The notes beneath the pieces were generated by a model. It was not told the DNA's origin. It searched no databases and saw nothing but the letters and a program-made list of their open reading frames with translations. From Alcanivorax sp. DSM 26293 (GTDB lineage: Bacteria > Pseudomonadota > Gammaproteobacteria > Pseudomonadales > Alcanivoracaceae), in NCBI RefSeq assembly GCF_900107995.1, contig NZ_FNUM01000002.1, forward strand, positions 84,283 through 148,282: a DNA stretch of 64,000 nt. Direction: 5' to 3'. This document shows positions 1 through 64,000 of this stretch, in pieces. Position 1 is the stretch's first letter, and each line of letters starts with the position of its first letter. The translations under genes and the position numbers were made by a program.

Positions 1-190
1 AGCTACAAGCTACAAGCTACAAGCTACAAGATACAAGCTACAAGCTACGATTGGATCGGGAGAAATGGAAAAGTTCCGGGTTGGACTCTGTTCCCCTTCC
101 AAGCTTGGAAGCGTGGGCTGGGACGTGTTCGGTTTGCACTGCGCCAGCTCGTGTTGCAGCTTGCAGCTTGAGGCTTGCCGCTTGTCCTTG
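1..190. repeat. Heptad-repeat inverted element, family A (copy 1, cut by window edge)
   Basis: Positions 1-50 are seven consecutive 7-base units of the form AAGCTAC (one unit reads AAGATAC). After a core of about 100 bases without repeats, positions 153-190 carry the same motif on the other strand (reading back: AAGCGGC, AAGCCTC, AAGCTGC, AAGCTGC). The element thus has two inverted heptad arms around a unique core. It fills most of the 366 bases before accA. No gene was seen in this stretch. A second copy lies at 12469-12630 and shares the inner junction CGTGTTGCAGCTTG. Its left end may continue beyond the window. Confidence 0.85.
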
Positions 191-366
191 AAACAGTTTG
201 CAACCTAGCGGTGCGCTTCGCGTCTCGACCTTGTCATCCGGTTACGGCTACACTTGTGCAGGCCAATTTCCGGCGTCATGGATGACGTTTCCGCCAGCCA
301 TGCGCCAGACACAAGGCGTACTATCCCGGCGCTTGCCAGCAAAACACCATAAACAGGCTCAGACAT

Positions 367-1338
367 ATGAACCCGAACTTCCTCGAATTTGAACAACCCA
401 TCGCAGACCTGGAAGCGAAAATCGAGGAGTTACGACTGGTTGGCAGTGGTAGCGAAGTCAATATTTCCGAGGAAGTGGCCAAGCTGCAGGAAAAGAGCAT
501 TTCGCTCACCGAAAATATTTTCAGCAACCTGAGTGCCTGGCAGATCTCCCAGCTGTCCCGCCATCCCAAGCGGCCTTACATGCTGGATTACATCAAGCGG
601 ATTTTCGCCGACTTCGACGAGCTGCACGGGGATCGGGCCTTTGCTGACGATCCGGCCATCGTCGGTGGCATTACCCGCCTGAATTCGAAGCCAGTGATGG
701 TGATCGGTCATCAGAAAGGCCGCGAAGTGAAGGAGAAGGTGCGTCGCAATTTCGGCATGCCCAAGCCGGAAGGGTACCGCAAGGCCCTGCGACTGATGGA
801 AATGGCCGAGCGATTCAAGATGCCCATTCTCACCTTTATCGACACCCCGGGTGCCTTTCCCGGTATTGATGCGGAAGAGCGGGGGCAGTCTGAAGCCATC
901 GCCCGCAACCTGCGGGTCATGTCCCAGCTGAAAGTGCCGATCATCGCCACCGTCATCGGCGAGGGCGGCTCCGGCGGGGCGCTTGCCATTGGTGTCTGCG
1001 ATCATCTGCAAATGCTGGAATTCTCTACCTACTCGGTGATCTCCCCGGAGGGTTGTGCCTCCATTCTCTGGCGCAGTGCCGACAAGGCGCCGGAAGCCGC
1101 CGCCGCCATGGGCCTGACTGCCGGTCGACTCCACGAGCTTGGCATTGTCGATCAGGTGATCAAGGAGCCCCTGGGCGGAGCCCACCGTGATTATGACCAA
1201 GCGGCCGATGCGATCCGCAAGGCCCTGGTGAAACAGCTGGATGCGCTCAAGGCCCTGGAGATAGACGCGCTGGTGGACCGCCGCTACGACCGCCTGATGA
1301 GCTACGGCAACGTGGATAGCGTCCCCGCTGACGAATAA
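367..1338 (+). CDS. accA: Acetyl-CoA carboxylase carboxyltransferase, alpha subunit
   Basis: AccA is one half of the carboxyltransferase that moves carboxyl from biotin-BCCP to acetyl-CoA, making malonyl-CoA for fatty-acid synthesis in the cytoplasm. The 323-residue product has the usual length (about 320). It opens with the typical [16 protein letters not shown] region, has the family-specific [10 protein letters not shown] segment near residue 157, and the glycine-rich [12 protein letters not shown] oxyanion region near residue 198. The ATG at 367 gives the conserved N-terminus. In many gammaproteobacteria dnaE lies just upstream and tilS downstream; tilS follows here, while upstream DNA inside the window is repeat sequence, so dnaE, if present, lies before position 1. 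Confidence 0.97.
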
Positions 1339-1468
1339 TCGATTACTGCCTCCCTGACTACCGGGTTAAGGCCCGGGCCCATGGATAGGGCAAGCGTCCT
1401 GCAACTGCTATGCTTGCAGGGTATGCGCTCAACCCTGAAGGTTGACCCTGTCTGTTTCCGTGCGAGTG

Positions 1469-2770
1469 ATGACCTCCCCGATGCCAACGTCGCCACTGAT
1501 TCCCGATCTGGCAGAACAGGCCCCGCCAGGGCCGCTGCTCCTTGCCTTTAGTGGTGGGCTGGATTCTTCCCTGCTGTTGCAGCTGCTGGTTGAGGCTGGG
1601 CTGGGGCCACGGTTGCGCGTGGTGCATATCAATCATCAACTGCAGCCAGACAGCGCGAACTGGGCAGCTCACTGCGAGCAGAGGGTTGCCGGGCTGGCTT
1701 TGCCATTCCGGGTGGTCACGGTAACGGTCGATACGGACAAGGGTATCGAAGCCGGGGCCCGCCAGGCCCGCTATCAGGCCCTGTTTGCGGACGCCCGGCA
1801 TGACGGCGCCACGGTGATCACTGCCCATCACCGGGATGACCAGGCGGAAACCCTGTTGTTGCGATTGTTGCGTGGTGCCGGCGTGCAAGGCCTGGCGGCC
1901 ATGGGAGCGCTGGATCATCGTCAGGGGACGACCCTCTGGCGCCCCCTGCTGGACCTGCCTCGCTCTGCATTGGAGCGTAGTGCCCGGGAGAGGGGGCTGC
2001 AATGGCAGGAAGATCCCAGTAATCAGGATCAACGCCTGCGCCGCAACTATCTGCGCCACAGTATTTTACCGGCCCTGCGTCAGCGCTGGCGGGGTGCCGA
2101 TGAAATCCTGGCCCGAACCGCCAGGCACATGAGTGATGCCAGTGAATTGCTGGACGAAAGGGCGCAGGAGGATGCCGACGCCTGTGGTGTCAACGGTCAA
2201 CAATTTCCATTGGCCGGATTGGCAGCCTTGCGCCCGGCCCGACAGCGCAACCTGTTGCGCTGGTGGCTCCATCGCCAGGGCGCCAGTGCGCCCAGCGCCG
2301 CGGTGCTTGCCGAATTGCTGGCCCTGCAGGATGCCGCGGAGGATAGCCAGGCCAGGGTGGAGTGGGGGCACTGGGCCGTGCGCTTGTTCCGGGGGGCACT
2401 GTATCTGCTCCCCCGTGAGGCCCTGGCACCCTGGCAGGGCACCTTGTCCTGGCCGCAGGGGGCGCCGCCGCCATCACTGCCATTCTGGCAACTGTCGCCC
2501 ACAGCCGGGGAGGGCGGAATAAGCCTGATGCGGCCGCCAGGCGATCTGACCCTGCGTCCCTTTACCGGTGGCACGCGCTTGCTGCGCAACGGCATGCACC
2601 AGCGCATCAAGGAACTGTGGCGAGCGGCTGGCGTGCCCCCCTGGCAGCGGCATCAATGGCCACTGGTATATCGGGGCGAGACGCTGGTATCGGTGCCGTT
2701 GGTGGGGGTGGCCGATGGCGAAGAGGCTGATCAATGCGAAGAATGGTTTTTGTTGCCGCACTCCCGTTAG
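1469..2770 (+). CDS. tilS: tRNA(Ile)-lysidine synthase
   Basis: TilS makes lysidine at the wobble cytidine of the AUA-reading tRNA-Ile, which changes both codon and aminoacylation specificity. The PP-loop ATP-binding motif SGGLDSS is at about residue 28 and is followed by the VVHINHQL and TAHHRDDQAETLLLRLLRG motifs of the family. A C-terminal TilS substrate-binding domain (LTLRPFTGGTRLLRNGMH onward) completes a protein of 433 residues, a usual length. The start is uncertain: ATG 1469, ATG 1481 and an upstream TTG at 1442 are in frame and none has a strong ribosome site. The motif spacing favours one of the ATGs. It follows accA on the same strand after about 130 bases. Confidence 0.93.
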   Translation: MTSPMPTSPLIPDLAEQAPPGPLLLAFSGGLDSSLLLQLLVEAGLGPRLRVVHINHQLQPDSANWAAHCEQRVAGLALPFRVVTVTVDTDKGIEAGARQARYQALFADARHDGATVITAHHRDDQAETLLLRLLRGAGVQGLAAMGALDHRQGTTLWRPLLDLPRSALERSARERGLQWQEDPSNQDQRLRRNYLRHSILPALRQRWRGADEILARTARHMSDASELLDERAQEDADACGVNGQQFPLAGLAALRPARQRNLLRWWLHRQGASAPSAAVLAELLALQDAAEDSQARVEWGHWAVRLFRGALYLLPREALAPWQGTLSWPQGAPPPSLPFWQLSPTAGEGGISLMRPPGDLTLRPFTGGTRLLRNGMHQRIKELWRAAGVPPWQRHQWPLVYRGETLVSVPLVGVADGEEADQCEEWFLLPHSR

Positions 2771-2787
2771 CGATGTGAAGTGATGTA

Positions 2788-2839
2788 TGCACCGCGAACG
2801 CTGCTTAAGGTGCAGTTCGCCTCCGGCTCAGTGCACCCT
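2788..2839. repeat. Degenerate copy of the 31-base-arm inverted repeat
   Basis: The right arm (2809-2839) matches the right arms of the perfect palindromes at 22246-22322 and 37338-37414: it starts GGTGCAGTTCGCCT and ends CTCAGTGCACCCT, with one changed base in the middle. Of the left arm only TGCACC (2788-2793) remains, but the 15-base spacer length is kept. It lies between tilS and recQ in a 290-base stretch in which no gene was seen. Confidence 0.75.
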
Positions 2840-3061
2840 GCGATGACATGGGATGGCGGTAGGAGCTGGACGTATCGTTGGCCGTCTCCACACCAATACA
2901 GGCGACGAGCCTCATTGGCCAATGTCCTACGGGGTTGATCAACACTGACTGATATAGACGGGGATTTTGGGTCTGTACCCTGAGGTCTTGGATCTGCAAG
3001 GTGGCTCCCATGACCTCTGCCTCCTTGCTCTGAACTTCCGTCTGACTACCGAAGAGCCTTC

Positions 3062-4963
3062 ATGCAAGACGTGCAGCAATTACTTCAACAGACATTCAAA
3101 CTCCAGACCTTCCGTCCCGGTCAGCAGGCCGTCATCGACGCGCTACTGGCCGGGCGTTCGGCGCTGGCCGTGTTTCCCACCGGCGGTGGCAAGAGCCTGT
3201 GTTATCAGTTGCCGGCATTGATGCTGGATGGGCTGACGCTGGTTGTGTCGCCGTTGATTGCGCTGATGAAGGATCAGGTAGACCAGCTTAATCGGTTGAA
3301 TATCCCGGCAGCACGACTGGATTCCAGTGTGGATGCCGGTGAGCTGCAGGCGATCTATCAAGGGCTCGACGATGGCACCATCAAGCTGCTCTATGTGGCG
3401 CCGGAGCGCCTCGGCAACGAGCGTTTTCTGGCACGGCTGAAACGCCTGTCGATCAGCATGATGGCAGTGGATGAGGCGCACTGTGTGTCCGAGTGGGGAC
3501 ATAACTTTCGCCCCGACTATCTGAAACTGGCGCAGCTGGCCCGGGATCTCAAGGTTGGGCGGGTGTTGGCACTGACGGCTACGGCCACTCCGCAGGTGGC
3601 AGAGCAGATTTGCGACAGTTTCGAGATCGCCGGGGCGGATCATATCCAGACCGGGTTTTTCCGTCCCAATCTGGCCCTGGCGGTGCGCCCTTGCCGCACC
3701 GACGAGCGTGATCAGTACCTGCTGGAACAGCTCACCAGCCGGCCTGCCGAGTCCACCATCGTGTATGTCACCTTGCAGAAGACCGCTGAGACAGTGGCGG
3801 CTTTTTTACAGAAACAGGGATTGAAGGCGCAGGCCTACCACGCCGGGCTGAAAGACGAGCCCCGCCATCAGGTGCAAGAGGCCTTCATGGCGGGTGAGGC
3901 CGATATCGTGGTTGCCACCATCGCCTTCGGGATGGGCATCGACAAGGCAGACATTCGTGCGATCTACCACTACAACCTACCCAAGTCCCTGGAAAATTAT
4001 ATGCAGGAAATTGGCCGGGCCGGGCGCGACGGGGAACCTGCACACTGTCAGCTGCTGGCCAACCCGGACGACCTGACGGTTCTGGAGAATTTCACCTATG
4101 GGGATACACCGGACAGTGGGTCGCTGGCCGCCCTGATTCGCTGGCTTCTGGCACAGCCAGCCCAGTTCGATCTTTCTGTTCATGAGTTGTCCGGCCAATT
4201 CGATGTGCGCCCCTTGGTCATCAACACCTTGCTCACTTATCTGGAACTGGATGGGGTGGTGCGCGCCACGGCGCCGTTCTATACCGAATACAAAGTGGCG
4301 TTCCCGTCCTCCCGGGAGGCGGTTCTGGCTGGCTTTGACCCGGACCGGGCCGGTTTTCTGGAGCGCCTGTTTGCCACCGGCAAGGAGGGGCGTATCTGGT
4401 TGACCCTGCGGCCTATTGATGCCGCCCAGACCTTGGGAGAGGACCGCTTGCGAATTCTCAATGCCCTGAACTATCTGGAGCAGCAGCAGAAGATCGAGTT
4501 ACGGGTGGCCGGTGTACGTCAGGGGTATCGGATGCTGAATGTGCCAGCGGATCCTGAGCCAGTGATACAGCGTATGCAGGAGCAGTTTACGCTGCGAGAG
4601 CAGCGCGATATTCAGCGTCTGCAGACTGTGTGTGACTGGGCAGAGAGCACCGAGTGCCACCAACAGGCATTGGTGCGCTATTTCGGCGAGACCCTGGCGG
4701 CCCCCTGCGGCCAGTGCAGTGTGTGCCTCGGGGAAAAGCCGCAGTTGCCAGCCCGTCGTCGCAGGGCACCGGACCTGGCACTGATACAGGCTGTCCGTGA
4801 GGAAAACCATCAGGCGCTGGCTTCACCCCGGCAACTGGCCCGTTTTCTCTGCGGCATCAGCAGCCCCCGGGCCAGCCGTGCCCGGCTGGCCCGGCACCCG
4901 GCGTTTGGCTCGCAGATGGACGCGCCGTTTTCCGAGGTGCTGGCCGCCTGCGAGAGTGCCTGA
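3062..4963 (+). CDS. recQ: RecQ-family ATP-dependent DNA helicase, atypical domain order
   Basis: A 3'-5' DNA helicase of the RecQ family, expected to act in recombination and fork repair. Seen: Walker A region GGGKSLCYQLPAL, DEAH box in AVDEAHCVSEWGHNFRPDY and the second helicase domain with GRAGRDG. The tetracysteine zinc module is at C532, C549, C552 and C555, with the same spacing (16-2-2) as Escherichia coli RecQ. In E. coli that module follows the helicase core directly and is followed by winged-helix and HRDC domains. Here about 150 residues, including a winged-helix-like stretch, come before the zinc module and only 78 residues follow, with no HRDC. That order resembles RecQ proteins of Bacteroidetes type. 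Helicase assignment is certain; orthology to E. coli RecQ is not. Confidence 0.92.
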   Translation: MQDVQQLLQQTFKLQTFRPGQQAVIDALLAGRSALAVFPTGGGKSLCYQLPALMLDGLTLVVSPLIALMKDQVDQLNRLNIPAARLDSSVDAGELQAIYQGLDDGTIKLLYVAPERLGNERFLARLKRLSISMMAVDEAHCVSEWGHNFRPDYLKLAQLARDLKVGRVLALTATATPQVAEQICDSFEIAGADHIQTGFFRPNLALAVRPCRTDERDQYLLEQLTSRPAESTIVYVTLQKTAETVAAFLQKQGLKAQAYHAGLKDEPRHQVQEAFMAGEADIVVATIAFGMGIDKADIRAIYHYNLPKSLENYMQEIGRAGRDGEPAHCQLLANPDDLTVLENFTYGDTPDSGSLAALIRWLLAQPAQFDLSVHELSGQFDVRPLVINTLLTYLELDGVVRATAPFYTEYKVAFPSSREAVLAGFDPDRAGFLERLFATGKEGRIWLTLRPIDAAQTLGEDRLRILNALNYLEQQQKIELRVAGVRQGYRMLNVPADPEPVIQRMQEQFTLREQRDIQRLQTVCDWAESTECHQQALVRYFGETLAAPCGQCSVCLGEKPQLPARRRRAPDLALIQAVREENHQALASPRQLARFLCGISSPRASRARLARHPAFGSQMDAPFSEVLAACESA

Positions 4964-4995
4964 TGTGGGGAACGTGGGGTGTGGCCCCGGGAGGC

Positions 4996-5073
4996 GTTTC
5001 GAGGAGCGAGTTGCGGGTGACGAAAGGCCTGCCCGGTTTTGCATTTCGGGGCTCGCCCCTCGCAACTCGCTGG
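4996..5073. repeat. Heptad-repeat inverted element, family B (copy 1)
   Basis: Left arm: GTTTCGA, GGAGCGA, GTTGCGG, GTGACGA in direct 7-base steps (4996-5023). Right arm (5044-5073), read on the minus strand, is CAGCGA, GTTGCGA, GGGGCGA, GCCCCGA. The repeat unit is G-N-N-N-C-G-A. Related elements are at 38064-38094 (one arm) and 46511-46582 (two arms). It lies just after recQ. Confidence 0.75.
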
Positions 5074-9191
<4,118 letters not shown>

Positions 9192-9554
9192 ATGATGTCG
9201 GAGACCAAGCCCAGCAGAGCAGCCAAGGGATCGGGAAAGCGGGAGGCCATGCAGTTGTCTCCCGCCAGACAGATCGTGATTGCGCTGCTGGCGCTGGTGT
9301 TCGTCGGTCTGCAGGCTCGCCTGTGGTTCGGCGAAGGCAGTGTTCGGCACGTGGCCACCCTGGAAAAAGAGGTGGCCGCACTCAAGCAGAGCAATGCCAA
9401 ATTGAATGAGCGGAACCGCTTGATGGCTGCTGACGTGAGAGATCTCAAGCGGGGCACCGAAGCGGTGGAAGAGATTGCCCGAAAGGACCTGGGCATGATC
9501 CGCGACGGTGAAACCTTCTTCCTGATTCTCGAACAACCCCGGGGCGGCGAGTGA
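9192..9554 (+). CDS. ftsB: Cell division protein FtsB
   Basis: FtsB is a small bitopic inner-membrane protein that joins FtsL and FtsQ in the divisome and helps trigger septal wall synthesis. Seen: a membrane segment (about residues 27-45, IVIALLALVFVGLQARLW), then a periplasmic coiled coil (LEKEVAALKQSNAKLNERN) and the C-terminal EEIARKDLGMIRDGETFF that marks the family. The ATG at 9192 follows the eno stop directly. At 120 residues it is longer than usual (about 95); an ATG at 9249 preceded by GGGAGG would give 101 residues and is a real alternative. Its place between eno and ispD is the common gammaproteobacterial order. Confidence 0.93.
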   Translation: MMSETKPSRAAKGSGKREAMQLSPARQIVIALLALVFVGLQARLWFGEGSVRHVATLEKEVAALKQSNAKLNERNRLMAADVRDLKRGTEAVEEIARKDLGMIRDGETFFLILEQPRGGE

Positions 9555-10264
9555 ATCCAGTCATTGGCGGCCCCCTCTATGCGGTGGTACCGGCTGCCGG
9601 TATCGGTGAACGCATGGGGGCAGGTTTTCCCAAGCAATACCTGTCCCTGGCCGGGAAAACCCTGGCCGAACATACCCTCAATCGTCTGTTGTCGTTTGCG
9701 CCTATCGACAGGGTTCTGGTGGCCGTATCCGCGCAGGACCCCTGGTGGCCGACCCTGGGGGTTTCCTCTCATCCCCGGATTGCCACCGTTACCGGTGGGG
9801 CGGCACGGGCGGAATCCGTGCGCAATGGTGTTAGCCAGGCCCTGGCGCTGGGTGGAGAAAGCGCCTGGGTGCTGGTCCATGACATGGCCCGACCCCTGGT
9901 GCGGTTATCGGATATTCAAAACCTGCTCGATCAGACGGACAGGCAGGGTGCCATCCTGGCACTGCCCGTGGTGGATACCATCAAGCAGGCGGATGACAGT
10001 AACCACATTTCGGCGACCTTGAATCGTGACTGCATCTGGCGAGCCCTGACTCCGCAACTGTTTCCCGCACGCCCGCTGCTCGACGCGCTGCAGGGCGATC
10101 TCACCGGGATTACCGATGAAGCGTCCGCCATGGAAAGAGCCGGTTGCAGTCCGGCGCTGGTGGCCGGCCATGGCGACAATATCAAGATTACCGTGCCGGA
10201 AGACCTGGCCCTGGCGCGCTATTATCTGGGCCGCCAGCTGGGCGATGAGGAGAACATGTTGTGA
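9551..10264 (+). CDS. ispD: 2-C-methyl-D-erythritol 4-phosphate cytidylyltransferase
   Basis: Third step of the MEP isoprenoid pathway: MEP plus CTP gives CDP-methylerythritol. The 237-residue protein begins with the nucleotide-binding segment [20 protein letters not shown], and has [11 protein letters not shown] and the C-terminal [17 protein letters not shown] typical of IspD. Start is GTG 9551, overlapping the ftsB stop by four bases (GTGA); its stop in turn overlaps the ispF start in the same way, so translation is likely coupled. Confidence 0.97.
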
Positions 10265-10752
10265 GTATCCGTATCGGTCAGGGTTTTGATGTCCATGCCT
10301 TCACGGAAGGTGACCATGTCATGCTGGGTGGCGTGGCGATTCCCCATGACCAGGGGCTCAAGGCCCATTCAGATGGGGATGTGGCGCTGCATGCTTTCTC
10401 GGATGCCTTGCTTGGCGCTCTGGCGCTGGGTGACATCGGCCATTATTTCCCCGACACAGACCCACAGTGGAAGGGCGCGGATTCCGGCAAGCTGCTTGCC
10501 GCGATTTATCAGGATGTGACCGCTGCCGGCTGGCAACTGGGCAATGCGGATCTGACTGTTATTTGCCAGGCCCCTAAACTGGCACCCCATATCGGCGCCA
10601 TGCGTCAGCGTATTGCTGACCTGCTCGGTTGCAGTGCGGCACAGATTTCGGTGAAGGCGACCACCACCGAAAAGCTGGGCTTCACCGGCCGCAAGGAAGG
10701 CATTGCAGTGCAGGCGGTCGTGCTGCTGGTGGCAACAGCGGGGCCCCGATGA
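10261..10752 (+). CDS. ispF: 2-C-methyl-D-erythritol 2,4-cyclodiphosphate synthase
   Basis: Forms the cyclic diphosphate MEcPP from CDP-methylerythritol 2-phosphate; works as a trimer with zinc. The metal ligands are visible in [10 protein letters not shown] (Asp10, His12) and the [18 protein letters not shown] segment; the C-terminal [18 protein letters not shown] is the IspF signature. The 163-residue length is normal. GTG start overlaps the end of ispD by four bases, and its stop overlaps the truD ATG. Confidence 0.98.
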
Positions 10753-11765
10753 GCCTGCCTCGCGCCCATGGTGGCCCGGCGGCCAGGGGAGTATTGAAAG
10801 CCTCTCCTGCGGATTTCCAGGTAGTCGAACATATGCACGTGCGCCCGGAGGGCGAGGGTGAGCATCTGTGGCTGGAAATCGAGAAAAGCGGCTGGAATAC
10901 GGAAGATGTGGCCTTGCTGCTGGCCAAGCAGGCGGGCGTTCACCGTCTGGCCGTGGGGTACAGTGGACTCAAGGACAAGCATGCCATTACCCGCCAGTGG
11001 TTCAGCCTGCACCTGCCGGGCAAGGACGATCCTGACTTTGTCTGGCCTGAAGGACTGCGGCTTTTGCAGGGGATACGGCACCGACGCAAGCTGAATCGGG
11101 GTACCCACCGGGCCAACGGCTTTGTGCTTCGCGTTACCGGTTTTCAGGGTGATCGTCAGACTGTGGAGCAGCAACTGGCGACCATTGATCGCCAGGGCGT
11201 GCCGAATTATTTCGGCGAGCAACGCTTTGGTCGTGGTGAAGGCAATCTGGTTCGCGGTACAGCATGGTTGAGTGGCGGCGAAGCGCCCCGCAAGAAAGCC
11301 CTGCGCAGCTTATGGCTGTCAGCAGTGCGCAGCGACCTGTTCAATCGTGTGCTGGCCGAGCGCGTTGAACGCCAATGCTGGGACCGGGTACTGGCTGGCG
11401 ACCTGCTGCAGCCGGAAGGAAGTCGTGGTCTGTTTCCGGCGGACGAGGATCCTGACGCCGGGGAAAGGGTGATTGCCGGTCAGGTTCATCCCACCGGCCC
11501 TTTGCCGGGGGTGCCGGGCATGGCATCATCTGGCCCTTGCCGGGAACTGGAGCAGCAGGTGCTTGCTCCGCATGCCACCGTTATCCACGGCCTGTGCAAG
11601 ATGGGTGTTGACGAAGCTCGTCGGGCCACACGCTTGCCGGTACGGGACTTGCAATGGTCCTGGCAATCGGAAAGGGAAGGAGAAGCGTGTCTGGAGCTGG
11701 CGTTTACGCTGCCTACAGGCGCTTTTGCCACGACAGTGATGGCGGAAATTATAAAGCCTGAATAA
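10749..11765 (+). CDS. truD: tRNA pseudouridine(13) synthase
   Basis: TruD isomerises uridine 13 of tRNA-Glu to pseudouridine. The catalytic aspartate is in [16 protein letters not shown] (Asp about 76), and the protein has the [14 protein letters not shown] motif of the family. ATG 10749 overlaps the ispF stop (ATGA) and gives 338 residues, a normal size; earlier in-frame codons would run deep into ispF and are rejected. In many gammaproteobacteria truD is followed by surE; here pcm follows after 38 bases and surE is absent from this spot. Confidence 0.96.
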
Positions 11766-11803
11766 TCCGCCGAGAGGCAAATCCAGAGGCAAAAGAAGTA
11801 CAG

Positions 11804-12466
11804 ATGGATATCCAACTTAGTGGCATCGGCATGACCTCTGCTCGGACCCGGGATCGTCTGGTGCAGCGGCTACGCGATGCCGGCATCAGTGATGAGCGGG
11901 TACTTGATGCCATTCGCAATACTCCACGTCACCTGTTTATTGAAGAAGCCCTGGCTCACCAGGCCTACGACGATACCGCGCTGCCCATCGGCCACGGCCA
12001 GACCATATCCCAGCCGTGGGTGGTGGCACGTATGACCGAATTGTTGATCGCTAACGGCAGGCCCACCAAGGTACTGGAGATCGGTACCGGCTGTGGTTAT
12101 CAGACAGCGGTGCTGGCCCAGTTCTGTGATGCACTTTATTCCGTGGAACGGATCCGGCCGTTACAGGATCAGGCGCGCAAGCGGTTGATAAAGCTGGGCC
12201 TGGCGCGGGTACAACTCAAACATGCGGATGGCGGTTTCGGCTGGAAGAGCGAAGCGCCTTTTGATGGCATTCTCGCCGCCTGTGCCCGTGCAGAAATTCC
12301 CGATGATTTGTTGTCACAACTGGCAGACGGCGGTCGTCTGGTGATGCCGGTGGGTGGTGACCGTCAGCAGATCCTCACGGTCGTCGACCGCGACGGAGAC
12401 AAGTTTCATGTGCAATCACTGGATGCTGTTCGTTTTGTGCCGTTCCAGCGTGGGGTAATGCGATAA
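11804..12466 (+). CDS. pcm: Protein-L-isoaspartate O-methyltransferase
   Basis: Repairs age-damaged proteins by methylating L-isoaspartyl residues with S-adenosylmethionine. The 220-residue protein has the N-terminal family motif (DAIRNTPRHLFIEEAL), the active-site stretch IGHGQTISQPWVVARMTELL, and the SAM-binding VLEIGTGCGYQTAVLAQF. It follows truD and is followed by a heptad-repeat element and the DUF368 gene. Elsewhere in gammaproteobacteria pcm usually lies between surE and nlpD. Confidence 0.96.
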   Translation: MDIQLSGIGMTSARTRDRLVQRLRDAGISDERVLDAIRNTPRHLFIEEALAHQAYDDTALPIGHGQTISQPWVVARMTELLIANGRPTKVLEIGTGCGYQTAVLAQFCDALYSVERIRPLQDQARKRLIKLGLARVQLKHADGGFGWKSEAPFDGILAACARAEIPDDLLSQLADGGRLVMPVGGDRQQILTVVDRDGDKFHVQSLDAVRFVPFQRGVMR

Positions 12467-12468
12467 GG

Positions 12469-12630
12469 CAGCTACAAGCTTCAAACTACAAGCTACAAGG
12501 CGCGACCAGAATGGAAATTAGCGAATAAGCATTGCCCGCGGCCAATCGTCTGGAGCGCGGAATCTGGTGGCGATGAAACTACAATACTGAGCCCGTGTTG
12601 CAGCTTGAAGCTTGTAGCTTGCGGCTTATC
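12469..12630. repeat. Heptad-repeat inverted element, family A (copy 2)
   Basis: Left arm 12469-12500 has AAGCTTC, AAACTAC, AAGCTAC steps of seven bases; right arm 12597-12630, read on the minus strand, has AAGCCGC, AAGCTAC, AAGCTTC, AAGCTGC. The core of about 95 bases differs from that of copy 1 (1-190) except at the right junction, CGTGTTGCAGCTTG. The element starts three bases after the pcm stop and ends 17 bases before the DUF368 start. Confidence 0.85.
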
Positions 12631-12647
12631 AACAACGCAGGGGCAAC

Positions 12648-13556
12648 ATGATCCGACCCGGTATTTTTTTTCGCGGCATGGCCATGGGCGCGGCCGATGT
12701 GGTGCCCGGTGTGTCTGGTGGCACCCTGGCGTTGATCACGGGCATTTATGAAGAGTTGATCGATACCCTGGGGGGGCTGACACCGCGCCTGCTGAAGGTG
12801 TGGCGCCAGCAGGGTTTCATGGCGTTCTGGGCCCAGGCCAACCTGACTTTTCTGATCACCCTGTTAGCGGGCATCGTCACGAGTATTGCCCTGCTGGCCC
12901 GCCTGATAACCTGGCTGCTGGATACCCATCCAGTGCCGGTATGGGCTTTCTTCAGCGGCCTGATTCTGGCCAGTATCTTTCTGGTGTTAAAACCCCTGCA
13001 ACAGCGAGGGGGCGCTCAGATTATGGCGTTTTTGGCAGGCACCGCCGTGGCCGTTGCTATCAGCTTGGCCCCCGCCCTGTCGGCAGTGGGGAGCGGCGCC
13101 ACGGTGTTTTTCTTCAGTGGCATGCTGGCTATCTGTGCCATGATCCTGCCCGGCATTTCCGGCAGTTTTATCCTTCTTTTACTGGGAATGTACCAACCGG
13201 TGCTGGAGGCGGTGAAGCAAGGTGAGATACCGTTGTTGCTGGCTTTTATGGCCGGCTGCGCCATCGGGCTGCTGAGTTTTGTGCATGTGCTTAAATGGAC
13301 CCTGCACCGTTACCACGACACGGTAATGGCGTTGCTCGCCGGGTTTATGGCCGGTTCGCTGCTGAAACTGTGGCCCTGGCGGATAGCGGAAGGTGAGGGT
13401 GTGGCTGATCGCTGGCTCACACCCGCGCAATACGCCACCCTGACCGGCGAGGGGGCGCAACTGGGACTGGCCCTGTTGGCCGCGCTGATGGCGTCCGTGC
13501 TGGTGTGGCTATTGTATCGGCTGGCGCCGGTGCATAATGTTGCGCAGGGCTCGTAG
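12648..13556 (+). CDS. DUF368 membrane protein, candidate undecaprenyl-phosphate translocase (PopT family)
   Basis: A 302-residue polytopic membrane protein with about eight to nine hydrophobic segments. Two related motifs, PGVSGGTLALITGIYEELI near the N-terminus and PGISGSFILLLLGMY in the middle, mark the DUF368 family and suggest an inverted internal repeat. Members of this family (PopT) have been reported to flip undecaprenyl phosphate across the inner membrane so that the lipid carrier can be reused for peptidoglycan and other surface polymers. That function is inferred from family membership. It lies next to an NlpD-like cell-wall protein, which fits an envelope role. Confidence 0.88.
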   Translation: MIRPGIFFRGMAMGAADVVPGVSGGTLALITGIYEELIDTLGGLTPRLLKVWRQQGFMAFWAQANLTFLITLLAGIVTSIALLARLITWLLDTHPVPVWAFFSGLILASIFLVLKPLQQRGGAQIMAFLAGTAVAVAISLAPALSAVGSGATVFFFSGMLAICAMILPGISGSFILLLLGMYQPVLEAVKQGEIPLLLAFMAGCAIGLLSFVHVLKWTLHRYHDTVMALLAGFMAGSLLKLWPWRIAEGEGVADRWLTPAQYATLTGEGAQLGLALLAALMASVLVWLLYRLAPVHNVAQGS

Positions 13557-13643
13557 CCAATGCATTTCGGTACCGCGGGCGGGTACCCTTACGACGGAGT
13601 GGGTAATGGTTTGCCAACAGGCGACAGGTAGCAATTCCTTCTG

Positions 13644-14444
13644 ATGCGTACCCTGGCGACGGCATTGATATTCCTGATGGTCAGCGGCTGCAGTGCGCGT
13701 AATTTCGCGCCGGTTGTTGATATCTACGGACAAGAGCCGCGAACCAGCAAGGTAACGGCGGGGACCCATGAAGTGCGTCGCGGCGAGACGCTTTACTCCA
13801 TTGCCTGGCGTTATGGCTGGGACTATCGAGAGCTGGCCCGCGCCAACCGCATACCGGCGCCCTATACCATTTATCCGGGACAGCGAATTTCCCTGGCCTT
13901 GAAAGCCCCCGCCAGCAGTGGCTCACCTTCGTCAACCGGCAACAGCAAACCGGCAACGCAAACCGCAAGCAAACCTCAACGCCAACCCGTCAGTAAGCCG
14001 GAACCGGCCAAGCCGCAAACCCCGCCTGCCTCCAAAACGTCTGATACAGCTTCTGCCGGCTCCACGGTGGGTCCGGTGAGCTGGCGTTGGCCGGCAGGGG
14101 GCCAGGTTGTGGAGACCTTTTCCAGTGCCAATCATGGTCGCAAGGGGATAGCTATTTCCGGTAAAAACAACAGCCCGGTGGTGGCAGCCGCAGACGGCCG
14201 GGTGGTGTATCGCGGCAGCGGCTTGACCGGGTACGGCAATCTGCTCATTCTCAAGCACAGTGATCGCTGGTTAAGCGCCTACGCCCATAATGACAAGATG
14301 CTGGTGAAAGAAGGCGATGCAGTGAAAGCCGGACAGCAAATCGCCGCCATGGGAGCCACCGGTACTTTCCGGACTCAGCTGCATTTCGAGATTCGCAAGG
14401 ACGGCAAACCCGTGGATCCGCTCCTCTATCTGCCGAAGAAATAG
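13644..14444 (+). CDS. nlpD: NlpD-like LysM/M23 lipoprotein, divergent LytM site
   Basis: Seen: lipoprotein signal with lipobox VSGC (Cys16), a LysM peptidoglycan-binding domain (VRRGETLYSIAWRYGWDY to YPGQRISL), a long Pro/Ser/Lys linker and a C-terminal LytM (M23) domain ending in LHFEIRKDGKPVDPLLYLP. As in E. coli NlpD the metal ligands are degenerate: the first-ligand region reads GRKGIAISG, where even the aspartate kept in E. coli NlpD is alanine. So it is most likely a non-enzymatic activator of an AmiC-type amidase at the septum rather than an endopeptidase. In many relatives rpoS follows nlpD directly; here a cation-efflux gene follows. Confidence 0.88.
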   Translation: MRTLATALIFLMVSGCSARNFAPVVDIYGQEPRTSKVTAGTHEVRRGETLYSIAWRYGWDYRELARANRIPAPYTIYPGQRISLALKAPASSGSPSSTGNSKPATQTASKPQRQPVSKPEPAKPQTPPASKTSDTASAGSTVGPVSWRWPAGGQVVETFSSANHGRKGIAISGKNNSPVVAAADGRVVYRGSGLTGYGNLLILKHSDRWLSAYAHNDKMLVKEGDAVKAGQQIAAMGATGTFRTQLHFEIRKDGKPVDPLLYLPKK

Positions 14445-14472
14445 CCTCCATGGTCGCTAACGGAATGCATTC

Positions 14473-15393
14473 ATGACCAGTGAAAACCGCCGGGAACATC
14501 GCCTGTTGATGATCGCCGCACTGGCGTCAATCGTCACCGCGTTGCTGCTGATTGCCGCCAAGACGGTGGCCTGGCTGATGACCGGGTCGGTGAGTCTGCT
14601 GGCATCCCTGGTGGATTCGGTGATGGATTCGCTGGCCTCGCTGATCAATTTCTTTGCCATTCGCTATTCCCTGGTGCCCGCGGATGAGGAACATCGCTTT
14701 GGCCATGGCAAGGCGGAAGCCCTGGCGGGTCTGGGGCAGGCAATTTTCATTGCCGGCTCGTCGCTATTCCTGATCCAGCAGTCCGTTTTCAAATTGATGG
14801 ATCCGCAACCGATTGAGCAGAACGCCGTGGGGGTCGCGGTGATGGTTTTTTCCATCGTGCTGACTTTCGGACTGCTGCTGATCCAGAAATTCGTGGTCAG
14901 AGAGACCGGTTCAACCGCCATCGAGGCGGATTCGCTTCACTATCTGTCAGATCTCTCTGTCAATGCAGGGATCATCCTGGTGCTGGTGGTCAGCCAATAC
15001 GGTTTTCTGTGGCTGGATGGGGCCATGGGGCTAGTGATAGCCCTGTTTATTCTTTACAGCGCCTGGTCGATTGCCGGCGAGTCCATCCAGTTGCTGCTGG
15101 ACCGTGAGATACCCGGTGATGTGCGCGATGTGATTGGCGCCATTGTGGCGGAGCATTCCCCGGCATTGGGTTTCCATGACCTGCGTACCCGCCAGTCTGG
15201 GCGCACCCAGTTTATCCAACTGCATGTGGATATGGATCAGAACCTGTCATTGCGGGAAGCCCATGATCTGGCCGAACGTATCGAGCGGGGAATCCGTCAG
15301 GCTTATCCGGCGGCGGATGTGATTATCCATCAGGATCCGGTGGCGGTGGGCCCCAGCGTGCCGCTGTCCCGTCCAGAAAAAAACGATTCCTGA
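14473..15393 (+). CDS. fieF: Cation diffusion facilitator, FieF/YiiP-like
   Basis: An inner-membrane divalent-metal/proton antiporter (zinc or iron efflux in characterised relatives). About six membrane segments are followed by a cytoplasmic ferredoxin-like domain. The transport-site residues are visible: SLVDSVMDSLAS in segment 2 and SLHYLSDLSVNAG in segment 5, plus the HRFGHGKAEALAGL signature. The C-terminal region has FHDLRTRQSGRTQFIQLHVD typical of YiiP. The 306-residue length fits. It starts 28 bases after the NlpD-like gene. Metal specificity cannot be told from sequence. Confidence 0.9.
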   Translation: MTSENRREHRLLMIAALASIVTALLLIAAKTVAWLMTGSVSLLASLVDSVMDSLASLINFFAIRYSLVPADEEHRFGHGKAEALAGLGQAIFIAGSSLFLIQQSVFKLMDPQPIEQNAVGVAVMVFSIVLTFGLLLIQKFVVRETGSTAIEADSLHYLSDLSVNAGIILVLVVSQYGFLWLDGAMGLVIALFILYSAWSIAGESIQLLLDREIPGDVRDVIGAIVAEHSPALGFHDLRTRQSGRTQFIQLHVDMDQNLSLREAHDLAERIERGIRQAYPAADVIIHQDPVAVGPSVPLSRPEKNDS

Positions 15394-15511
15394 TCCCTGT
15401 TTACCGGCCAATTGTTCTGTGCGGTCAAGTCTCCCTGTCTGAGTAAACACATTGTATTCATGTGGTCTTTTGAGTAGCTTCAAGGCTGTATTTTTGCGTT
15501 GAGGACAGACC

Positions 15512-16141
15512 ATGAAAAGCCAGCTTCAGGCGCGGCGGATTTCCGCTATGTGGCAACAGGGCATGGCCCGCCGACGGTTTCTGAAATGGGGCCTGCTGGG
15601 CTCTGCCGGCGTGGCTGCGGTGGCCGCCGGCGGCTTTGCCTTGCTGCGCCGTTCTCCACTGGATCAGCAATCCTCACCGGCCTGGGCGAAGGGCCTGTCC
15701 GATGCGGAATACCATCTTTTCAACCGTGCCCGGCAGGTGCTGTTACCCGTTGACGGCACAGCGTTGCTGCCCAGCGAACAGGTGCCAGTGGTGCAAAATG
15801 TGCAAACCCTGTTGGGGCACCTGCACCCGCTGACGCGCAAGGAGGTAGCCTCCGGTCTGGGTCTGTTCGACAACGCTGCAGTGCTGACCCGGGGCAGTCG
15901 TTTTGTGGACCTGAATGATGAGGATGCCCGCGCCTATTTCGATAGCTGGGGGCAGGGCAATGTGATCCAGCGAACCTTGGCCACCGTGATCAAGCAACTG
16001 GTCTACAGCGCTTATTGGCAGGACCCTGTCACCTGGCCGCCCACCGAGTTCGATGGCCCGGTGAGTGACAAGTGGGGGTTGGCGTATCTGGGCAATGCAC
16101 CGCTGCCGGAGAGTGTGGCTGACGGGGAGGCACGGGCATGA
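15512..16141 (+). CDS. Tat-exported small subunit of a GMC dehydrogenase (pair 1)
   Basis: A 209-residue protein with a twin-arginine motif ARRRFLKWGLLG (Arg20-Arg21) and a hydrophobic stretch that could be a signal or N-terminal anchor. The rest resembles the small partner subunits found with membrane-linked GMC dehydrogenases (gluconate 2-dehydrogenase subunit 3 type). Its stop overlaps the start of the large subunit by four bases (ATGA), which suggests coupled translation of a complex. Good ribosome site GAGGACAG before ATG 15512. It shares the C-terminal pattern YW-D-TWP---F-GPVS--WG---LGNAPLP with the small subunit of pair 2 at 18191, so the two are paralogues. Confidence 0.8.
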   Translation: MKSQLQARRISAMWQQGMARRRFLKWGLLGSAGVAAVAAGGFALLRRSPLDQQSSPAWAKGLSDAEYHLFNRARQVLLPVDGTALLPSEQVPVVQNVQTLLGHLHPLTRKEVASGLGLFDNAAVLTRGSRFVDLNDEDARAYFDSWGQGNVIQRTLATVIKQLVYSAYWQDPVTWPPTEFDGPVSDKWGLAYLGNAPLPESVADGEARA

Positions 16142-17676
16142 GCGAAGTGAAATGGCAGGCATCCGGTTTGCGTGTTCACCAGGCCAGTGATGTCACCCGT
16201 GACCAGCTGCAGCTGGACGCCGATGTGGTGATTGTCGGTTCCGGGGCGGGTGGGGCGGTGAGCGCCTATGAACTGGCCAAACGAGGTTTCAAGGTAGTGG
16301 TACTGGAAGCGGGTCCGTATGTGCCCTCCAAAGACTTCACCGAGAACTTTACCGACAGCCTGGATACCCTCTATCAGGATCACGGTGGTCAGAGTAACAA
16401 TGATGGCGATTTGCTGGTCTTGCAGGGGGCCTGTGTGGGCGGCTCCACCGTGGTCAACGGTTGTGTTTGCTTCCGTACCCCGGATTTCATTCTTCAGGAC
16501 TGGCAGCGGGATTTCGGGCTGAATGAACTCACCGTTGACGAACTGGCGCCGTACTTCGATGAAGTGGAAAAGAACCTGGCGGTTCATGATAACGGTGAGC
16601 ACGAAATCCCCCGGCATGGTCGCCTGATTCGCGCCGGCGCCAACCGACTGGGCTGGTCGGTGAAACCTCTCAAGCGCAATATCCGGCAATGCGGGCTTAC
16701 CGGTCATTGCCTGTCCGGCTGCAAAACCGAACGCAAGCAATCCATGCTGGTCACCTATCTGCCCTGGGCTGCGGCCCATGGCGCGCAGATTTATGCGGAT
16801 ACCCGGGTGGAAAAGATCCTTACCCGTGACGGCAAGGCCAGCGGTGTGGAGGCGATCATCACTGGCCGCGACGGGGCGGTGGCGGCAACCCTGACGGTGT
16901 CTGCGCCCCGTGTCATCCTGGCCGCCGGGGCGGTTCAGACTCCCTTGCTCCTGCTCAAGAGCGGACTGGCTAACCGGTCCGGTCAGGTGGGCAAAAACTT
17001 TGCCTGCCACCCCTCATTGTATGTGCCGGCCCGTTACCCGGAGCCGGTATACCCCTGGCGTGGCGCCATGCTGGGGGTCTATGTGGATGAGTTCATGCAT
17101 CCGGACAAGGGCGGTTTTGTGCTGGAAGATGGGGGAGCAGGGCTGGTGGAGCTGACCATGGCCGCAGAACCCGGCACCGGCAAACCGTTCATGGACTACA
17201 TGGCAAATGCCAAGTATCTGGCCGGACTGGTTACCCTGATCCACGATCATAATGTGGGCAGCATTGAATGGGATGGCGAGCGCAAAAAAATCAACTACAA
17301 GCTCAGTGATACTGACTTTCCTTCCATGCAGCGGGCGTTGAAAGCCGCTGCCCGGTTGCACCTTGCCTCCGGGGCGACCGAAGTCTATGTGCCAGCCAGT
17401 GATCAGCGGGTTATCCGTAGTGAAGCAGAGATTGATAGTCAGGTGGACAGCCTGGAAAACCTGCCTCAGCACCTGCGTATGGTCAGCTACCACCCGCAGG
17501 GTACCTGTCGGATGGGAGCCGATCCGGCGCAAAGCGTGGTCGCCGCCAATGGCCAGACCCATGATGTGCCAGGCTTGTACGTGGCAGACGCCAGTGTGCT
17601 GCCCACTTCCATCATCGTTAACCCGCAGATTACTGTGTATGCCCTGGCGACACGGATTGCCCGCCAGATGGCCTGA
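16138..17676 (+). CDS. GMC-family FAD-dependent dehydrogenase/oxidase (pair 1)
   Basis: A 512-residue flavoprotein of the glucose-methanol-choline family. The FAD-binding fold starts at VVIVGSGAGGAVSAYELA (Gly34-x-Gly36-x-x-Gly39). The C-terminus has the active-site histidine in SYHPQGTCRMG and the second active-site position as Asn in VNPQITVYALA. A cysteine cluster, QCGLTGHCLSGCKTERKQS, resembles that of long-chain fatty-alcohol oxidases, so a primary or long-chain alcohol is a plausible substrate; this is inference. No export signal of its own: it may be carried out with, or anchored by, its Tat-type partner, encoded just upstream. A paralogous pair follows at 18191-20395. Confidence 0.85.
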   Translation: MSEVKWQASGLRVHQASDVTRDQLQLDADVVIVGSGAGGAVSAYELAKRGFKVVVLEAGPYVPSKDFTENFTDSLDTLYQDHGGQSNNDGDLLVLQGACVGGSTVVNGCVCFRTPDFILQDWQRDFGLNELTVDELAPYFDEVEKNLAVHDNGEHEIPRHGRLIRAGANRLGWSVKPLKRNIRQCGLTGHCLSGCKTERKQSMLVTYLPWAAAHGAQIYADTRVEKILTRDGKASGVEAIITGRDGAVAATLTVSAPRVILAAGAVQTPLLLLKSGLANRSGQVGKNFACHPSLYVPARYPEPVYPWRGAMLGVYVDEFMHPDKGGFVLEDGGAGLVELTMAAEPGTGKPFMDYMANAKYLAGLVTLIHDHNVGSIEWDGERKKINYKLSDTDFPSMQRALKAAARLHLASGATEVYVPASDQRVIRSEAEIDSQVDSLENLPQHLRMVSYHPQGTCRMGADPAQSVVAANGQTHDVPGLYVADASVLPTSIIVNPQITVYALATRIARQMA

Positions 17677-17693
17677 CTCAGGTCCTGCGACCC

Positions 17694-17734
17694 GACCGGG
17701 AAATGCCTGACAGGGGGGCAGGCTGTTCCCGGTC
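17694..17734 (+). terminator. Hairpin after the first GMC gene
   Basis: Outer stem GACCGGGAA (17694-17702) pairs with TTCCCGGTC (17726-17734); inside it GCCTG (17705-17709) pairs with CAGGC (17719-17723). There is no U-run after it, so it may be a Rho-dependent or 3'-end-stabilising structure rather than a classical intrinsic terminator. Confidence 0.5.
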
Positions 17735-18190
17735 ACCGGGGAGCCTCTGAATCCCCCCTTGAATGCCCGGTCTGGATGACCCGGGAGCATGGGCTGAGCA
17801 CGCCAGAGCCAGGGCCTGGTCTGAAGGGCCCATGGGCTGCGTGCTGTCGCCGGGAACGGGAACCATCGGCATCCTTCTGGCCACGCTGAGTACCCAAGGG
17901 GGTATTCAGGGCTCCCAAGGGCTTTGGCGTTTGTAACGGTTTGTTATAGACTGGGGTCTGCGTCCGTAGCCTCATGGCGATGCCTGACGTAAGCCGTTGC
18001 CGTTACAGTAAATTTTCTTCAGTCGGTTGTATTGCCAGATACGCCGCTTGTTCACGAAAAGGCCTGTGACAACAACGTCTTCACCATGCATCCCCGCTAG
18101 GGCCACGGATTCGGATCGCTAAAAAGATTACCGCTCCACCAATAACAACAAGGGCCCAATGGACGCCGGGCCTGCCCAGGAGAGGGTTCG
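17735..18190 (+). other. Long leader before the second Tat/GMC pair, no gene found
   Basis: About 455 bases without a convincing gene. A TATAGA at about 17946-17951 (CGGTTTGTTATAGACTGG) is a candidate -10 element, but its -35 match is poor. A strong ribosome site AGGAGAGGG precedes ATG 18191. The long untranslated leader, if real, separates this pair from pair 1, suggesting independent expression. Confidence 0.35.
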
Positions 18191-18787
18191 ATGAATAACA
18201 ACAAGCGTGCGCCGCTGCCCGGCTTCCTTGCCGGCCTGGAGCCGTTGAGCCGCCGCAGTTTTCTGCGTAGCTCCGTGCTTGCCAGCGCTGCAGTCACTTC
18301 CGGTTGTGCCAGCATGTTCGGGCGCAGAGACGCCCCGCAAACGCTGCAATATCACAGTCTCAATCAGGATGAAGCCCGGGTTATCAGTCGCCTCACGGAA
18401 GTGATGCTACCCACGGCTCATTACGGACTGCCGTCCAGCACCGAGGTTGTGCCCACCGTCAAAAACGTGGATGCCATGGCGCAGCGTATGCCTCAGCAGA
18501 CCCGGGAGTTGCTTGGTCTCGGGATCTGGGTATTCAACAATCGGCCAATGGTCAGCTTCAAGTTCAGTCAGTTCACCTCCCTCTCCGACGACAAGGCCCT
18601 GGATTACGTCAACGCCATGCAGGAAGGCTCCTTTTTCGAGCGAGGCCTGATGACCACGTTGAAAGCGCTGGTGGCGTTGAACTATTGGCGTGATGAGCGC
18701 ACCTGGCCGGGACTGGAATACCACGGTCCGGTAACCGAAGTGTGGGGCGTACGACGCCTCGGTAATGCGCCGTTGCCGCGAGCCTGA
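18191..18787 (+). CDS. Tat lipoprotein, small subunit of a GMC dehydrogenase (pair 2)
   Basis: A 198-residue protein with twin-arginine motif LSRRSFLRSS (Arg21-Arg22) followed by a lipobox VTSGC (Cys39), so it is probably exported folded and then lipidated. The remainder is similar to the pair-1 small subunit (15512-16141), including the C-terminal NYWRDERTWP and RLGNAPLP segments. It precedes its large subunit by nine bases. The lipid anchor would tether the complex to the membrane; pair 1 lacks a lipobox. Confidence 0.8.
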   Translation: MNNNKRAPLPGFLAGLEPLSRRSFLRSSVLASAAVTSGCASMFGRRDAPQTLQYHSLNQDEARVISRLTEVMLPTAHYGLPSSTEVVPTVKNVDAMAQRMPQQTRELLGLGIWVFNNRPMVSFKFSQFTSLSDDKALDYVNAMQEGSFFERGLMTTLKALVALNYWRDERTWPGLEYHGPVTEVWGVRRLGNAPLPRA

Positions 18788-18796
18788 GGGGGAATT

Positions 18797-20395
18797 ATGG
18801 CTTTTGTACGTGTCGCCCGTGACGGTGTCCCTGTCACCGAGGCAAAAGATGTGGCCCTGGACGCAAACCTGGGCAAACGGTTTACCCTGAAAACCGATGT
18901 GGTTGTGGTTGGTTCCGGCGCGGCCGGTTCCATTGTCGCCTATGAAATGGCGAAAGCCGGCCGGGACGTGTTGGTGCTGGAATCCGGTCGCTATTACCCC
19001 AGCTCCAAGTTTACCGAACACCTGGGCGATACCATGACCCAGATCTATCAGGATCAGGTTGGCCAGGTGAATACCACTGCGGACATCATCTTTGTCCAGG
19101 GGGCCTGTGTCGGTGGCTCCACGGTGATCGGCGCTTGCGTGATGGAAGAACCCGGTGATGAAGTACTGGATCGCTGGGCCAGTGACTATGGTCTTGAGAA
19201 CCTGGCGGCGAAAAAATTCCGCCCCTATCTGGATGGGGTGGCCGACCAGTTGCAGATCCACATCAATGAAGCGCACGAAATCAACGCCTGCGCCCACAAG
19301 GTGATTCAGGGCTGCGAGAAAATGCAGTTTTCCTGGAAACCGGCCCAGCGCAACGTGAAACAATGTGCCCTTACCGGGCACTGTCTGGCAGGCTGCCCCT
19401 CCGACCGAAAAATGAGTTCCCTGGTGACCCATCTGCCATGGGCGGCCGCCCATGGCGCGCGGATTTTCTCGGATACGGAAGTGGTCCGTGTGCGCACCCG
19501 TGATGGTCGTGCCCGGGGGGTAGAAGCGCGCATTACCGATCCCGACAGCGGCGCCCACGTGGCTGACATGCAGGTGGATGCGGACATGGTGGTACTGGCC
19601 GCCGGGGCTATCCATACGCCACTGATCATGCAGCGTAGCCAGCTGGAGGATCGCAGTGGTCAGCTGGGTCGAAATCTGTCTATTCAGCCTTTCACTCAGG
19701 TTCTGGGCAAGTTCAAGGAGCCGCTCTATGGCTTCCGTGGAGCACTGGTCGGCGTGCAGGTTGACGAGTTTACCCGCAGCGATGGTTACACCATTTTCTC
19801 CGGTTTGGCTGAACCGGAATCCCTGTTGGCTCAGGGTGACATGAAGGCGGGCAAGGCCCATATCGACTTCATGAAAGACTACAAGTACTACGCCGGTGTA
19901 AATGCCTTCAGCACCGACCAGGGCAGGGGATATGTGGAATGGTCCGGGGATGCCTACAGCGGTGACAAGACCATCCACTGGAATCCCAACCGGGAAGAAT
20001 TCAATAACATGAAGGCTTCCGCCGCCCTGGCAGCACGTATTTTCTTTTCCGGTGGTGCGGAAAAGGTTTACATGCCGACGTTCCAGAATCTGGAGGTGGA
20101 TTCCGTGTTTGCCCTAGATGAAACCCTGGAAAAGGTGGATTACGGTCTGAAGGGCATGTACACCTTCCGGGCCAACAGCTTCAGCCCCCACGGAACCTGT
20201 CGCATGGGATCTGACCCCTATGAGGCGGTGGTGGCTCCCACTGGCCAGGTCTATGGCACTGCGGGGTTGTTCGTGGCGGATGCCAGCCTGATTCCGGCAC
20301 CCATGACCGCACCGATTCAGTGGACCGTGCAGGCCCTGGCCCAGTACGTCAGTGACCAGATCAACGAAAACGCACACAATTACTTTATCGGTTGA
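18797..20395 (+). CDS. GMC-family FAD-dependent oxidoreductase (pair 2), altered active site
   Basis: A 532-residue paralogue of the protein at 16138. It has the FAD fold VVVVGSGAAGSIVAYEMAKAG, the cysteine cluster QCALTGHCLAGCPSDRKMS and the active-site histidine in SFSPHGTCRMGSDP. The second catalytic position, Asn in pair 1 (VNPQITVYALA), aligns with Pro in TAPIQWTVQALA, so the usual His/Asn partner is lost. It may use a different catalytic arrangement or substrate. Ribosome site GAGGGGG before ATG 18797. Substrate unknown; an alcohol or lipid is inferred from the neighbouring alcohol dehydrogenase and thioesterase. Confidence 0.82.
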   Translation: MAFVRVARDGVPVTEAKDVALDANLGKRFTLKTDVVVVGSGAAGSIVAYEMAKAGRDVLVLESGRYYPSSKFTEHLGDTMTQIYQDQVGQVNTTADIIFVQGACVGGSTVIGACVMEEPGDEVLDRWASDYGLENLAAKKFRPYLDGVADQLQIHINEAHEINACAHKVIQGCEKMQFSWKPAQRNVKQCALTGHCLAGCPSDRKMSSLVTHLPWAAAHGARIFSDTEVVRVRTRDGRARGVEARITDPDSGAHVADMQVDADMVVLAAGAIHTPLIMQRSQLEDRSGQLGRNLSIQPFTQVLGKFKEPLYGFRGALVGVQVDEFTRSDGYTIFSGLAEPESLLAQGDMKAGKAHIDFMKDYKYYAGVNAFSTDQGRGYVEWSGDAYSGDKTIHWNPNREEFNNMKASAALAARIFFSGGAEKVYMPTFQNLEVDSVFALDETLEKVDYGLKGMYTFRANSFSPHGTCRMGSDPYEAVVAPTGQVYGTAGLFVADASLIPAPMTAPIQWTVQALAQYVSDQINENAHNYFIG

Positions 20396-20404
20396 CCGCT
20401 AACG

Positions 20405-20428
20405 GCTCGGGACAACCGTGTCCCGGGC
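20405..20428 (+). terminator. Hairpin after the second GMC gene
   Basis: CGGGACA (20408-20414) pairs with TGTCCCG (20419-20425) around the loop ACCG; the stem extends outward through a T-G wobble to about 20405 and 20428. Followed by a pyrimidine-rich stretch but not a U-run. Confidence 0.5.
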
Positions 20429-20608
20429 CTGCCTTCCTGTCCGATTCCGGTTTGATTCTGTTAACGCCATTGTCTCGGGTGAAGCGGATTTTTGGCGTGC
20501 GTCGACAGGCTGGCGCGACGCAAAATGCCGCTCCCACGGCGTCATCCGCCATCCCCGCCTGTGCTAGCATTGATGCCTCAGTCGGCACGTTTTTTCAGGA
20601 GAGTCATC

Positions 20609-21766
20609 ATGCCGGGTTTCGAATTCGCAACCACCCATCGTGTGCTGGTAGAGGCGGGTGCTGCCGGCCGTCTGCCGGCCCTCTGTCAGGAGCGCGGCGC
20701 CAGTCGGGTACTGCTTGTCACGGATCCGGGTATTCGCAGCACGCCACTGCTGGAACCGGTGGAAGACAGCTTTCGTCAAGCGGGTATGCCGCTGACCGTC
20801 TTTGATCAGGTTAGCGCTGACCCGGCAGATACCATTGTGCTGGATGCCGCACGGCAGGCGAAGGAAGCGAAAGCAGATCTGGTGATTGGCTTCGGTGGCG
20901 GTTCCTCCATGGATGTGGCCAAGCTGGTGGCGTTGCTGGCACACCCGGATTCCAGCCAGCAATTGTCGGATATCTATGGTGTGGGAATGGCAACCGGACC
21001 CCGCTTGCCGCTGATACAGGTGCCGACCACGGCGGGCACCGGTTCGGAGGTGACTCCGGTGGCCATTGTCACCACCGGTGCCACCACCAAGGCGGGTGTG
21101 GTGGCGCCATCGTTGCTGCCGGATCTGGCGGTGCTTGATGCAACGCTGACCCTTGGCTTGCCGGCCCATGTGACGGCGGCCACCGGTGTGGATGCCATGG
21201 TTCATGCCATTGAGGCCTACACCAGTGCCCACAAGAAAAACCCCTATTCGGATATGTTGGCCCGTGAAGCACTACGACTGCTGGGGGGCAACCTGGTGAC
21301 CGCGGTGAAAGAGGGCGACAACCTGGCGGCCCGGGAAGCCTGTTTGCTGGGAGCGATGATGGCCGGGCAGGCGTTTGCCAATGCACCGGTGGCCGCGGTC
21401 CATGCGCTGGCTTATCCCCTCGGCGGCCATTTCCATATTCCCCACGGACTGAGTAATTCCCTGGTGTTGCCGGAGGTGCTGAAATTCAACGCCACCGTGG
21501 CGGCCCCGCTGTATGCGGAGTTGGCGCCGATTCTCAGCGACCGGCCCTTCACGGATGCCAATGACGGTGCCCAGGTGCTCATAGAAGCCCTGGAGGCGAT
21601 GATCGATGCGGTTGGCTTGCCGGTGCGTTTGCGCGATGCCGGCGTTACTGAAGAGAGCCTGGAAACCCTGGCATCGGATGCCATGCTTCAACAGCGCTTG
21701 CTGGTCAACAATCCCCGGGACGTTTCCGAAGCGGATGCGTTGGCAATCTACAAGGCGGTGTACTGA
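20609..21766 (+). CDS. Iron-type (group III) alcohol dehydrogenase
   Basis: An NAD(P)-dependent alcohol dehydrogenase of the Fe-ADH family, interconverting alcohols and aldehydes in the cytoplasm. The nucleotide-binding motif GFGGGSSMDVAK and the stretch PTTAGTGSEVTPVAIV are clear. The four metal ligands are Asp195 and His199 (in GVDAMVHAIEAY), His265 (AVHALAYPLGG) and His279 (IPHGLSN), matching the FucO arrangement. ATG 20609 with CAGGAGAG in front gives 385 residues, the normal length; in-frame upstream codons would lengthen it without family support. The stop overlaps the thioesterase start by one base (TGATG). Probable role: oxidation of alcohols produced or handled by the flanking GMC enzymes. 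Confidence 0.92.
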   Translation: MPGFEFATTHRVLVEAGAAGRLPALCQERGASRVLLVTDPGIRSTPLLEPVEDSFRQAGMPLTVFDQVSADPADTIVLDAARQAKEAKADLVIGFGGGSSMDVAKLVALLAHPDSSQQLSDIYGVGMATGPRLPLIQVPTTAGTGSEVTPVAIVTTGATTKAGVVAPSLLPDLAVLDATLTLGLPAHVTAATGVDAMVHAIEAYTSAHKKNPYSDMLAREALRLLGGNLVTAVKEGDNLAAREACLLGAMMAGQAFANAPVAAVHALAYPLGGHFHIPHGLSNSLVLPEVLKFNATVAAPLYAELAPILSDRPFTDANDGAQVLIEALEAMIDAVGLPVRLRDAGVTEESLETLASDAMLQQRLLVNNPRDVSEADALAIYKAVY

Positions 21767-22197
21767 TGGCAGAGAAAGGGAGCCGGCCTGAGCGCGGCGA
21801 GTATGGTTATCTGTGTCCCGTTGACAGTCGCTGGAGCGATAACGATATCTACGGTCACATCAATAATGTGGTCTATTACAGCTATTTCGATTCCACCATC
21901 AACCGTTACCTGATCGACGAGGGCGGCCTGGATATTCACGATGGGGAGCAGATTGCTTTTGTGGTGAGCTCGGGTTGTGAATATCTGGAAGCCGCTGCCT
22001 ATCCGGATTCATTGGTGGTGGGCATGAAGGTGGAAAAACTGGGCAGCAGTTCGGTGCGCTACGGTCTGGCCCTGTTCGGGGCTGAAGGGCCGGCGAAGGC
22101 CACCGGCTTTGTGGTTCACGTTTTTGTGAACCGGGAAAGCGGACGGCCGGTACCGATCCCGGCGTCGTTGCGCGCAGCGCTGGAGGCGCTTGCCTGA
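21766..22197 (+). CDS. Hot-dog acyl-CoA thioesterase (4-hydroxybenzoyl-CoA thioesterase type)
   Basis: A 143-residue single hot-dog domain protein. The motif RWSDNDIYGHINNVVYYSYF carries the catalytic aspartate and the GHINN helix start of the 4HBT/YbgC type. Such enzymes hydrolyse acyl-CoA thioesters to free acids; chain-length preference cannot be read from sequence. It overlaps the alcohol dehydrogenase stop (TGATG), so the two are translationally coupled. A palindromic repeat and a strong bidirectional terminator follow. Confidence 0.88.
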   Translation: MAEKGSRPERGEYGYLCPVDSRWSDNDIYGHINNVVYYSYFDSTINRYLIDEGGLDIHDGEQIAFVVSSGCEYLEAAAYPDSLVVGMKVEKLGSSSVRYGLALFGAEGPAKATGFVVHVFVNRESGRPVPIPASLRAALEALA

Positions 22198-22245
22198 CAG
22201 GCAGGCGCGTTTTGACTTTGGCAGCCACCCAATGGTGTCTGGGGT

Positions 22246-22322
22246 AGGGTGCACTGAGCCTCAGGCGAACTGCACCATCAAACGCCGAATCGGTGCAGTT
22301 CGCCTGAGGCTCAGTGCACCCT
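22246..22322. repeat. Perfect palindrome with 31-base arms (copy 1)
   Basis: Arms 22246-22276 and 22292-22322 are exact reverse complements, beginning AGGGTGCACTGAGCCTCAGG, around a 15-base spacer (ATCAAACGCCGAATC). A second copy at 37338-37414 lies in the opposite orientation and differs by one base per arm, with the two changes compensating each other. A decayed copy is at 2788-2839. It is located between convergent genes. Confidence 0.92.
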
Positions 22323-22357
22323 GCGCATTAACAGCCAGGACGAGGTTGCCCCATCAC

Positions 22358-22392
22358 AAAAAAAGCCCGGCCTTTTGAGCCGGGCTTTTTTT
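22358..22392. terminator. Bidirectional intrinsic terminator
   Basis: An A-run, then AAGCCCGGC, loop CTTTTGA, GCCGGGCTT and a T-run: a GC-rich stem flanked by A and T runs on both sides. It can end transcription of the alcohol dehydrogenase/thioesterase genes (+) and of the ExbB/ExbD/AgmX operon (-), whose last gene stops at 22410. Confidence 0.9.
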
Positions 22393-22409
22393 GTGGCTGA
22401 TCGTCCGGA

Positions 22410-23387
22410 TCAGTTCGGGAAGAAGTTCAACTTGTAGTCTCCCTTCCAGGTTTCCACATTCATGGCACCGAAGTCCATGCCTTTGGCAATCAGCATGATG
22501 CGTCTTTCCAGTTGGCTGTCGCCCAGCTGGCTGGATTTCACTTTCACATCCTGTACCTCGCCGCTGGGGGCAATCACCAGGTAGAGCACGACAGTCCCCT
22601 GCAGGGCAGGGTTGCTGCGCAGCGCCCGCTGGTACTGACTGTTGAACTTGCCAGCGTAACGGTCGAATACGCGACGTAGCTGCTCCTGGGTGCGGCGGCT
22701 CTTGCCGTCACTGCCCTTGCGGGTTGTGCTGGCTGCCTGACCGGATTCGGCGATCTTACTATCCACCTTGCCGCCGCCAACCGTGCCGGCCGACAGGGTG
22801 CCGCCACCGCCGCCACCGCTGGACGCTCTGGCGGTGGCAATTCCGCCGGAGCCGGCACCGGCACGCTTGCCGATCAGGTCACGCTCGGCCTTGGCGGCGC
22901 TATCCCCACCGGTACGCAGGTTGTCGCCGGCATTGACCAGGGGACCGATATCATCCAGCCCGGCCAGTGAGTCTCCCAGATCTTCTTCCAGCTTGGCCTG
23001 GGCTTTTTCCCGTGCCTGTTCCCGTTCCACCTCAGCAGGCCGTGGTTCCGGTTCTGGCTCAGGCTTGGGTTCCGGCTTTGGCTCTTCCGGTTCGGGCTTT
23101 TCTTCAGGCTCTTCTTCCTCAGGTTCGGGCTCCGGTTCGGGTTCTGGCGGTGGCGGTTCTTTTTGTTTTTCAAGAACCAGCTGTGCCAGTCGTTCCGGGA
23201 TTTCCTGCTGTTCTCGCGGATCCGGTTTTTCAATGGTCACTGATTCCACCACGATCATCAGCAGCAGCGACAGAATCAGCAAAATGACAATGATGCCGTA
23301 CAGTCGCCGGTCTTCCCCCTCTTGTTTGTCCCAGGGCAGTGAGCCATCGATGAGTATGCGCAGCGTGTTATTGTTTTTCTGCGTCAT
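22410..23387 (-). CDS. AgmX/PglI C-terminal-domain, TonB-like protein
   Basis: A 325-residue TonB-like energy-transducing protein. Order: short cytoplasmic N-terminus, one membrane segment (about residues 29-47), a long Pro/Glu/Lys-rich periplasmic spacer (about 75-118, repeats of PEP/KPEPE), a Gly/Ser-rich region and a C-terminal AgmX/PglI-type domain (YQRALRSNPALQGTVVLYLV to MDFGAM). That domain is known from Myxococcus gliding-motility proteins and from many proteobacterial proteins of unknown role. Its ATG overlaps the preceding ExbD-like gene by four bases, so it is the last member of the nine-gene operon. Predicted role: carry energy from the ExbB/ExbD motor to periplasmic or outer-membrane TPR partners. 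Confidence 0.85.
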   Translation of the reverse strand: MTQKNNNTLRILIDGSLPWDKQEGEDRRLYGIIVILLILSLLLMIVVESVTIEKPDPREQQEIPERLAQLVLEKQKEPPPPEPEPEPEPEEEEPEEKPEPEEPKPEPKPEPEPEPRPAEVEREQAREKAQAKLEEDLGDSLAGLDDIGPLVNAGDNLRTGGDSAAKAERDLIGKRAGAGSGGIATARASSGGGGGGTLSAGTVGGGKVDSKIAESGQAASTTRKGSDGKSRRTQEQLRRVFDRYAGKFNSQYQRALRSNPALQGTVVLYLVIAPSGEVQDVKVKSSQLGDSQLERRIMLIAKGMDFGAMNVETWKGDYKLNFFPN

Positions 23388-23884
23388 TCAGACTCCTCCT
23401 CTGCCACTTTCAGGACAGCAAAGGCGACCTTGGTATAGGGCGTTTCCATGCAGCTGCGCATCAGTTTCTTGATCACTGCATAGGGCACATCCCGGTCAGC
23501 CTGAATCATGACTTCCCGCTCTTCTTCCGAATCCAGGGCAAGTGCCCGGGAAGCCCGGAATTTCAGCTCTTCTACCAGAGCCTCAACGGTGCGCTCTTCC
23601 TGTGCTCTTACCGCCTGGGTATCGGCAATCTTGCGCCCATCAATCACCACCGAGGAGGGGCTCACCTGAATAATGAGCACATCGTTAGGCAGTTCCTGAG
23701 CGGTGGATTCCGGTAACTGGATATCCTGATCATCCGGCAATTTGGCGGCATTGTTGTTATTGACCAACAGAAAGATCAGCAGGATGGTGAAGATATCCAT
23801 CAATGCGGTCAGGTTCAGGGTGGCAACCATCTTGTGGCGACCATGGTGTCGTGCCATACGGCGTGCGCGGGCAGACTTTTTCAT
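23384..23884 (-). CDS. ExbD/TolR-family proton-channel protein, canonical Asp
   Basis: A 166-residue bitopic inner-membrane protein. A basic N-terminus leads into a single membrane helix LTALMDIFTILLIFLLV with the conserved proton-carrying aspartate (Asp30). A periplasmic ExbD/TolR domain follows, including MIQADRDVPYAVIKKLM. It should assemble with the ExbB-type protein of the operon as a stator complex. It overlaps both neighbours by four bases (ATGA). The sister protein encoded just before it has Asn in place of this aspartate. Confidence 0.9.
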   Translation of the reverse strand: MKKSARARRMARHHGRHKMVATLNLTALMDIFTILLIFLLVNNNNAAKLPDDQDIQLPESTAQELPNDVLIIQVSPSSVVIDGRKIADTQAVRAQEERTVEALVEELKFRASRALALDSEEEREVMIQADRDVPYAVIKKLMRSCMETPYTKVAFAVLKVAEEESE

Positions 23885-24411
23885 GCCTCACCTCCCGCTG
23901 CCGCAGTCTGATCCTGGGGTGCCGAGCCAATGCTGATACTCGGGAACAGCTCTTTCTTGATGGTCTGGCCATTGATCTGCGTGTTGTAAAGACGCACTGC
24001 GTCCATGGTGTGGATCATCACCTCATAGGGGGTGTCATCCTCACAGAGCAGGGTAATGGCTGTCTCTTCAGGGAATTTCTCTTTCAGGGTGACAAGATAG
24101 TCGTGCAGGGCTTTACTATCGTGTTTGTCCCCCTGGTTATCGACAATTTTCAGTACGGCACTGGTGTTGCGGTCCACCACTTCATAGCGGTTACCGTAAA
24201 TCAGTACTTCGAGTACCAGTTTGTCTTTTTCGTCGTCTTCCGAGGGAGTGCTGCTGTCATTCACCGCGGGCAGATTCAACTGCAGGATGGAGACCTGCGC
24301 GAAGACCGCGTTGATCAGCAGAAAAGGAATCAGCACTACCATCAGATTCAGAAAGGCAGTGATGTTCAGTTCCACATCGGTGTCGCGCGAACGTCGTCTG
24401 CGAAATCGCAT
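23881..24411 (-). CDS. ExbD/TolR-like protein with Asn in place of the proton-carrying Asp
   Basis: A 176-residue bitopic protein of the ExbD/TolR family. The helix reads ITAFLNLMVVLIPFLLINAV; the position of the essential Asp of ExbD, TolR and the sister protein is Asn22 (codon AAT on the minus strand). The periplasmic part has LLCEDDTPYEVMIHTMDAVR, as in TolR-like domains, with an acidic insertion (STPSEDDEKDK). It probably forms a heterodimer with the Asp-containing partner, giving a stator with one protonatable site. Its start is 43 bases downstream of the ExbB gene. Confidence 0.88.
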   Translation of the reverse strand: MRFRRRRSRDTDVELNITAFLNLMVVLIPFLLINAVFAQVSILQLNLPAVNDSSTPSEDDEKDKLVLEVLIYGNRYEVVDRNTSAVLKIVDNQGDKHDSKALHDYLVTLKEKFPEETAITLLCEDDTPYEVMIHTMDAVRLYNTQINGQTIKKELFPSISIGSAPQDQTAAAGGEA

Positions 24412-24454
24412 ACCAGATCCTTACACCAGATTGGCGAAAACAAGAAAATACGGC

Positions 24455-25144
24455 TTATTGGCCGTCGTTCTTGCGCTCTTGCTGGGCAGAAACCTGGCGG
24501 AAGACGTTAACGAATTTCACCGAGGCCATTTCCATGCTGTCCACCAGTTTGCCGGCCATGGCGTTGATAAAGGCAAAGGCCAGAAGCATGGGGATAGCGG
24601 CAATCAGGCCGAAGGCGGTGGTGTTCATGGCCACGGAAATGGAGGCAGACAACAGATCGGCTTTCTGTGCCGGGTCGGCACTGGCTACGGCGGTAAACGC
24701 GCTGATCAGACCCAGAATCGTCCCCAGCAGGCCGAGCAGGGTGGCGATGTTGGCAAAGGTGCCGATGTAGGGAGTACGGGCTTCCAGGCGCGGGATGATT
24801 TCCATCAGGCCTTCTTCCATGGCCAGTTCGATATCGTCGTGACGCTTGGCAGTCTTGGCTCGCTCAAGACCATAGCCGATCACCTTGGCCATGCCGGTAT
24901 TGCTGTTACTGACCACATCCAGGGCCTGACGGAATTGGCCTTTGGCGATCAGCGGGTAAACATCTTTCCAGGTTTTCTGGTTCTTTGCCTTGGTGGCCTG
25001 GAGGTAAATGATACGTTCCAGGGACAGGGCTAGGCCCAGTGCCAGGACAACCAGAATGGGATACATGAAGAAACCGCCATCCTGAATAAAGGTGATTGCG
25101 GTCTCAACAACGCCGGTGTTCTGCGCGGTGGCGGTGGTGGGCAT
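24455..25144 (-). CDS. MotA/TolQ/ExbB-family proton-channel protein
   Basis: A 229-residue inner-membrane protein with three membrane segments: GGFFMYPILVVLALGLALSL, then IATLLGLLGTILGLISAF and AFGLIAAIPMLLAFAFINAM, with a cytoplasmic loop between the first two. The conserved threonines in segments 2 and 3 (GTILG, NTTAFG) match TolQ/ExbB. It is the proton-conducting core of a motor that powers a trans-envelope device. ATG 25144 with CAGGAGAAG in front is chosen over an upstream in-frame start at 25234. The two ExbD-like proteins and the AgmX-type protein follow in the operon. Confidence 0.93.
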   Translation of the reverse strand: MPTTATAQNTGVVETAITFIQDGGFFMYPILVVLALGLALSLERIIYLQATKAKNQKTWKDVYPLIAKGQFRQALDVVSNSNTGMAKVIGYGLERAKTAKRHDDIELAMEEGLMEIIPRLEARTPYIGTFANIATLLGLLGTILGLISAFTAVASADPAQKADLLSASISVAMNTTAFGLIAAIPMLLAFAFINAMAGKLVDSMEMASVKFVNVFRQVSAQQERKNDGQ

Positions 25145-25284
25145 GGACTTCTCCTGCGGTATACCTGTTAGAGTTATTGTTTCCCATGCGACATTGCCCG
25201 GACTCGGGTTGCCGCACCTTCCCCAAAGTGCCAATTTTTATCAGAAAAAAGGCGTGGGTGCATCTAATGATATTGATGGATGTA

Positions 25285-25572
25285 TTATTTCAGGAACAGA
25301 TCGTCGTTATCCGGCTCCTGATTGAGTAGCTGGTGATACTCGATTTCCCGCATCAGCACCTCCTGATCAAGGGGTTCCAGTACCCGATTGAGCAGGGACG
25401 AGGTGGGATCTTTTTTCTCAAGCTTCACCTCACGGTCTTTCCAGGGCACCACATTCAATACCGTGGGGGCTTCCTGGGTGCCGATCACATTGGTTGACGC
25501 TTCCTGTCCAGTGTCATCAGCCTGGCTGACGCAGGCACAGGCGAGGGCAGCCATGACGAGTAATAGTCGCAT
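25285..25572 (-). CDS. Small secreted protein of the ExbB/ExbD operon, function unknown
   Basis: A 95-residue product with an N-terminal signal peptide (MRLLLVMAALACACVSQA, cleavage probably before DDTG). The mature part of about 77 residues is highly charged (KDREVKLEKKDPTSS, EIEYHQLLNQ) and acidic at its C-terminus. It shows no domain I recognise. It starts at the last base of the upstream TPR-lipoprotein gene (one-base overlap), which supports it being a real gene and part of the same complex. Confidence 0.7.
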   Translation of the reverse strand: MRLLLVMAALACACVSQADDTGQEASTNVIGTQEAPTVLNVVPWKDREVKLEKKDPTSSLLNRVLEPLDQEVLMREIEYHQLLNQEPDNDDLFLK

Positions 25573-26324
25573 CAGTTCAGTTCTCCATTCTTGTTCCCGG
25601 CATCCTGGTTTGCCACTGGCTGGGCGGGGGACTCCGGCGCCCGGCGTTGCAAGTCCACAATCCAGTTGGCGACGTTCTCATCGGGCTGTTTCTGTAGATT
25701 CTGGTAGGCCTGGAAATGCTTCAGTGCCAGATTCAGATCCTGCAAGTAGAGCTCGGCGAGCACGGCCATGTTGAAATGGGCACGGGCATATTTTGGATCC
25801 AGAACCAGCGCCCGTTCGTAATGAATGCGCGCATCATCGAACTTTCCCTGTTCCCGCAACGCCAGGCCAAGGCCATTGTGGGCATAAGGGTTTGCATCGT
25901 TGATGGCCAGGGATTGTTCGAAGGCCTGCTGTGCTTTGGGGTAGTCCTCCTGTTCCATGTAGATCAGACCCACATTGAGCGCAGGACCGGACAGTTGCGG
26001 AAAACGCTCACTCAGTGAGCGAAACATCACCAGGGCTTGCTTGTCGTTGCCAGCCATTCGTGCCTGCAGGGCACGGGCATATTCCGCCATGGCCTGCTCG
26101 GCGATCTTTTCCACCTTGGGGTCATGGGGGACTGGCGGAATATGAATGGCGTCACTGTCGGCGGCAGCACCACCGTCTTTCTGTTGCTCATATTTGCTGG
26201 TGCCGCCTTCGCCGGAGCCTTCCAGTCCGAGGCCGCCCTTGCTGGCACAACCTGACAGCACCAATGCAGCGAGCAATGCGGTGGCCGCGCCCAGGCGGCC
26301 GCGATCAGTAAATAATGTCCACAT
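25572..26324 (-). CDS. TPR lipoprotein (250 residues)
   Basis: Lipoprotein signal with lipobox VLSGC (Cys26), a low-complexity linker, then at least three to four TPR units between about residues 70 and 210 (for example YAHNGLGLALREQGKFDDAR and ARAHFNMAVLAELYLQDLNL). TPRs build protein-binding superhelices; a lipid anchor would hold this one at the inner face of the outer membrane. The gene overlaps the end of the large TPR-lipoprotein gene by 20 bases. In Myxococcus gliding loci small TPR lipoproteins accompany TolQR-type motors; a similar role is inferred here. Confidence 0.82.
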   Translation of the reverse strand: MWTLFTDRGRLGAATALLAALVLSGCASKGGLGLEGSGEGGTSKYEQQKDGGAAADSDAIHIPPVPHDPKVEKIAEQAMAEYARALQARMAGNDKQALVMFRSLSERFPQLSGPALNVGLIYMEQEDYPKAQQAFEQSLAINDANPYAHNGLGLALREQGKFDDARIHYERALVLDPKYARAHFNMAVLAELYLQDLNLALKHFQAYQNLQKQPDENVANWIVDLQRRAPESPAQPVANQDAGNKNGELN

Positions 26325-29244
26325 AGCTTTCTACCTGTTCAAACTTCGCATAGCGGCCGGGAATCAATTCTGCCAGGGCACCAAAACTTTTCTTTACCCA
26401 CTGGTCATAGATGTCATCAGTCACCAGGTTGGTATTGGCGATAAGAATATCGATGGCCTGGTCCTCGTAGGGGAAGGCCTTGTCCTCCAGAAGCATGGTG
26501 TACTCTTCCAGCTCAAGTTCATCCAGGCCTTTGGGGCGTTCGGATGCGATCAGATCTCGGGCCAGAACCCGGTACATCTCACCAATCTTGTAGTTGGCGG
26601 CGGTGGCGTATTCTGCCACACCGATATCGGCGACCGCCTGATAATCCGCAAGGGCTTTTTTCATCACATCGGTCTTGGCGGCCAGTGAGGTCTTCAGGGG
26701 TTGGCTGAGCGAGATACGCTTGAATTCCTGGAAGTTGGGCTCTGCCAGCGTAAAGCTGGCGTAGGCGGCCAACCAGGCAACCCGGTCGTTGGCCTCGTTA
26801 CCGGCTTCCCGGTAACTGGTGACCAGTTGTTGCAGCCAATAAGTTTCCCGTTCGCTGTTGCCGGTTTTCCGGTTCAGCTCCACCAGCCGGAACTGGGCCT
26901 CAGAGCGGAAATCATAGGGCTGCGGCCATTCCTGCAGGTATTGCTGATAGAGGGCGATGGACGCCTGGGGTTGTTCGGCCCGGTCCTGCATTTCTGCCGC
27001 TTTCCACAATGCCTGGCGGGACAGTTCCGGATCATCACTCTTGTAATTGGCGGCGATCAACTGCAACTCGCCGGCGGACGCTGTGTAGTTGCCTTCTTTC
27101 TCGTAGGCAATGGCGAGCTTGTCCGGAATGGTGTCGGTCAATGGATCGTCGGGATAGCGTTCGCGGAAGGCTTCCAGAACCGGGATTGCAGCGGTGCTGC
27201 GCCCCTGATTGATGAACAGGGTCGCGGCATCGAATTCTGCGTTCTTGCGCACCGCCGCTTCCGGTACTGTCTGGCCCACCCGCAGGAAGGTGGCAGCAGC
27301 GATATCCAGATTGCCTTGTTCCTGCTGCTGCTCGGCCTGGCGGTAAATGCTGACGGCGAGTTTTTCCCGGTACAGGCTGCGCTGCTCGGGAGACATCTGC
27401 ATATCAAGCAGTTTGCCATAGGCCATTTCCGCCACCTTGAAGCGACCCAGGTCGAATTCGCCATTGGCAATGGTGGCCCACCCGTAGCGCATTAGCTCGG
27501 CAGAAGGCGGCGGCTGGCGGTTGACCAGAATACCGGCGGTCTTGACCGCACCTTCCACGTCACCCAGTGCCAGCTGATCCTCGGCGGTGTCATGCAGCAC
27601 ATTGGGGACTTCCGGGTGCGCGGGGAAGCGTTGGCCGTATTGCTGAGCACTGGCAATTTTCTTTTTCCGCCAGGCGTTTTCCTGTTCGGCGTCCGGATTG
27701 CCGTCGAGAATTTTCTGGTAGGCAACCAGGGCATTGAAGGCGGCGTCTCCCCCTTTCTCGTAATCCGGGTATTGATAGGCGGTGCGTTCAAACTCGCTGA
27801 TGGCGGTGGCGTAGTCCTCTGCGGCGTAGAGCACTTCCGCATAGCGGTGATTGACCTTGCCCTGGTCTTCGCTGGCTGGCGGGGTATTCAGATATTCCTG
27901 GTACCAGCGGGCCGGCTCGCGGTAATCCGCGGGCTTGCCGGATTGCTGGGCGAGCACATGGTGGTATTCGGCCAGGTCAAGAATATGTCCCTTGAGCAGC
28001 GATACATACTGTTCGCGAATGTCCGGGTGGCGTCCCCAGTAATCGCTGTTGATGCCATAGTGCTGGATAAACTTCTCTTTTGCCGGAAGCACCAGGGTAG
28101 GGAAGCCGCCTTTCTGATAGGCCTCGATCTGCAGGCTGGAGAACTCCGGCGCCAGGGTCGAATCCGGATACACCTGGACGAACATATCAAAGGCTTCTGC
28201 CGCATCCCGGAAACGCTCCTGGCCAAGATAGACCTGGCCAAGAGAGCGGTAAATCGCCGGTTCATAGTCCCGGTTACCGTTGCGGGCAAACCAGTTTCTC
28301 ACTGAATCCGGACCATCCAGATTACTGAAGGCCAGGCTGACCACGCGCTGAGTATCAGTGAACAGCTTGTTTTCCATGCTGGTGTCGTCAGCCAGTTCGC
28401 TGCGGCCGTTCAGATTGTCCAGCAGGGTGAAGAAGCTGCCCTGGGCCAATTCATAGTCACCCAGTTTGTAATGGCTCCAGCCACGTTTGTAGAGCGCCTG
28501 GTTATAGAATTCATTGTCGGTGCCACGCTTTATCACGTCCGCGTAGGCCTGTTCGGCGTATTCATAGTCGCCATCGGAAAACAGCATTTCACCGCGGCGG
28601 AACTGGGATTCCAGGGCCCATTCACTGTTCGGGTATTGGCTGACCAGAGCGTCCAGACTGGCCTGGGCCTGCTCCAGGTTGCCATCCATGGCATAGGCCT
28701 TGGACAGCAGGTAATAGGCTTCGGCCCGTTGGCCGGGATCGTCGGTACTATTGAGCAGCTCCTGATACAGGGAAATGGCGGTGTCGTAGTCCACATCATG
28801 GTCCGCCAGTGAGGGTGCCATGGTGCCGGCCAGATCCAGCAGCGCCATCTTACGCTCGTTATCCGGGGTGGTATTCACCTGTTCCATGGTGTTGTCGTAA
28901 ACCACCTTGTCCACTTTCTGTTCCAGATCACTGTCATCCTCGCTACCCATTTCCTGTTCGGTAGCCGATGTCAGTGCCAGGTCCGCCATGCGACGCAGGG
29001 TTTTGGCCCGGCGTTCCGGATCATCAAACAGTTCGGCAGCCTGGCGATAGCTGTTCAAGGCATCCTGGGTGCTGGCGCTTTCCAGTTGCTGCTCTTCAAT
29101 GATGATGTCGGTACTTTCCAGATCCGCCAGGGTGGTCCCGCCGAAGCGAGCCTGTTGTTCCAGGGTGCCGTTTTGTGGGGCAGACGCGCAGCCGCCCAGG
29201 GCAATCATTGCGGCGGCCAGGCCATGCAGGCGAAATCGGGTCAC
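26305..29244 (-). CDS. Large TPR lipoprotein (979 residues)
   Basis: Lipoprotein signal with lipobox ALGGC (Cys19), then a long array of TPR or TPR-like helical pairs across most of the protein, for example AEAYYLLSKAYAMDGNLEQA, QALYKRGWSHYKLGDYELAQ, AIYRSLGQVYLGQERFRDAA and QFRLVELNRKTG. No enzyme motif seen. The size and anchor suggest a periplasmic scaffold spanning much of the space between the membranes. Start is GTG 29244, overlapping the stop of the upstream TPR gene (GTGA). It most resembles the large TPR proteins encoded with AgmX/TolQR-type motors. Confidence 0.83.
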   Translation of the reverse strand: MTRFRLHGLAAAMIALGGCASAPQNGTLEQQARFGGTTLADLESTDIIIEEQQLESASTQDALNSYRQAAELFDDPERRAKTLRRMADLALTSATEQEMGSEDDSDLEQKVDKVVYDNTMEQVNTTPDNERKMALLDLAGTMAPSLADHDVDYDTAISLYQELLNSTDDPGQRAEAYYLLSKAYAMDGNLEQAQASLDALVSQYPNSEWALESQFRRGEMLFSDGDYEYAEQAYADVIKRGTDNEFYNQALYKRGWSHYKLGDYELAQGSFFTLLDNLNGRSELADDTSMENKLFTDTQRVVSLAFSNLDGPDSVRNWFARNGNRDYEPAIYRSLGQVYLGQERFRDAAEAFDMFVQVYPDSTLAPEFSSLQIEAYQKGGFPTLVLPAKEKFIQHYGINSDYWGRHPDIREQYVSLLKGHILDLAEYHHVLAQQSGKPADYREPARWYQEYLNTPPASEDQGKVNHRYAEVLYAAEDYATAISEFERTAYQYPDYEKGGDAAFNALVAYQKILDGNPDAEQENAWRKKKIASAQQYGQRFPAHPEVPNVLHDTAEDQLALGDVEGAVKTAGILVNRQPPPSAELMRYGWATIANGEFDLGRFKVAEMAYGKLLDMQMSPEQRSLYREKLAVSIYRQAEQQQEQGNLDIAAATFLRVGQTVPEAAVRKNAEFDAATLFINQGRSTAAIPVLEAFRERYPDDPLTDTIPDKLAIAYEKEGNYTASAGELQLIAANYKSDDPELSRQALWKAAEMQDRAEQPQASIALYQQYLQEWPQPYDFRSEAQFRLVELNRKTGNSERETYWLQQLVTSYREAGNEANDRVAWLAAYASFTLAEPNFQEFKRISLSQPLKTSLAAKTDVMKKALADYQAVADIGVAEYATAANYKIGEMYRVLARDLIASERPKGLDELELEEYTMLLEDKAFPYEDQAIDILIANTNLVTDDIYDQWVKKSFGALAELIPGRYAKFEQVESYVDIIY

Positions 29245-31157
29245 GATCCTTTCCTCTGTGTACTGCCGTCGGATACCGAAGAGTCCTGCAGGCGAGCAAC
29301 GGCCAGATGGGCCTCGGCCAACTGGTCGGCCAGTCTTTGCTGGTTGGCGAGCAGAAGCGCAAGGGCGTCGGCTTTCATGCTCTTTTCCAGAGCCTCAAGT
29401 GTGTCTTCGGTAAGACGTTTTATTGTTTCAATTCGCTGGGTTTGCCCGGCCAGTCGCTGGCCCAGGTCGTCCCGTGTGCGCAGGGTGGCATCACGTATTT
29501 GCTGTTGCACAGCAGCGATTCGTTCGCCAAGCACGCTGCTTTCTTCCCGTAATTGGGTAGCAGCTTGCTCCTGTTTTTCCCGTTGTTCTATCGACTGGTG
29601 GGCAATATCCCACAACAACAGGCCGCGAACCTTGCGCAGCCTCAGTGCATTGGCGTGGGTGGAGCCGGGCAGCGTGCCGAACTGGCGAGCCAGGGCATCC
29701 ACTTTTTTCCACATGACAGCCTGTTCCGGGGTGGCCACGTCCGCGGGGTTGCTCATGTCGACGAAGTTGGGAATGGCGGCGGAGACCCGGTCGCTGGCCA
29801 TGGCCAGCTGTTCCTGGCGGCTCATGTGACGGGTCATTTCCCCGCGCACATGGGGCAGATTGCGACTCAGGCGCTGTTGCTGGATTTGGTGGGTTTCCTG
29901 GAGCGCAGGCAAGGCCTGCTGCCAATTTTCTACCATGGTCTTGATCTGGTGGATCTGCCGGTAGTGCTCGAATCGCTGGGCGAAGTCGTTGCTGGAAAAA
30001 AGCTTGTACAGATAGGAAAGCTCACTGCCCTGGGCAAGATCGCCGCTGTTGGCCGGCAGCAGACCGGTCTGGTTGCGATCCTCCGGTAACAAGGCCTCTG
30101 ACCAGCCTGGCTTGGCGATATTATCGATGGCCCGCTGGACATCCTTCAGGGCCTGGCGATATTCGGCGGCGGCATATTGGTAACCAGCCAGCGCCTGGGG
30201 AAGCCCGCCCAGCTCTTCATAGGCGCGCGGGGCAAGCATCAGTGCTTCCTGGACGGACGGGTGGCTGCTGTTGCGCCGAACGGCTTCCAGCCACAGGGGC
30301 AGGGCACGCTTCACCTCGCCGGCCCGGTAGTTTGCCAGGCCCAGAGCCAGCAGGGCATCTTCGGAAAAGGGGCCATCGCTGCGTACCTGACGCAGGTCGG
30401 CGCGGGCGCTTTGCAAGTTGCCTTCGCGTAATGCCGTCAGACCAGCAGCCAGAGCTGCCCGGTCACGCAGGGCGAGCGCCTGATCGGAACTGCCTCCGGC
30501 CTCCAGCAGAGATTTCAGCAAGGCCAGTCCCTGATCGCGATGGCCGCCACGGATCAATGCCACACCCATGTTATAAGTGGCATAGCGGCCTTCGTCCGTG
30601 CTGAGGGGGACCGAGTGCAGGTAATCCAGGGCGCCGGTGAAGTCCTCCTCGGCCATCAGGATATTCGCCAGCATCAGGCGCCGCCGGGCGTCGTCAGCCG
30701 GGTCCAGGCCTTCCACGTTATCACCGTCGAGGATCATGGCGGCTTCTGCCAGATTGCCCTCGCGGTAGTGTAATGCGGCTTTATGAAGCCAGGTTTGCGC
30801 CCGGGTCCGGCTGAGAATGTCCTTTTCCAGTAGCCGGTTGAAGATCACCTCGGCCTTGCCAGGCAGGCCGTAAGTGACATACAGGTCCCCCAGCAGCAGT
30901 TCCGCGTAATCGGTATCCTCGTTGAACAGCGACAGCTCCTGATTGACCAGAAGCTTGTTGATCGCATTGAAATTGGCGTGTCGATAGTAGTCGAACATGA
31001 CCTCGCCAAAGGCCAAATAACGATGTTCTTCCATACCAAGCGGAACGGGGCCTTCGTTGATATCATCGAAAAACTCGACCTTGGCCGCCTGGGCAGGGGA
31101 TAACAGAGTGGCGAAGCACGCCGCGACCAGCCACCGTTTTCGCCGCCGCTGTATCAT
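29241..31157 (-). CDS. Secreted TPR/coiled-coil protein (about 638 residues)
   Basis: Signal peptide (basic IQRRRKRWLVAACFATLL, cleavage near AQAA), then TPR-like units over about residues 60-330 (YAELLLGDLYVTYGLPGKAE, YATYNMGVALIRGGHRDQGL, LLALGLANYRAGEVKRALPL) and a C-terminal third rich in Gln/Glu/Arg heptads that looks coiled-coil (about 500-630). ATG 31157 overlaps the stop of the preceding gene as ATGA and is preferred to a GTG four codons upstream. Second gene of the operon. No enzyme motif; a periplasmic or outer-membrane scaffold is inferred. Confidence 0.82.
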   Translation of the reverse strand: MIQRRRKRWLVAACFATLLSPAQAAKVEFFDDINEGPVPLGMEEHRYLAFGEVMFDYYRHANFNAINKLLVNQELSLFNEDTDYAELLLGDLYVTYGLPGKAEVIFNRLLEKDILSRTRAQTWLHKAALHYREGNLAEAAMILDGDNVEGLDPADDARRRLMLANILMAEEDFTGALDYLHSVPLSTDEGRYATYNMGVALIRGGHRDQGLALLKSLLEAGGSSDQALALRDRAALAAGLTALREGNLQSARADLRQVRSDGPFSEDALLALGLANYRAGEVKRALPLWLEAVRRNSSHPSVQEALMLAPRAYEELGGLPQALAGYQYAAAEYRQALKDVQRAIDNIAKPGWSEALLPEDRNQTGLLPANSGDLAQGSELSYLYKLFSSNDFAQRFEHYRQIHQIKTMVENWQQALPALQETHQIQQQRLSRNLPHVRGEMTRHMSRQEQLAMASDRVSAAIPNFVDMSNPADVATPEQAVMWKKVDALARQFGTLPGSTHANALRLRKVRGLLLWDIAHQSIEQREKQEQAATQLREESSVLGERIAAVQQQIRDATLRTRDDLGQRLAGQTQRIETIKRLTEDTLEALEKSMKADALALLLANQQRLADQLAEAHLAVARLQDSSVSDGSTQRKGS

Positions 31158-31672
31158 TGCTGGTTCCACTCACGGAATTCAAACTTGTGTTGCTGCTTGT
31201 TCAGGTCATCCACCACCTGCATTTCCACCATTTTTTTGCCAGGTCCCTTGGTAAAGGTATAGCTGGTGGTCTTCTGGTAGTCCTTGCCGAGGGGGTCGTA
31301 GCCGGTAATGGTGGCTTCCATCACATGACGACCACTGGCCAGGTTGCCGGTGTAAAGGCGCTGGATGCCCCCTTTGGTGAGGGCTTCGAATTCCTGGTCG
31401 CTGTAGAAATGGTAGCCCACATGCTCGCCATCAATGGTCAGATTGATATCAACCAGGCGAATGGGCGTGCCCACATCCACGGACACGAAGATACTGGTCT
31501 GCGGGCTGGCGTAGAGCAGCTCCTGTTCCAGAAGGGTCAGGTCACGGTTCAGGTCCAGCGCTTCGCTTTTCAACTGGCGGATCTGTTCGGACAGACCGTC
31601 GTCATCAGCGGCGCTGGCGAACGAACACAGGCCGACAAGGAAGGCGCCGCACAGGGGCAAGATTGCTTTCAT
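31154..31672 (-). CDS. Secreted protein with N-terminal coiled coil, function unknown; first gene of the motor operon
   Basis: A 172-residue product with signal peptide (MKAILPLCGAFLVGLCSFASA). After cleavage a short heptad stretch (LSEQIRQLKSEALDLNRDLTLLEQELL) could oligomerise. The rest is beta-rich (TSIFVSVDVGTPIRLVDINL, GRHVMEATITGYD), resembling an immunoglobulin-like or carrier domain, and ends KFEFREWNQQ. I do not recognise the family. It opens the nine-gene minus-strand operon; the 165-base gap before it is shared with a divergent kinase-like gene and should hold both promoters. Confidence 0.78.
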   Translation of the reverse strand: MKAILPLCGAFLVGLCSFASAADDDGLSEQIRQLKSEALDLNRDLTLLEQELLYASPQTSIFVSVDVGTPIRLVDINLTIDGEHVGYHFYSDQEFEALTKGGIQRLYTGNLASGRHVMEATITGYDPLGKDYQKTTSYTFTKGPGKKMVEMQVVDDLNKQQHKFEFREWNQQ

Positions 31673-31810
31673 GGGGTGGCGATCGCTTTATGTTGTTGTT
31701 ATTGGCCGGTAACCCGGCTGGCGTAATGCCTAGTTGTAATCAGAAGAATGGCTTAAATCAAGGGGAACAGTCAGTCATTATTGGCCGTGAGAGCCGATTT
31801 TGGTGGCTTC

Positions 31811-31816
31811 TATAGT
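31811..31816 (+). promoter_or_regulatory. Candidate -10 element for the fructosamine kinase-like gene
   Basis: TATAGT lies 22 bases before ATG 31838 in the divergent gap. No convincing -35 element is seen at the right distance, so this is only a candidate. Confidence 0.25.
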
Positions 31817-31837
31817 CAAAGAGTTGCGTTTATTTTT

Positions 31838-32698
31838 ATGAAATTACCTGTATTGCTGCAACAGGGGCTGAATGAAGCTGGCCTGGAGGGCAACTGGACC
31901 CTGACGCCGATGGCGGGGGGCGATACCGCCCGTAGCGCAATGCTCGAGGACGGAGAGAGCCGTTATTTCGTCAAACAGCATCGCAATCCCCTGTTGCTGG
32001 AGGCGGAAGCCCTCGGCCTGGAGACGCTGGCACCCACCCTGAGAGTTCCCCGGGTGGTGCATTGCCATTCGGCCCCGGAGGGCGGGGTGCTGATTCTTGA
32101 ATACCTGGACATTGCCCCTCTCACGGGCAGTAGCCAGTGGATGGCCGCCGGATCAGCACTGGCCTGTCTGCACCGCACCGAGTGCCCGGCCCTCTATGGC
32201 AATCACCCGGACAACTTTATTGGCGGCAGCGCACAGAGCAATACGAGCCACAGCGACTGGGTGGCCTTTTTTGCCAATGAAAGACTGCTTCCCCAATGGC
32301 AACGGGCGCGGCAACGGGGGTTGCCGACCACGGCGGTTGAACGGACCGGGCAGGTCATTGACCAGCTGCACCGCTGGCTACCTTCCCGGCCACCCTGTGC
32401 CCGGCTCCATGGTGATCTCTGGCAGGGCAACCTGGGTCAGGTTAACGGCGATCCGGTGTTCTACGATCCGGCCTGTTATCATGGCGACCCACAGGTGGAC
32501 CTGGCCATGCTCAATCTGTTTGGTGGAGTGCCTGCAGCGTTTTTTCAGGGCTACCAGTCGGAGTCTGCCACGGTGTTGCAATACCAGGCCTGGCCAGTCT
32601 ATGACCTGTACCATTGGCTGAATCACTACAACCTTTTCGGTGGCCAGTATGCCCGGGCAGTGGATGATACCGCCCGTCGTCTGCTGGCTGCCCGCTGA
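31838..32698 (+). CDS. Fructosamine kinase-family protein (FN3K-like)
   Basis: A 286-residue protein of the fructosamine/ketosamine kinase family, a protein-kinase-like fold that phosphorylates sugars attached to amines so that glycated proteins or small amines can be repaired. Seen: [23 protein letters not shown] (ATP-binding lysine and helix C), [29 protein letters not shown] (catalytic loop HGDLW-GN and metal-binding DP). ATG 31838 aligns with family N-termini; an in-frame TTG at 31781 would add 19 unsupported residues. Substrate cannot be told. Confidence 0.88.
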
Positions 32699-32709
32699 CG
32701 GGAAAACCG

Positions 32710-33825
32710 ATGCATATCGTTGCCGATGCCAATATGCCCGGGCTGGAGCCCTTCGCTGCCATGGGGACCGTGACACGGGTGGAGGGGCGCAACCTGACCC
32801 GGCAGCAACTGGCGGACGCGGACGTCTTGTTGGTCCGCTCGGTGACCCGGGTGGATGCGGCGTTACTGGCAGGGTCCCGGGTCCGCTTTGTGGGCTCGGC
32901 AACCATTGGCACCGACCATGTGGACCTGACCTATCTGCAACAGCAGGGCATTCGTTTTGCGCATGCGCCGGGCTGTAACGCCCGGGCAGTGGCCGAGTAT
33001 GTGCTGCAGGCGGTGCTGTTGCTTTGTCTGGCAGGCAACCGGTCACCCCGTGGCGCTTCGGTGGCAGTGGTGGGGTTGGGAAATGTGGGGCACCGGGTGG
33101 CGGACTGGCTGGCTGATCTGGGGATGCAGGTGCGTGCCTGTGACCCGCCGCTGGCAGAACAGGGCTACAGCGGCCCTTATCGTCTCGAATCCCTGGATGC
33201 CATACTCGATGCGGACCTGATTACCTTGCATGTGCCGCTGACAGACCGGGGTGACCATGCTACCCGGCATTTGCTGGATGCGGATCGGCTGGCGCGGTTA
33301 TCAGCATCACAGATGTTGATCAACACCTGTCGGGGGCCCGTGATTGATAATCAGGCCCTGCTGGCAAGCCTGCAGGCGGGCCAGGGCCCGGCCACGATTC
33401 TGGATGTCTGGGAAAGTGAACCCCGGGTGCCGCCTTCGCTGTTTGAGCAGGTTCTGCTCGGCTCTCCGCATATTGCCGGATACAGCGCCGAGGGCAAGCT
33501 CAAGGGGTCCCAGATGCTTTATCTGGCGTTCTGTGACTGGCTGGGTGTGACGGCTGCCCCCGCTCCCCAGGCAGCAAGGAATGGCATTATCCGCCAGGCG
33601 GTGGCAAACGAAGAGGATTTGCTCAGGGTATTGCAGGTGGCATACCGGTTAGCAGTGGACCACCAGGCGCTGGGAAACAGCCTTGGTGCCGCGGAGCCGG
33701 CTACGGCCTTTGACCGGCTGCGCAAGGAATACCCGGTGCGCCACGAGCTTCATGACTGGTGCCACCAGGGTGAAATCGCCGCGCCCTGGCAACGGATCAT
33801 GCGCCGGCTTTTTGCCCGGGATTGA
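32710..33825 (+). CDS. pdxB: Erythronate-4-phosphate dehydrogenase
   Basis: Second step of the DXP-dependent pyridoxal phosphate pathway: oxidises 4-phosphoerythronate. The 371-residue protein starts [10 protein letters not shown] and has the D-2-hydroxyacid dehydrogenase fold: NAD motif [19 protein letters not shown], catalytic residues in [11 protein letters not shown] and [16 protein letters not shown], and the PdxB-specific C-terminal dimerisation domain (about residues 290-371). It starts 11 bases after the kinase-like gene, so the two may be cotranscribed. Its 3' end overlaps a small convergent gene. Confidence 0.96.
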
Positions 33826-33973
33826 GTGAACGGGCAGGGGGCTGCCAGCTCTTTTCCAGGCGCTGGAACGCCTGCTGGATCATCGCTTCGGTAATGGGAA
33901 TTTCCCGGCCCTGCTCATCAATGATGGCTCCACCGTGGAAAGGATTGCCGGGTTGCTGGCTGTCGAGATTCAT
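33797..33973 (-). CDS. Small conserved protein, resembles the PA1571 family
   Basis: A 58-residue protein, [20 protein letters not shown] onward, with [20 protein letters not shown]. This pattern (NPF-GGA-IDE-GREVPITE-MIQQA---LE--W) I recall from small conserved pseudomonad proteins of unknown function. ATG 33973 has AGGGA eight bases before it and is preferred to an ATG eight codons earlier. It runs towards pdxB and their 3' ends overlap by 29 bases. Function unknown. Confidence 0.6.
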
Positions 33974-34070
33974 GGCTGCATCCCTGTAAATATGCATGAT
34001 TAAGTTGTTTATTTAGGCGCTGGTCCCCGTGGACAGCAATGCCATTTTTGTATCTGGATATGACCGCTTT

Positions 34071-35213
34071 ATGAAAGTCGACCAAAGTCTCTGCCTCGGT
34101 GTTCTGGTCAACCCCTACGCGGGCCTGGGAGGCAGCGTCGCCCTCAAGGGCAGTGATGGTGAGGCAACCCGCGAAGAAGCCCTGCGACGGGGTGCCGAGC
34201 CGCAGGCGCCCGCCAGAATGAGCCGTGCACTCAAGGCCCTGTCCGCTGCCCGAAACCTGACGGTGCTCACCTGGGCCGGCGAGATGGGCGAGGCAAGCTG
34301 CCGCGAAGCCGGATTGCCCTGTCAGGTCATCGGTGAGTCCGCCATGCCCAGCGGTCCCCAGGACACCCGCCGGGCTGCAGAAGCGCTGAAAAACGCCGGG
34401 GCGGAGCTGATCCTGTTCGCCGGCGGGGATGGTACTGCCCGGGATCTGGTGGATGCGGTGGGACAGGGAACCCCGGTGTTGGGGGTACCTGCCGGCTGCA
34501 AGATGCACTCTGCGGTTTACGCCATCAATCCGGAAGCGGCAGGCAGCCTGCTGACAGAACTGGCCAGCGGCGAACTGGTGGGTTTGCAACTGGCAGAAGT
34601 ACGGGATATCGATGAGGACGCTTTCCGCGAGGGAGTTGTCCGTGCCCGTCATTATGGCGAGCTACAGGTTCCTGCCGAGGCCCGTTACCTGCAGCAGGTC
34701 AAGTGCGGTGGCCGGGAAGTGGAAGACCTGGTGGTGACGGAAGTGGCGGCCTGGATGGCGGATAACCTGGAAGACGACACCTATTACCTGATGGGCTCCG
34801 GTTCCACCGTGGCGCTGGTCATGGAGCAACTGGGTCTGGAAAACACCCTGCTGGGGGTGGATCTGGTCTATAACCACGAAGTGGTCGGTCGGGATCTGGG
34901 TGCCAGGGCCCTGCTGGAGGAAATCGGCGATGCCCCGGCCCGGGCGGTTATTACCGTGATCGGCGGCCAGGGGCATCTGTTCGGCCGTGGCAACCAGCAA
35001 TTCAGTCCGGCGCTCATTCGGCGCCTGGGCAAGGACAATATCCAGATACTGGCAACCCGCACCAAACTGAAGACGCTGGCAGGGCGACCATTGGTGGTGG
35101 ATACCGGCGATGCAGAGCTCGACCGGGAGTTGTGTGGGCTGTGGCCGGTGACGACCGGCTATGAAGATCAGGTGTTGTATCGGGTGAGTACAGAGGCAGT
35201 TAACAGTGAATAG
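34071..35213 (+). CDS. ATP-NAD kinase-family protein (COG3199-like)
   Basis: A 380-residue protein related to NAD kinase and diacylglycerol kinase folds. The N-terminus LGVLVNPYAGLGGSVALKG and the GGDGT motif in LILFAGGDGTARDLVDAV are diagnostic; PAGCKMHSAVYAINPEAAG follows. True NAD kinase is shorter (about 300), and this subgroup has no established substrate. ATG 34071 is chosen because it gives the usual N-terminus; GTG 34029 is in frame. Its last codons and stop lie inside the AGTTAAC/AGTGAAT heptad repeat that follows. Confidence 0.85.
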   Translation: MKVDQSLCLGVLVNPYAGLGGSVALKGSDGEATREEALRRGAEPQAPARMSRALKALSAARNLTVLTWAGEMGEASCREAGLPCQVIGESAMPSGPQDTRRAAEALKNAGAELILFAGGDGTARDLVDAVGQGTPVLGVPAGCKMHSAVYAINPEAAGSLLTELASGELVGLQLAEVRDIDEDAFREGVVRARHYGELQVPAEARYLQQVKCGGREVEDLVVTEVAAWMADNLEDDTYYLMGSGSTVALVMEQLGLENTLLGVDLVYNHEVVGRDLGARALLEEIGDAPARAVITVIGGQGHLFGRGNQQFSPALIRRLGKDNIQILATRTKLKTLAGRPLVVDTGDAELDRELCGLWPVTTGYEDQVLYRVSTEAVNSE

Positions 35214-35359
35214 TTAACAGTGAACAGCGTCGCGGAAGAGGTTGTCATGCTTTGGAATGCAAGAGGCCGCGCCCAAACCATGGGCGCGGCCTCTTGCGTC
35301 TCAGGAGCTAAGTGCGCTGATCGCGCACTGTTAACTATTCACTATTAACTGTTCACTAT
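35199..35359. repeat. Heptad-repeat inverted element, family C, enclosing a long hairpin
   Basis: Left arm 35199-35227 steps through AGTTAAC, AGTGAAT, AGTTAAC, AGTGAAC. Right arm 35325-35359, read on the minus strand, steps AGTGAAC, AGTTAAT, AGTGAAT, AGTTAAC. An 18-base core of the arms (35205-35222 and 35326-35343) is an exact inverted repeat. The region between holds the hairpin at 35260-35296. The left arm begins inside the coding region of the ATP-NAD-kinase-like gene, and the right arm ends next to the htpX stop. Confidence 0.85.
35260..35296. terminator. Long GC-rich hairpin between convergent genes
   Basis: A 16-base perfect stem (CAAGAGGCCGCGCCCA with TGGGCGCGGCCTCTTG) and a five-base loop. 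No T-run follows, so it is a terminator-like structure that may act for both the ATP-NAD-kinase-like gene and htpX. Confidence 0.6.
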
Positions 35360-35361
35360 CC

Positions 35362-36258
35362 TCAGCCGTGCCGCTTCTCCTGCAGGGCGGCAATCCGATC
35401 ATCCAGCGGCGGGTGAGAAGCAAACAACGCTTTCAGGCCCTTGGCGAGGCCGGAGTTGATACCGAAGGCAACCAGGGTGTCGGGCATCTGGTTGGGCATC
35501 TGGGATTCCGCCTTCAGCCGTTGCAGGGCCGAGATCATGTCGCGGCGGTCTGCCAGCTGGGCGCCGGCCACATCGGCCCGGTATTCCCGGAAGCGCGAGA
35601 ACCACATGACAATGGCGCTGGCAGCGATACCGAAGATGATCTCCGCCACGATCACCACAATGAAGTAACCGAAGCCCAGGCCACCACCGCCGTCACGGCG
35701 CATGAAACTGTCCACCACATAGCCCACCACGCGGGCGGCAAAGATAACGAAGGTGTTCACCACGCCTTGTACCAGGCTCAGGGTAACCATGTCGCCATTG
35801 GCCACATGGCCGATTTCATGGGCCAATACCGCGCGCACTTCTTCCGGACGGAAGCGGGACAGCAGCCCCTGGGAAACCGCTACCAGGGCGTCATTCTTGT
35901 TCCACCCGGTGGCAAAGGCATTGGATTGCTGCGCCGGGAAAATCCCCACTTCCGGCATTTTGATGCCAGCCTTGTCAGACAGCTCTTTGACGGTCTGCAA
36001 CAGCCAGCGCTCCGCGTCATTGCCGGGTTGCTCGATGATCTTCACCCGCGCAGACCATTTGGCCATGGGCTTGGAGATCAACAGGGAAATCAGCGAGCCG
36101 GCAAAACCGAATACGGCACTGAAAATCAGCAGGCTGGTCAGGTCCAGCCCGGAACCGCTGGCGGCAAAATAGGAATTCACCCCGAGCAGGCTCAGAGTAA
36201 TGCTGGCGACCACAATCACCGCCAGGTTAGTCAGCAGATAAAGCGCTATGCGCATCAT
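35362..36258 (-). CDS. htpX: Membrane zinc metalloprotease HtpX
   Basis: HtpX is an M48 inner-membrane protease that degrades damaged membrane proteins together with FtsH. The 298-residue protein begins [14 protein letters not shown], has two N-terminal and two central membrane segments, and the zinc site HEIGH (first His about 147) with the third ligand in [12 protein letters not shown]. The C-terminal [13 protein letters not shown] is typical. ATG 36258 matches known HtpX starts; the reading frame is open further upstream but without support. Stress (Cpx-type) regulation is known in E. coli; no such site was recognised here. Confidence 0.96.
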
Positions 36259-36322
36259 CGTCGGTTGTCTCCACGTCTTATCGGAACACTTGATTATGGG
36301 GGCGAAGGCCGTGAAGGCAAGG

Positions 36323-36328
36323 TATACT
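36323..36328 (+). promoter_or_regulatory. Candidate -10 element for the methyltransferase gene
   Basis: TATACT lies 38 bases before ATG 36367 in the gap divergent from htpX. A matching -35 element is weak. Confidence 0.3.
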
Positions 36329-36366
36329 GCGCGGCAAACGTACCCGCCACATGCTCTCCCGGTCCT

Positions 36367-37299
36367 ATGCATTCCTCCCAATTGTCAGACCTGCTTGCCC
36401 CGTATCTGGTTCCCCCCTCGCAGCCTCGCCATCGTCTTTTTCACGGCCGGGGGAAAACCGTACCCGCCCTGGAGTGGCTAACCGTCGATTGCTTTGCGCC
36501 GGTACTGGTCGCCACGGTATTCCGGTCCCAGGACGAGACCACCTTGCAGGAGCTGGAAAACTGCCTGACCGCAAGGCTGAACGACCTGGGTTGTGACACC
36601 CTGGTGATTCAGCATCGCTATGACGGCAAAGCCGACAATGTGCTGGTATGTGGTGAGCTGCCGGAGTCGCCCCTGGCGAAAGAGGATGGACTGGTCTACA
36701 AGCTGGATTTCCAGCGCGGACAGAATCTGGGTTTCTTTGCCGATATGGCGCAAGGGCGGCGCTGGATTCGTGAGCGCGCCGAGGGCAAGAAAGTCCTCAA
36801 CCTATTCAGCTTTACCTGCAGTTTTTCCGTGGCGGCCCTGGCCGGTGGTGCGGAATCGGTGGTGAATATTGATCTTTCCGATCCGGCGCTCAGGCTGGGG
36901 CAGCAGAACCACGGACTTAACGGGTTCGAGAATGCCAGGGTGCATTACCTGCCACACAACATTTTCCGTAGCTGGAAAAAACTCCACAGCTTGGGCCGTT
37001 ACGACATTATCGTGATCGATCCACCCAGCGCCCAAAAAGGCAGTTTCATGGTCGAAAAAGACTATGCCAGGGTGTTGAAGAAGCTGCACAAACTGCTCGC
37101 TCCCGAAGCGGAAATTCTCGCCTGTGTGAATGCGCCGTGGCTGGATTATGGCTGGCTTGAAGCCTGTGTGGAGCAGAATCTGCCGGGAGCAGAGCGGGTA
37201 GGGCGTTTACCGGGGGCTCCGGGATTTGACGAAGCGGGGGAACCAGCCTTGAAGACGGTGCATTATCACTACCGGCGACCGGCAGAGCTCGATAGCTGA
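36367..37299 (+). CDS. Class I SAM-dependent methyltransferase, RlmI/RlmK-like
   Basis: A 310-residue protein whose C-terminal two thirds are a Rossmann-fold methyltransferase: [20 protein letters not shown] (SAM site), [20 protein letters not shown], and the catalytic-type motif [14 protein letters not shown] (like NPP/DPP in RNA base methyltransferases). It resembles the 23S rRNA methyltransferases RlmI and the C-terminal half of RlmL, but lacks the N-terminal PUA domain of RlmI, so the exact RNA target is open. ATG 36367 is the start that avoids overlap with htpX on the other strand. Confidence 0.85.
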
Positions 37300-37334
37300 G
37301 ACGGATCGCTGGCTCCTGCATTTGCAACAGCTAC

Positions 37335-37417
37335 CGTAGGGTGCACTGAGCCTAAGGCGAACTGCACCGATCCGGCGTTTGATGGTGCAGTTCGCCTTAG
37401 GCTCAGTGCACCCTACG
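37335..37417. repeat. Perfect palindrome (copy 2), opposite orientation
   Basis: Arms 37335-37368 and 37384-37417 are exact reverse complements (34 bases), starting CGTAGGGTGCACTGAGCCTA. The 15-base spacer GATCCGGCGTTTGAT is the reverse complement of the copy-1 spacer with one change. Compared with copy 1 (22246-22322) the arms read CCTAAGG instead of CCTCAGG, and the opposite arm carries the matching change, so pairing is kept. It lies between the convergent methyltransferase and the unknown gene at 37437. Confidence 0.92.
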
Positions 37418-37436
37418 CATAGGCAACGGGCGGGGC

Positions 37437-37952
37437 TTAAAAGCCGTCTTCGGTGGCGAAGGGCGGGTTGTCTTCCGGCTTCAGCAGATCGGCGAACTCT
37501 TCGGCCTGAACCGGTTCCGGCTGCCGTGACAGCAGATAGCGGACCACCGCTGTGGTTCGCACCGAATCCCGGGCACGAATGGCTTGCAGGAACTGTTCGG
37601 CCAGTGTCGCCTTTTCGTGCTTTACGGTGGCGGGCAAAGATGGATCGGGTTGGTCGAAACGCAACTGGCTGATGGCGGTCAACACTACGAAAGCCTTGTT
37701 GGTCAGTATCGCCTGCTCAATCCCTTCCTGAAAGATGGTCGCCTCATAGCGAAGCCAACCTTCTTCAGCCAGCCACAACATGGCGCCCAGGCAAGCCATG
37801 TGTCGGCTGCTGTGCAGCCCCACATCGTCCACTTCCGTCGGCCCGATAATATCTTCCACATACAACGCCCCGGGGCGCGGGAAGCTCGTATACGCCTGCA
37901 TGAGAATGCGGGCAACATCATGGCTGAAGTCGTCGATGTGCAGGTGTGACAT
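37437..37952 (-). CDS. Conserved-looking protein of unknown function
   Basis: A 171-residue soluble protein, MSHLHIDDFSHDVARILMQA onward. It is mainly helical; the middle (MLWLAEEGWLRYEATIFQEG) could be a winged-helix-like segment, but this is weak. No signal peptide, membrane segment or catalytic motif seen. ATG 37952 with GGAAG nine bases before it is preferred; the frame is open for 33 more codons upstream. It lies alone between a palindromic repeat and the alaA 3' region. Confidence 0.65.
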   Translation of the reverse strand: MSHLHIDDFSHDVARILMQAYTSFPRPGALYVEDIIGPTEVDDVGLHSSRHMACLGAMLWLAEEGWLRYEATIFQEGIEQAILTNKAFVVLTAISQLRFDQPDPSLPATVKHEKATLAEQFLQAIRARDSVRTTAVVRYLLSRQPEPVQAEEFADLLKPEDNPPFATEDGF

Positions 37953-38063
37953 GTTCAATGCTTCCAGGCAACTGCAGGTGTATCGCTGGCGGTGTGATAA
38001 CGAGAGTTTCGCGTTGTGAGCAGCGGGTTTAGAAAGTCCAAACCTGAACAAATGGGAGCTTGA

Positions 38064-38126
38064 TTTTCGCTTCTCGAAACTCGCACCTCGTTACTGGATT
38101 ATCGCGCCGCGAGCGACGCTCCTACA
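38064..38126. repeat. Tandem partial repeats: one family-B heptad arm and half of a GTAGGAGCG element
   Basis: 38064-38094, read on the minus strand, gives GTAACGA, GGTGCGA, GTTTCGA, GAAGCGA, the family B heptad seen at 4996 and 46511, here as one arm only. 38101-38126 (ATCGCGCCGCGAGCGACGCT then CCTAC) is one arm of the palindrome found complete at 53734-53800. Both lie just downstream of alaA, followed by a T-rich stretch. Confidence 0.75.
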
Positions 38127-38135
38127 GGCGTTTTT

Positions 38136-39365
38136 TTATTTTTTTCGTACCCGATCAAGATAACGTGCAATCCGGCCGATGGAATCTTCCAGGTCGTCCA
38201 CCCGGGGCAGGAACACCACGCGGAAGTGATCCGGCTCCGGCCAGTTGAAGGCGGTGCCCTGGACAATCAGTACCTTCTCTTCGCGCAGCAGGTCCAGTGC
38301 AAAGGCTTCATCGTCTTCAAACGGGAAGACCTTCGGATCCAGCTTCGGGAACAGGTACAGGGCGGATTTGGGTTTTACGCAACTGACACCGGGAATCGAG
38401 TCGAGCATTTCCCAGGCCAGATCCCGCTGGCGTCCCAGTCGCCCGGTGGGGAGCACCAGATCGCCAATGCTTTGATAGCCGCCCAGGGCTGTCTGGATGG
38501 CATGCTGGCTGGGCACGTTGGCACACAGGCGCATGCTGGCGAGCATATCCAGGCCTTCGATATAGCTCTCTGCCCGGTGTTTGGCGCCTGAGATCACCAT
38601 CCAGCCGGCGCGGAAACCGGCGGCGCGATAATTCTTGGACAGGCCGTTGAAGGTGATAAAGAGAAGATCGTCGGCCATGGAGGCGATCGAGGTGTGCTCT
38701 TCGCCGTCGTAGAGAATTTTGTCGTAGATCTCGTCGGCAAACACGATCAGGTTGTTTTCCCGGGCAATCTGCAGCAGCTCTTGCAGCATGGCCGGTTCGT
38801 AGTTGGCGCCGGTGGGATTGTTCGGGTTGATGATCACCAGGGCCTTGGTGTTCTTGTTCACCTTGGCACGGATATCTTCCAGTGACGGTTGCCAGTCTTG
38901 CTGCTCATCACACAGATAGTGAACCGGGGTGCCACCGGACATGCGCACGGCCGCGGTCCAGAGTGGGTAGTCCGGTGCCGGCAACAACACTTCATCACCG
39001 CTGTTGAGCAGCGCCTGCATGGACATGACGATCAATTCGGAAACACCGTTGCCGATGATCACATCATCCACGGTGACGCCTTCGATGCCTTTGGTCTGGG
39101 TGTACTGCATCACCGCCTTGCGGGCCGGGAACAACCCTTTGGAGTGACAGTAGCCGGTGGATTCCGGCAGATTGCTGATCACGTCCTGAAGCAGCTCTTC
39201 CGGAGCCTCGAAGCCAAATGGGGCCGGGTTGCCGATGTTCAGTTTGATCACCCGGTGACCTTCGTCTTCCAGGCGATGGGCTTCACGCAGCACCGGGCCG
39301 CGGATGTCGTAACATACGCCGCGTAATTTGTCGGATTTGTTGACGTGGTATTGGTCGATGGTCAT
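38136..39365 (-). CDS. alaA: Alanine transaminase (glutamate-pyruvate aminotransferase), AlaA-like
   Basis: A class I/II PLP-dependent aminotransferase that makes alanine from pyruvate and glutamate. The 409-residue protein has INIGNPAPFGF-like LNIGNPAPFGFEAPEELL, the substrate segment PDYPLWTAAVRMSGG, NPNNPTGANYEPAMLQELL, VFADEIYDKILYDG and the PLP lysine in FNGLSKNYRAAGFRAGWM. These and the length match E. coli AlaA closely. Monocistronic, flanked by repeats downstream and by a divergent glycosylase-like gene upstream. Confidence 0.93.
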   Translation of the reverse strand: MTIDQYHVNKSDKLRGVCYDIRGPVLREAHRLEDEGHRVIKLNIGNPAPFGFEAPEELLQDVISNLPESTGYCHSKGLFPARKAVMQYTQTKGIEGVTVDDVIIGNGVSELIVMSMQALLNSGDEVLLPAPDYPLWTAAVRMSGGTPVHYLCDEQQDWQPSLEDIRAKVNKNTKALVIINPNNPTGANYEPAMLQELLQIARENNLIVFADEIYDKILYDGEEHTSIASMADDLLFITFNGLSKNYRAAGFRAGWMVISGAKHRAESYIEGLDMLASMRLCANVPSQHAIQTALGGYQSIGDLVLPTGRLGRQRDLAWEMLDSIPGVSCVKPKSALYLFPKLDPKVFPFEDDEAFALDLLREEKVLIVQGTAFNWPEPDHFRVVFLPRVDDLEDSIGRIARYLDRVRKK

Positions 39366-39449
39366 GCCGGTCCCGTTGAATTGGATAGAGCCAAGAGGCT
39401 GATTCTACAATGTCCCCAAATTACTGTATATCGAGTCACTACAAACGAT

Positions 39450-40136
39450 ATGGAACTGGAGCAGGCCGTGACCCCATTCAAGGATTTGCTGGCCCTGGCG
39501 GTAACCCGCAAGGGCTCCCTGAAAACCGTAAAAGGGCAGTTGCCGACCGTGGCAGATGCGGGCCTGCTGCGCAGCCGGGATGATGCCTTCTACCTGTCGG
39601 CGCTGACCCGCCGCATTTTCCGGGCCGGCCTCAAGCACTCTTTGGTGGACAACAAATGGCCGGCGTTCGAGGAGGCCTTTTTCGGCTTTGATCCGGAAAA
39701 ACAGGTGCTGATGCCCGACACCATGCTGGATGAGCGCATGCAGGACACGCGTCTGATCCGTCATTGGGGAAAAATGAAAGCCATCCGTCACAATGCCCAG
39801 CTGGTGCTGGACCTGGCGGAGGAGTACGGCAGCGTTGGCAACTGGCTGGCGGATTGGCCCGCCGATGACACCGTGGGCATGTGGCTGCTACTCAAAAAAC
39901 GCGGTAAACAGCTGGGGGGCAACTCCGGGGCGGCTTTTCTGCGCATGGTGGGGCGCGATACCTGGTATCCCACCGGGGATGTGATTGCCGCCCTCAAGGC
40001 CCAGAACATCATCGATAAACCGCCGGCCAGCCAGCGAGACCAACGAGCCGCCCAGGCGGCGTTCAATACCTGGCAGCAGGAAAGTGGCTGGCCCCAGGCG
40101 CATATCAGCAAGGTGCTGGCCTTTACCATCGGTTAA
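39450..40136 (+). CDS. DNA-3-methyladenine glycosylase I-like protein without cysteines
   Basis: A 228-residue protein resembling the Tag family, which removes 3-methyladenine from alkylated DNA. Family-like segments: FYLSALTRRIFRAGLKHSLVDNKWPAFEEAFFGFDP, RHWGKMKAIRHNAQLVLDL and NSGAAFLRMVGRDTWYPTGDVI. E. coli Tag holds a zinc ion with two cysteines and two histidines; this protein contains no cysteine at all, so the zinc snap is absent. It may be a divergent glycosylase branch. ATG 39450 is chosen because upstream codons overlap the alaA 5' end; the ribosome site is weak. Confidence 0.72.
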   Translation: MELEQAVTPFKDLLALAVTRKGSLKTVKGQLPTVADAGLLRSRDDAFYLSALTRRIFRAGLKHSLVDNKWPAFEEAFFGFDPEKQVLMPDTMLDERMQDTRLIRHWGKMKAIRHNAQLVLDLAEEYGSVGNWLADWPADDTVGMWLLLKKRGKQLGGNSGAAFLRMVGRDTWYPTGDVIAALKAQNIIDKPPASQRDQRAAQAAFNTWQQESGWPQAHISKVLAFTIG

Positions 40137-40177
40137 CAGGATTCCGGGGGAGTGGTGCGGTTGATGGCAGGGGGTAT

Positions 40178-40196
40178 TTAAATGATAATGCCTCTC
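40178..40196 (+). promoter_or_regulatory. Weak candidate Fur box upstream of the iron permease
   Basis: The core ATGATAAT (40182-40189) matches the centre of the 19-base Fur consensus GATAATGATAATCATTATC, with 12 of 19 positions matching overall. It lies 28 bases before the chosen ATG 40224 of an FTR1-type iron permease, so iron repression is plausible, but the match is modest. Confidence 0.3.
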
Positions 40197-40223
40197 CTTT
40201 TCATCGTGAACCCGGTTCATTTT

Positions 40224-42143
40224 ATGGTTTTTTTCCCCGCCAAAGTGCGTATTCCCGCGCTGCTCCTGTCCGTTCTGTTTCTTTGCCTGCCCGCCTATGC
40301 CAGCAACCAGACCGCCCTGGTGCAGTTGGTGGAATACGTGGGGGCGGATTACATCAATGCGGTGGTGGAAGGCGAAATTGTCAGCCCGGAAGAGTATGCC
40401 GAGATGGAGGAGTTCACGGCCCTGTTGGCGGAAGGCGTGGCGCAGCTGCCGGATGCGGATGGCAAGCAAGACCTGCAGAGACAGGCGGAAGCATTGCAAC
40501 AGGCGGTGACCGACAAGGCGGGAGAGCCCCGTATCAAGACGCTGGCCCAGTCCATTCGTGCCACCCTGGTTTCAGTTTACGGCATCCCGGTGTCGCCAAA
40601 AGCCGCGCCGGATCTGGATCGTGCTGCCACGTTGTATCAAACCCAGTGCGCCGCCTGCCATGGCCCGGAAGGTCGGGGAGATGGTCCCGCGGGTGCGGCA
40701 ATGGAGCCGGCGCCCACCGATTTTACCGACCTGGCTCGCTACAACGGTCGCTCACTGCTGGGGCTGCACACAACCATCACCCAGGGGGTAGATGGCACGG
40801 GTATGGCCGCCTACGGCGACACCCTCAGTGACGAGGATCGCTGGGCCCTGGCGTTCTACGTGGGGGCAAAAGCGGTCAGCGATGAGATGGCGGAAACCGG
40901 CAAAACCGCGTTCAACCGGATTCCCGGCATGAAGACCTCCCTCTCTCTGGATACGCTGGTAGCGCAGGCTCCGGAAGATGTGCTGAAAGAGCAGGGTGAG
41001 CAGGCCTATGCGGCGCTGGGCTATCTGCGTCGGCAGCCATCCGCGTTGTTCAATCAAAACCGCTTTATTGCCCTGAGTGATGTCCGTTTGAAAGAGGCCG
41101 GGCAGGCGTATGCGAACGGTGATCGTCAGCGGGCAAGGAGTGCGGCGTTGTCCGCCTATCTGGATGGGTTCGAGATGATCGAGCAGCAGTTGGCTGCGGT
41201 GGATGGCGACCTGATGCGCCGGGCCGAGACGGATTTCATGGCCGTGCGGGAAGCCATTGATCGCAACCAGGGGGCAGAGCGCGTCAGCGAGCGGGTGGCG
41301 ACAGCCCGTACCTCCCTGGCGGAGGCCGCGGAAGCGCTGTCCGGTGACGGCCTCAGTCCGGCAGCCACATTCTCCGCCAGCTTTTTTATTCTGTTCCGTG
41401 AAGGTCTGGAAGCCCTGTTGGTGGTGGCGGCTCTGCTCACGTTCACCCGCAAGGCCAATGCCACAAACGCCACCCGGCATATCCATCTTGGCTGGATGGC
41501 GGCGTTGCTCGCTGGCGGCCTCACCTGGTATGCGGCCAACTCCCTGATCACTTTCAGCGGTGCCTCCCGGGAAATGACCGAAGGGGTGGCCGGGGTGGTC
41601 GCGGCGTTGATCCTGTTTTACGTGGGTTTCTGGATGCACAGCAACAGCAATAGCCAGAAATGGCTGGGCTACATCCGCAACAAGGTGGACGATGCCCTGG
41701 GCAGAGGAACCGTCTGGGTGTTGACGTTCGTTGCCTTTATTTCGGTGTATCGGGAAATCTTCGAGACCATCCTGTTTTACCAGGCCCTGTGGAGTCAGGT
41801 GACCTCGGCCACCCAGGCCTTTCTCTTTTACGGTATCGCGGCGGCGGTGGCATCTCTGGCAGTGGTCTGCGTCCTGTTCTTCCGTGTTGGCATGAGGTTG
41901 CCACTGAGCCTGTTCTTCCGGGTGACCAGTCTGGTGTTGCTGGTGCTCTCGGTGGTGCTGCTGGGTCGAGGTATTGCTGCCCTCCAGGAAGCCGGTGTAT
42001 TGAGTGCCTACTACCTGGGTGTCCCCACCATCGAGTGGCTGGGATTCTTCCCCACCGTGCAGGGTGTCGCGGCTCAGGTGCTTGCGGTACTGCTCGGTGT
42101 GGTGTTGTGGTTGCGAGGCAACCACCGGCAGGAAGGACGATAG
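40224..42143 (+). CDS. Cytochrome c-FTR1 family iron permease
   Basis: A 639-residue fusion: signal peptide (KVRIPALLLSVLFLCLPAYA), periplasmic helical region, a c-type cytochrome domain with CAACHGPEGRGDGPAG and a downstream methionine (VDGTGMAAYGD), another helical linker, and a C-terminal FTR1-type permease of about seven membrane segments. The iron-transport motifs are FREGLEALLVVAAL and, in a later helix, YREIFETILFYQAL. FTR1 proteins import ferric iron coupled to oxidation of ferrous iron; here the haem domain probably serves the redox step. ATG 40224 gives a clean signal peptide; ATG 40182 is also in frame and overlaps a Fur-like site. Confidence 0.88.
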   Translation: MVFFPAKVRIPALLLSVLFLCLPAYASNQTALVQLVEYVGADYINAVVEGEIVSPEEYAEMEEFTALLAEGVAQLPDADGKQDLQRQAEALQQAVTDKAGEPRIKTLAQSIRATLVSVYGIPVSPKAAPDLDRAATLYQTQCAACHGPEGRGDGPAGAAMEPAPTDFTDLARYNGRSLLGLHTTITQGVDGTGMAAYGDTLSDEDRWALAFYVGAKAVSDEMAETGKTAFNRIPGMKTSLSLDTLVAQAPEDVLKEQGEQAYAALGYLRRQPSALFNQNRFIALSDVRLKEAGQAYANGDRQRARSAALSAYLDGFEMIEQQLAAVDGDLMRRAETDFMAVREAIDRNQGAERVSERVATARTSLAEAAEALSGDGLSPAATFSASFFILFREGLEALLVVAALLTFTRKANATNATRHIHLGWMAALLAGGLTWYAANSLITFSGASREMTEGVAGVVAALILFYVGFWMHSNSNSQKWLGYIRNKVDDALGRGTVWVLTFVAFISVYREIFETILFYQALWSQVTSATQAFLFYGIAAAVASLAVVCVLFFRVGMRLPLSLFFRVTSLVLLVLSVVLLGRGIAALQEAGVLSAYYLGVPTIEWLGFFPTVQGVAAQVLAVLLGVVLWLRGNHRQEGR

Positions 42144-42282
42144 ACAAGCTGGCAGGGGTGCCACATCCGCCGTAATCAGGAATAATTGCCCCCAGTCCAT
42201 TCAGGAGCGCCAGGTTTGGCGTTCCCGAGATTTTTTCTGTCGCATGAGCCCCTGGCCATGTGCTCTGTCAATCGGCTTTCCC

Positions 42283-43182
42283 ATGTCACAACCTGCGATC
42301 AGTTTTCTTGGTGTTGGCCTGATGGGGGCGCCCATGGTGGCGTGCCTGTTGGAAGCCGGCTTTTCCCTGACACTCTGGAACCGGACACCCGCAAAAGCGC
42401 AGGCGTTCTCCGGTCGTGCGCGCCTCGCGTCGAGCCCGGCGGAAGCCGTCGCCGGCGCGGATGTGGTCATTACCATGCTCGAAAGTGGCCAGGTGGTGGA
42501 TCAGGTGCTTTACCAGAGTGGCGCAATTCGTCAGCTTCGGCAGGGCGCGCTGGTGATTGACATGAGCTCAATCGAACCGGGGCTGGCCCGGGGCCATGGG
42601 GCCCAGGTGGAAGCACTGGGTGGTGGGTACCTGGATGCTCCGGTGTCCGGCGGCACCCGGGGGGCACAGGCGGGTACGCTGTCGATCATGGTGGGGGGGA
42701 GTGACGAGACCTTTGTGCGGGCGGCGGCGGTCTTTCAGCCTTTGGGGACAGTGACCCATATCGGCCCCGTGGGCAGCGGCCAACTGGCCAAACTGGCCAA
42801 TCAGGCCATCGTTGGCATCACGATCGGGGCGGTTTCCGAAGCCCTGTTGCTGGCGGCGAAAGGTGGAGCAAGACCGGAAAAAGTCCGTGAGGCCCTGCTG
42901 GGTGGTTTTGCCGGCAGCAAGATTCTGGAACAGCATGGCGAGCGCATGCTGCAGCGTGATTTTGCCCCCGGGGCACCGGCCCGGATTCAGCTCAAGGACC
43001 TGCGCATGATCCTTGATGAGGCGCGCAGTGAGGGACTTACCTTGCCGCTCAGCCAGCGTGTGTTCGAGCAGTACCGGGCCCTGCTGGCCAGCGGCAATGG
43101 CGAAGTGGACCATAGCGGCCTGTTGCTGGAACTGGAGCGGCTCAATGGCGTCCGACTTGGCAGCGCTGACGAGGAAAGCTGA
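42283..43182 (+). CDS. NAD(P)-dependent oxidoreductase, tartronate semialdehyde reductase / 3-hydroxyisobutyrate dehydrogenase family
   Basis: A 299-residue beta-hydroxyacid dehydrogenase. N-terminal dinucleotide motif FLGVGLMGAPMVACLLEAGF, substrate motif DAPVSGGTRGAQAGTLSIMVGG, catalytic lysine in GSGQLAKLANQAIVG, and the cofactor-closing KDLRMILDEA. This family includes tartronate semialdehyde reductase (GarR/GlxR) and 3-hydroxyisobutyrate dehydrogenase (MmsB). The downstream overlapping hydroxypyruvate isomerase gene (TGATG) favours tartronate semialdehyde reductase; sequence alone does not decide. ATG 42283 is the family start; ATG 42244 is possible. Confidence 0.88.
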   Translation: MSQPAISFLGVGLMGAPMVACLLEAGFSLTLWNRTPAKAQAFSGRARLASSPAEAVAGADVVITMLESGQVVDQVLYQSGAIRQLRQGALVIDMSSIEPGLARGHGAQVEALGGGYLDAPVSGGTRGAQAGTLSIMVGGSDETFVRAAAVFQPLGTVTHIGPVGSGQLAKLANQAIVGITIGAVSEALLLAAKGGARPEKVREALLGGFAGSKILEQHGERMLQRDFAPGAPARIQLKDLRMILDEARSEGLTLPLSQRVFEQYRALLASGNGEVDHSGLLLELERLNGVRLGSADEES

Positions 43183-43964
43183 TGCCAAGATTTGCTGCCA
43201 ACCTGTCCCTGTTATTCACTGAGCTGCCGTTTCTGGATCGCTTTGCTGCCGCCGCAGAAGCGGGGTTTCAGGGGGTAGAGTTCCTGTTTCCCTATGACTG
43301 GCCGGCTGACACCCTGGCAGCAAGGTTGAAGGCGCACTCTCTTACCCAGGTACTGTTCAACCTGCCGCCGGGAGACTGGCAGGCCGGTGAGCGAGGCATT
43401 GCCTGCCTGCCAGACCGGGTGGAGGAATTTCGAGAAGGCGTCATTCAGGCTCTGGAATACGCGCAGGCACTGGATTGCCAGCGGATTAATTGCCTGGCCG
43501 GAATTCGACCTGCCTCCCTGCCTGATGAGGTGGCGTTTCAGACCCTGGTCGATAACCTGCGTTTTGCCGCTGATCTTTTGGCAGCCCAGGGGCGCATCCT
43601 GACCGTGGAAGCGATCAATTCGAAAGTGGATATGCCCGGATTCTTTCTGGATACTTCCCTGAAAGCCATGGCGGCCATCAACGAAGCAGGGCGGGACAAT
43701 ATCTGTTTGCAGTTCGATCTGTACCACATGCAAATCATGGAGGGTGACCTGTGCCGTTCCCTTTCACGACTTTGTCCCCATATAGGACATATTCAGTTCG
43801 CCGACAATCCGGGACGTCATGAACCGGGAACCGGCGAAATTCATTTTGATACGGTGTTTGCCCATCTTGATGGCCTCGATTATCAGGGCTGGGTCAGTGC
43901 GGAATATCGCCCGCAACGGGACACCAAGACCAGCCTGGGCTGGTTCAGACCACGGATTGACTGA
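43182..43964 (+). CDS. hyi: Hydroxypyruvate isomerase
   Basis: A 260-residue TIM-barrel of the xylose-isomerase-like superfamily, interconverting hydroxypyruvate and tartronate semialdehyde. Typical segments: ANLSLLFTELPFLDRFAAAAEAGFQGVEFLFPYDW, NLPPGDW-AGERGIACLP, LTVEAINSKVDMPGFFL (metal-binding Glu) and GHIQFADNPGRHEPGTGEI. The start overlaps the stop of the reductase gene by one base, so the two act together: hydroxypyruvate to tartronate semialdehyde to glycerate. Glyoxylate carboligase, often the third member, is not in this window. Confidence 0.93.
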   Translation: MPRFAANLSLLFTELPFLDRFAAAAEAGFQGVEFLFPYDWPADTLAARLKAHSLTQVLFNLPPGDWQAGERGIACLPDRVEEFREGVIQALEYAQALDCQRINCLAGIRPASLPDEVAFQTLVDNLRFAADLLAAQGRILTVEAINSKVDMPGFFLDTSLKAMAAINEAGRDNICLQFDLYHMQIMEGDLCRSLSRLCPHIGHIQFADNPGRHEPGTGEIHFDTVFAHLDGLDYQGWVSAEYRPQRDTKTSLGWFRPRID

Positions 43965-43967
43965 TTC

Positions 43968-44786
43968 ATGATGCAACTTAACTGGGGCGGCAAGATTATT
44001 CTCGGTCTGCTCGGGATGCTGGTGGGTGGTCCCATCGGCCTGGGCATCGGCCTGTTTGTTGGCCACATGCTCGACAAGGGCGCGGCCCAGGTGCAAAACG
44101 TTCGCCCGCAGCAGGCACAAGTCCAGAAAGCCCTTTTTGATACGGTGTTTTCCATCATGGGACATCTGGCCAAGGCGGATGGCCGGGTCAGCGAGGATGA
44201 AATCGCCCAGGCCCGGGCGGTGATGGACCGCATGCAGCTCAATGAGGAACAGCGCCGCGAAGCCATCGCCCTGTTCAATCGTGGCAAGGAGGCGGATTTC
44301 CCGCTGGACGCCACCGTGGCTGACTTCGCCAACACCGTAAAACACCGCAAGCAGCTTATCCTGGTGCTGCTGGAGATACTGTTGCAGGTGGCGCTGGCAG
44401 ACGGACAGATTGATCAGGCGGAAGAGGCGATACTGGTGCGGGTGGCTGAGGGGCTGGGAGTGCCGCGTGCCCAGTTCCAGCAGATTCTCAATATGCTGCT
44501 GGCCCAGGCCCAGTTTTCCGGCGCTGGCCGCGCCCATCGGGGCGGGCAGGGCGCTGCGGGACCCTCACGGCCCTCGCTGGGGCAGGCTTACCAGGTACTG
44601 GGAGTGACCGAGTCGGCGTCCAATCAGGAGATCAAAAAGGCCTATCGCAAGCTGATGAGTGAGCATCATCCGGACAAGCTGGCAGCCAAAGGGGTGCCGG
44701 AAGAGATGATCCGCATGGCCACGGACAAGACAGCGGAAATCAGCAAGGCCTACGACATGATCAAGGATAGCCGCGGTTTTAAATAG
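43968..44786 (+). CDS. djlA: DnaJ-like membrane co-chaperone DjlA
   Basis: A type III J-domain protein: an N-terminal Gly-rich membrane segment (IILGLLGMLVGGPIGLGIGL) that anchors it in the inner membrane, a central TerB-like helical domain (about residues 50-180), a short Gly-rich linker, and a C-terminal J domain with the DnaK-contacting HPD in SEHHPDKLAA (about residues 205-272). It stimulates DnaK ATPase and influences envelope stress signalling in E. coli. It starts three bases after hyi; functional linkage is not obvious. 272 residues, normal length. Confidence 0.94.
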   Translation: MMQLNWGGKIILGLLGMLVGGPIGLGIGLFVGHMLDKGAAQVQNVRPQQAQVQKALFDTVFSIMGHLAKADGRVSEDEIAQARAVMDRMQLNEEQRREAIALFNRGKEADFPLDATVADFANTVKHRKQLILVLLEILLQVALADGQIDQAEEAILVRVAEGLGVPRAQFQQILNMLLAQAQFSGAGRAHRGGQGAAGPSRPSLGQAYQVLGVTESASNQEIKKAYRKLMSEHHPDKLAAKGVPEEMIRMATDKTAEISKAYDMIKDSRGFK

Positions 44787-44814
44787 GCGGCCCACAACAC
44801 GCAAGACGCCCACG

Positions 44815-44892
44815 GTTGGAGCTTTGCTTGCAAAGCGAATGTTCCAGCAACGACGTTGCTTTCATCCTTCGCTTTGCAAGCAAAGCTCCAAC
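44815..44892. repeat. Palindrome with 25-base arms that are themselves palindromic
   Basis: Arms 44815-44839 and 44868-44892 are exact reverse complements. Each contains GCTTTGCTTGCAAAGC, which can fold by itself, and the spacer holds GCAACGACGTTGC (44847-44859), a third small hairpin. One long stem or three short hairpins are possible. It lies between convergent djlA and the MpaB-like gene. Single copy in the window. Confidence 0.85.
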
Positions 44893-44931
44893 GGTTATCC
44901 GCCGCCTGCAGCGTGAAGCCTGTTGCGTCTC

Positions 44932-45876
44932 TCAATAACTCACGCTGGGTAACCGATCCACTTTCGGGATCGACCAGCCGCTGTTCACCAGATCGCTTTC
45001 TCCTGTCCACCATCGGTTGAGCAGCCGGGTGGCGAGGTCAGCACGGGCCCGACCGCCAAGGCGCTGGCTGGCCTCGTGATAGGCGGGCTGGTAGCGCAGT
45101 CGCGGTGGCAAACGGCGGGTAATATCCATCAATTTTTTCAGGTGTTTCTGGTAGGCGCGATGGCTGTCCAGCCCGGTTTGCGGCAGGCGGAATGTCTGCC
45201 TCAGAAACTCGGGAATCTGGAACGATGCCAGCGGCAGATACTGGCCGTAGGGCAGACGGCCCGGGTAGCCCTGTTCACGGATCAGATCATGGCCAAGTTG
45301 ACGGCGCCGGTCACTGACCGGCCCGGAATGGTTGAGACGCCGCTGCCACCAGCGGCGATATGCGTGCCAGTCCGCAGGGCGCCGGTTTTCAGGAATCCCC
45401 ATGACCTGGGCCAGTAGCATGGTTTCCTCGAACAGCCGTTCCTGATGAGCGGAATTCAGCGGCTCAATCACTTCCTGATAGACCAGCAGACAGGAATCCA
45501 TCCACGCCGACAGGGCATACAGCAGGGTTTCGCTGTCTTCCACATCAAACAAGGTTTTGCGCCGCATGCGGGGGCTGTCCAGTGCCAGTAAGGCCTGGTC
45601 CAGATTGCCAAACACCAACCTCAGCATGAAGACCTGGGTATGCTGAATCCGCTGTACCAGATCGTGGGGGTTGGCCAGTAACTGGGACAGCCGGCTGTCC
45701 GCCAGGGCCAGCAAGGCCACCCGACCCTGGGCTAGTGAAGTGAGGTTTTCGCGCATCAGTTGCCAGCAGATAGAGCCGGGGCCAAACAGACCCGCATCGG
45801 GATGCTGGCACTGTTCGCTAGCCTGGATCAGGCCTTCCTGGAAATGGTCGCGGGTCAGTAATTGCGGTAACGCCAT
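44932..45876 (-). CDS. MpaB/DUF2236-family oxygenase-like protein
   Basis: A 314-residue all-helical protein with DAGLFGPGSICWQLMREN near the N-terminus, a hallmark of DUF2236 (relatives include MpaB and the latex-clearing protein Lcp, a b-type haem dioxygenase). Further conserved-looking segments are LALDSPRMRRKTLFDVEDSE and WHAYRRWWQRRLNHSG. No signal peptide seen. Haem binding and substrate are unproven; many marine hydrocarbon users carry several paralogues. ATG 45876 lies seven bases after AAAGGAGG; a GTG two codons earlier is too close to the ribosome site. Confidence 0.82.
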   Translation of the reverse strand: MALPQLLTRDHFQEGLIQASEQCQHPDAGLFGPGSICWQLMRENLTSLAQGRVALLALADSRLSQLLANPHDLVQRIQHTQVFMLRLVFGNLDQALLALDSPRMRRKTLFDVEDSETLLYALSAWMDSCLLVYQEVIEPLNSAHQERLFEETMLLAQVMGIPENRRPADWHAYRRWWQRRLNHSGPVSDRRRQLGHDLIREQGYPGRLPYGQYLPLASFQIPEFLRQTFRLPQTGLDSHRAYQKHLKKLMDITRRLPPRLRYQPAYHEASQRLGGRARADLATRLLNRWWTGESDLVNSGWSIPKVDRLPSVSY

Positions 45877-46233
45877 GTGCACGCCTCCTTTGTGCAGTGT
45901 GGGTTCCCACTACCACCGAACTGCCGGTGACAACGTAGTGTCTTGGAGATCCTCTGCGTCACGCCTTTGGCCTGAAGTCCTGGCAGGATCTGGAGGCGCT
46001 GCTGCTGTGTTTTGTCGTCACGGGCAGAGCCGTTTTCCTTCGCTGGCGACCAAACCGGGCAGATGAGGGCGGACTCAGAGGCTCCTTTTCATCTTACGAG
46101 CCTGTCTGATTGAATCTAATCGGGAAATGTGGTGATTTAATGATGTATGGGAACAGTGGCGCAGTTTTTTGTGTCAGAGGGTTAGAGGTGTTCCTACCGG
46201 GTTACTCAACGTTACGGCAAAGGAGTCAGTTCC
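45877..46233. other. Divergent intergenic region, no gene found
   Basis: About 357 bases between the MpaB-like gene (-) and the YdcH-like gene (+). No convincing gene. It should hold both promoters; no clear -35/-10 pair was found. A good ribosome site, AAAGGAG, precedes ATG 46234. Confidence 0.4.
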
Positions 46234-46479
46234 ATGCTGGGAGAGAATCACAGTATCCATCACGAATTTCCGGATCAGCGCCAGAAGATTGATGAACTGG
46301 TGAGCAATGATCCCGCTTTTCGTGCGTTGGTGGCAGATCATGACAAACTGGATAAACAGATTCGGGGTCTGGAAATGCGTGAAAGCCCCATTGCCGACTT
46401 GGACATGGAACGCTTGAAGCGGGAAAGAATTCGATTGAAGGATGAGGTGTACCATCGTCTCAATAATGGCGCGGGTTAA
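46234..46479 (+). CDS. YdcH/DUF465-family small protein
   Basis: An 81-residue, highly charged, predicted helical-hairpin protein: HHEFPDQRQKIDELVSNDP, FRALVADHDKLDKQIRGLE and LKRERIRLKDEVYHRLNN are characteristic of DUF465 (YdcH). Function in E. coli is not established. Strong ribosome site (AAAGGAG, nine bases before ATG). Transcribed alone; convergent to the Omp85-like gene, with a heptad-repeat element between them. Confidence 0.9.
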   Translation: MLGENHSIHHEFPDQRQKIDELVSNDPAFRALVADHDKLDKQIRGLEMRESPIADLDMERLKRERIRLKDEVYHRLNNGAG

Positions 46480-46510
46480 TCTGAATATGTTACGGATTGG
46501 ATAAAGTCAC

Positions 46511-46582
46511 TCGTTGCGAGTCACGAGGTACGAGTTCCGAAAAATACGGCTTTCGCTCCTCGTAACTCGCTTCTCGCAACCT
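46511..46582. repeat. Heptad-repeat inverted element, family B (copy 2)
   Basis: Left arm: GTTGCGA, GTCACGA, GGTACGA, GTTCCGA in 7-base steps. Right arm on the minus strand: GTTGCGA, GAAGCGA, GTTACGA, GGAGCGA. The unit G-N-N-N-C-G-A is the same as at 4996 and 38064. The right arm reaches the stop codon of the Omp85-like gene (46581-46583). Confidence 0.8.
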
Positions 46583-48323
46583 AGAAATCCACCCTTCCTG
46601 TCACAATGAACTGGACATCGTCCACCTGATCCTGGTCCACCAGCGGTGCCGCCACATCCAGGTGTAGCACCCGATCCACACGAAACTTGCTGGGACTAAG
46701 CCGCAGGCCCAGTCCTGCATTGGCCAGTGTGCTACCGCGGGGTTGGCCCTGTTCCCAGGCCTGCCCGGCATCCACATAAACGGCACCGCCCACATAGGCC
46801 AGATTGAAAATCTGCCAGTTGGTAAATCGGCGGCGTTCCACGGAGAACACCCAGCGGCGATCGCCGCGTTGGTAGTCAGTGGGATAGCCGCGCAGATTGT
46901 CGTTACCGCCAATGGTCAGTTGTTCGTCCTGCCGCAAATTACTGCCGGCATCCAGATTGAGCCGGGCAAACCAGCGATTGTTCTGGTTCAGGAAATAATA
47001 GTAATTCAGGCTCCCGCCGTAGAGCGTGCTGACAAAGTCGTCATCCTCATAGCGACCACCGGCAGACAGACCGCTGCGGAAGAGATGGTGCTGTCGTACA
47101 AAGCGGGTATTGCTGGTGCTCAGATTGAAAACCACCGATTCCGCATTACTGCCCAGGGATTCGCTGGCATGACCCACGCGCACGAAGTGATACCAGCCCA
47201 GTCGGATATCTTCCTGGCGCTGGGCGCGATTCAGGTTCGAGGCCACCAGATGCCTGTTTTCCTGATACTCCCAGGATAACCAGGGGTAAACACGGCGCTC
47301 ATCCTCGGGCAGGGAGGTGGTTTCACCGGGGACATCACTGAAGCGCTCTTCCTCGTCGGTGATACCCAGGCGCCAACGGCTGACCGCGCTGTCCTGAACC
47401 CCGGGGGACCAACCCACAAAGACGTCGTAACGGTTGTCCTCCAGACGATAGCGGTTCACGGTCTGGTCATTCTCCTCGATACGCTCGAGCAGATTTTCCC
47501 GTTGCACATCGAGGCCTGCAGACCAGCGGCTATTGAGTTGATAAAAGGGGCGAAGCAGGCCGCCGGAAAGGGACTCCCCATCGCTGGCGTTGGTATAGCT
47601 GAGATTCAGCTGCACCCGGGCAGGCAGTAATGGATTGCGGTAACTGAAGAAGTGGCCGCTGCGATCGGCATCATCGAAGTAGCCGGTGGCCACCCGCTGG
47701 CCCGTGCCCAGCAGGTTGCTCTCGGTAAAGCCGGCACTGGTGCTGTCATCGCCCCCGGAACGGGATGCCGAAGCAGAAGGGGAAAAGGTCCAGACATCCC
47801 GAACCACGACCAGCAGGTCAATACGATCTGCACAAACCCGGTGAGGCACGATCATCGCATCCACCAGGTAATCATTACGGCGCAAGAGCCGCTCGTTCTC
47901 ACGGATGTGATCCCGGTCGAGGGGGTCGCCGGGACTCACGATCATCTGTTTTTCGAGGGTCGTCTCCCGCGTTTCGATATGCAGAAAATTGGCCGCACGG
48001 TACAGCCAATTATTCTCTGCGGGATCGTCCTCATTGAAGATGGGCAGCACCCTGTAGTGAATCTCGCCAATGGCGCGCCCCTGATAAAGGCCGAAATCCA
48101 CACTCTGACGGGTTTCAACAAACTCGAACAGGGACGGGTCACCCAGATCATAGATCAGTTCACAGCGGTCATCAGGAAGGGGGGACGCCCAGATCTGCAA
48201 CGACCAGAGCAAAAGGGCAGCTGCCAGCCAGAAAGGACGAAAGCCGGCCCGGGAGAGTTGTTTCCGCTGCGTACCGGGACACAGTGCCTGCATGAACGAA
48301 CGCCTGACCGGGAGAGTCTTCAC
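46581..48323 (-). CDS. Omp85/BamA-like outer-membrane surface-antigen protein with POTRA-like N-terminus
   Basis: Up to 580 residues: a signal peptide (PFWLAAALLLWSLQIWAS), a region resembling one or two POTRA domains (VDFGLYQGRAIGEIHYRVLP; RENERLLRRNDYLVDAMIVP), then an Omp85 (bacterial surface antigen) beta-barrel with the barrel motif IGGNDNLRGYPTDYQRGDR near residue 490 and a C-terminal Phe (TGRVDF). Omp85 proteins insert or translocate proteins or lipids at the outer membrane. It is shorter than BamA (about 800) and nearer TamA-like or patatin-linked barrels. Start is GTG 48323 or ATG 48293. The gene before it encodes a secreted protein, a possible partner. Confidence 0.83.
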   Translation of the reverse strand: MKTLPVRRSFMQALCPGTQRKQLSRAGFRPFWLAAALLLWSLQIWASPLPDDRCELIYDLGDPSLFEFVETRQSVDFGLYQGRAIGEIHYRVLPIFNEDDPAENNWLYRAANFLHIETRETTLEKQMIVSPGDPLDRDHIRENERLLRRNDYLVDAMIVPHRVCADRIDLLVVVRDVWTFSPSASASRSGGDDSTSAGFTESNLLGTGQRVATGYFDDADRSGHFFSYRNPLLPARVQLNLSYTNASDGESLSGGLLRPFYQLNSRWSAGLDVQRENLLERIEENDQTVNRYRLEDNRYDVFVGWSPGVQDSAVSRWRLGITDEEERFSDVPGETTSLPEDERRVYPWLSWEYQENRHLVASNLNRAQRQEDIRLGWYHFVRVGHASESLGSNAESVVFNLSTSNTRFVRQHHLFRSGLSAGGRYEDDDFVSTLYGGSLNYYYFLNQNNRWFARLNLDAGSNLRQDEQLTIGGNDNLRGYPTDYQRGDRRWVFSVERRRFTNWQIFNLAYVGGAVYVDAGQAWEQGQPRGSTLANAGLGLRLSPSKFRVDRVLHLDVAAPLVDQDQVDDVQFIVTGRVDF

Positions 48324-48383
48324 TCTACAAACCCCATGGCGCTAATGACAAGTCGCGGTGTGCCGTCCGTGGCAATTTTCATG

Positions 48384-49658
48384 CTATTTCAATTTCAGAC
48401 GAGTGTGCGGGTTATCCAGTTGCTGGTTGGCATAGTCGCCGGGCGCCAGCCCATGGCTGTCCTTGCTGAAGTACAGGCGGGTGACGAAATAAAACTCTTT
48501 GCCAAACGGAATATCGGTCAGTGAAAACCCCACATTGGGAAGCTGGCCGGCAAATCGTTCCGGCTCGTTGGCCAGTGACGCATCGTCCTGATAGAGCAGG
48601 CGGGCAGGGGTATCAAAGCCTTTCAGGAAAGCCAGCTGGGCGAGCAGGTCGAAGCCCCGACCAGTGCTGAACCAGATCCAGTTGTCGCCTTTCAGGGGCT
48701 GATCGAGCATGGCGTTTTCCGCATCCGAGAGTCGCCCATCAGTGATGGCCACATGATTACCGGTCCAACTGGTCATTAGCTGACTGTCATAGAGCCCGTT
48801 GCCGTCCAGGGAGATATCCAGTCCGGGCCGTTTCACGACGGTTTCTGCAATGCCCGGCAGGGTAAAGCGGCTGTGTATCTCCACCTGCTTGGGCATTACC
48901 AGAAAATAGTTGTTGATACGCAAAACAGGAACCCTGGCCACGGTCACCGAGGTTGAGGCGTAGACCAGTGAGGCCAGGGGGCCGTTGATCACCTGTTTGA
49001 CCTTGGGATCCAGGTTGTTGTTGTTCAGGGTAACCCGGTTGTTTTCGCCGAACAGGCCCGCACTGAGCCGTAATTTGAGAGTATCGAGAATACTCTGCCT
49101 CTCACCGTTTTCACCCTCAAAGCCGCGGAAGTAGAAATCGCTCCATTTGAACAAATTTCCGTCTGCCATACTCAGGGCGTAGTCCGTGCTTTTGATGGTC
49201 ATGGATTGCGCGTCGAACTGCACGTAGCGGTCGGTATTCTGCAGATAGGCGTTTTTCACCAGATAGAAAAAGCGGGTTTCGCCGGCCTGTTCCACGGCCA
49301 GCTCAGCGGCGACTTGCTCGGTGACCGGACCGTCCAGGGGTTGGCCGCCATCCTCGAAACGTAGCAGCAGCCGGTCCTCGGCATCGATACGGGCTGGATC
49401 CCCCACCGGGTCGGTGCTGTCGTCCTGTTCAAAATAGGGGTAACCCTGCTTCGACCACTGCACCCACTGGTGGGGGACGGGTGCCAGTCGGCCATCCTGC
49501 ATGGCGAAGAACGAATACAGACCGCTCTGTTTGCCATGCAGTGCTTTGAAGCTCTCGCCGGTGAGCGTAATGATCTGGGCATGCAGGGAGCCGGACATTG
49601 CCGACAGCAGCAGGGCAACTATTACCGTAGATATCGGCAAGTATTTATTATTCTTCAT
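48384..49658 (-). CDS. Secreted protein of unknown function, probable partner of the Omp85-like barrel
   Basis: A 424-residue protein with signal peptide (KYLPISTVIVALLLSAMSGSLHA, cleavage before QIIT). The mature protein is mostly beta-rich and contains no cysteine cluster, metal site or catalytic motif that I recognise; segments such as HQWVQWSKQGYPYFEQDDS and DAEDRLLLRFEDGGQPL look conserved in type. ATG 49658 is preferred over an upstream in-frame start because it gives a clean signal peptide. It lies 60 bases upstream of the Omp85-like gene on the same strand, which suggests a two-gene unit. Confidence 0.72.
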   Translation of the reverse strand: MKNNKYLPISTVIVALLLSAMSGSLHAQIITLTGESFKALHGKQSGLYSFFAMQDGRLAPVPHQWVQWSKQGYPYFEQDDSTDPVGDPARIDAEDRLLLRFEDGGQPLDGPVTEQVAAELAVEQAGETRFFYLVKNAYLQNTDRYVQFDAQSMTIKSTDYALSMADGNLFKWSDFYFRGFEGENGERQSILDTLKLRLSAGLFGENNRVTLNNNNLDPKVKQVINGPLASLVYASTSVTVARVPVLRINNYFLVMPKQVEIHSRFTLPGIAETVVKRPGLDISLDGNGLYDSQLMTSWTGNHVAITDGRLSDAENAMLDQPLKGDNWIWFSTGRGFDLLAQLAFLKGFDTPARLLYQDDASLANEPERFAGQLPNVGFSLTDIPFGKEFYFVTRLYFSKDSHGLAPGDYANQQLDNPHTRLKLK

Positions 49659-49735
49659 TTTTACATCACTGGGCCGGTACAACCTTACATGATGCGCCTT
49701 TAAACCGGGCCGTCAATGGCCCGGTAAACGGGTGG

Positions 49736-51676
<1,941 letters not shown>

Positions 51677-51765
51677 TCTGTTCTCCCAAGTATCTGGTGT
51701 CCGGCAGCAAGTGTCCGGTGGTTTTCATCAGGTTGCTCATTGCGCGGGCCCACAGGCCGCGGCTG

Positions 51766-53715
51766 TCAGTCGTCAGCGGCCTCTTCAAATTCCACCAGCA
51801 AGGTGCCTTCGCTGACGCTGTCTCCGGTTGCCACATAAAAGTCATGCACGGTCCCCGGCACCGTTGCGCGCAGGGTGTGCTCCATTTTCATGGCTTCCAG
51901 TGTAATGACTGCATCGCCAGCAGCAACGGCATCGCCCGCGGACACATGCAGGGCAACGATGGTGCCACTCATGGGCGCGATGAAGCCGGCTGCATCGTCA
52001 TGTTGGGCACTGTCGCGGCTGGGATTGAGAGTGATTTCATGGGCCTGTCCGGCCACGAACAACAGCAGGGTGCTGTCATCTTTGCGTGCATGGCGTGCGC
52101 GCAAACCGTTGGTGCCCCAATGCAGGTTGATGGTCTGGGCATCCCGTGTCGCAACAAGGGGCGCCTGTTTGTCGCCCACGGAGGCAACGCCGTCCTGTTC
52201 GCGGACGGTGATCAGCTCGCCATCCACCTGAAGCAGGGTTTGCCGAAAACGCCGGCCCATGGGGCGCCAGCCTTGCAGACTTTGCCAGGGGGAGTCGTTG
52301 GTGCTGTCGGCAGCGATTACCTGGCTGGCGGCCAGGGCCAGCAGCGCGGGTTCGGTCACCGTGGCCTCGAGCAGGTGTGGGCGGTGTTCCAGAAGACGGG
52401 TATCCAGGTCGCCATCGGCAAAGGCATCGTCGTTGAGCACCCGGTGCAGGAAGGGGGCATTGTGGTGGATGCCTTTCAGCTCCAGGGCGTCCAGAGCCGT
52501 GATCAGTTTCTGGCGGGCCTCATGGCGGGACCCACCATGGCAGATCAACTTGGCGATCATGGGATCGTAGTGATCGTCCACCCGGTCGCCATGCTCATAT
52601 CCGGCATCCACCCGGGCCACCTCATGGGGCCAGCGCAGATGGCTCAGCAGGCCGGAGGAGGGCAGGAAGCCCTGTTCCGGGTCTTCCGCATACAGGCGCA
52701 CTTCCATGGCGTGGCCGTGACGTTCGATCTGGTGCTGCGCTTTGGGCAGTGGATCGCCGGCGGCGACGGCCAGCTGCCAGGCGACCAGGTCTTCACCGGT
52801 GATCATTTCCGTCACCGGATGTTCTACCTGCAGGCGAGTGTTCATTTCCATAAAGTAGAACTGGCCATCGGGTCCGTAGAGGAACTCGACGGTACCCGCA
52901 CCGCGGTAATCAATGGCCTTGGCCGCCTGAACAGCGGCGTCACCAAAGGCGTTCCGGGTGGCCTCGTCCAGCCCCGGCGCCGGGGCCTCCTCGATGATTT
53001 TCTGGTGGCGACGCTGTACCGAACAGTCCCGCTCGAACAGATGCACCGCGTTACCGTGATTGTCGGCGAATACCTGTACCTCCACGTGGCGGGCTGTTGG
53101 CAGATAGCGCTCCAGTAGCACCCGGTCATCGCCAAAGGCGCCACTGGCTTCGCGTCGTGCCGCTGCCAGCGCTTCACTGAATTCGCTGGCGCTGTTGACC
53201 ACACGCATGCCCTTGCCGCCACCACCGGCTACAGCCTTGATCAGTAGCGGAAAACCTACCTGTTCGCTGGCGCGAACCAGGTCATCATCACTGGCGCCTT
53301 CCTCATCGAAACCGGGCAATACCGGCACGCCGCTGTTCGCCATTAATTGTCGGGCAGCGGCCTTGTCGCCCATGACCTCGATGGCTCGGGCATTGGGGCC
53401 GACAAAAATGATACCCGCGTTTTCACAGGCGGCAGCAAAGGCGGTGTTCTCGGAAAGGAATCCGTAGCCCGGGTGAATGGCATCGGCGCCGGTTTCTCTG
53501 GCGGCGGCGATGACCTTGTCGATCACCAGATAGCTCTCCCGCGCCGGCGCCGGACCCAGGCAGACTGCCTGATCCGCCTCACGGACATGGGGCAGGGAGG
53601 CATCCACATCGGAGTAGACCGCCACGGTAGCGATGCCTTGCTGGCGGCAGGTGCGGATAATGCGCCGGGCGATTTCGCCTCGGTTGGCGATCAGGAGTTT
53701 TTTTATCGTTGCCAT
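51766..53715 (-). CDS. liuD: Methylcrotonoyl-CoA carboxylase, alpha (biotin) subunit
   Basis: Carboxylates biotin for conversion of 3-methylcrotonyl-CoA to 3-methylglutaconyl-CoA in leucine catabolism. The 649-residue protein has the biotin carboxylase domain (KKLLIANRGEIARRIIRTCR; ATP-grasp glycine loop KAVAGGGGKGMRVV; catalytic EMNTRLQVEHPVTEMITG) and a C-terminal biotinyl domain with the biotin lysine in EAMKMEH (Lys610). The gene order (liuR-A-B-C-D) and size favour this over acetyl- or propionyl-CoA carboxylase subunits. Confidence 0.94.
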   Translation of the reverse strand: MATIKKLLIANRGEIARRIIRTCRQQGIATVAVYSDVDASLPHVREADQAVCLGPAPARESYLVIDKVIAAARETGADAIHPGYGFLSENTAFAAACENAGIIFVGPNARAIEVMGDKAAARQLMANSGVPVLPGFDEEGASDDDLVRASEQVGFPLLIKAVAGGGGKGMRVVNSASEFSEALAAARREASGAFGDDRVLLERYLPTARHVEVQVFADNHGNAVHLFERDCSVQRRHQKIIEEAPAPGLDEATRNAFGDAAVQAAKAIDYRGAGTVEFLYGPDGQFYFMEMNTRLQVEHPVTEMITGEDLVAWQLAVAAGDPLPKAQHQIERHGHAMEVRLYAEDPEQGFLPSSGLLSHLRWPHEVARVDAGYEHGDRVDDHYDPMIAKLICHGGSRHEARQKLITALDALELKGIHHNAPFLHRVLNDDAFADGDLDTRLLEHRPHLLEATVTEPALLALAASQVIAADSTNDSPWQSLQGWRPMGRRFRQTLLQVDGELITVREQDGVASVGDKQAPLVATRDAQTINLHWGTNGLRARHARKDDSTLLLFVAGQAHEITLNPSRDSAQHDDAAGFIAPMSGTIVALHVSAGDAVAAGDAVITLEAMKMEHTLRATVPGTVHDFYVATGDSVSEGTLLVEFEEAADD

Positions 53716-53733
53716 GGTGTTGCCTTTGTCCTG

Positions 53734-53800
53734 CCGTAGGAGCGTCGCTGGCGGCGCGATTTCGTCGTGGCTTATCGCGCCGCCAGCGACGCTCCTACGG
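53734..53800. repeat. Perfect palindrome with 27-base arms (GTAGGAGCG type)
   Basis: Arms 53734-53760 and 53774-53800 are exact reverse complements, beginning CCGTAGGAGCGTCGCTGGCG, around 13 bases. The GTAGGAGCG---GCGCGAT pattern resembles the REP sequences known in Pseudomonas. A related half copy is at 38101-38126. It lies between liuC and liuD, inside the operon, where such structures can stabilise upstream mRNA or lower downstream expression. Confidence 0.88.
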
Positions 53801-53808
53801 GTAGTGGA

Positions 53809-54582
53809 TCAGATCCAGTTGGGTGTTCGTTTTTCCAGAAAGGCACTCAGCCCTTCCTGGCCTTCTTCTCCGGTTCGCAGCCGGGCGATCAGGTCGGCGG
53901 TGTCGTCGAGCATGGTCTGATCAATGGGGCCGTGGCTGACGCGAGCGATCAGGTTGCGGGCTTCGATCTGTGCTTGGGGGGCGGCGGCGAGCAGGGCGTT
54001 GATCAGGGAATCCACGCTGTCGTTCAGCTCGCTTTCCGGAACGACCTCATGGGCAATGCCCAGCGCTACGGCCCGCTCGGCGGGGATCACTTCCGCCGTC
54101 ATGAAATAACGATTGGCCTGCCGGGCGCCCATAGCCCGCACCACATAGGGGCTGATCACCGCTGGCACGATGCCCAGCTTCACTTCGCTGAGGCAGAAGC
54201 GGGCATTGTCGGCGGTCACCGCCATGTCGGCGGCGCAGATCAGGCCCAGAGCACCGCCAAAGGCTGCGCCCTGAACCCGGGCGATAACAGGCTTGGGACA
54301 CTGGTCGATAGACTGCATCAGCCGCGCCAGCTTCAATGCATCGTCGCGGTTCTGTTGCGCATCTAGCTTGCCCATGGCGCGCATCCAGTTCAGGTCTGCT
54401 CCTGCGGAGAAATGCTTGCCGGCGGCCTGCAACACCACCACGCGTACAGCGTCATCGTTGCCGGCTTGTGCAAAGGCCTCTGTCAGCGAGGCAATAATGC
54501 TGTCGTCGAACGCATTTCGCTTGTCCGGGTTATTCAGGGTAATCCGGGCAACCGGGCCCTCGATCAAGGTGTTAACGCTCAT
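53809..54582 (-). CDS. liuC: Methylglutaconyl-CoA hydratase (enoyl-CoA hydratase family)
   Basis: Hydrates 3-methylglutaconyl-CoA to HMG-CoA. A 257-residue crotonase-fold protein with the CoA-binding AAGKHFSAGADLNWMRAMG and the active-site segment VQGAAFGGALGLICAADMAV, with LSEVKLGIVPAVISPYV following. Family membership is clear; the specific reaction is inferred from its position between liuB and liuD. It starts 33 bases after liuB. Confidence 0.92.
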   Translation of the reverse strand: MSVNTLIEGPVARITLNNPDKRNAFDDSIIASLTEAFAQAGNDDAVRVVVLQAAGKHFSAGADLNWMRAMGKLDAQQNRDDALKLARLMQSIDQCPKPVIARVQGAAFGGALGLICAADMAVTADNARFCLSEVKLGIVPAVISPYVVRAMGARQANRYFMTAEVIPAERAVALGIAHEVVPESELNDSVDSLINALLAAAPQAQIEARNLIARVSHGPIDQTMLDDTADLIARLRTGEEGQEGLSAFLEKRTPNWI

Positions 54583-54615
54583 AGCTCGCTTCCTGTTTTG
54601 TGTCGGGCGTCATGC

Positions 54616-56223
54616 TCACATCCGGAACACGCCGTAGCGTGTCTCTTCAATGGGAGCATTGAGGCTGGCGGAGATGGCCAGACCCAACACATCTCGGGTG
54701 TCAGTGGGGTCGATCACGCCGTCGTCCCACAGCCGTGCGCTGGCGTACCAGGGTTGCGCCATTTCTTCGTAGCGTTCGGTCATATCTGCCTGGAAGGCGG
54801 CAGCTTCCTCGTCACTCCATTGCTGACCTTTCTTCTTCAACGAGGCCTGCTTTACCTGAGTCAGCACGCTGGCGGCCTGTTCCCCGCCCATTACGCCAAT
54901 ACGGGCATTGGGCCACATGAACATGAAGCGCGGATCGTAGGAGCGTCCACACATGCCATAGTTACCGGCGCCGAAGCTGCCACCGGTGATCACGGTGAAT
55001 TTGGGCACGCTGGCACAGGCCACAGCGTTGACCATCTTGGCGCCGTGTTTGGCGATGCCTTCGGACTCGTATTTCTTGCCCACCATGAAGCCGGTGATGT
55101 TCTGCAGGAACAGCAGCGGAATCTTTCGCTGATTGCACAGTTCGATGAAGTGCGCGCCTTTCTGGGCAGACTCGGAATAAAGCACCCCATCGTTGGCAAG
55201 AATGCCCACCGGATAGCCGTGGATATGGGCAAAGCCGCACACCAGGGTAGTGCCATAGCGGGCCTTGAATTCATCCAGTTCCGAGCCGTCCACGATGCGC
55301 GCAATCAGTTCCCGTGCCGGCATGGGCTGGCGGGTGGTGGTGGGAATGACGCCGTAAAGCTCGTTGGGATCGTAAGCTGGCGGCCGTACCGGCTGACGGT
55401 TGACCTGATCGGGCTTGTGCCAGTTCAGGTGCGCGATGGTGCGACGTGCCAGTTCCAGGGCGTGGGGTTCGTCGTCAGCCAGATGGTCGGCCACCCCGGA
55501 TTGTTCGCAGTGCAGGTTGGCGCCGCCCAGCTCTTCGGCGGTAACCACCTCCCCGGTGGCGGCCTTTACCAGGGGCGGGCCGGCCAGGAAGATGGTGGCC
55601 TGTTCCTTGACCATGATCACTTCGTCGGCCATGGCCGGCACGTAGGCGCCGCCGGCGGTGCAGGAGCCCAGTACCACACTGATCTGGGGAATGCCGCGGG
55701 CGGACATGTTGGCCATGTTGAAGAAGATGCGGCCGAAGTGATCCCGGTCCGGAAATACTTCATCCTGACGGGGCAGGTTGGCACCGCCGGAATCCACCAG
55801 ATAGACACAGGGCAGCCGGTTTTCGGCGGCAATGGCCTGGGCCCGCAGGTGTTTTTTCACGGTCAGCGGGTAGTAGCTGCCGCCTTTTACCGAGGGATCG
55901 TTAGCGACGATCATGCATTCCACGCCGTGGATCTGACCGATGCCGCCCACACAGCCCGCCGCCGGCACGTCTTCCCCATAGACGCCTTCGGCGGCCAGGG
56001 CGGAAATCTCCAGGAACGGGGAGCCCGGGTCCAGCAGCAGGTTGATACGTTCACGGACCGGCAGCTTGCCGCGCTCGCGCAGGCGCTGCTCGGCGGCTTC
56101 GCCACCGCCGTGGGCGATGTGGTCCAGTTTTTCCTGCAGCTGCTGGCGCAGTGTCAGGTTGTGTTCCCGATTGGCCTGAAATTCCGGGCTGGCGGGATTG
56201 ATCTGACTGTTGATCTTGGGCAT
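54616..56223 (-). CDS. liuB: Methylcrotonoyl-CoA carboxylase, beta (carboxyltransferase) subunit
   Basis: Transfers carboxyl from biotin to 3-methylcrotonyl-CoA. The 535-residue protein has the two carboxyltransferase half-domains: [28 protein letters not shown] and [19 protein letters not shown] in the first, [22 protein letters not shown] and [23 protein letters not shown] in the second. These segments are characteristic of the methylcrotonyl-type beta subunit. The gene lies between liuA and liuC. Confidence 0.95.
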
Positions 56224-56230
56224 GGCATTT

Positions 56231-56318
56231 GAGGTCTGACGTCGGCTGTCTGACGTCAGACGTTCTCTCCAGCGGATGTTGTCTTGTCGTCAGACGTCCG
56301 ACCTCAGACGTCCGACCC
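56231..56318. repeat. Heptad-repeat inverted element, family D
   Basis: Left arm 56231-56263 steps GGTCTGA, CGTCGGC, TGTCTGA, CGTCAGA; right arm 56286-56318, read on the minus strand, steps GGTCGGA, CGTCTGA, GGTCGGA, CGTCTGA. The core between is about 22 bases. It fills the gap between liuA and liuB in the operon and ends two bases before the liuA stop codon. Confidence 0.8.
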
Positions 56319-56320
56319 CC

Positions 56321-57484
56321 TTATGCTGTTTCGTTGAACAACTCACGGCCAATCAGCATGCGACGGATTTCACTGGTGCCGGCGCCGATTTCGTAGAGCT
56401 TGGCGTCGCGCAGCAGGCGACCGGTGTTGTAGTCGTTGATGTAGCCGTTACCGCCCAGGGTCTGGATCGCTTCCAGTGCCATCTTGGTGGCATTTTCGGC
56501 GCAGTAGAGGATCACGCCGGCGGCATCCTTGCGGTTGGTCTCGCCGCGGTCACAGGCCTGGGCCACATGGTAGAGGTAGCTGCGGCTGGTATTGAGCATC
56601 ACGTACATGTCGGCGATCTTGCCCTGCATCAACTGGAACTCGCCGATGGCCTGACCAAATTGTTTGCGCTCGTGGATGTATGGCACCACTTCGTCCATAC
56701 AGGCTTGCATCACGCCTACCGGGCCCCCGGAAAGAATGGTGCGCTCGTAATCCAGTCCACTCATCAGTACTTTCACACCCTCGTTTTCCTTGCCGAGGAT
56801 GTTTTCGGCGGGGACTTCGCAGTCTTCGAACACCAGCTCGCAGGTGTTGGAGCCACGCATGCCCAGTTTGTCCAGCTTTTGAGCGCGGGAGAAACCGGGG
56901 AAATCACGCTCGACGATGAACGCCGAAATGCCTCGGGGGCCTGCATTGCTGTCAGTCTTGGCGTAGATCACATAGGTATGGGCGTCAGGGCCGTTGGTAA
57001 TCCACATCTTGTTGCCATTGAGGATGTAGCGGTCGCCTTTCTTTTCGGCGCGCAGCTTCATGCTGACCACATCGGACCCGGCACCGGGCTCGCTCATGGC
57101 CAGGGCACCGATATGGTCACCGCTGATCAGTTTGGGCAGGTACCGGGCTTTCTGCTCGTCGGTACCGTTGATAACAATCTGGTTGACGCACAGGTTGGAG
57201 TGGGCGCCGTAGGAGAGACCGATAGACGCAGAAGCCCGGGAAATTTCCTCTACCACAATGGTGTGGGCCAGGTAGCCCATGTTGGCGCCGCCGTATTCTT
57301 CGTCAGCGGTAATGCCCAGCAGGCCCAGATCGCCCATTTTTTTCCACAACGGCAGGGGGAACTCATTGCTGCGGTCGATTTCGGCGGCCAGGGGGGCAAT
57401 TTCTTTCTGGGCAAAGGCTCGGGCCGTATCACGGAGCGCATCGATAGTTTCGCCCAGATGAAAATTGAAAGTGCTGTTGAACAT
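56321..57484 (-). CDS. liuA: Isovaleryl-CoA dehydrogenase
   Basis: An FAD-dependent acyl-CoA dehydrogenase that oxidises isovaleryl-CoA to 3-methylcrotonyl-CoA, passing electrons to ETF. The 387-residue protein has the signature [41 protein letters not shown], the isovaleryl-type [36 protein letters not shown], and [47 protein letters not shown]. Cluster position supports the substrate. Its ATG overlaps the liuR stop by one base. Confidence 0.96.
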
Positions 57485-57873
57485 TATTGTGTCTCCAGAT
57501 CGTGAAGGGCGTCCAGGCAGCGCTGCTCGGCGTCATCGAGTTCCCGCTGCATGACCTGAATATCCCGAAGTTGTTGTTCCAATTGTGCTCGGCGCTGGTG
57601 AATCTTTCCCTGCAGGGCGAGAAGCTGACTGCGGTTATCGCCCTGGGGCTGGTACATGCGGATCAACTCTTTGGATTCGGCCAGGGAAAATCCCAGTCGT
57701 TTACCGCGCAGTATCAGTTTCAGGGTGACCCGATCGGCGGGGGTGTAGACCCGAGTCTGGCCCCGTCGTTGCGGAGTCACCAGGCCCTGATCTTCGTAAA
57801 AGCGGATGGTACGGGTGGTCACGTCGAATTCCCGGGCCAGCTCGCCGATGCTGTAGGTCTGTTTTTTACTCAT
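57484..57873 (-). CDS. liuR: MerR-family regulator of branched-chain acyl-CoA degradation
   Basis: A 129-residue MerR-type regulator: N-terminal winged helix [30 protein letters not shown], followed by a dimerisation coiled coil ([20 protein letters not shown]). It lacks the cysteines of metal-sensing MerR proteins, as expected for the LiuR group, which responds to pathway acyl-CoA or related intermediates. Start ATG 57873; the frame is open further upstream into the RND gene on the other strand, but family length fixes this start. The palindrome at 57893-57908, 20 bases before it, is the likely operator for the whole cluster. Confidence 0.92.
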
Positions 57874-57892
57874 GGAAAAAGAATAGGGGAAG

Positions 57893-57908
57893 TTTACGTT
57901 AACGTAAA
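57893..57908. promoter_or_regulatory. LiuR-type operator palindrome
   Basis: TTTACGTTAACGTAAA is a perfect 16-base palindrome between liuR (-) and the RND exporter gene (+). It matches in type the palindromic sites described for MerR-family LiuR regulators. Reading the minus strand, TTTACG and TATTCT (nearer the gene) are spaced about 17 bases apart and could be -35 and -10, with the operator overlapping the -35. Autoregulation and control of liuABCD-acetoacetyl-CoA synthetase are inferred; the site could also affect the divergent gene. Confidence 0.75.
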
Positions 57909-57990
57909 GTTGTTGATTTTGGCCTGTTCGGTCCGTGACACGGTGTTTACCTCTGCCTAGACTTTCGTCCCAGATCAATGGGGGTAACGA

Positions 57991-60306
57991 ATGAAAGACG
58001 CTTGGAGTCGCTGGGTGGTCGCCCATCCGGTGTGGGTACTGCTGGTCTGTACGGGCCTGTGCCTTGCCATGGCTGCGGGTATGAGCCATTTCCACAACAA
58101 CAACGATCCGCGCATTTTCTTCACGGAAGAGAACCCGGATTTCAAACGCTTTGTCTCCCTGGAAGACAGCTTCACGGCCAACGAAATGGTGTTGTTCGTC
58201 GTGCACCCGAAGAATGACCGGGTGTTTGAGCCGCAGGCCCTGGCCGCGATCGAAGCCCTGACCGACGATGCCTGGACGCTGCCACATTCCACCCGGGTGG
58301 ATTCGCTGACCAATTTCCAGCACACGGAAGTGGAGGGGGATGACCTTTTTGTGGCGCCCCTGGTGGAAAACGCCCTTTCCATGTCGGCGGACGAGATTGA
58401 TCAGGCCCGTGACATTGCCCTTAACGAGCCGGCGTTGGTGGGACGTCTGGTGTCGGACAAGGGCCATGTGGCCGGGGTGGTGGCCACGGTGACCATGAGC
58501 GAGGGCAATACCGAGGCCCCGGAAATCACCGCTGCGGCACGGGAAATGGCCCGGGCCTACGCAGAGCAATACCCGGATATCGACTTCATGGTGACCGGTA
58601 CTGTGGTGTTCTCCCAGGCGTCAGCGGAGGCCACGGAGCAGTCCATGGCGACCACGCTGCCACTGGCTTTTGTGGTCATGCTGCTTTGCCTGTGGCTGAT
58701 TCTGCGCAGCCTCATGTTTGTGGCCGTTACCGTGGTGGTGATTGCCTTCTCCATTGCCTCGGCCATGGGAATCGCCATGTGGTTGGGGATCGAGTTTTCT
58801 CCCATCGTGGGGATGGCCCCGGCCATGATTCTGACCCTGGCGGTGGCGGATTCCGTGCACATTCTTGCCAGTTATCGTCATGAACGCCTGCTTGGGATTG
58901 CCAAGACGCCAGCCCTGATGGAAAGCCTGCGTATCAATCTGCAGCCGATCTGGCTGACCAGCCTGACCACGGCAATCGGGTTTGCCATCCTCAATTTTTC
59001 CGAATCCCAGCCGTTCCGGGCACTGGGCAATGTGGTGCTGATTGGCGTCTTGCTGGCTTTTGTCTTCTCGGTATTGCTGTTACCGGCACTGGTGATGCTG
59101 TTGCCGCACCGTATCGAGCCCGGCAGGCAGCGGGATTATGCCCCGTGGATGAGTGCCCTGGCCGCGCACTTGAATCGTCACTACAAGCGCTGGCTGGCGG
59201 GTATGTCGGTGGTGGTAGTGCTGCTGACGGCCAGTGTGGGACTCAACCGGACTAATGATGTGTTCAATGAATACTTCGACGAGACGTTCGAGGTAAGGCG
59301 GGTCAACGATTTTGCCATGGCGGAAATGACCGGTATGCACCGTATTGATTATGCGGTGCCCTCCGGTGAATCCGGGGGGACCATGGAGCCGGCGTACCTT
59401 CAGCATCTGGATGCGCTGATGACATGGCTGGAGCAACAGGATGAAGTGGTCTATGCCACCTCATACACCAATGTGATCAAGCGACTTAACCGCGACTTGC
59501 ACGGTGGCGATCCCGCTTACTACCGAATCCCCGATTCCCGGGAACTGATTTCCCAGTACACCCTCCTGTATGAACTGTCTTTGCCCCAGGGGCTCGGGCT
59601 GGAAGATCAACTGGATATCGACAAGCGCCAGGCGCGGGCCATCGTGGTGCTGAAGAATATCGGGTCAAAGCCGGTGCTGGACTTCAACGACCGGGTAGAG
59701 CAGTGGATGCAGGATAACTGGCCGGCGACCATGCAGACCCGGGGAACAGGGATGGATATCCTGTTTGGCCGTGTCACCATCCGCAACATCGAAAGCATGC
59801 TGGGCGGTGCACTGATTGCCCTGGTCAGTGTGTCGGTACTGCTGATTCTGGCTCTGCGTTCAGTCCGCTACGGCCTGCTTTCCCTGATTCCCAATCTGCT
59901 GCCGGCGGCCATGGCGTTCGGTCTCTGGGGGTTGATCAATGGTGAGATCGGGCTGGCCGTGTCGGTGGTGGCCTGCATGACACTGGGGATCGTGGTGGAT
60001 GATACGGTGCATTTCCTCAGCAAGTATGTCCGTGCCAAGCGAGAGCTGGGTCTGAATACCGAGAAAGCCGTGGATTATGCCTTCCGCACCGTGGGGGTGG
60101 CCCTGGTCGCGACCTCTGTGGTGCTGGTGGCCAATTTCGCGATCATTGGCACCAGTCACTTCTATCCCAATGCCAGTATGGGGCTGTTGTCGGCGATCAC
60201 CATCGCCATGGCGCTGTTTGTGGACTTTTTCTTCTTCGTGCCGCTGCTGATTGCGCTGGATCGTGCGAGGCGGAGTAGCCAGCCCGGAAAAGCAGTGATA
60301 ACGTAG
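57991..60306 (+). CDS. RND-superfamily exporter (MMPL/HAE3 type)
   Basis: A 771-residue inner-membrane transporter with about 12 membrane segments in two halves, each with a large periplasmic loop (about residues 35-210 and 425-600). The proton-relay-type motifs in the two halves are ILTLAVADSVHILASYRHERL and GIVVDDTVHFLSKYVRAKREL. The N-terminus VAHPVWVLLVCTGLCLAMAAGMSHFHNNNDPRIFF and this layout fit the hydrophobe/amphiphile exporter-3 (MMPL-like) group, which often handles lipids, hopanoids or sterol-like molecules. No substrate can be assigned. It is followed after 38 bases by a hybrid kinase gene. Confidence 0.88.
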   Translation: MKDAWSRWVVAHPVWVLLVCTGLCLAMAAGMSHFHNNNDPRIFFTEENPDFKRFVSLEDSFTANEMVLFVVHPKNDRVFEPQALAAIEALTDDAWTLPHSTRVDSLTNFQHTEVEGDDLFVAPLVENALSMSADEIDQARDIALNEPALVGRLVSDKGHVAGVVATVTMSEGNTEAPEITAAAREMARAYAEQYPDIDFMVTGTVVFSQASAEATEQSMATTLPLAFVVMLLCLWLILRSLMFVAVTVVVIAFSIASAMGIAMWLGIEFSPIVGMAPAMILTLAVADSVHILASYRHERLLGIAKTPALMESLRINLQPIWLTSLTTAIGFAILNFSESQPFRALGNVVLIGVLLAFVFSVLLLPALVMLLPHRIEPGRQRDYAPWMSALAAHLNRHYKRWLAGMSVVVVLLTASVGLNRTNDVFNEYFDETFEVRRVNDFAMAEMTGMHRIDYAVPSGESGGTMEPAYLQHLDALMTWLEQQDEVVYATSYTNVIKRLNRDLHGGDPAYYRIPDSRELISQYTLLYELSLPQGLGLEDQLDIDKRQARAIVVLKNIGSKPVLDFNDRVEQWMQDNWPATMQTRGTGMDILFGRVTIRNIESMLGGALIALVSVSVLLILALRSVRYGLLSLIPNLLPAAMAFGLWGLINGEIGLAVSVVACMTLGIVVDDTVHFLSKYVRAKRELGLNTEKAVDYAFRTVGVALVATSVVLVANFAIIGTSHFYPNASMGLLSAITIAMALFVDFFFFVPLLIALDRARRSSQPGKAVIT

Positions 60307-60344
60307 CGCGACACATCCAAACAGGTTCCACGGAACGCGACACG

Positions 60345-62558
60345 GTGTCATACAAGAAAGATCGCAAGGTTCTCAAGCGCGTCGATTACGGGGCCGCCAA
60401 GAATTCCCTGATGGGCGTTCTGGCGGCCCTTCTGATTTATGCCCTGGTTTTTGCCTGGGGGCAGGTTTATCAGAGTTTCGAACTGGAAGCGCTCATCGGA
60501 GGCGGGGCCGTTCTGGCCGTCACCGCCTATCGGTTATGGCTGGTTGCCCGATTCGATGCCCTCTATGGCTCGGGGCCGGCACGCTGGCGCAAGCTGTTTG
60601 GCGTCGGTCTGGCCATGCATGCCCTGCTGTGGGGGCTGCTTCCCGCCTGGCTGGCCTGGCGGCTGGGCTCGGGCTTCAACTTCTTCGCGGTACTCCTTTA
60701 TAACGTCGGCGTAACCACGGCTCTGGGCAGCTCCTGGATGGCCGGGCTGCGGGTGCGTCAGGCCTATATCGTGCTGATGTTCCTGCCCACCGTGTTGGTA
60801 CTGCTGATCACCGGATCCCTGCACGACTGGGTGATCGCGATCATGATCAGCATTTATGCCTTCTACCTGTTCCGACTCTACCGCGGCCAGTATGAAACCT
60901 TCTGGCATGCCATGACGCGGGAGCGGCGGGGACGCGGTGAAAGCAGCAGCCAGCAGCCGGTGAGAAGCAGTACCGAGGTGCAGCTCAGCCTGGTGTACCG
61001 GCTTGCCCATGAACTGCGTACGCCAATGAATTCTCTCATGGGCATGATGTCATTACTGGAAGACACCCGTCTGGATGACGAGCAGAAAGATTACCTCCAG
61101 GTGGCCGGTCGCAGCGGCAAGCTGTTGCTGTCGTTGATTGATGATGTGCTGGATTATTCCCGCATCCTGTCGCGCCGGATCACCCTGAATTCCGAATTCT
61201 TCGATTTCCGCACCGCCATTGAACAGGCCCTGGAAGCCTTTGGCCCCATGGCACAGAACACCGGGCTGGAGCTGACCTGTGTCATCGACCGGTTGTTGCC
61301 CAAGCGCATTCGCGGTGACCGTGAGCGCCTTATGCAGGTGCTCAACAATCTGTTCAGTAATGCCATCAAGTTCAGCGATAACGGCGAAATCCGCCTGGAT
61401 GTGGATTTCACCGTGGAAAGCGAAAGCAGTGGCGTACTGCGGGTAAGGCTCAGTGACGAGGGCGTGGGCATGGACCCGGAAACCCTGCGTCATCTGTTCC
61501 AGGATCGGTTTATCGATGAAGGGCAGGATGTCTACAGCAGCCGCCATACCGGTTTCGGCTTGCTGGTCTGCAAGGGGCTGATTGACGCCATGGGGGGCAC
61601 ACTGGGGGCAGAGAGTGTGCCCGGTGAAGGGTCGACCTTCTGGTTTACAGTGCCGGTGCAGATGCAACCGGACATGCGCGAATCCCAGGATCTGGTGCGG
61701 GCGCTGGATGGGGCAGAGGCCGTGGTTGTGGGAGCGGCTTCCGGCACCGTGGCCTGTTTGCAGGAAGAACTGGAAACCCTGGATTGTCAGTGTTCGTCGG
61801 CCCAGGGTTACGACCATGCCCTGCAGGCCCTGCGGGCCGGTCACCGGGAACATAGCGATTTTGATCTGCTACTGGTGGACACCTGGACGCGGCCGGAACT
61901 GGCCCTGAATCTGTGCCGTAATGTCCTGGAGGACCCGTCCCTGCGGCCGGTGCGACTGGTTCTCCTGGCCACCATCGAAGAGCGTGGTACCCCGGCGGTC
62001 CAGAAACTGATCGATAAACATGATCTGGTGGTGCTGGTGCGCCCGGCCCATCGTCGCAGTTTGCGCAGCGCCCTGGCCCGACTGGTGGGGCTGCAACGCC
62101 AGCAACCGGTGGGGGATGCCCCCATGCAAACCCGAGAGGAGCGCCTGCGCCGCAAGCAATTCCGGTTGATGCTGGTGGAAGATAACGAGGTCAACCAACT
62201 GGTGACCCGCGGCATGCTCAGCAAGCTGGGGTATCAGGTCAAGACCGTCAGCAACGGTGAGACCGCACTGGCCCTGCTGGATCAGGAAAATTTCGATCTG
62301 ATTCTGATGGATTGCATGATGCCGGAAATGGATGGCTTTGAAGTCACCCGTCAGCTCCGCGCCCGGGAGAAACAGAACGATGGTCAGCGTACCCCTGTGG
62401 TGGCGATCACTGCCAACACCGCCGAAGGGGTGCAGGCCCGTTGTCTGGCGGCGGGCATGGATGATTTTCTGGCAAAACCGGTACACCTTGATGCACTGGA
62501 GACCGTATTGCGGCGCTGGTTGCCTGCCGAGCCGGATCACGATGAGGATGAAGAATGA
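60345..62558 (+). CDS. Hybrid sensor histidine kinase/response regulator
   Basis: A 737-residue membrane kinase. About five to six N-terminal membrane segments (residues 20-185) replace a periplasmic sensor domain. Then HisKA with phospho-acceptor His222 in YRLAHELRTPMNSLMG, a HATPase domain (LFSNAIKFSDNGEIRLDVDF, SDEGVGMDPETL, TGFGLLVCKGLIDAMGG), a degenerate receiver-like stretch (about 445-600) and a C-terminal receiver with Asp656 in ILMDCMMPEMDGFEVTRQL. The first receiver-like part lacks the typical pattern. No separate response regulator follows, so output may go through another protein or phosphorelay. GTG start 60345 has a weak ribosome site. Confidence 0.9.
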   Translation: MSYKKDRKVLKRVDYGAAKNSLMGVLAALLIYALVFAWGQVYQSFELEALIGGGAVLAVTAYRLWLVARFDALYGSGPARWRKLFGVGLAMHALLWGLLPAWLAWRLGSGFNFFAVLLYNVGVTTALGSSWMAGLRVRQAYIVLMFLPTVLVLLITGSLHDWVIAIMISIYAFYLFRLYRGQYETFWHAMTRERRGRGESSSQQPVRSSTEVQLSLVYRLAHELRTPMNSLMGMMSLLEDTRLDDEQKDYLQVAGRSGKLLLSLIDDVLDYSRILSRRITLNSEFFDFRTAIEQALEAFGPMAQNTGLELTCVIDRLLPKRIRGDRERLMQVLNNLFSNAIKFSDNGEIRLDVDFTVESESSGVLRVRLSDEGVGMDPETLRHLFQDRFIDEGQDVYSSRHTGFGLLVCKGLIDAMGGTLGAESVPGEGSTFWFTVPVQMQPDMRESQDLVRALDGAEAVVVGAASGTVACLQEELETLDCQCSSAQGYDHALQALRAGHREHSDFDLLLVDTWTRPELALNLCRNVLEDPSLRPVRLVLLATIEERGTPAVQKLIDKHDLVVLVRPAHRRSLRSALARLVGLQRQQPVGDAPMQTREERLRRKQFRLMLVEDNEVNQLVTRGMLSKLGYQVKTVSNGETALALLDQENFDLILMDCMMPEMDGFEVTRQLRAREKQNDGQRTPVVAITANTAEGVQARCLAAGMDDFLAKPVHLDALETVLRRWLPAEPDHDEDEE

Positions 62559-63250
62559 CAAGAAAAGCCTTGCTGCTGGGGGCAACGGGACTGGTAGGGC
62601 AAGATTGTCTTGCCAATCTGCTTGAGAGCGATGAATACGACCAGGTACGGGTACTGTGTCGGCGACCGTTATCGGTCGAGCATCTCAAACTGGATGTGCA
62701 GGTGATTGACCTGGATGACATGCAAGCCTGCCAGTCATCGTTCCAGGTGGATGATGTGTTCTGCTGCCTGGGTACCACCATGAAAAAAGCCGGCTCCCGG
62801 CAAGCGTTTCGTCATGTGGATCATGATCTGGTGGTGCTGGCGGGGCAGATGGCCCTGCGTGCCGGCGCGCAACGCTTTCTGGTGGTATCGGCGGTCAATG
62901 CCAATTCCCGCTCACCGTTTTTCTACTCCCGCGTAAAGGGGCAGATGGAAAGGGCGCTGATCAAGCTGGAATTGCCATTGCTGGCCATCCTGCAGCCATC
63001 CCTTTTACGGGGCCAGCGTGAAGACCGGCGCCCGGCGGAAGACTGGGGAAATATCTTCAACCGGGTCATCGAGCCGCTCACCCGCTGGACCGATGCCCAC
63101 TGGTTACCGGTGGACAGCCACAAGGTTGCTGATGCCATGGTGGGCATGGCGCTGGAAGGGCCGCAGACCGGTCTCTATAAATTACGCTACCGGGACTTTC
63201 TGGTATTTGCCGGCAAGTTCCGAAACCAACGGGAAATGAAAGGCGAGTAG
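62555..63250 (+). CDS. NAD(P)-binding epimerase/reductase-like protein
   Basis: A 231-residue short-chain, NmrA/HTATIP2-like Rossmann protein with the cofactor motif LLLGATGLVGQDCLANLL at the N-terminus and VVSAVNANSRSPFFYSRVKGQMERAL, in which the Tyr and Lys of the YxxxK-like arrangement appear as Y-S-R-V-K. The substrate is unknown. Its ATG overlaps the kinase stop by four bases (ATGA), so it is cotranscribed with the kinase and perhaps the exporter. Confidence 0.82.
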   Translation: MTRKALLLGATGLVGQDCLANLLESDEYDQVRVLCRRPLSVEHLKLDVQVIDLDDMQACQSSFQVDDVFCCLGTTMKKAGSRQAFRHVDHDLVVLAGQMALRAGAQRFLVVSAVNANSRSPFFYSRVKGQMERALIKLELPLLAILQPSLLRGQREDRRPAEDWGNIFNRVIEPLTRWTDAHWLPVDSHKVADAMVGMALEGPQTGLYKLRYRDFLVFAGKFRNQREMKGE

Positions 63251-63320
63251 GGCAAGCAGGTGGGCTTGATGCCAGCCTGCTGTCCGCCACAGCGAATTCG
63301 CCATTGTTTTAGGAGTCAGT

Positions 63321-63803
63321 ATGACCTTTGTGACCTGTGATCTTTGTGACGACAACGCCGACAGTGTTTCTGTGGTAACCGGCCATAACTGGTTCAGCTA
63401 TGGCGGTCGCAACGCCTTCGGCGGTGAAGTGGTGACGGTGAAATGTTTCGAGGACAACAGCCGGGTCAAGGAGCACCTTGGCACGGATGGCAAGGGCAAG
63501 GTGCTGGTGGTTGATGGCGGTGGCAGCCTGCGCAACGCCCTGATCGGCGACATGATTGCCGAGAATGCGGTAAAGAATGGCTGGGAAGGGGTGATCATCT
63601 ACGGTGCATGCCGGGATGTGGACGAGCTGGCCAAGCTGGATATCGGTGTTGTCACCCTTGGCTGCGTACCCATCAAGTCCGTGCGTCGCGATGAGGGGCA
63701 ACTCAATATCGAGATTACCTTTGGTGGGGTCACGTTCCGCCCGGGTGATTATGTCTATGCGGACAACAACGGCATCATCACTTCACCGAAAGCGCTTCTG
63801 TGA
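63321..63803 (+). CDS. rraA: Regulator of RNase E activity RraA
   Basis: A 160-residue RraA-fold protein: [15 protein letters not shown] at the N-terminus, [36 protein letters not shown] and [20 protein letters not shown]. In E. coli RraA binds RNase E and slows mRNA decay; members of the wider family are HMG/oxaloacetate aldolases, so a metabolic activity is also possible. The close match in all segments and normal length favour the RraA name. ATG 63321 is preceded by TTTTAGGAGTC. Confidence 0.93.
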
Positions 63804-63885
63804 TCGTTTTGCTATAAGAGAACACCATCCATACCGGGAACAAGGCGCCTTTCACGGGCTTGCCGTTGCACACAGGGAAATCGTT

Positions 63886-64000
63886 ATGCTCAAGTCCATC
63901 AAGGTTGCGGATTATATGACCCGGCGGCTGGTGACCATCCGCCCGGAGATGTCGGTGAATGAAGCTATCCGTGTATTTCTCGAGCACAAGATTTCCGGGG
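63886..64000 (+). CDS. CBS-domain protein, 5' part only
   Basis: The frame from ATG 63886 (preceded by CAGGGAAA) encodes MLKSIKVADYMTRRLVTIRP, then EMSVNEAIRVFLEHKISG, before the window ends. VADYMTRRLVTIRPEMSVNE is a typical CBS-domain start; such domains bind adenosyl nucleotides and regulate attached or partner proteins. The rest lies outside, so domain number and any fused domain are unknown. Confidence 0.8.
   Translation, partial: MLKSIKVADYMTRRLVTIRPEMSVNEAIRVFLEHKISG

Follow-up and report, generated by a model that had tools for sequence, protein, structure and literature searches.

Gene content and layout of the operon

The window, a stretch of 64,000 nucleotides from Alcanivorax sp. 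DSM 26293, carries nine minus-strand open reading frames at 22410..31672 (Table 1), and the list of open reading frames confirms the sizes given for them in a first-pass annotation of this DNA. The tight packing noted there is likewise evident, with six of the eight junctions overlapping by 1-20 bases. Read 5' to 3' from the gene of the 172-residue secreted protein (P9), the first four junctions overlap by 16, 4, 20 and 1 bases, gaps of 140 and 43 bases lie upstream and downstream of exbB, and the last two junctions (ExbDa/ExbDb and ExbDb/AgmX gene) overlap by 4 bases each. The exbB start is an ATG at 25144 with a ribosome-binding site ahead of it, giving an ExbB of 229 residues. A promoter scan of 22150-31900 found no minus-strand site, and terminator-like sites such as the hairpin after the last gene are about as frequent in shuffled sequence (13 found, against a shuffle mean of 11.5). 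The gene order is kept in distant gammaproteobacteria and is therefore not due to chance.

Table 1. Coordinates of the operon genes and of the hairpin that follows them, in window numbering
Feature	Position	Strand	Basis
172-aa secreted protein (P9), operon gene 1	31154..31672	minus	Myxococcota homologues
642-aa secreted TPR protein, GltC-like	29241..31169	minus	TPR domains; Myxococcota matches
979-aa TPR lipoprotein, GltD-like	26305..29244	minus	TPR domains; Myxococcota matches
250-aa TPR lipoprotein, GltE-like	25572..26324	minus	TPR domains; match in L246
95-aa secreted protein (P5), occupies GltF position	25285..25572	minus	position
229-aa ExbB/TolQ/AglR-type channel subunit	24455..25144	minus	MotA_ExbB; structure match
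176-aa ExbD-type subunit ExbDa, AglQ-side, Asn22 replaces TolR/ExbD Asp	23881..24411	minus	ExbD profile
166-aa ExbD-type subunit ExbDb, AglS-side, conserved Asp30	23384..23884	minus	ExbD profile
325-aa inner-membrane transducer, GltG-like, AgmX/PglI C-terminal domain	22410..23387	minus	NF033768
Terminator-like hairpin after last gene	22364..22381	minus	consensus match only

Pfam searches matched MotA_ExbB in ExbB (6e-26) and ExbD in the two ExbD-type proteins (1.8e-17 and 1.9e-12), detected TPRs in three operon proteins, and left the 172- and 95-residue proteins without a match up to E 0.1. The best-scoring solved structure for ExbB is TolQ (4.5e-11), and the fold of P9 consists of an N-terminal helix (24-54) followed by a beta-sandwich. 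In the transducer, which has an acidic, proline-rich linker, the AgmX/PglI C-terminal domain NF033768 scores 56.1 bits against a cut-off of 40, TonB_C (PF03544, 18.2 against 24.6 bits) and TIGR01352 (26.7 against 27.1 bits) fall under theirs, and no FHA domain was found in the Pfam scan; the operon holds only one AgmX-type gene. Homology makes the ExbB-type protein a channel subunit, partnered by two unlike ExbD-type proteins, and the AgmX protein a GltG-type transducer, with GltD and GltE predicted to be TPR lipoproteins and GltC and the 172-residue protein predicted to be secreted.

Identity with the Agl/Glt core complex

The nine-gene operon is the Agl/Glt core complex of Luciano et al. 2011 (PMC3169522), as that paper's available sections present it: gammaproteobacterial gltC, gltD, gltE, gltG, aglR, aglQ and aglS are clustered there with an extra gene, and the function of the gammaproteobacterial complex is stated as unknown. 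The first-pass annotation had called the operon an uncharacterised candidate, a description that cannot be kept, since the gammaproteobacterial gene set was described in 2011 (PMC3169522) and discussed in 2013, when the core complex was proposed, in the portion of text available, as a possible basal transport machine (PMC3858216). No later answer on its function was found in the open-access literature. The likeness that the annotation drew to Agl-Glt, of a motor with an AgmX-type transducer and TPR adaptors, did stand, and the profile comparison that it proposed, made with profiles built from gammaproteobacterial copies, found Myxococcota counterparts of all seven named families. GltD matches ranged from 2.9e-100 (L258) to 1.5e-21 (L261), and those of GltC, the weakest family, from 4e-11 (L258) to 0.0049 (L261) with equal gene order. 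GltE was matched at L246 (1.5e-36), and the best Myxococcota E-values were 4.5e-23 for GltG, 8e-52 for AglR, 3.7e-24 for AglQ and 1.4e-33 for AglS. A P9 homologue adjoins mglA in two Myxococcota (E 1.7e-8 and 3.3e-7), and hhalign of P9 with a Myxococcota homologue gave a probability of 96.4 and an E of 1.1e-9.

NCBIfam equivalog cut-offs were missed by GltG (49.3 against 650 bits), GltE (40.3 against 225) and GltJ (33 against 450), and gammaproteobacterial GltD is set off from that of Myxococcota by a long branch in trees midpoint-rooted with no outgroup. Outside Myxococcales the core-complex gene set lies in one cluster in the window and its relatives, with motor-less exceptions. P5 was tried as GltF and is kept as a positional equivalent only, its profile scores being exceeded by some shuffles: 25.1 with signal peptides (5 of 100 shuffles higher), 13.3 without them (at least 8 of 200 higher), and 16.7 using 18 Myxococcota sequences, 15 usable from 30 loci plus 3 earlier ones (2 of 200 higher).

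Conservation of the gene order

A neighbourhood comparison across gammaproteobacteria, also suggested by the first-pass annotation, found all nine genes in order at 41 of 53 chosen loci, from which the profiles themselves were built, and at 19 of 40 further loci. The first tally assigns reading frames with length rules; without these it is 20 of 53, other TPR matches displacing GltE. Among the 21 further loci that are not full, four are cut by contig ends (L344, L347, L378, L382), three carry all nine genes with the order different or doubled (L348, L349, L351), L376 is without GltE, and 13 are without the motor. The annotation had made its proposal depend on the TPR genes being conserved with the motor genes, and across loci they are kept together. 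G369 and the 13 sampled species of one genus in the family have no GltD-like genes, and the operon is therefore dispensable.

An asparagine at the aspartate site of ExbDa

At the position of the TolR and Myxococcus AglQ aspartate, ExbDa has asparagine at 69 of 71 loci. An acid occurs six residues before this site in 24 of 48 gammaproteobacterial ExbDa proteins (23 Asp, 1 Glu), that of the window not among them, and because of these ExbDa can be called only putatively proton-dead. Geobacteraceae and relatives, taken as an outside test of the substitution, gave no match in 6 genomes. The near-fixed asparagine amounts to a natural mutant, and bears on how AglQ and AglS pair, as heterodimers or as homodimers, a question left open in the accessible part of a 2022 review (PMC9389320). 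Should protons be carried by just one of the ExbD arms, the motor could not work without the other subunit.

Candidate payloads: the outer-membrane/redox module and DUF11 proteins

Contig C18 of the host genome, at about 31-47 kb, has a second 172-residue/GltC pair and an outer-membrane/redox module, with no motor. The module comprises an OMP_myx_plus barrel, an SH3-barrel and a DUF3570-related barrel, together with a ResA/TlpA-type thioredoxin, ApbE and cytochrome-like secreted proteins. OMP_myx_plus, a family that we take to include GltA and GltB, adjoins Glt genes in Myxococcus and was found in 0 of 14 control genomes; the one protein above its cut-off in the host genome lies on C18, outside the operon.

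Elsewhere the module and the operon are often neighbours. Module genes lie within the fetched stretch at 16 of the 19 loci L048-L066, 11 of these having all nine operon genes, while L061 is without GltE, L059 is cut by a contig end, and L053, L054 and L060 are without the motor. P9 is present in 84 of 369 genomes, and in 56 of the 57 that hold the DUF3570-related subfamily; in those 56 the two are on one contig in 45 (within 20 kb in 43) and on different contigs in 11. Of the 84 P9 genomes, 15 are without any DUF3570 and 28 without the DUF3570-related subfamily. Within the genus, 16 of the 17 genomes carry the C18-type 172-residue protein, and these same 16 hold the window-type GltD. This co-occurrence depends on one genome missing both, perhaps by one loss.

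In a close relative, G372, the module is flanked on one side by a complete second motor operon and on the other by the 172-residue/GltC pair (L071, L335), and module genes stand beside 7 of the 8 second pairs read, the G375 pair (L338) having none in the 20 kb read. For 12 of 17 motor-less modules the genome also has a second P9 locus, against 5 of 45; the p-values on these counts and on co-occurrence ignore relatedness. The second locus has a motor in 11 of the 11 read, out of 17, which is weak by itself because P9 loci mostly carry a motor anyway. G206, G081 and G310 have a motor operon without gltC and a motor-less module with gltC. Flavinylated DUF3570 was also considered as a payload, and was rejected because the published flavinylation motif is present in 1 of 9 DUF3570-related barrels.

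In one sub-branch a giant DUF11 protein of 4-5 thousand residues comes after the operon; it is adhesin-like and has an OmpA-domain partner. The window operon is not followed by such a giant; DUF11 genes are present in the host genome on C12 and C7, and no motor gene was found alongside those on C12 in the 40 kb read. Neither the asparagine substitution nor the module and DUF11 links were found in print in the open-access literature, taken without supplements.

Proposed mechanism and alternatives

On balance, the window operon would appear to supply an Agl/Glt-type force machine with its engine and its periplasmic linkage, and to share the engine with the C18 module. A 5:2 motor would be driven by proton flow; its axle would be an ExbDa/ExbDb heterodimer in which ExbDb alone would carry the proton-binding aspartate. 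The motor would move AgmX, which, acting across the cell wall, would pull on the TPR chain, and this pull would reach outer-membrane barrels, for which the C18 set, encoded outside the operon, provides the candidates. Such a motor would serve both its own adaptors and the C18 module, and would display, move or hold proteins of the surface. The cargo is the least certain step. Sharing is the most likely arrangement because the barrels lie outside the operon and the C18 candidates lack a motor, and it has a precedent, in the text available, in AglRQS, which powers both Glt and Nfs (PMC3858216). The operon may also work alone, since it has its own 172-residue/GltC pair.

A broader proposal can be offered only tentatively: that in gammaproteobacteria this is a proton engine of modular build, one of its ExbD arms being proton-dead, which plugs into different payloads as a general surface-protein mover. 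The payload would be either the redox/cytochrome/barrel module (here set apart on C18 together with a docking pair of its own) or the DUF11 adhesin and its OmpA-domain partner, though confidence in this proposal as a whole falls short of even. Were the engine modular, a one-Asp heterodimeric axle would settle whether AglQ/AglS-type pairs act as heterodimers. The neighbourhoods name candidates that can be tested in the laboratory: the C18 module and, as a second payload, the DUF11 giant with its partner.

Self-contained envelope upkeep in the style of Tol-Pal, with the motor and TPR lipoproteins tethering or remodelling the outer membrane and no tie to C18, is rather unlikely. Its attraction is that the operon has its own 172-residue/GltC pair, sits among metabolic neighbours in the window, and stands alone at the nine host-family loci (L074-L082), where no module genes occur in the 20 kb read. 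The GltD-like protein also scores above the tol_pal_ybgF cut-off (95.3 against 90.1 bits), which alone shows only TPR likeness. However, distant relatives tie the operon to the module, the operon is dispensable, and the host genome has a separate cluster (L301, contig C7) that we take, from gene order, to be tolQ-tolR-tolA-tolB-like.

That cells glide or crawl with the operon is improbable. Homology to the Agl-Glt gliding machine and the sub-branch with the adhesin-like DUF11 giant and OmpA-domain partner would fit locomotion, but the window copy has no such giant downstream, its single AgmX-type gene encodes a protein in which no FHA domain was found, and the authors of the 2011 study argue, in its available text, against motility driven by the core on its own (PMC3169522). 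A Ton-type energiser for uptake of a nutrient such as hydrocarbons is most improbable of all: ExbB, ExbD and a TonB-like C-terminus are present and alcohol-oxidising genes adjoin the operon, but these neighbours are not seen beside the mapped distant loci, PF03544 is under cut-off, TPR lipoproteins and extra secreted proteins are conserved with the operon, and, as the first-pass annotation had observed, no TonB-dependent receptor is nearby, none being among the 20 other window reading frames scanned.

Comparison with known systems

TolQR-TolA-Pal and ExbBD-TonB have a homologous motor; the operon differs from them in its two unlike ExbD subunits, its TPR linkage, and the lack of TolB, Pal or a receptor; the Pfam and NCBIfam matches of the nine proteins include no model for TolB or Pal. 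In Fibrobacter succinogenes, entries described as OmpA, TPR, TPR, ExbB, ExbD, ExbD and TonB are consecutively numbered (FSU_2396-2403). According to the portion of that report available, the TPR protein FSU_2397 is in a surface complex with cellulases, and the TPR, ExbB, ExbD and TonB entries are up 1.2-1.7 fold on cellulose (PMC6851124). The likeness to the operon is one of gene description, and the source reads the set as a Ton uptake system (PMC6851124).

The closest counterpart is the core complex of Luciano et al. (PMC3169522), with the same seven genes and an extra gene clustered; here the 172- and 95-residue genes also belong to the conserved unit. Their extra gene, which is not specified in the text available, is said there to have no Myxococcales homologue (PMC3169522), unlike the 172-residue protein, which has homologues in Myxococcota. 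With Agl-Glt and Agl-Nfs of Myxococcus xanthus, as the accessible parts of both papers describe them (PMC3169522, PMC3858216), the operon shares the motor and a GltC/D/E/G-type linkage. It differs in a transducer in which no FHA domain was found, in the asparagine that replaces aspartate in ExbDa, and in having its candidate barrels at another locus.

The operon and its neighbours

The nine-gene minus-strand operon with mostly overlapping gene ends that the first-pass annotation had described in the window is upheld, with all nine genes present. Its flanks are metabolic or housekeeping genes, with a fructosamine kinase-type gene on the side opposite the GMC oxidoreductases. MotA/ExbB-type genes number four in the genome of the window, and one of those outside the operon lies in what we take, from gene order, to be a tol-like cluster (L301).

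Features of the window operon, its surroundings and related loci
Feature	Location	Strand	Length (residues)	Character
Operon, nine genes	window 31672 to 22410	-
P9	first gene of operon	-	172	secreted
GltC-like	operon	-	642	secreted TPR protein
GltD-like	operon	-	979	TPR lipoprotein
GltE-like	operon	-	250	TPR lipoprotein
P5	operon	-	95	secreted
ExbB	operon	-
ExbDa, ExbDb	operon	-		two ExbD-type proteins
AgmX, transducer	operon	-		AgmX/PglI C-terminal domain
Genes next to the operon	window 16138-21766	+		two GMC oxidoreductases, iron-containing alcohol dehydrogenase; fits alcohol or hydrocarbon metabolism
Fused protein	window 40182-42143	+		FTR1-type iron permease plus cytochrome c domain
Carboxylase cluster	window 49736-56223	-		biotin carboxylase, carboxyltransferase genes, AMP-binding enzyme; possibly leucine or terpenoid degradation (guess)
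Module and second P9-GltC pair	C18, about 31-47 kb			same genome
DUF11-repeat proteins	C12, 79-96 kb (L092, L093)			several, large; same genome; no motor gene within the 40 kb covered
DUF11-type loci	L096:2054-19998; L293-L298			giants (to 5.0 thousand residues) directly after AgmX; partner with two OmpA domains
TolQ/TolR-like pairs	L363:12355-13491; L367:99-1236			named by sequence look; within several kb of motor-less P9-GltC-GltD loci
mglA beside P9-GltC-GltD	L254:5891-7792			Myxococcus sp. CA023; gliding regulator directly adjoining a paralogue of the window operon

Conservation and genomic settings

In an even sample of the class, 369 gammaproteobacterial genomes, 84 have P9 homologues. 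Within the window's family, 30 of 46 genomes carry GltD-like genes, and the 13 sampled species of one genus carry none. All nine genes stand in order at 41 of 53 chosen loci (window included), a tally that is partly circular because the profiles came from the same loci; the other 12 comprise two cut by a stretch or contig end (L059, L083), five lacking a recognisable GltC, three lacking the motor, L061 without GltE and the odd L086. Direct tblastn with the window proteins gave the same gene order, apart from missing pieces, at the first 19 distant loci, and 19 of 40 in a further sample were complete nine-gene loci.

Three settings were seen in the stretches read. The operon stands alone in the window's family (L074-L082), at L048 and at complete distant loci, among them L103, L104, L107 and L108; in both the GltD and the GltC tree, a well-supported branch sets the window-type genes off on one side. 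In the second setting, seen at 16 of 19 loci in the distant set L048-L066 (for the most part the top P9 matches), the stretch carries in addition genes of a single module, whose predicted products are ApbE, a ResA/TlpA-type thioredoxin, an OMP_myx_plus barrel, an SH3-plus-barrel protein, a DUF3570-related barrel, an HZS-alpha-like lipoprotein, a LamG protein, a 407-residue protein with CxxCH motifs and a 526-residue protein with a twin-arginine-like start. The third, DUF11 type is a second, separate operon copy in some members of the window's family and in six distant genomes. In these six, a relative of a DUF11 giant, of 1.6-5.0 thousand residues (some lengths being cut by contig or stretch ends), immediately follows AgmX, and in five it is followed by a partner related to a two-OmpA-domain protein, the sixth (L296) reaching its contig end. 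A 100/100 branch of the GltC tree separates the 13 DUF11-type rows from the rest. Where the ends of giants were read (four proteins, L094-L097), they close with a similar C-terminal stretch, which might be a sorting signal.

A proposed system split between loci

No GltD, motor or AgmX gene was found at the C18 module of the window's genome. The C18 P9 occurs in 16 of the 17 genomes of the genus, the same 16 that carry window-type GltD; GltC adjoins P9 of this type in all eight pairs read, L047 among them, with module genes near seven (exception L338). In one genome (G372) the module has a complete DUF11-type operon on one side and the P9-GltC pair on the other (L071, L335).

In the wider class, P9 loci were read for 67 of the 84 genomes, 17 of which have a motor-less locus. 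A second P9 locus is present in 12 of these 17 as against 5 of 45 genomes with motor-bearing loci, five genomes having been left out (four whose loci are truncated at a contig end, and G285, whose locus is odd) and relatedness being ignored in the Fisher values here and in the P9/DUF3570 test. The second locus, read in 11 of the 17, has a motor in all 11, a count that is weak alone because the majority of P9 loci carry a motor in any case. More is said by the enrichment in second loci, together with three genomes (G206, G081, G310) in which the motor operon lacks gltC and the motor-less module has it. At L101, L102 and L105 the motor operon has no gltC that could be recognised, and in these genomes gltC is present in the motor-less module.

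P9 is present in 56 of 57 genomes with the DUF3570-related subfamily; the two lie on one contig in 45, within 20 kb in 43 and within 2.5 kb in 30 (tabulated from the 45 same-contig pairs), and on different contigs in 11 (from listings). Other DUF3570 genomes gave no clear link to P9 (13 of 38, p 0.1).

An asparagine in one ExbD arm

In an ungapped HMMER alignment, Asn22 of the window's ExbDa stands opposite residue 23 of the chain of a solved TolR, the transmembrane Asp that is established as the proton site; ExbDb retains Asp30. AglQ-type proteins have Asp at the ExbDa position in all five Myxococcota motor loci. Asn occupies it at 47 of 48 gammaproteobacterial loci (L061 has Asp) and at 22 of another 23 (Ser in L376), 69 of 71 in total, with L363 and L367 left out, their matches being TolR-like (scores of 24 and 26, where three complete loci reach 209-223); ExbDb has Asp at 49 of 49 and 23 of 23, loci from one genome entering separately in both counts. 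An acidic residue six positions earlier is found in 24 of 48 ExbDa copies and is absent from the window's. From these sequences, the likeliest arrangement would be an obligate ExbDa/ExbDb heterodimer with a single proton site. A review (PMC9389320) states that AglQ and AglS each have a conserved aspartate, and leaves hetero- versus homodimers undecided.

Proposed mechanism and cargo

Protons flowing through a ring of ExbB with an axle of ExbDa and ExbDb would move AgmX, which would pull on outer-membrane barrels through a GltC/GltD/GltE/P9 linkage; candidate barrels are the OMP_myx_plus, SH3 and DUF3570-related proteins of C18, and the output would be surface proteins displayed, moved or anchored. 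The homology in this scheme is shown, and the motor chemistry is carried over from what is established for TolQR, ExbBD and AglRQS; we infer the coupling of the window motor to C18, and the cargo. Hints of cargo come from the adhesin-like giant of the DUF11 branch and from a similar-looking Fibrobacter cluster, for which one report (PMC6851124) describes a modest rise on cellulose and one TPR protein in complex with cellulases.

Relation to the Agl/Glt core complex

Kinship with the Glt/Agl proteins, proposed in the first-pass annotation, was supported when profiles from gammaproteobacterial loci were compared with 17 Myxococcota stretches (Myxococcus sp. CA023, G414, L112, and two other genomes, G415 and G416), with matches for GltD, GltE, GltG, ExbB, ExbDa, ExbDb, P9 and GltC. 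Contig C9 of Myxococcus sp. CA023 has, in order, GltD-like (1e-74) and GltE-like (1.5e-36) genes, a small secreted ORF and a GltG-like gene (4.5e-23), and a Myxococcota motor set (L253) matches ExbB (8e-52), ExbDa (3.7e-24) and ExbDb (1.4e-33). P9, GltC and GltD adjoin mglA, arranged as in the window operon, in G414 (L254; 1.7e-8, 3.4e-6 and 2.3e-99) and G415 (L258; 3.3e-7, 4e-11 and 2.9e-100), and in L258 the series goes on beyond GltD to GltE, a small ORF and AgmX. An ORF beside the L254 cluster is presumably mglB-like. Profile-profile comparison of P9 with the two Myxococcota P9 proteins gave a probability of 96.4 (E 1.1e-9). The weakest link of the assignment is GltC, a TPR protein supported mainly by gene position, and for GltG, GltE and GltJ the window proteins stay below the NCBIfam equivalog cut-offs.

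The system had also been called uncharacterised, and here the annotation needs correcting, its kind having been published: Luciano et al. 2011 (PMC3169522) describe a seven-gene core (gltC, gltD, gltE, gltG, aglR, aglQ, aglS) plus one extra gene, found in a single cluster, of unknown function, in several gammaproteobacteria, and Wartel et al. 2013 (PMC3858216) put the core forward as a possible basal transport machine. To this known kind the window operon adds features for which no description was found in the open-access literature searched, and which make its function testable.
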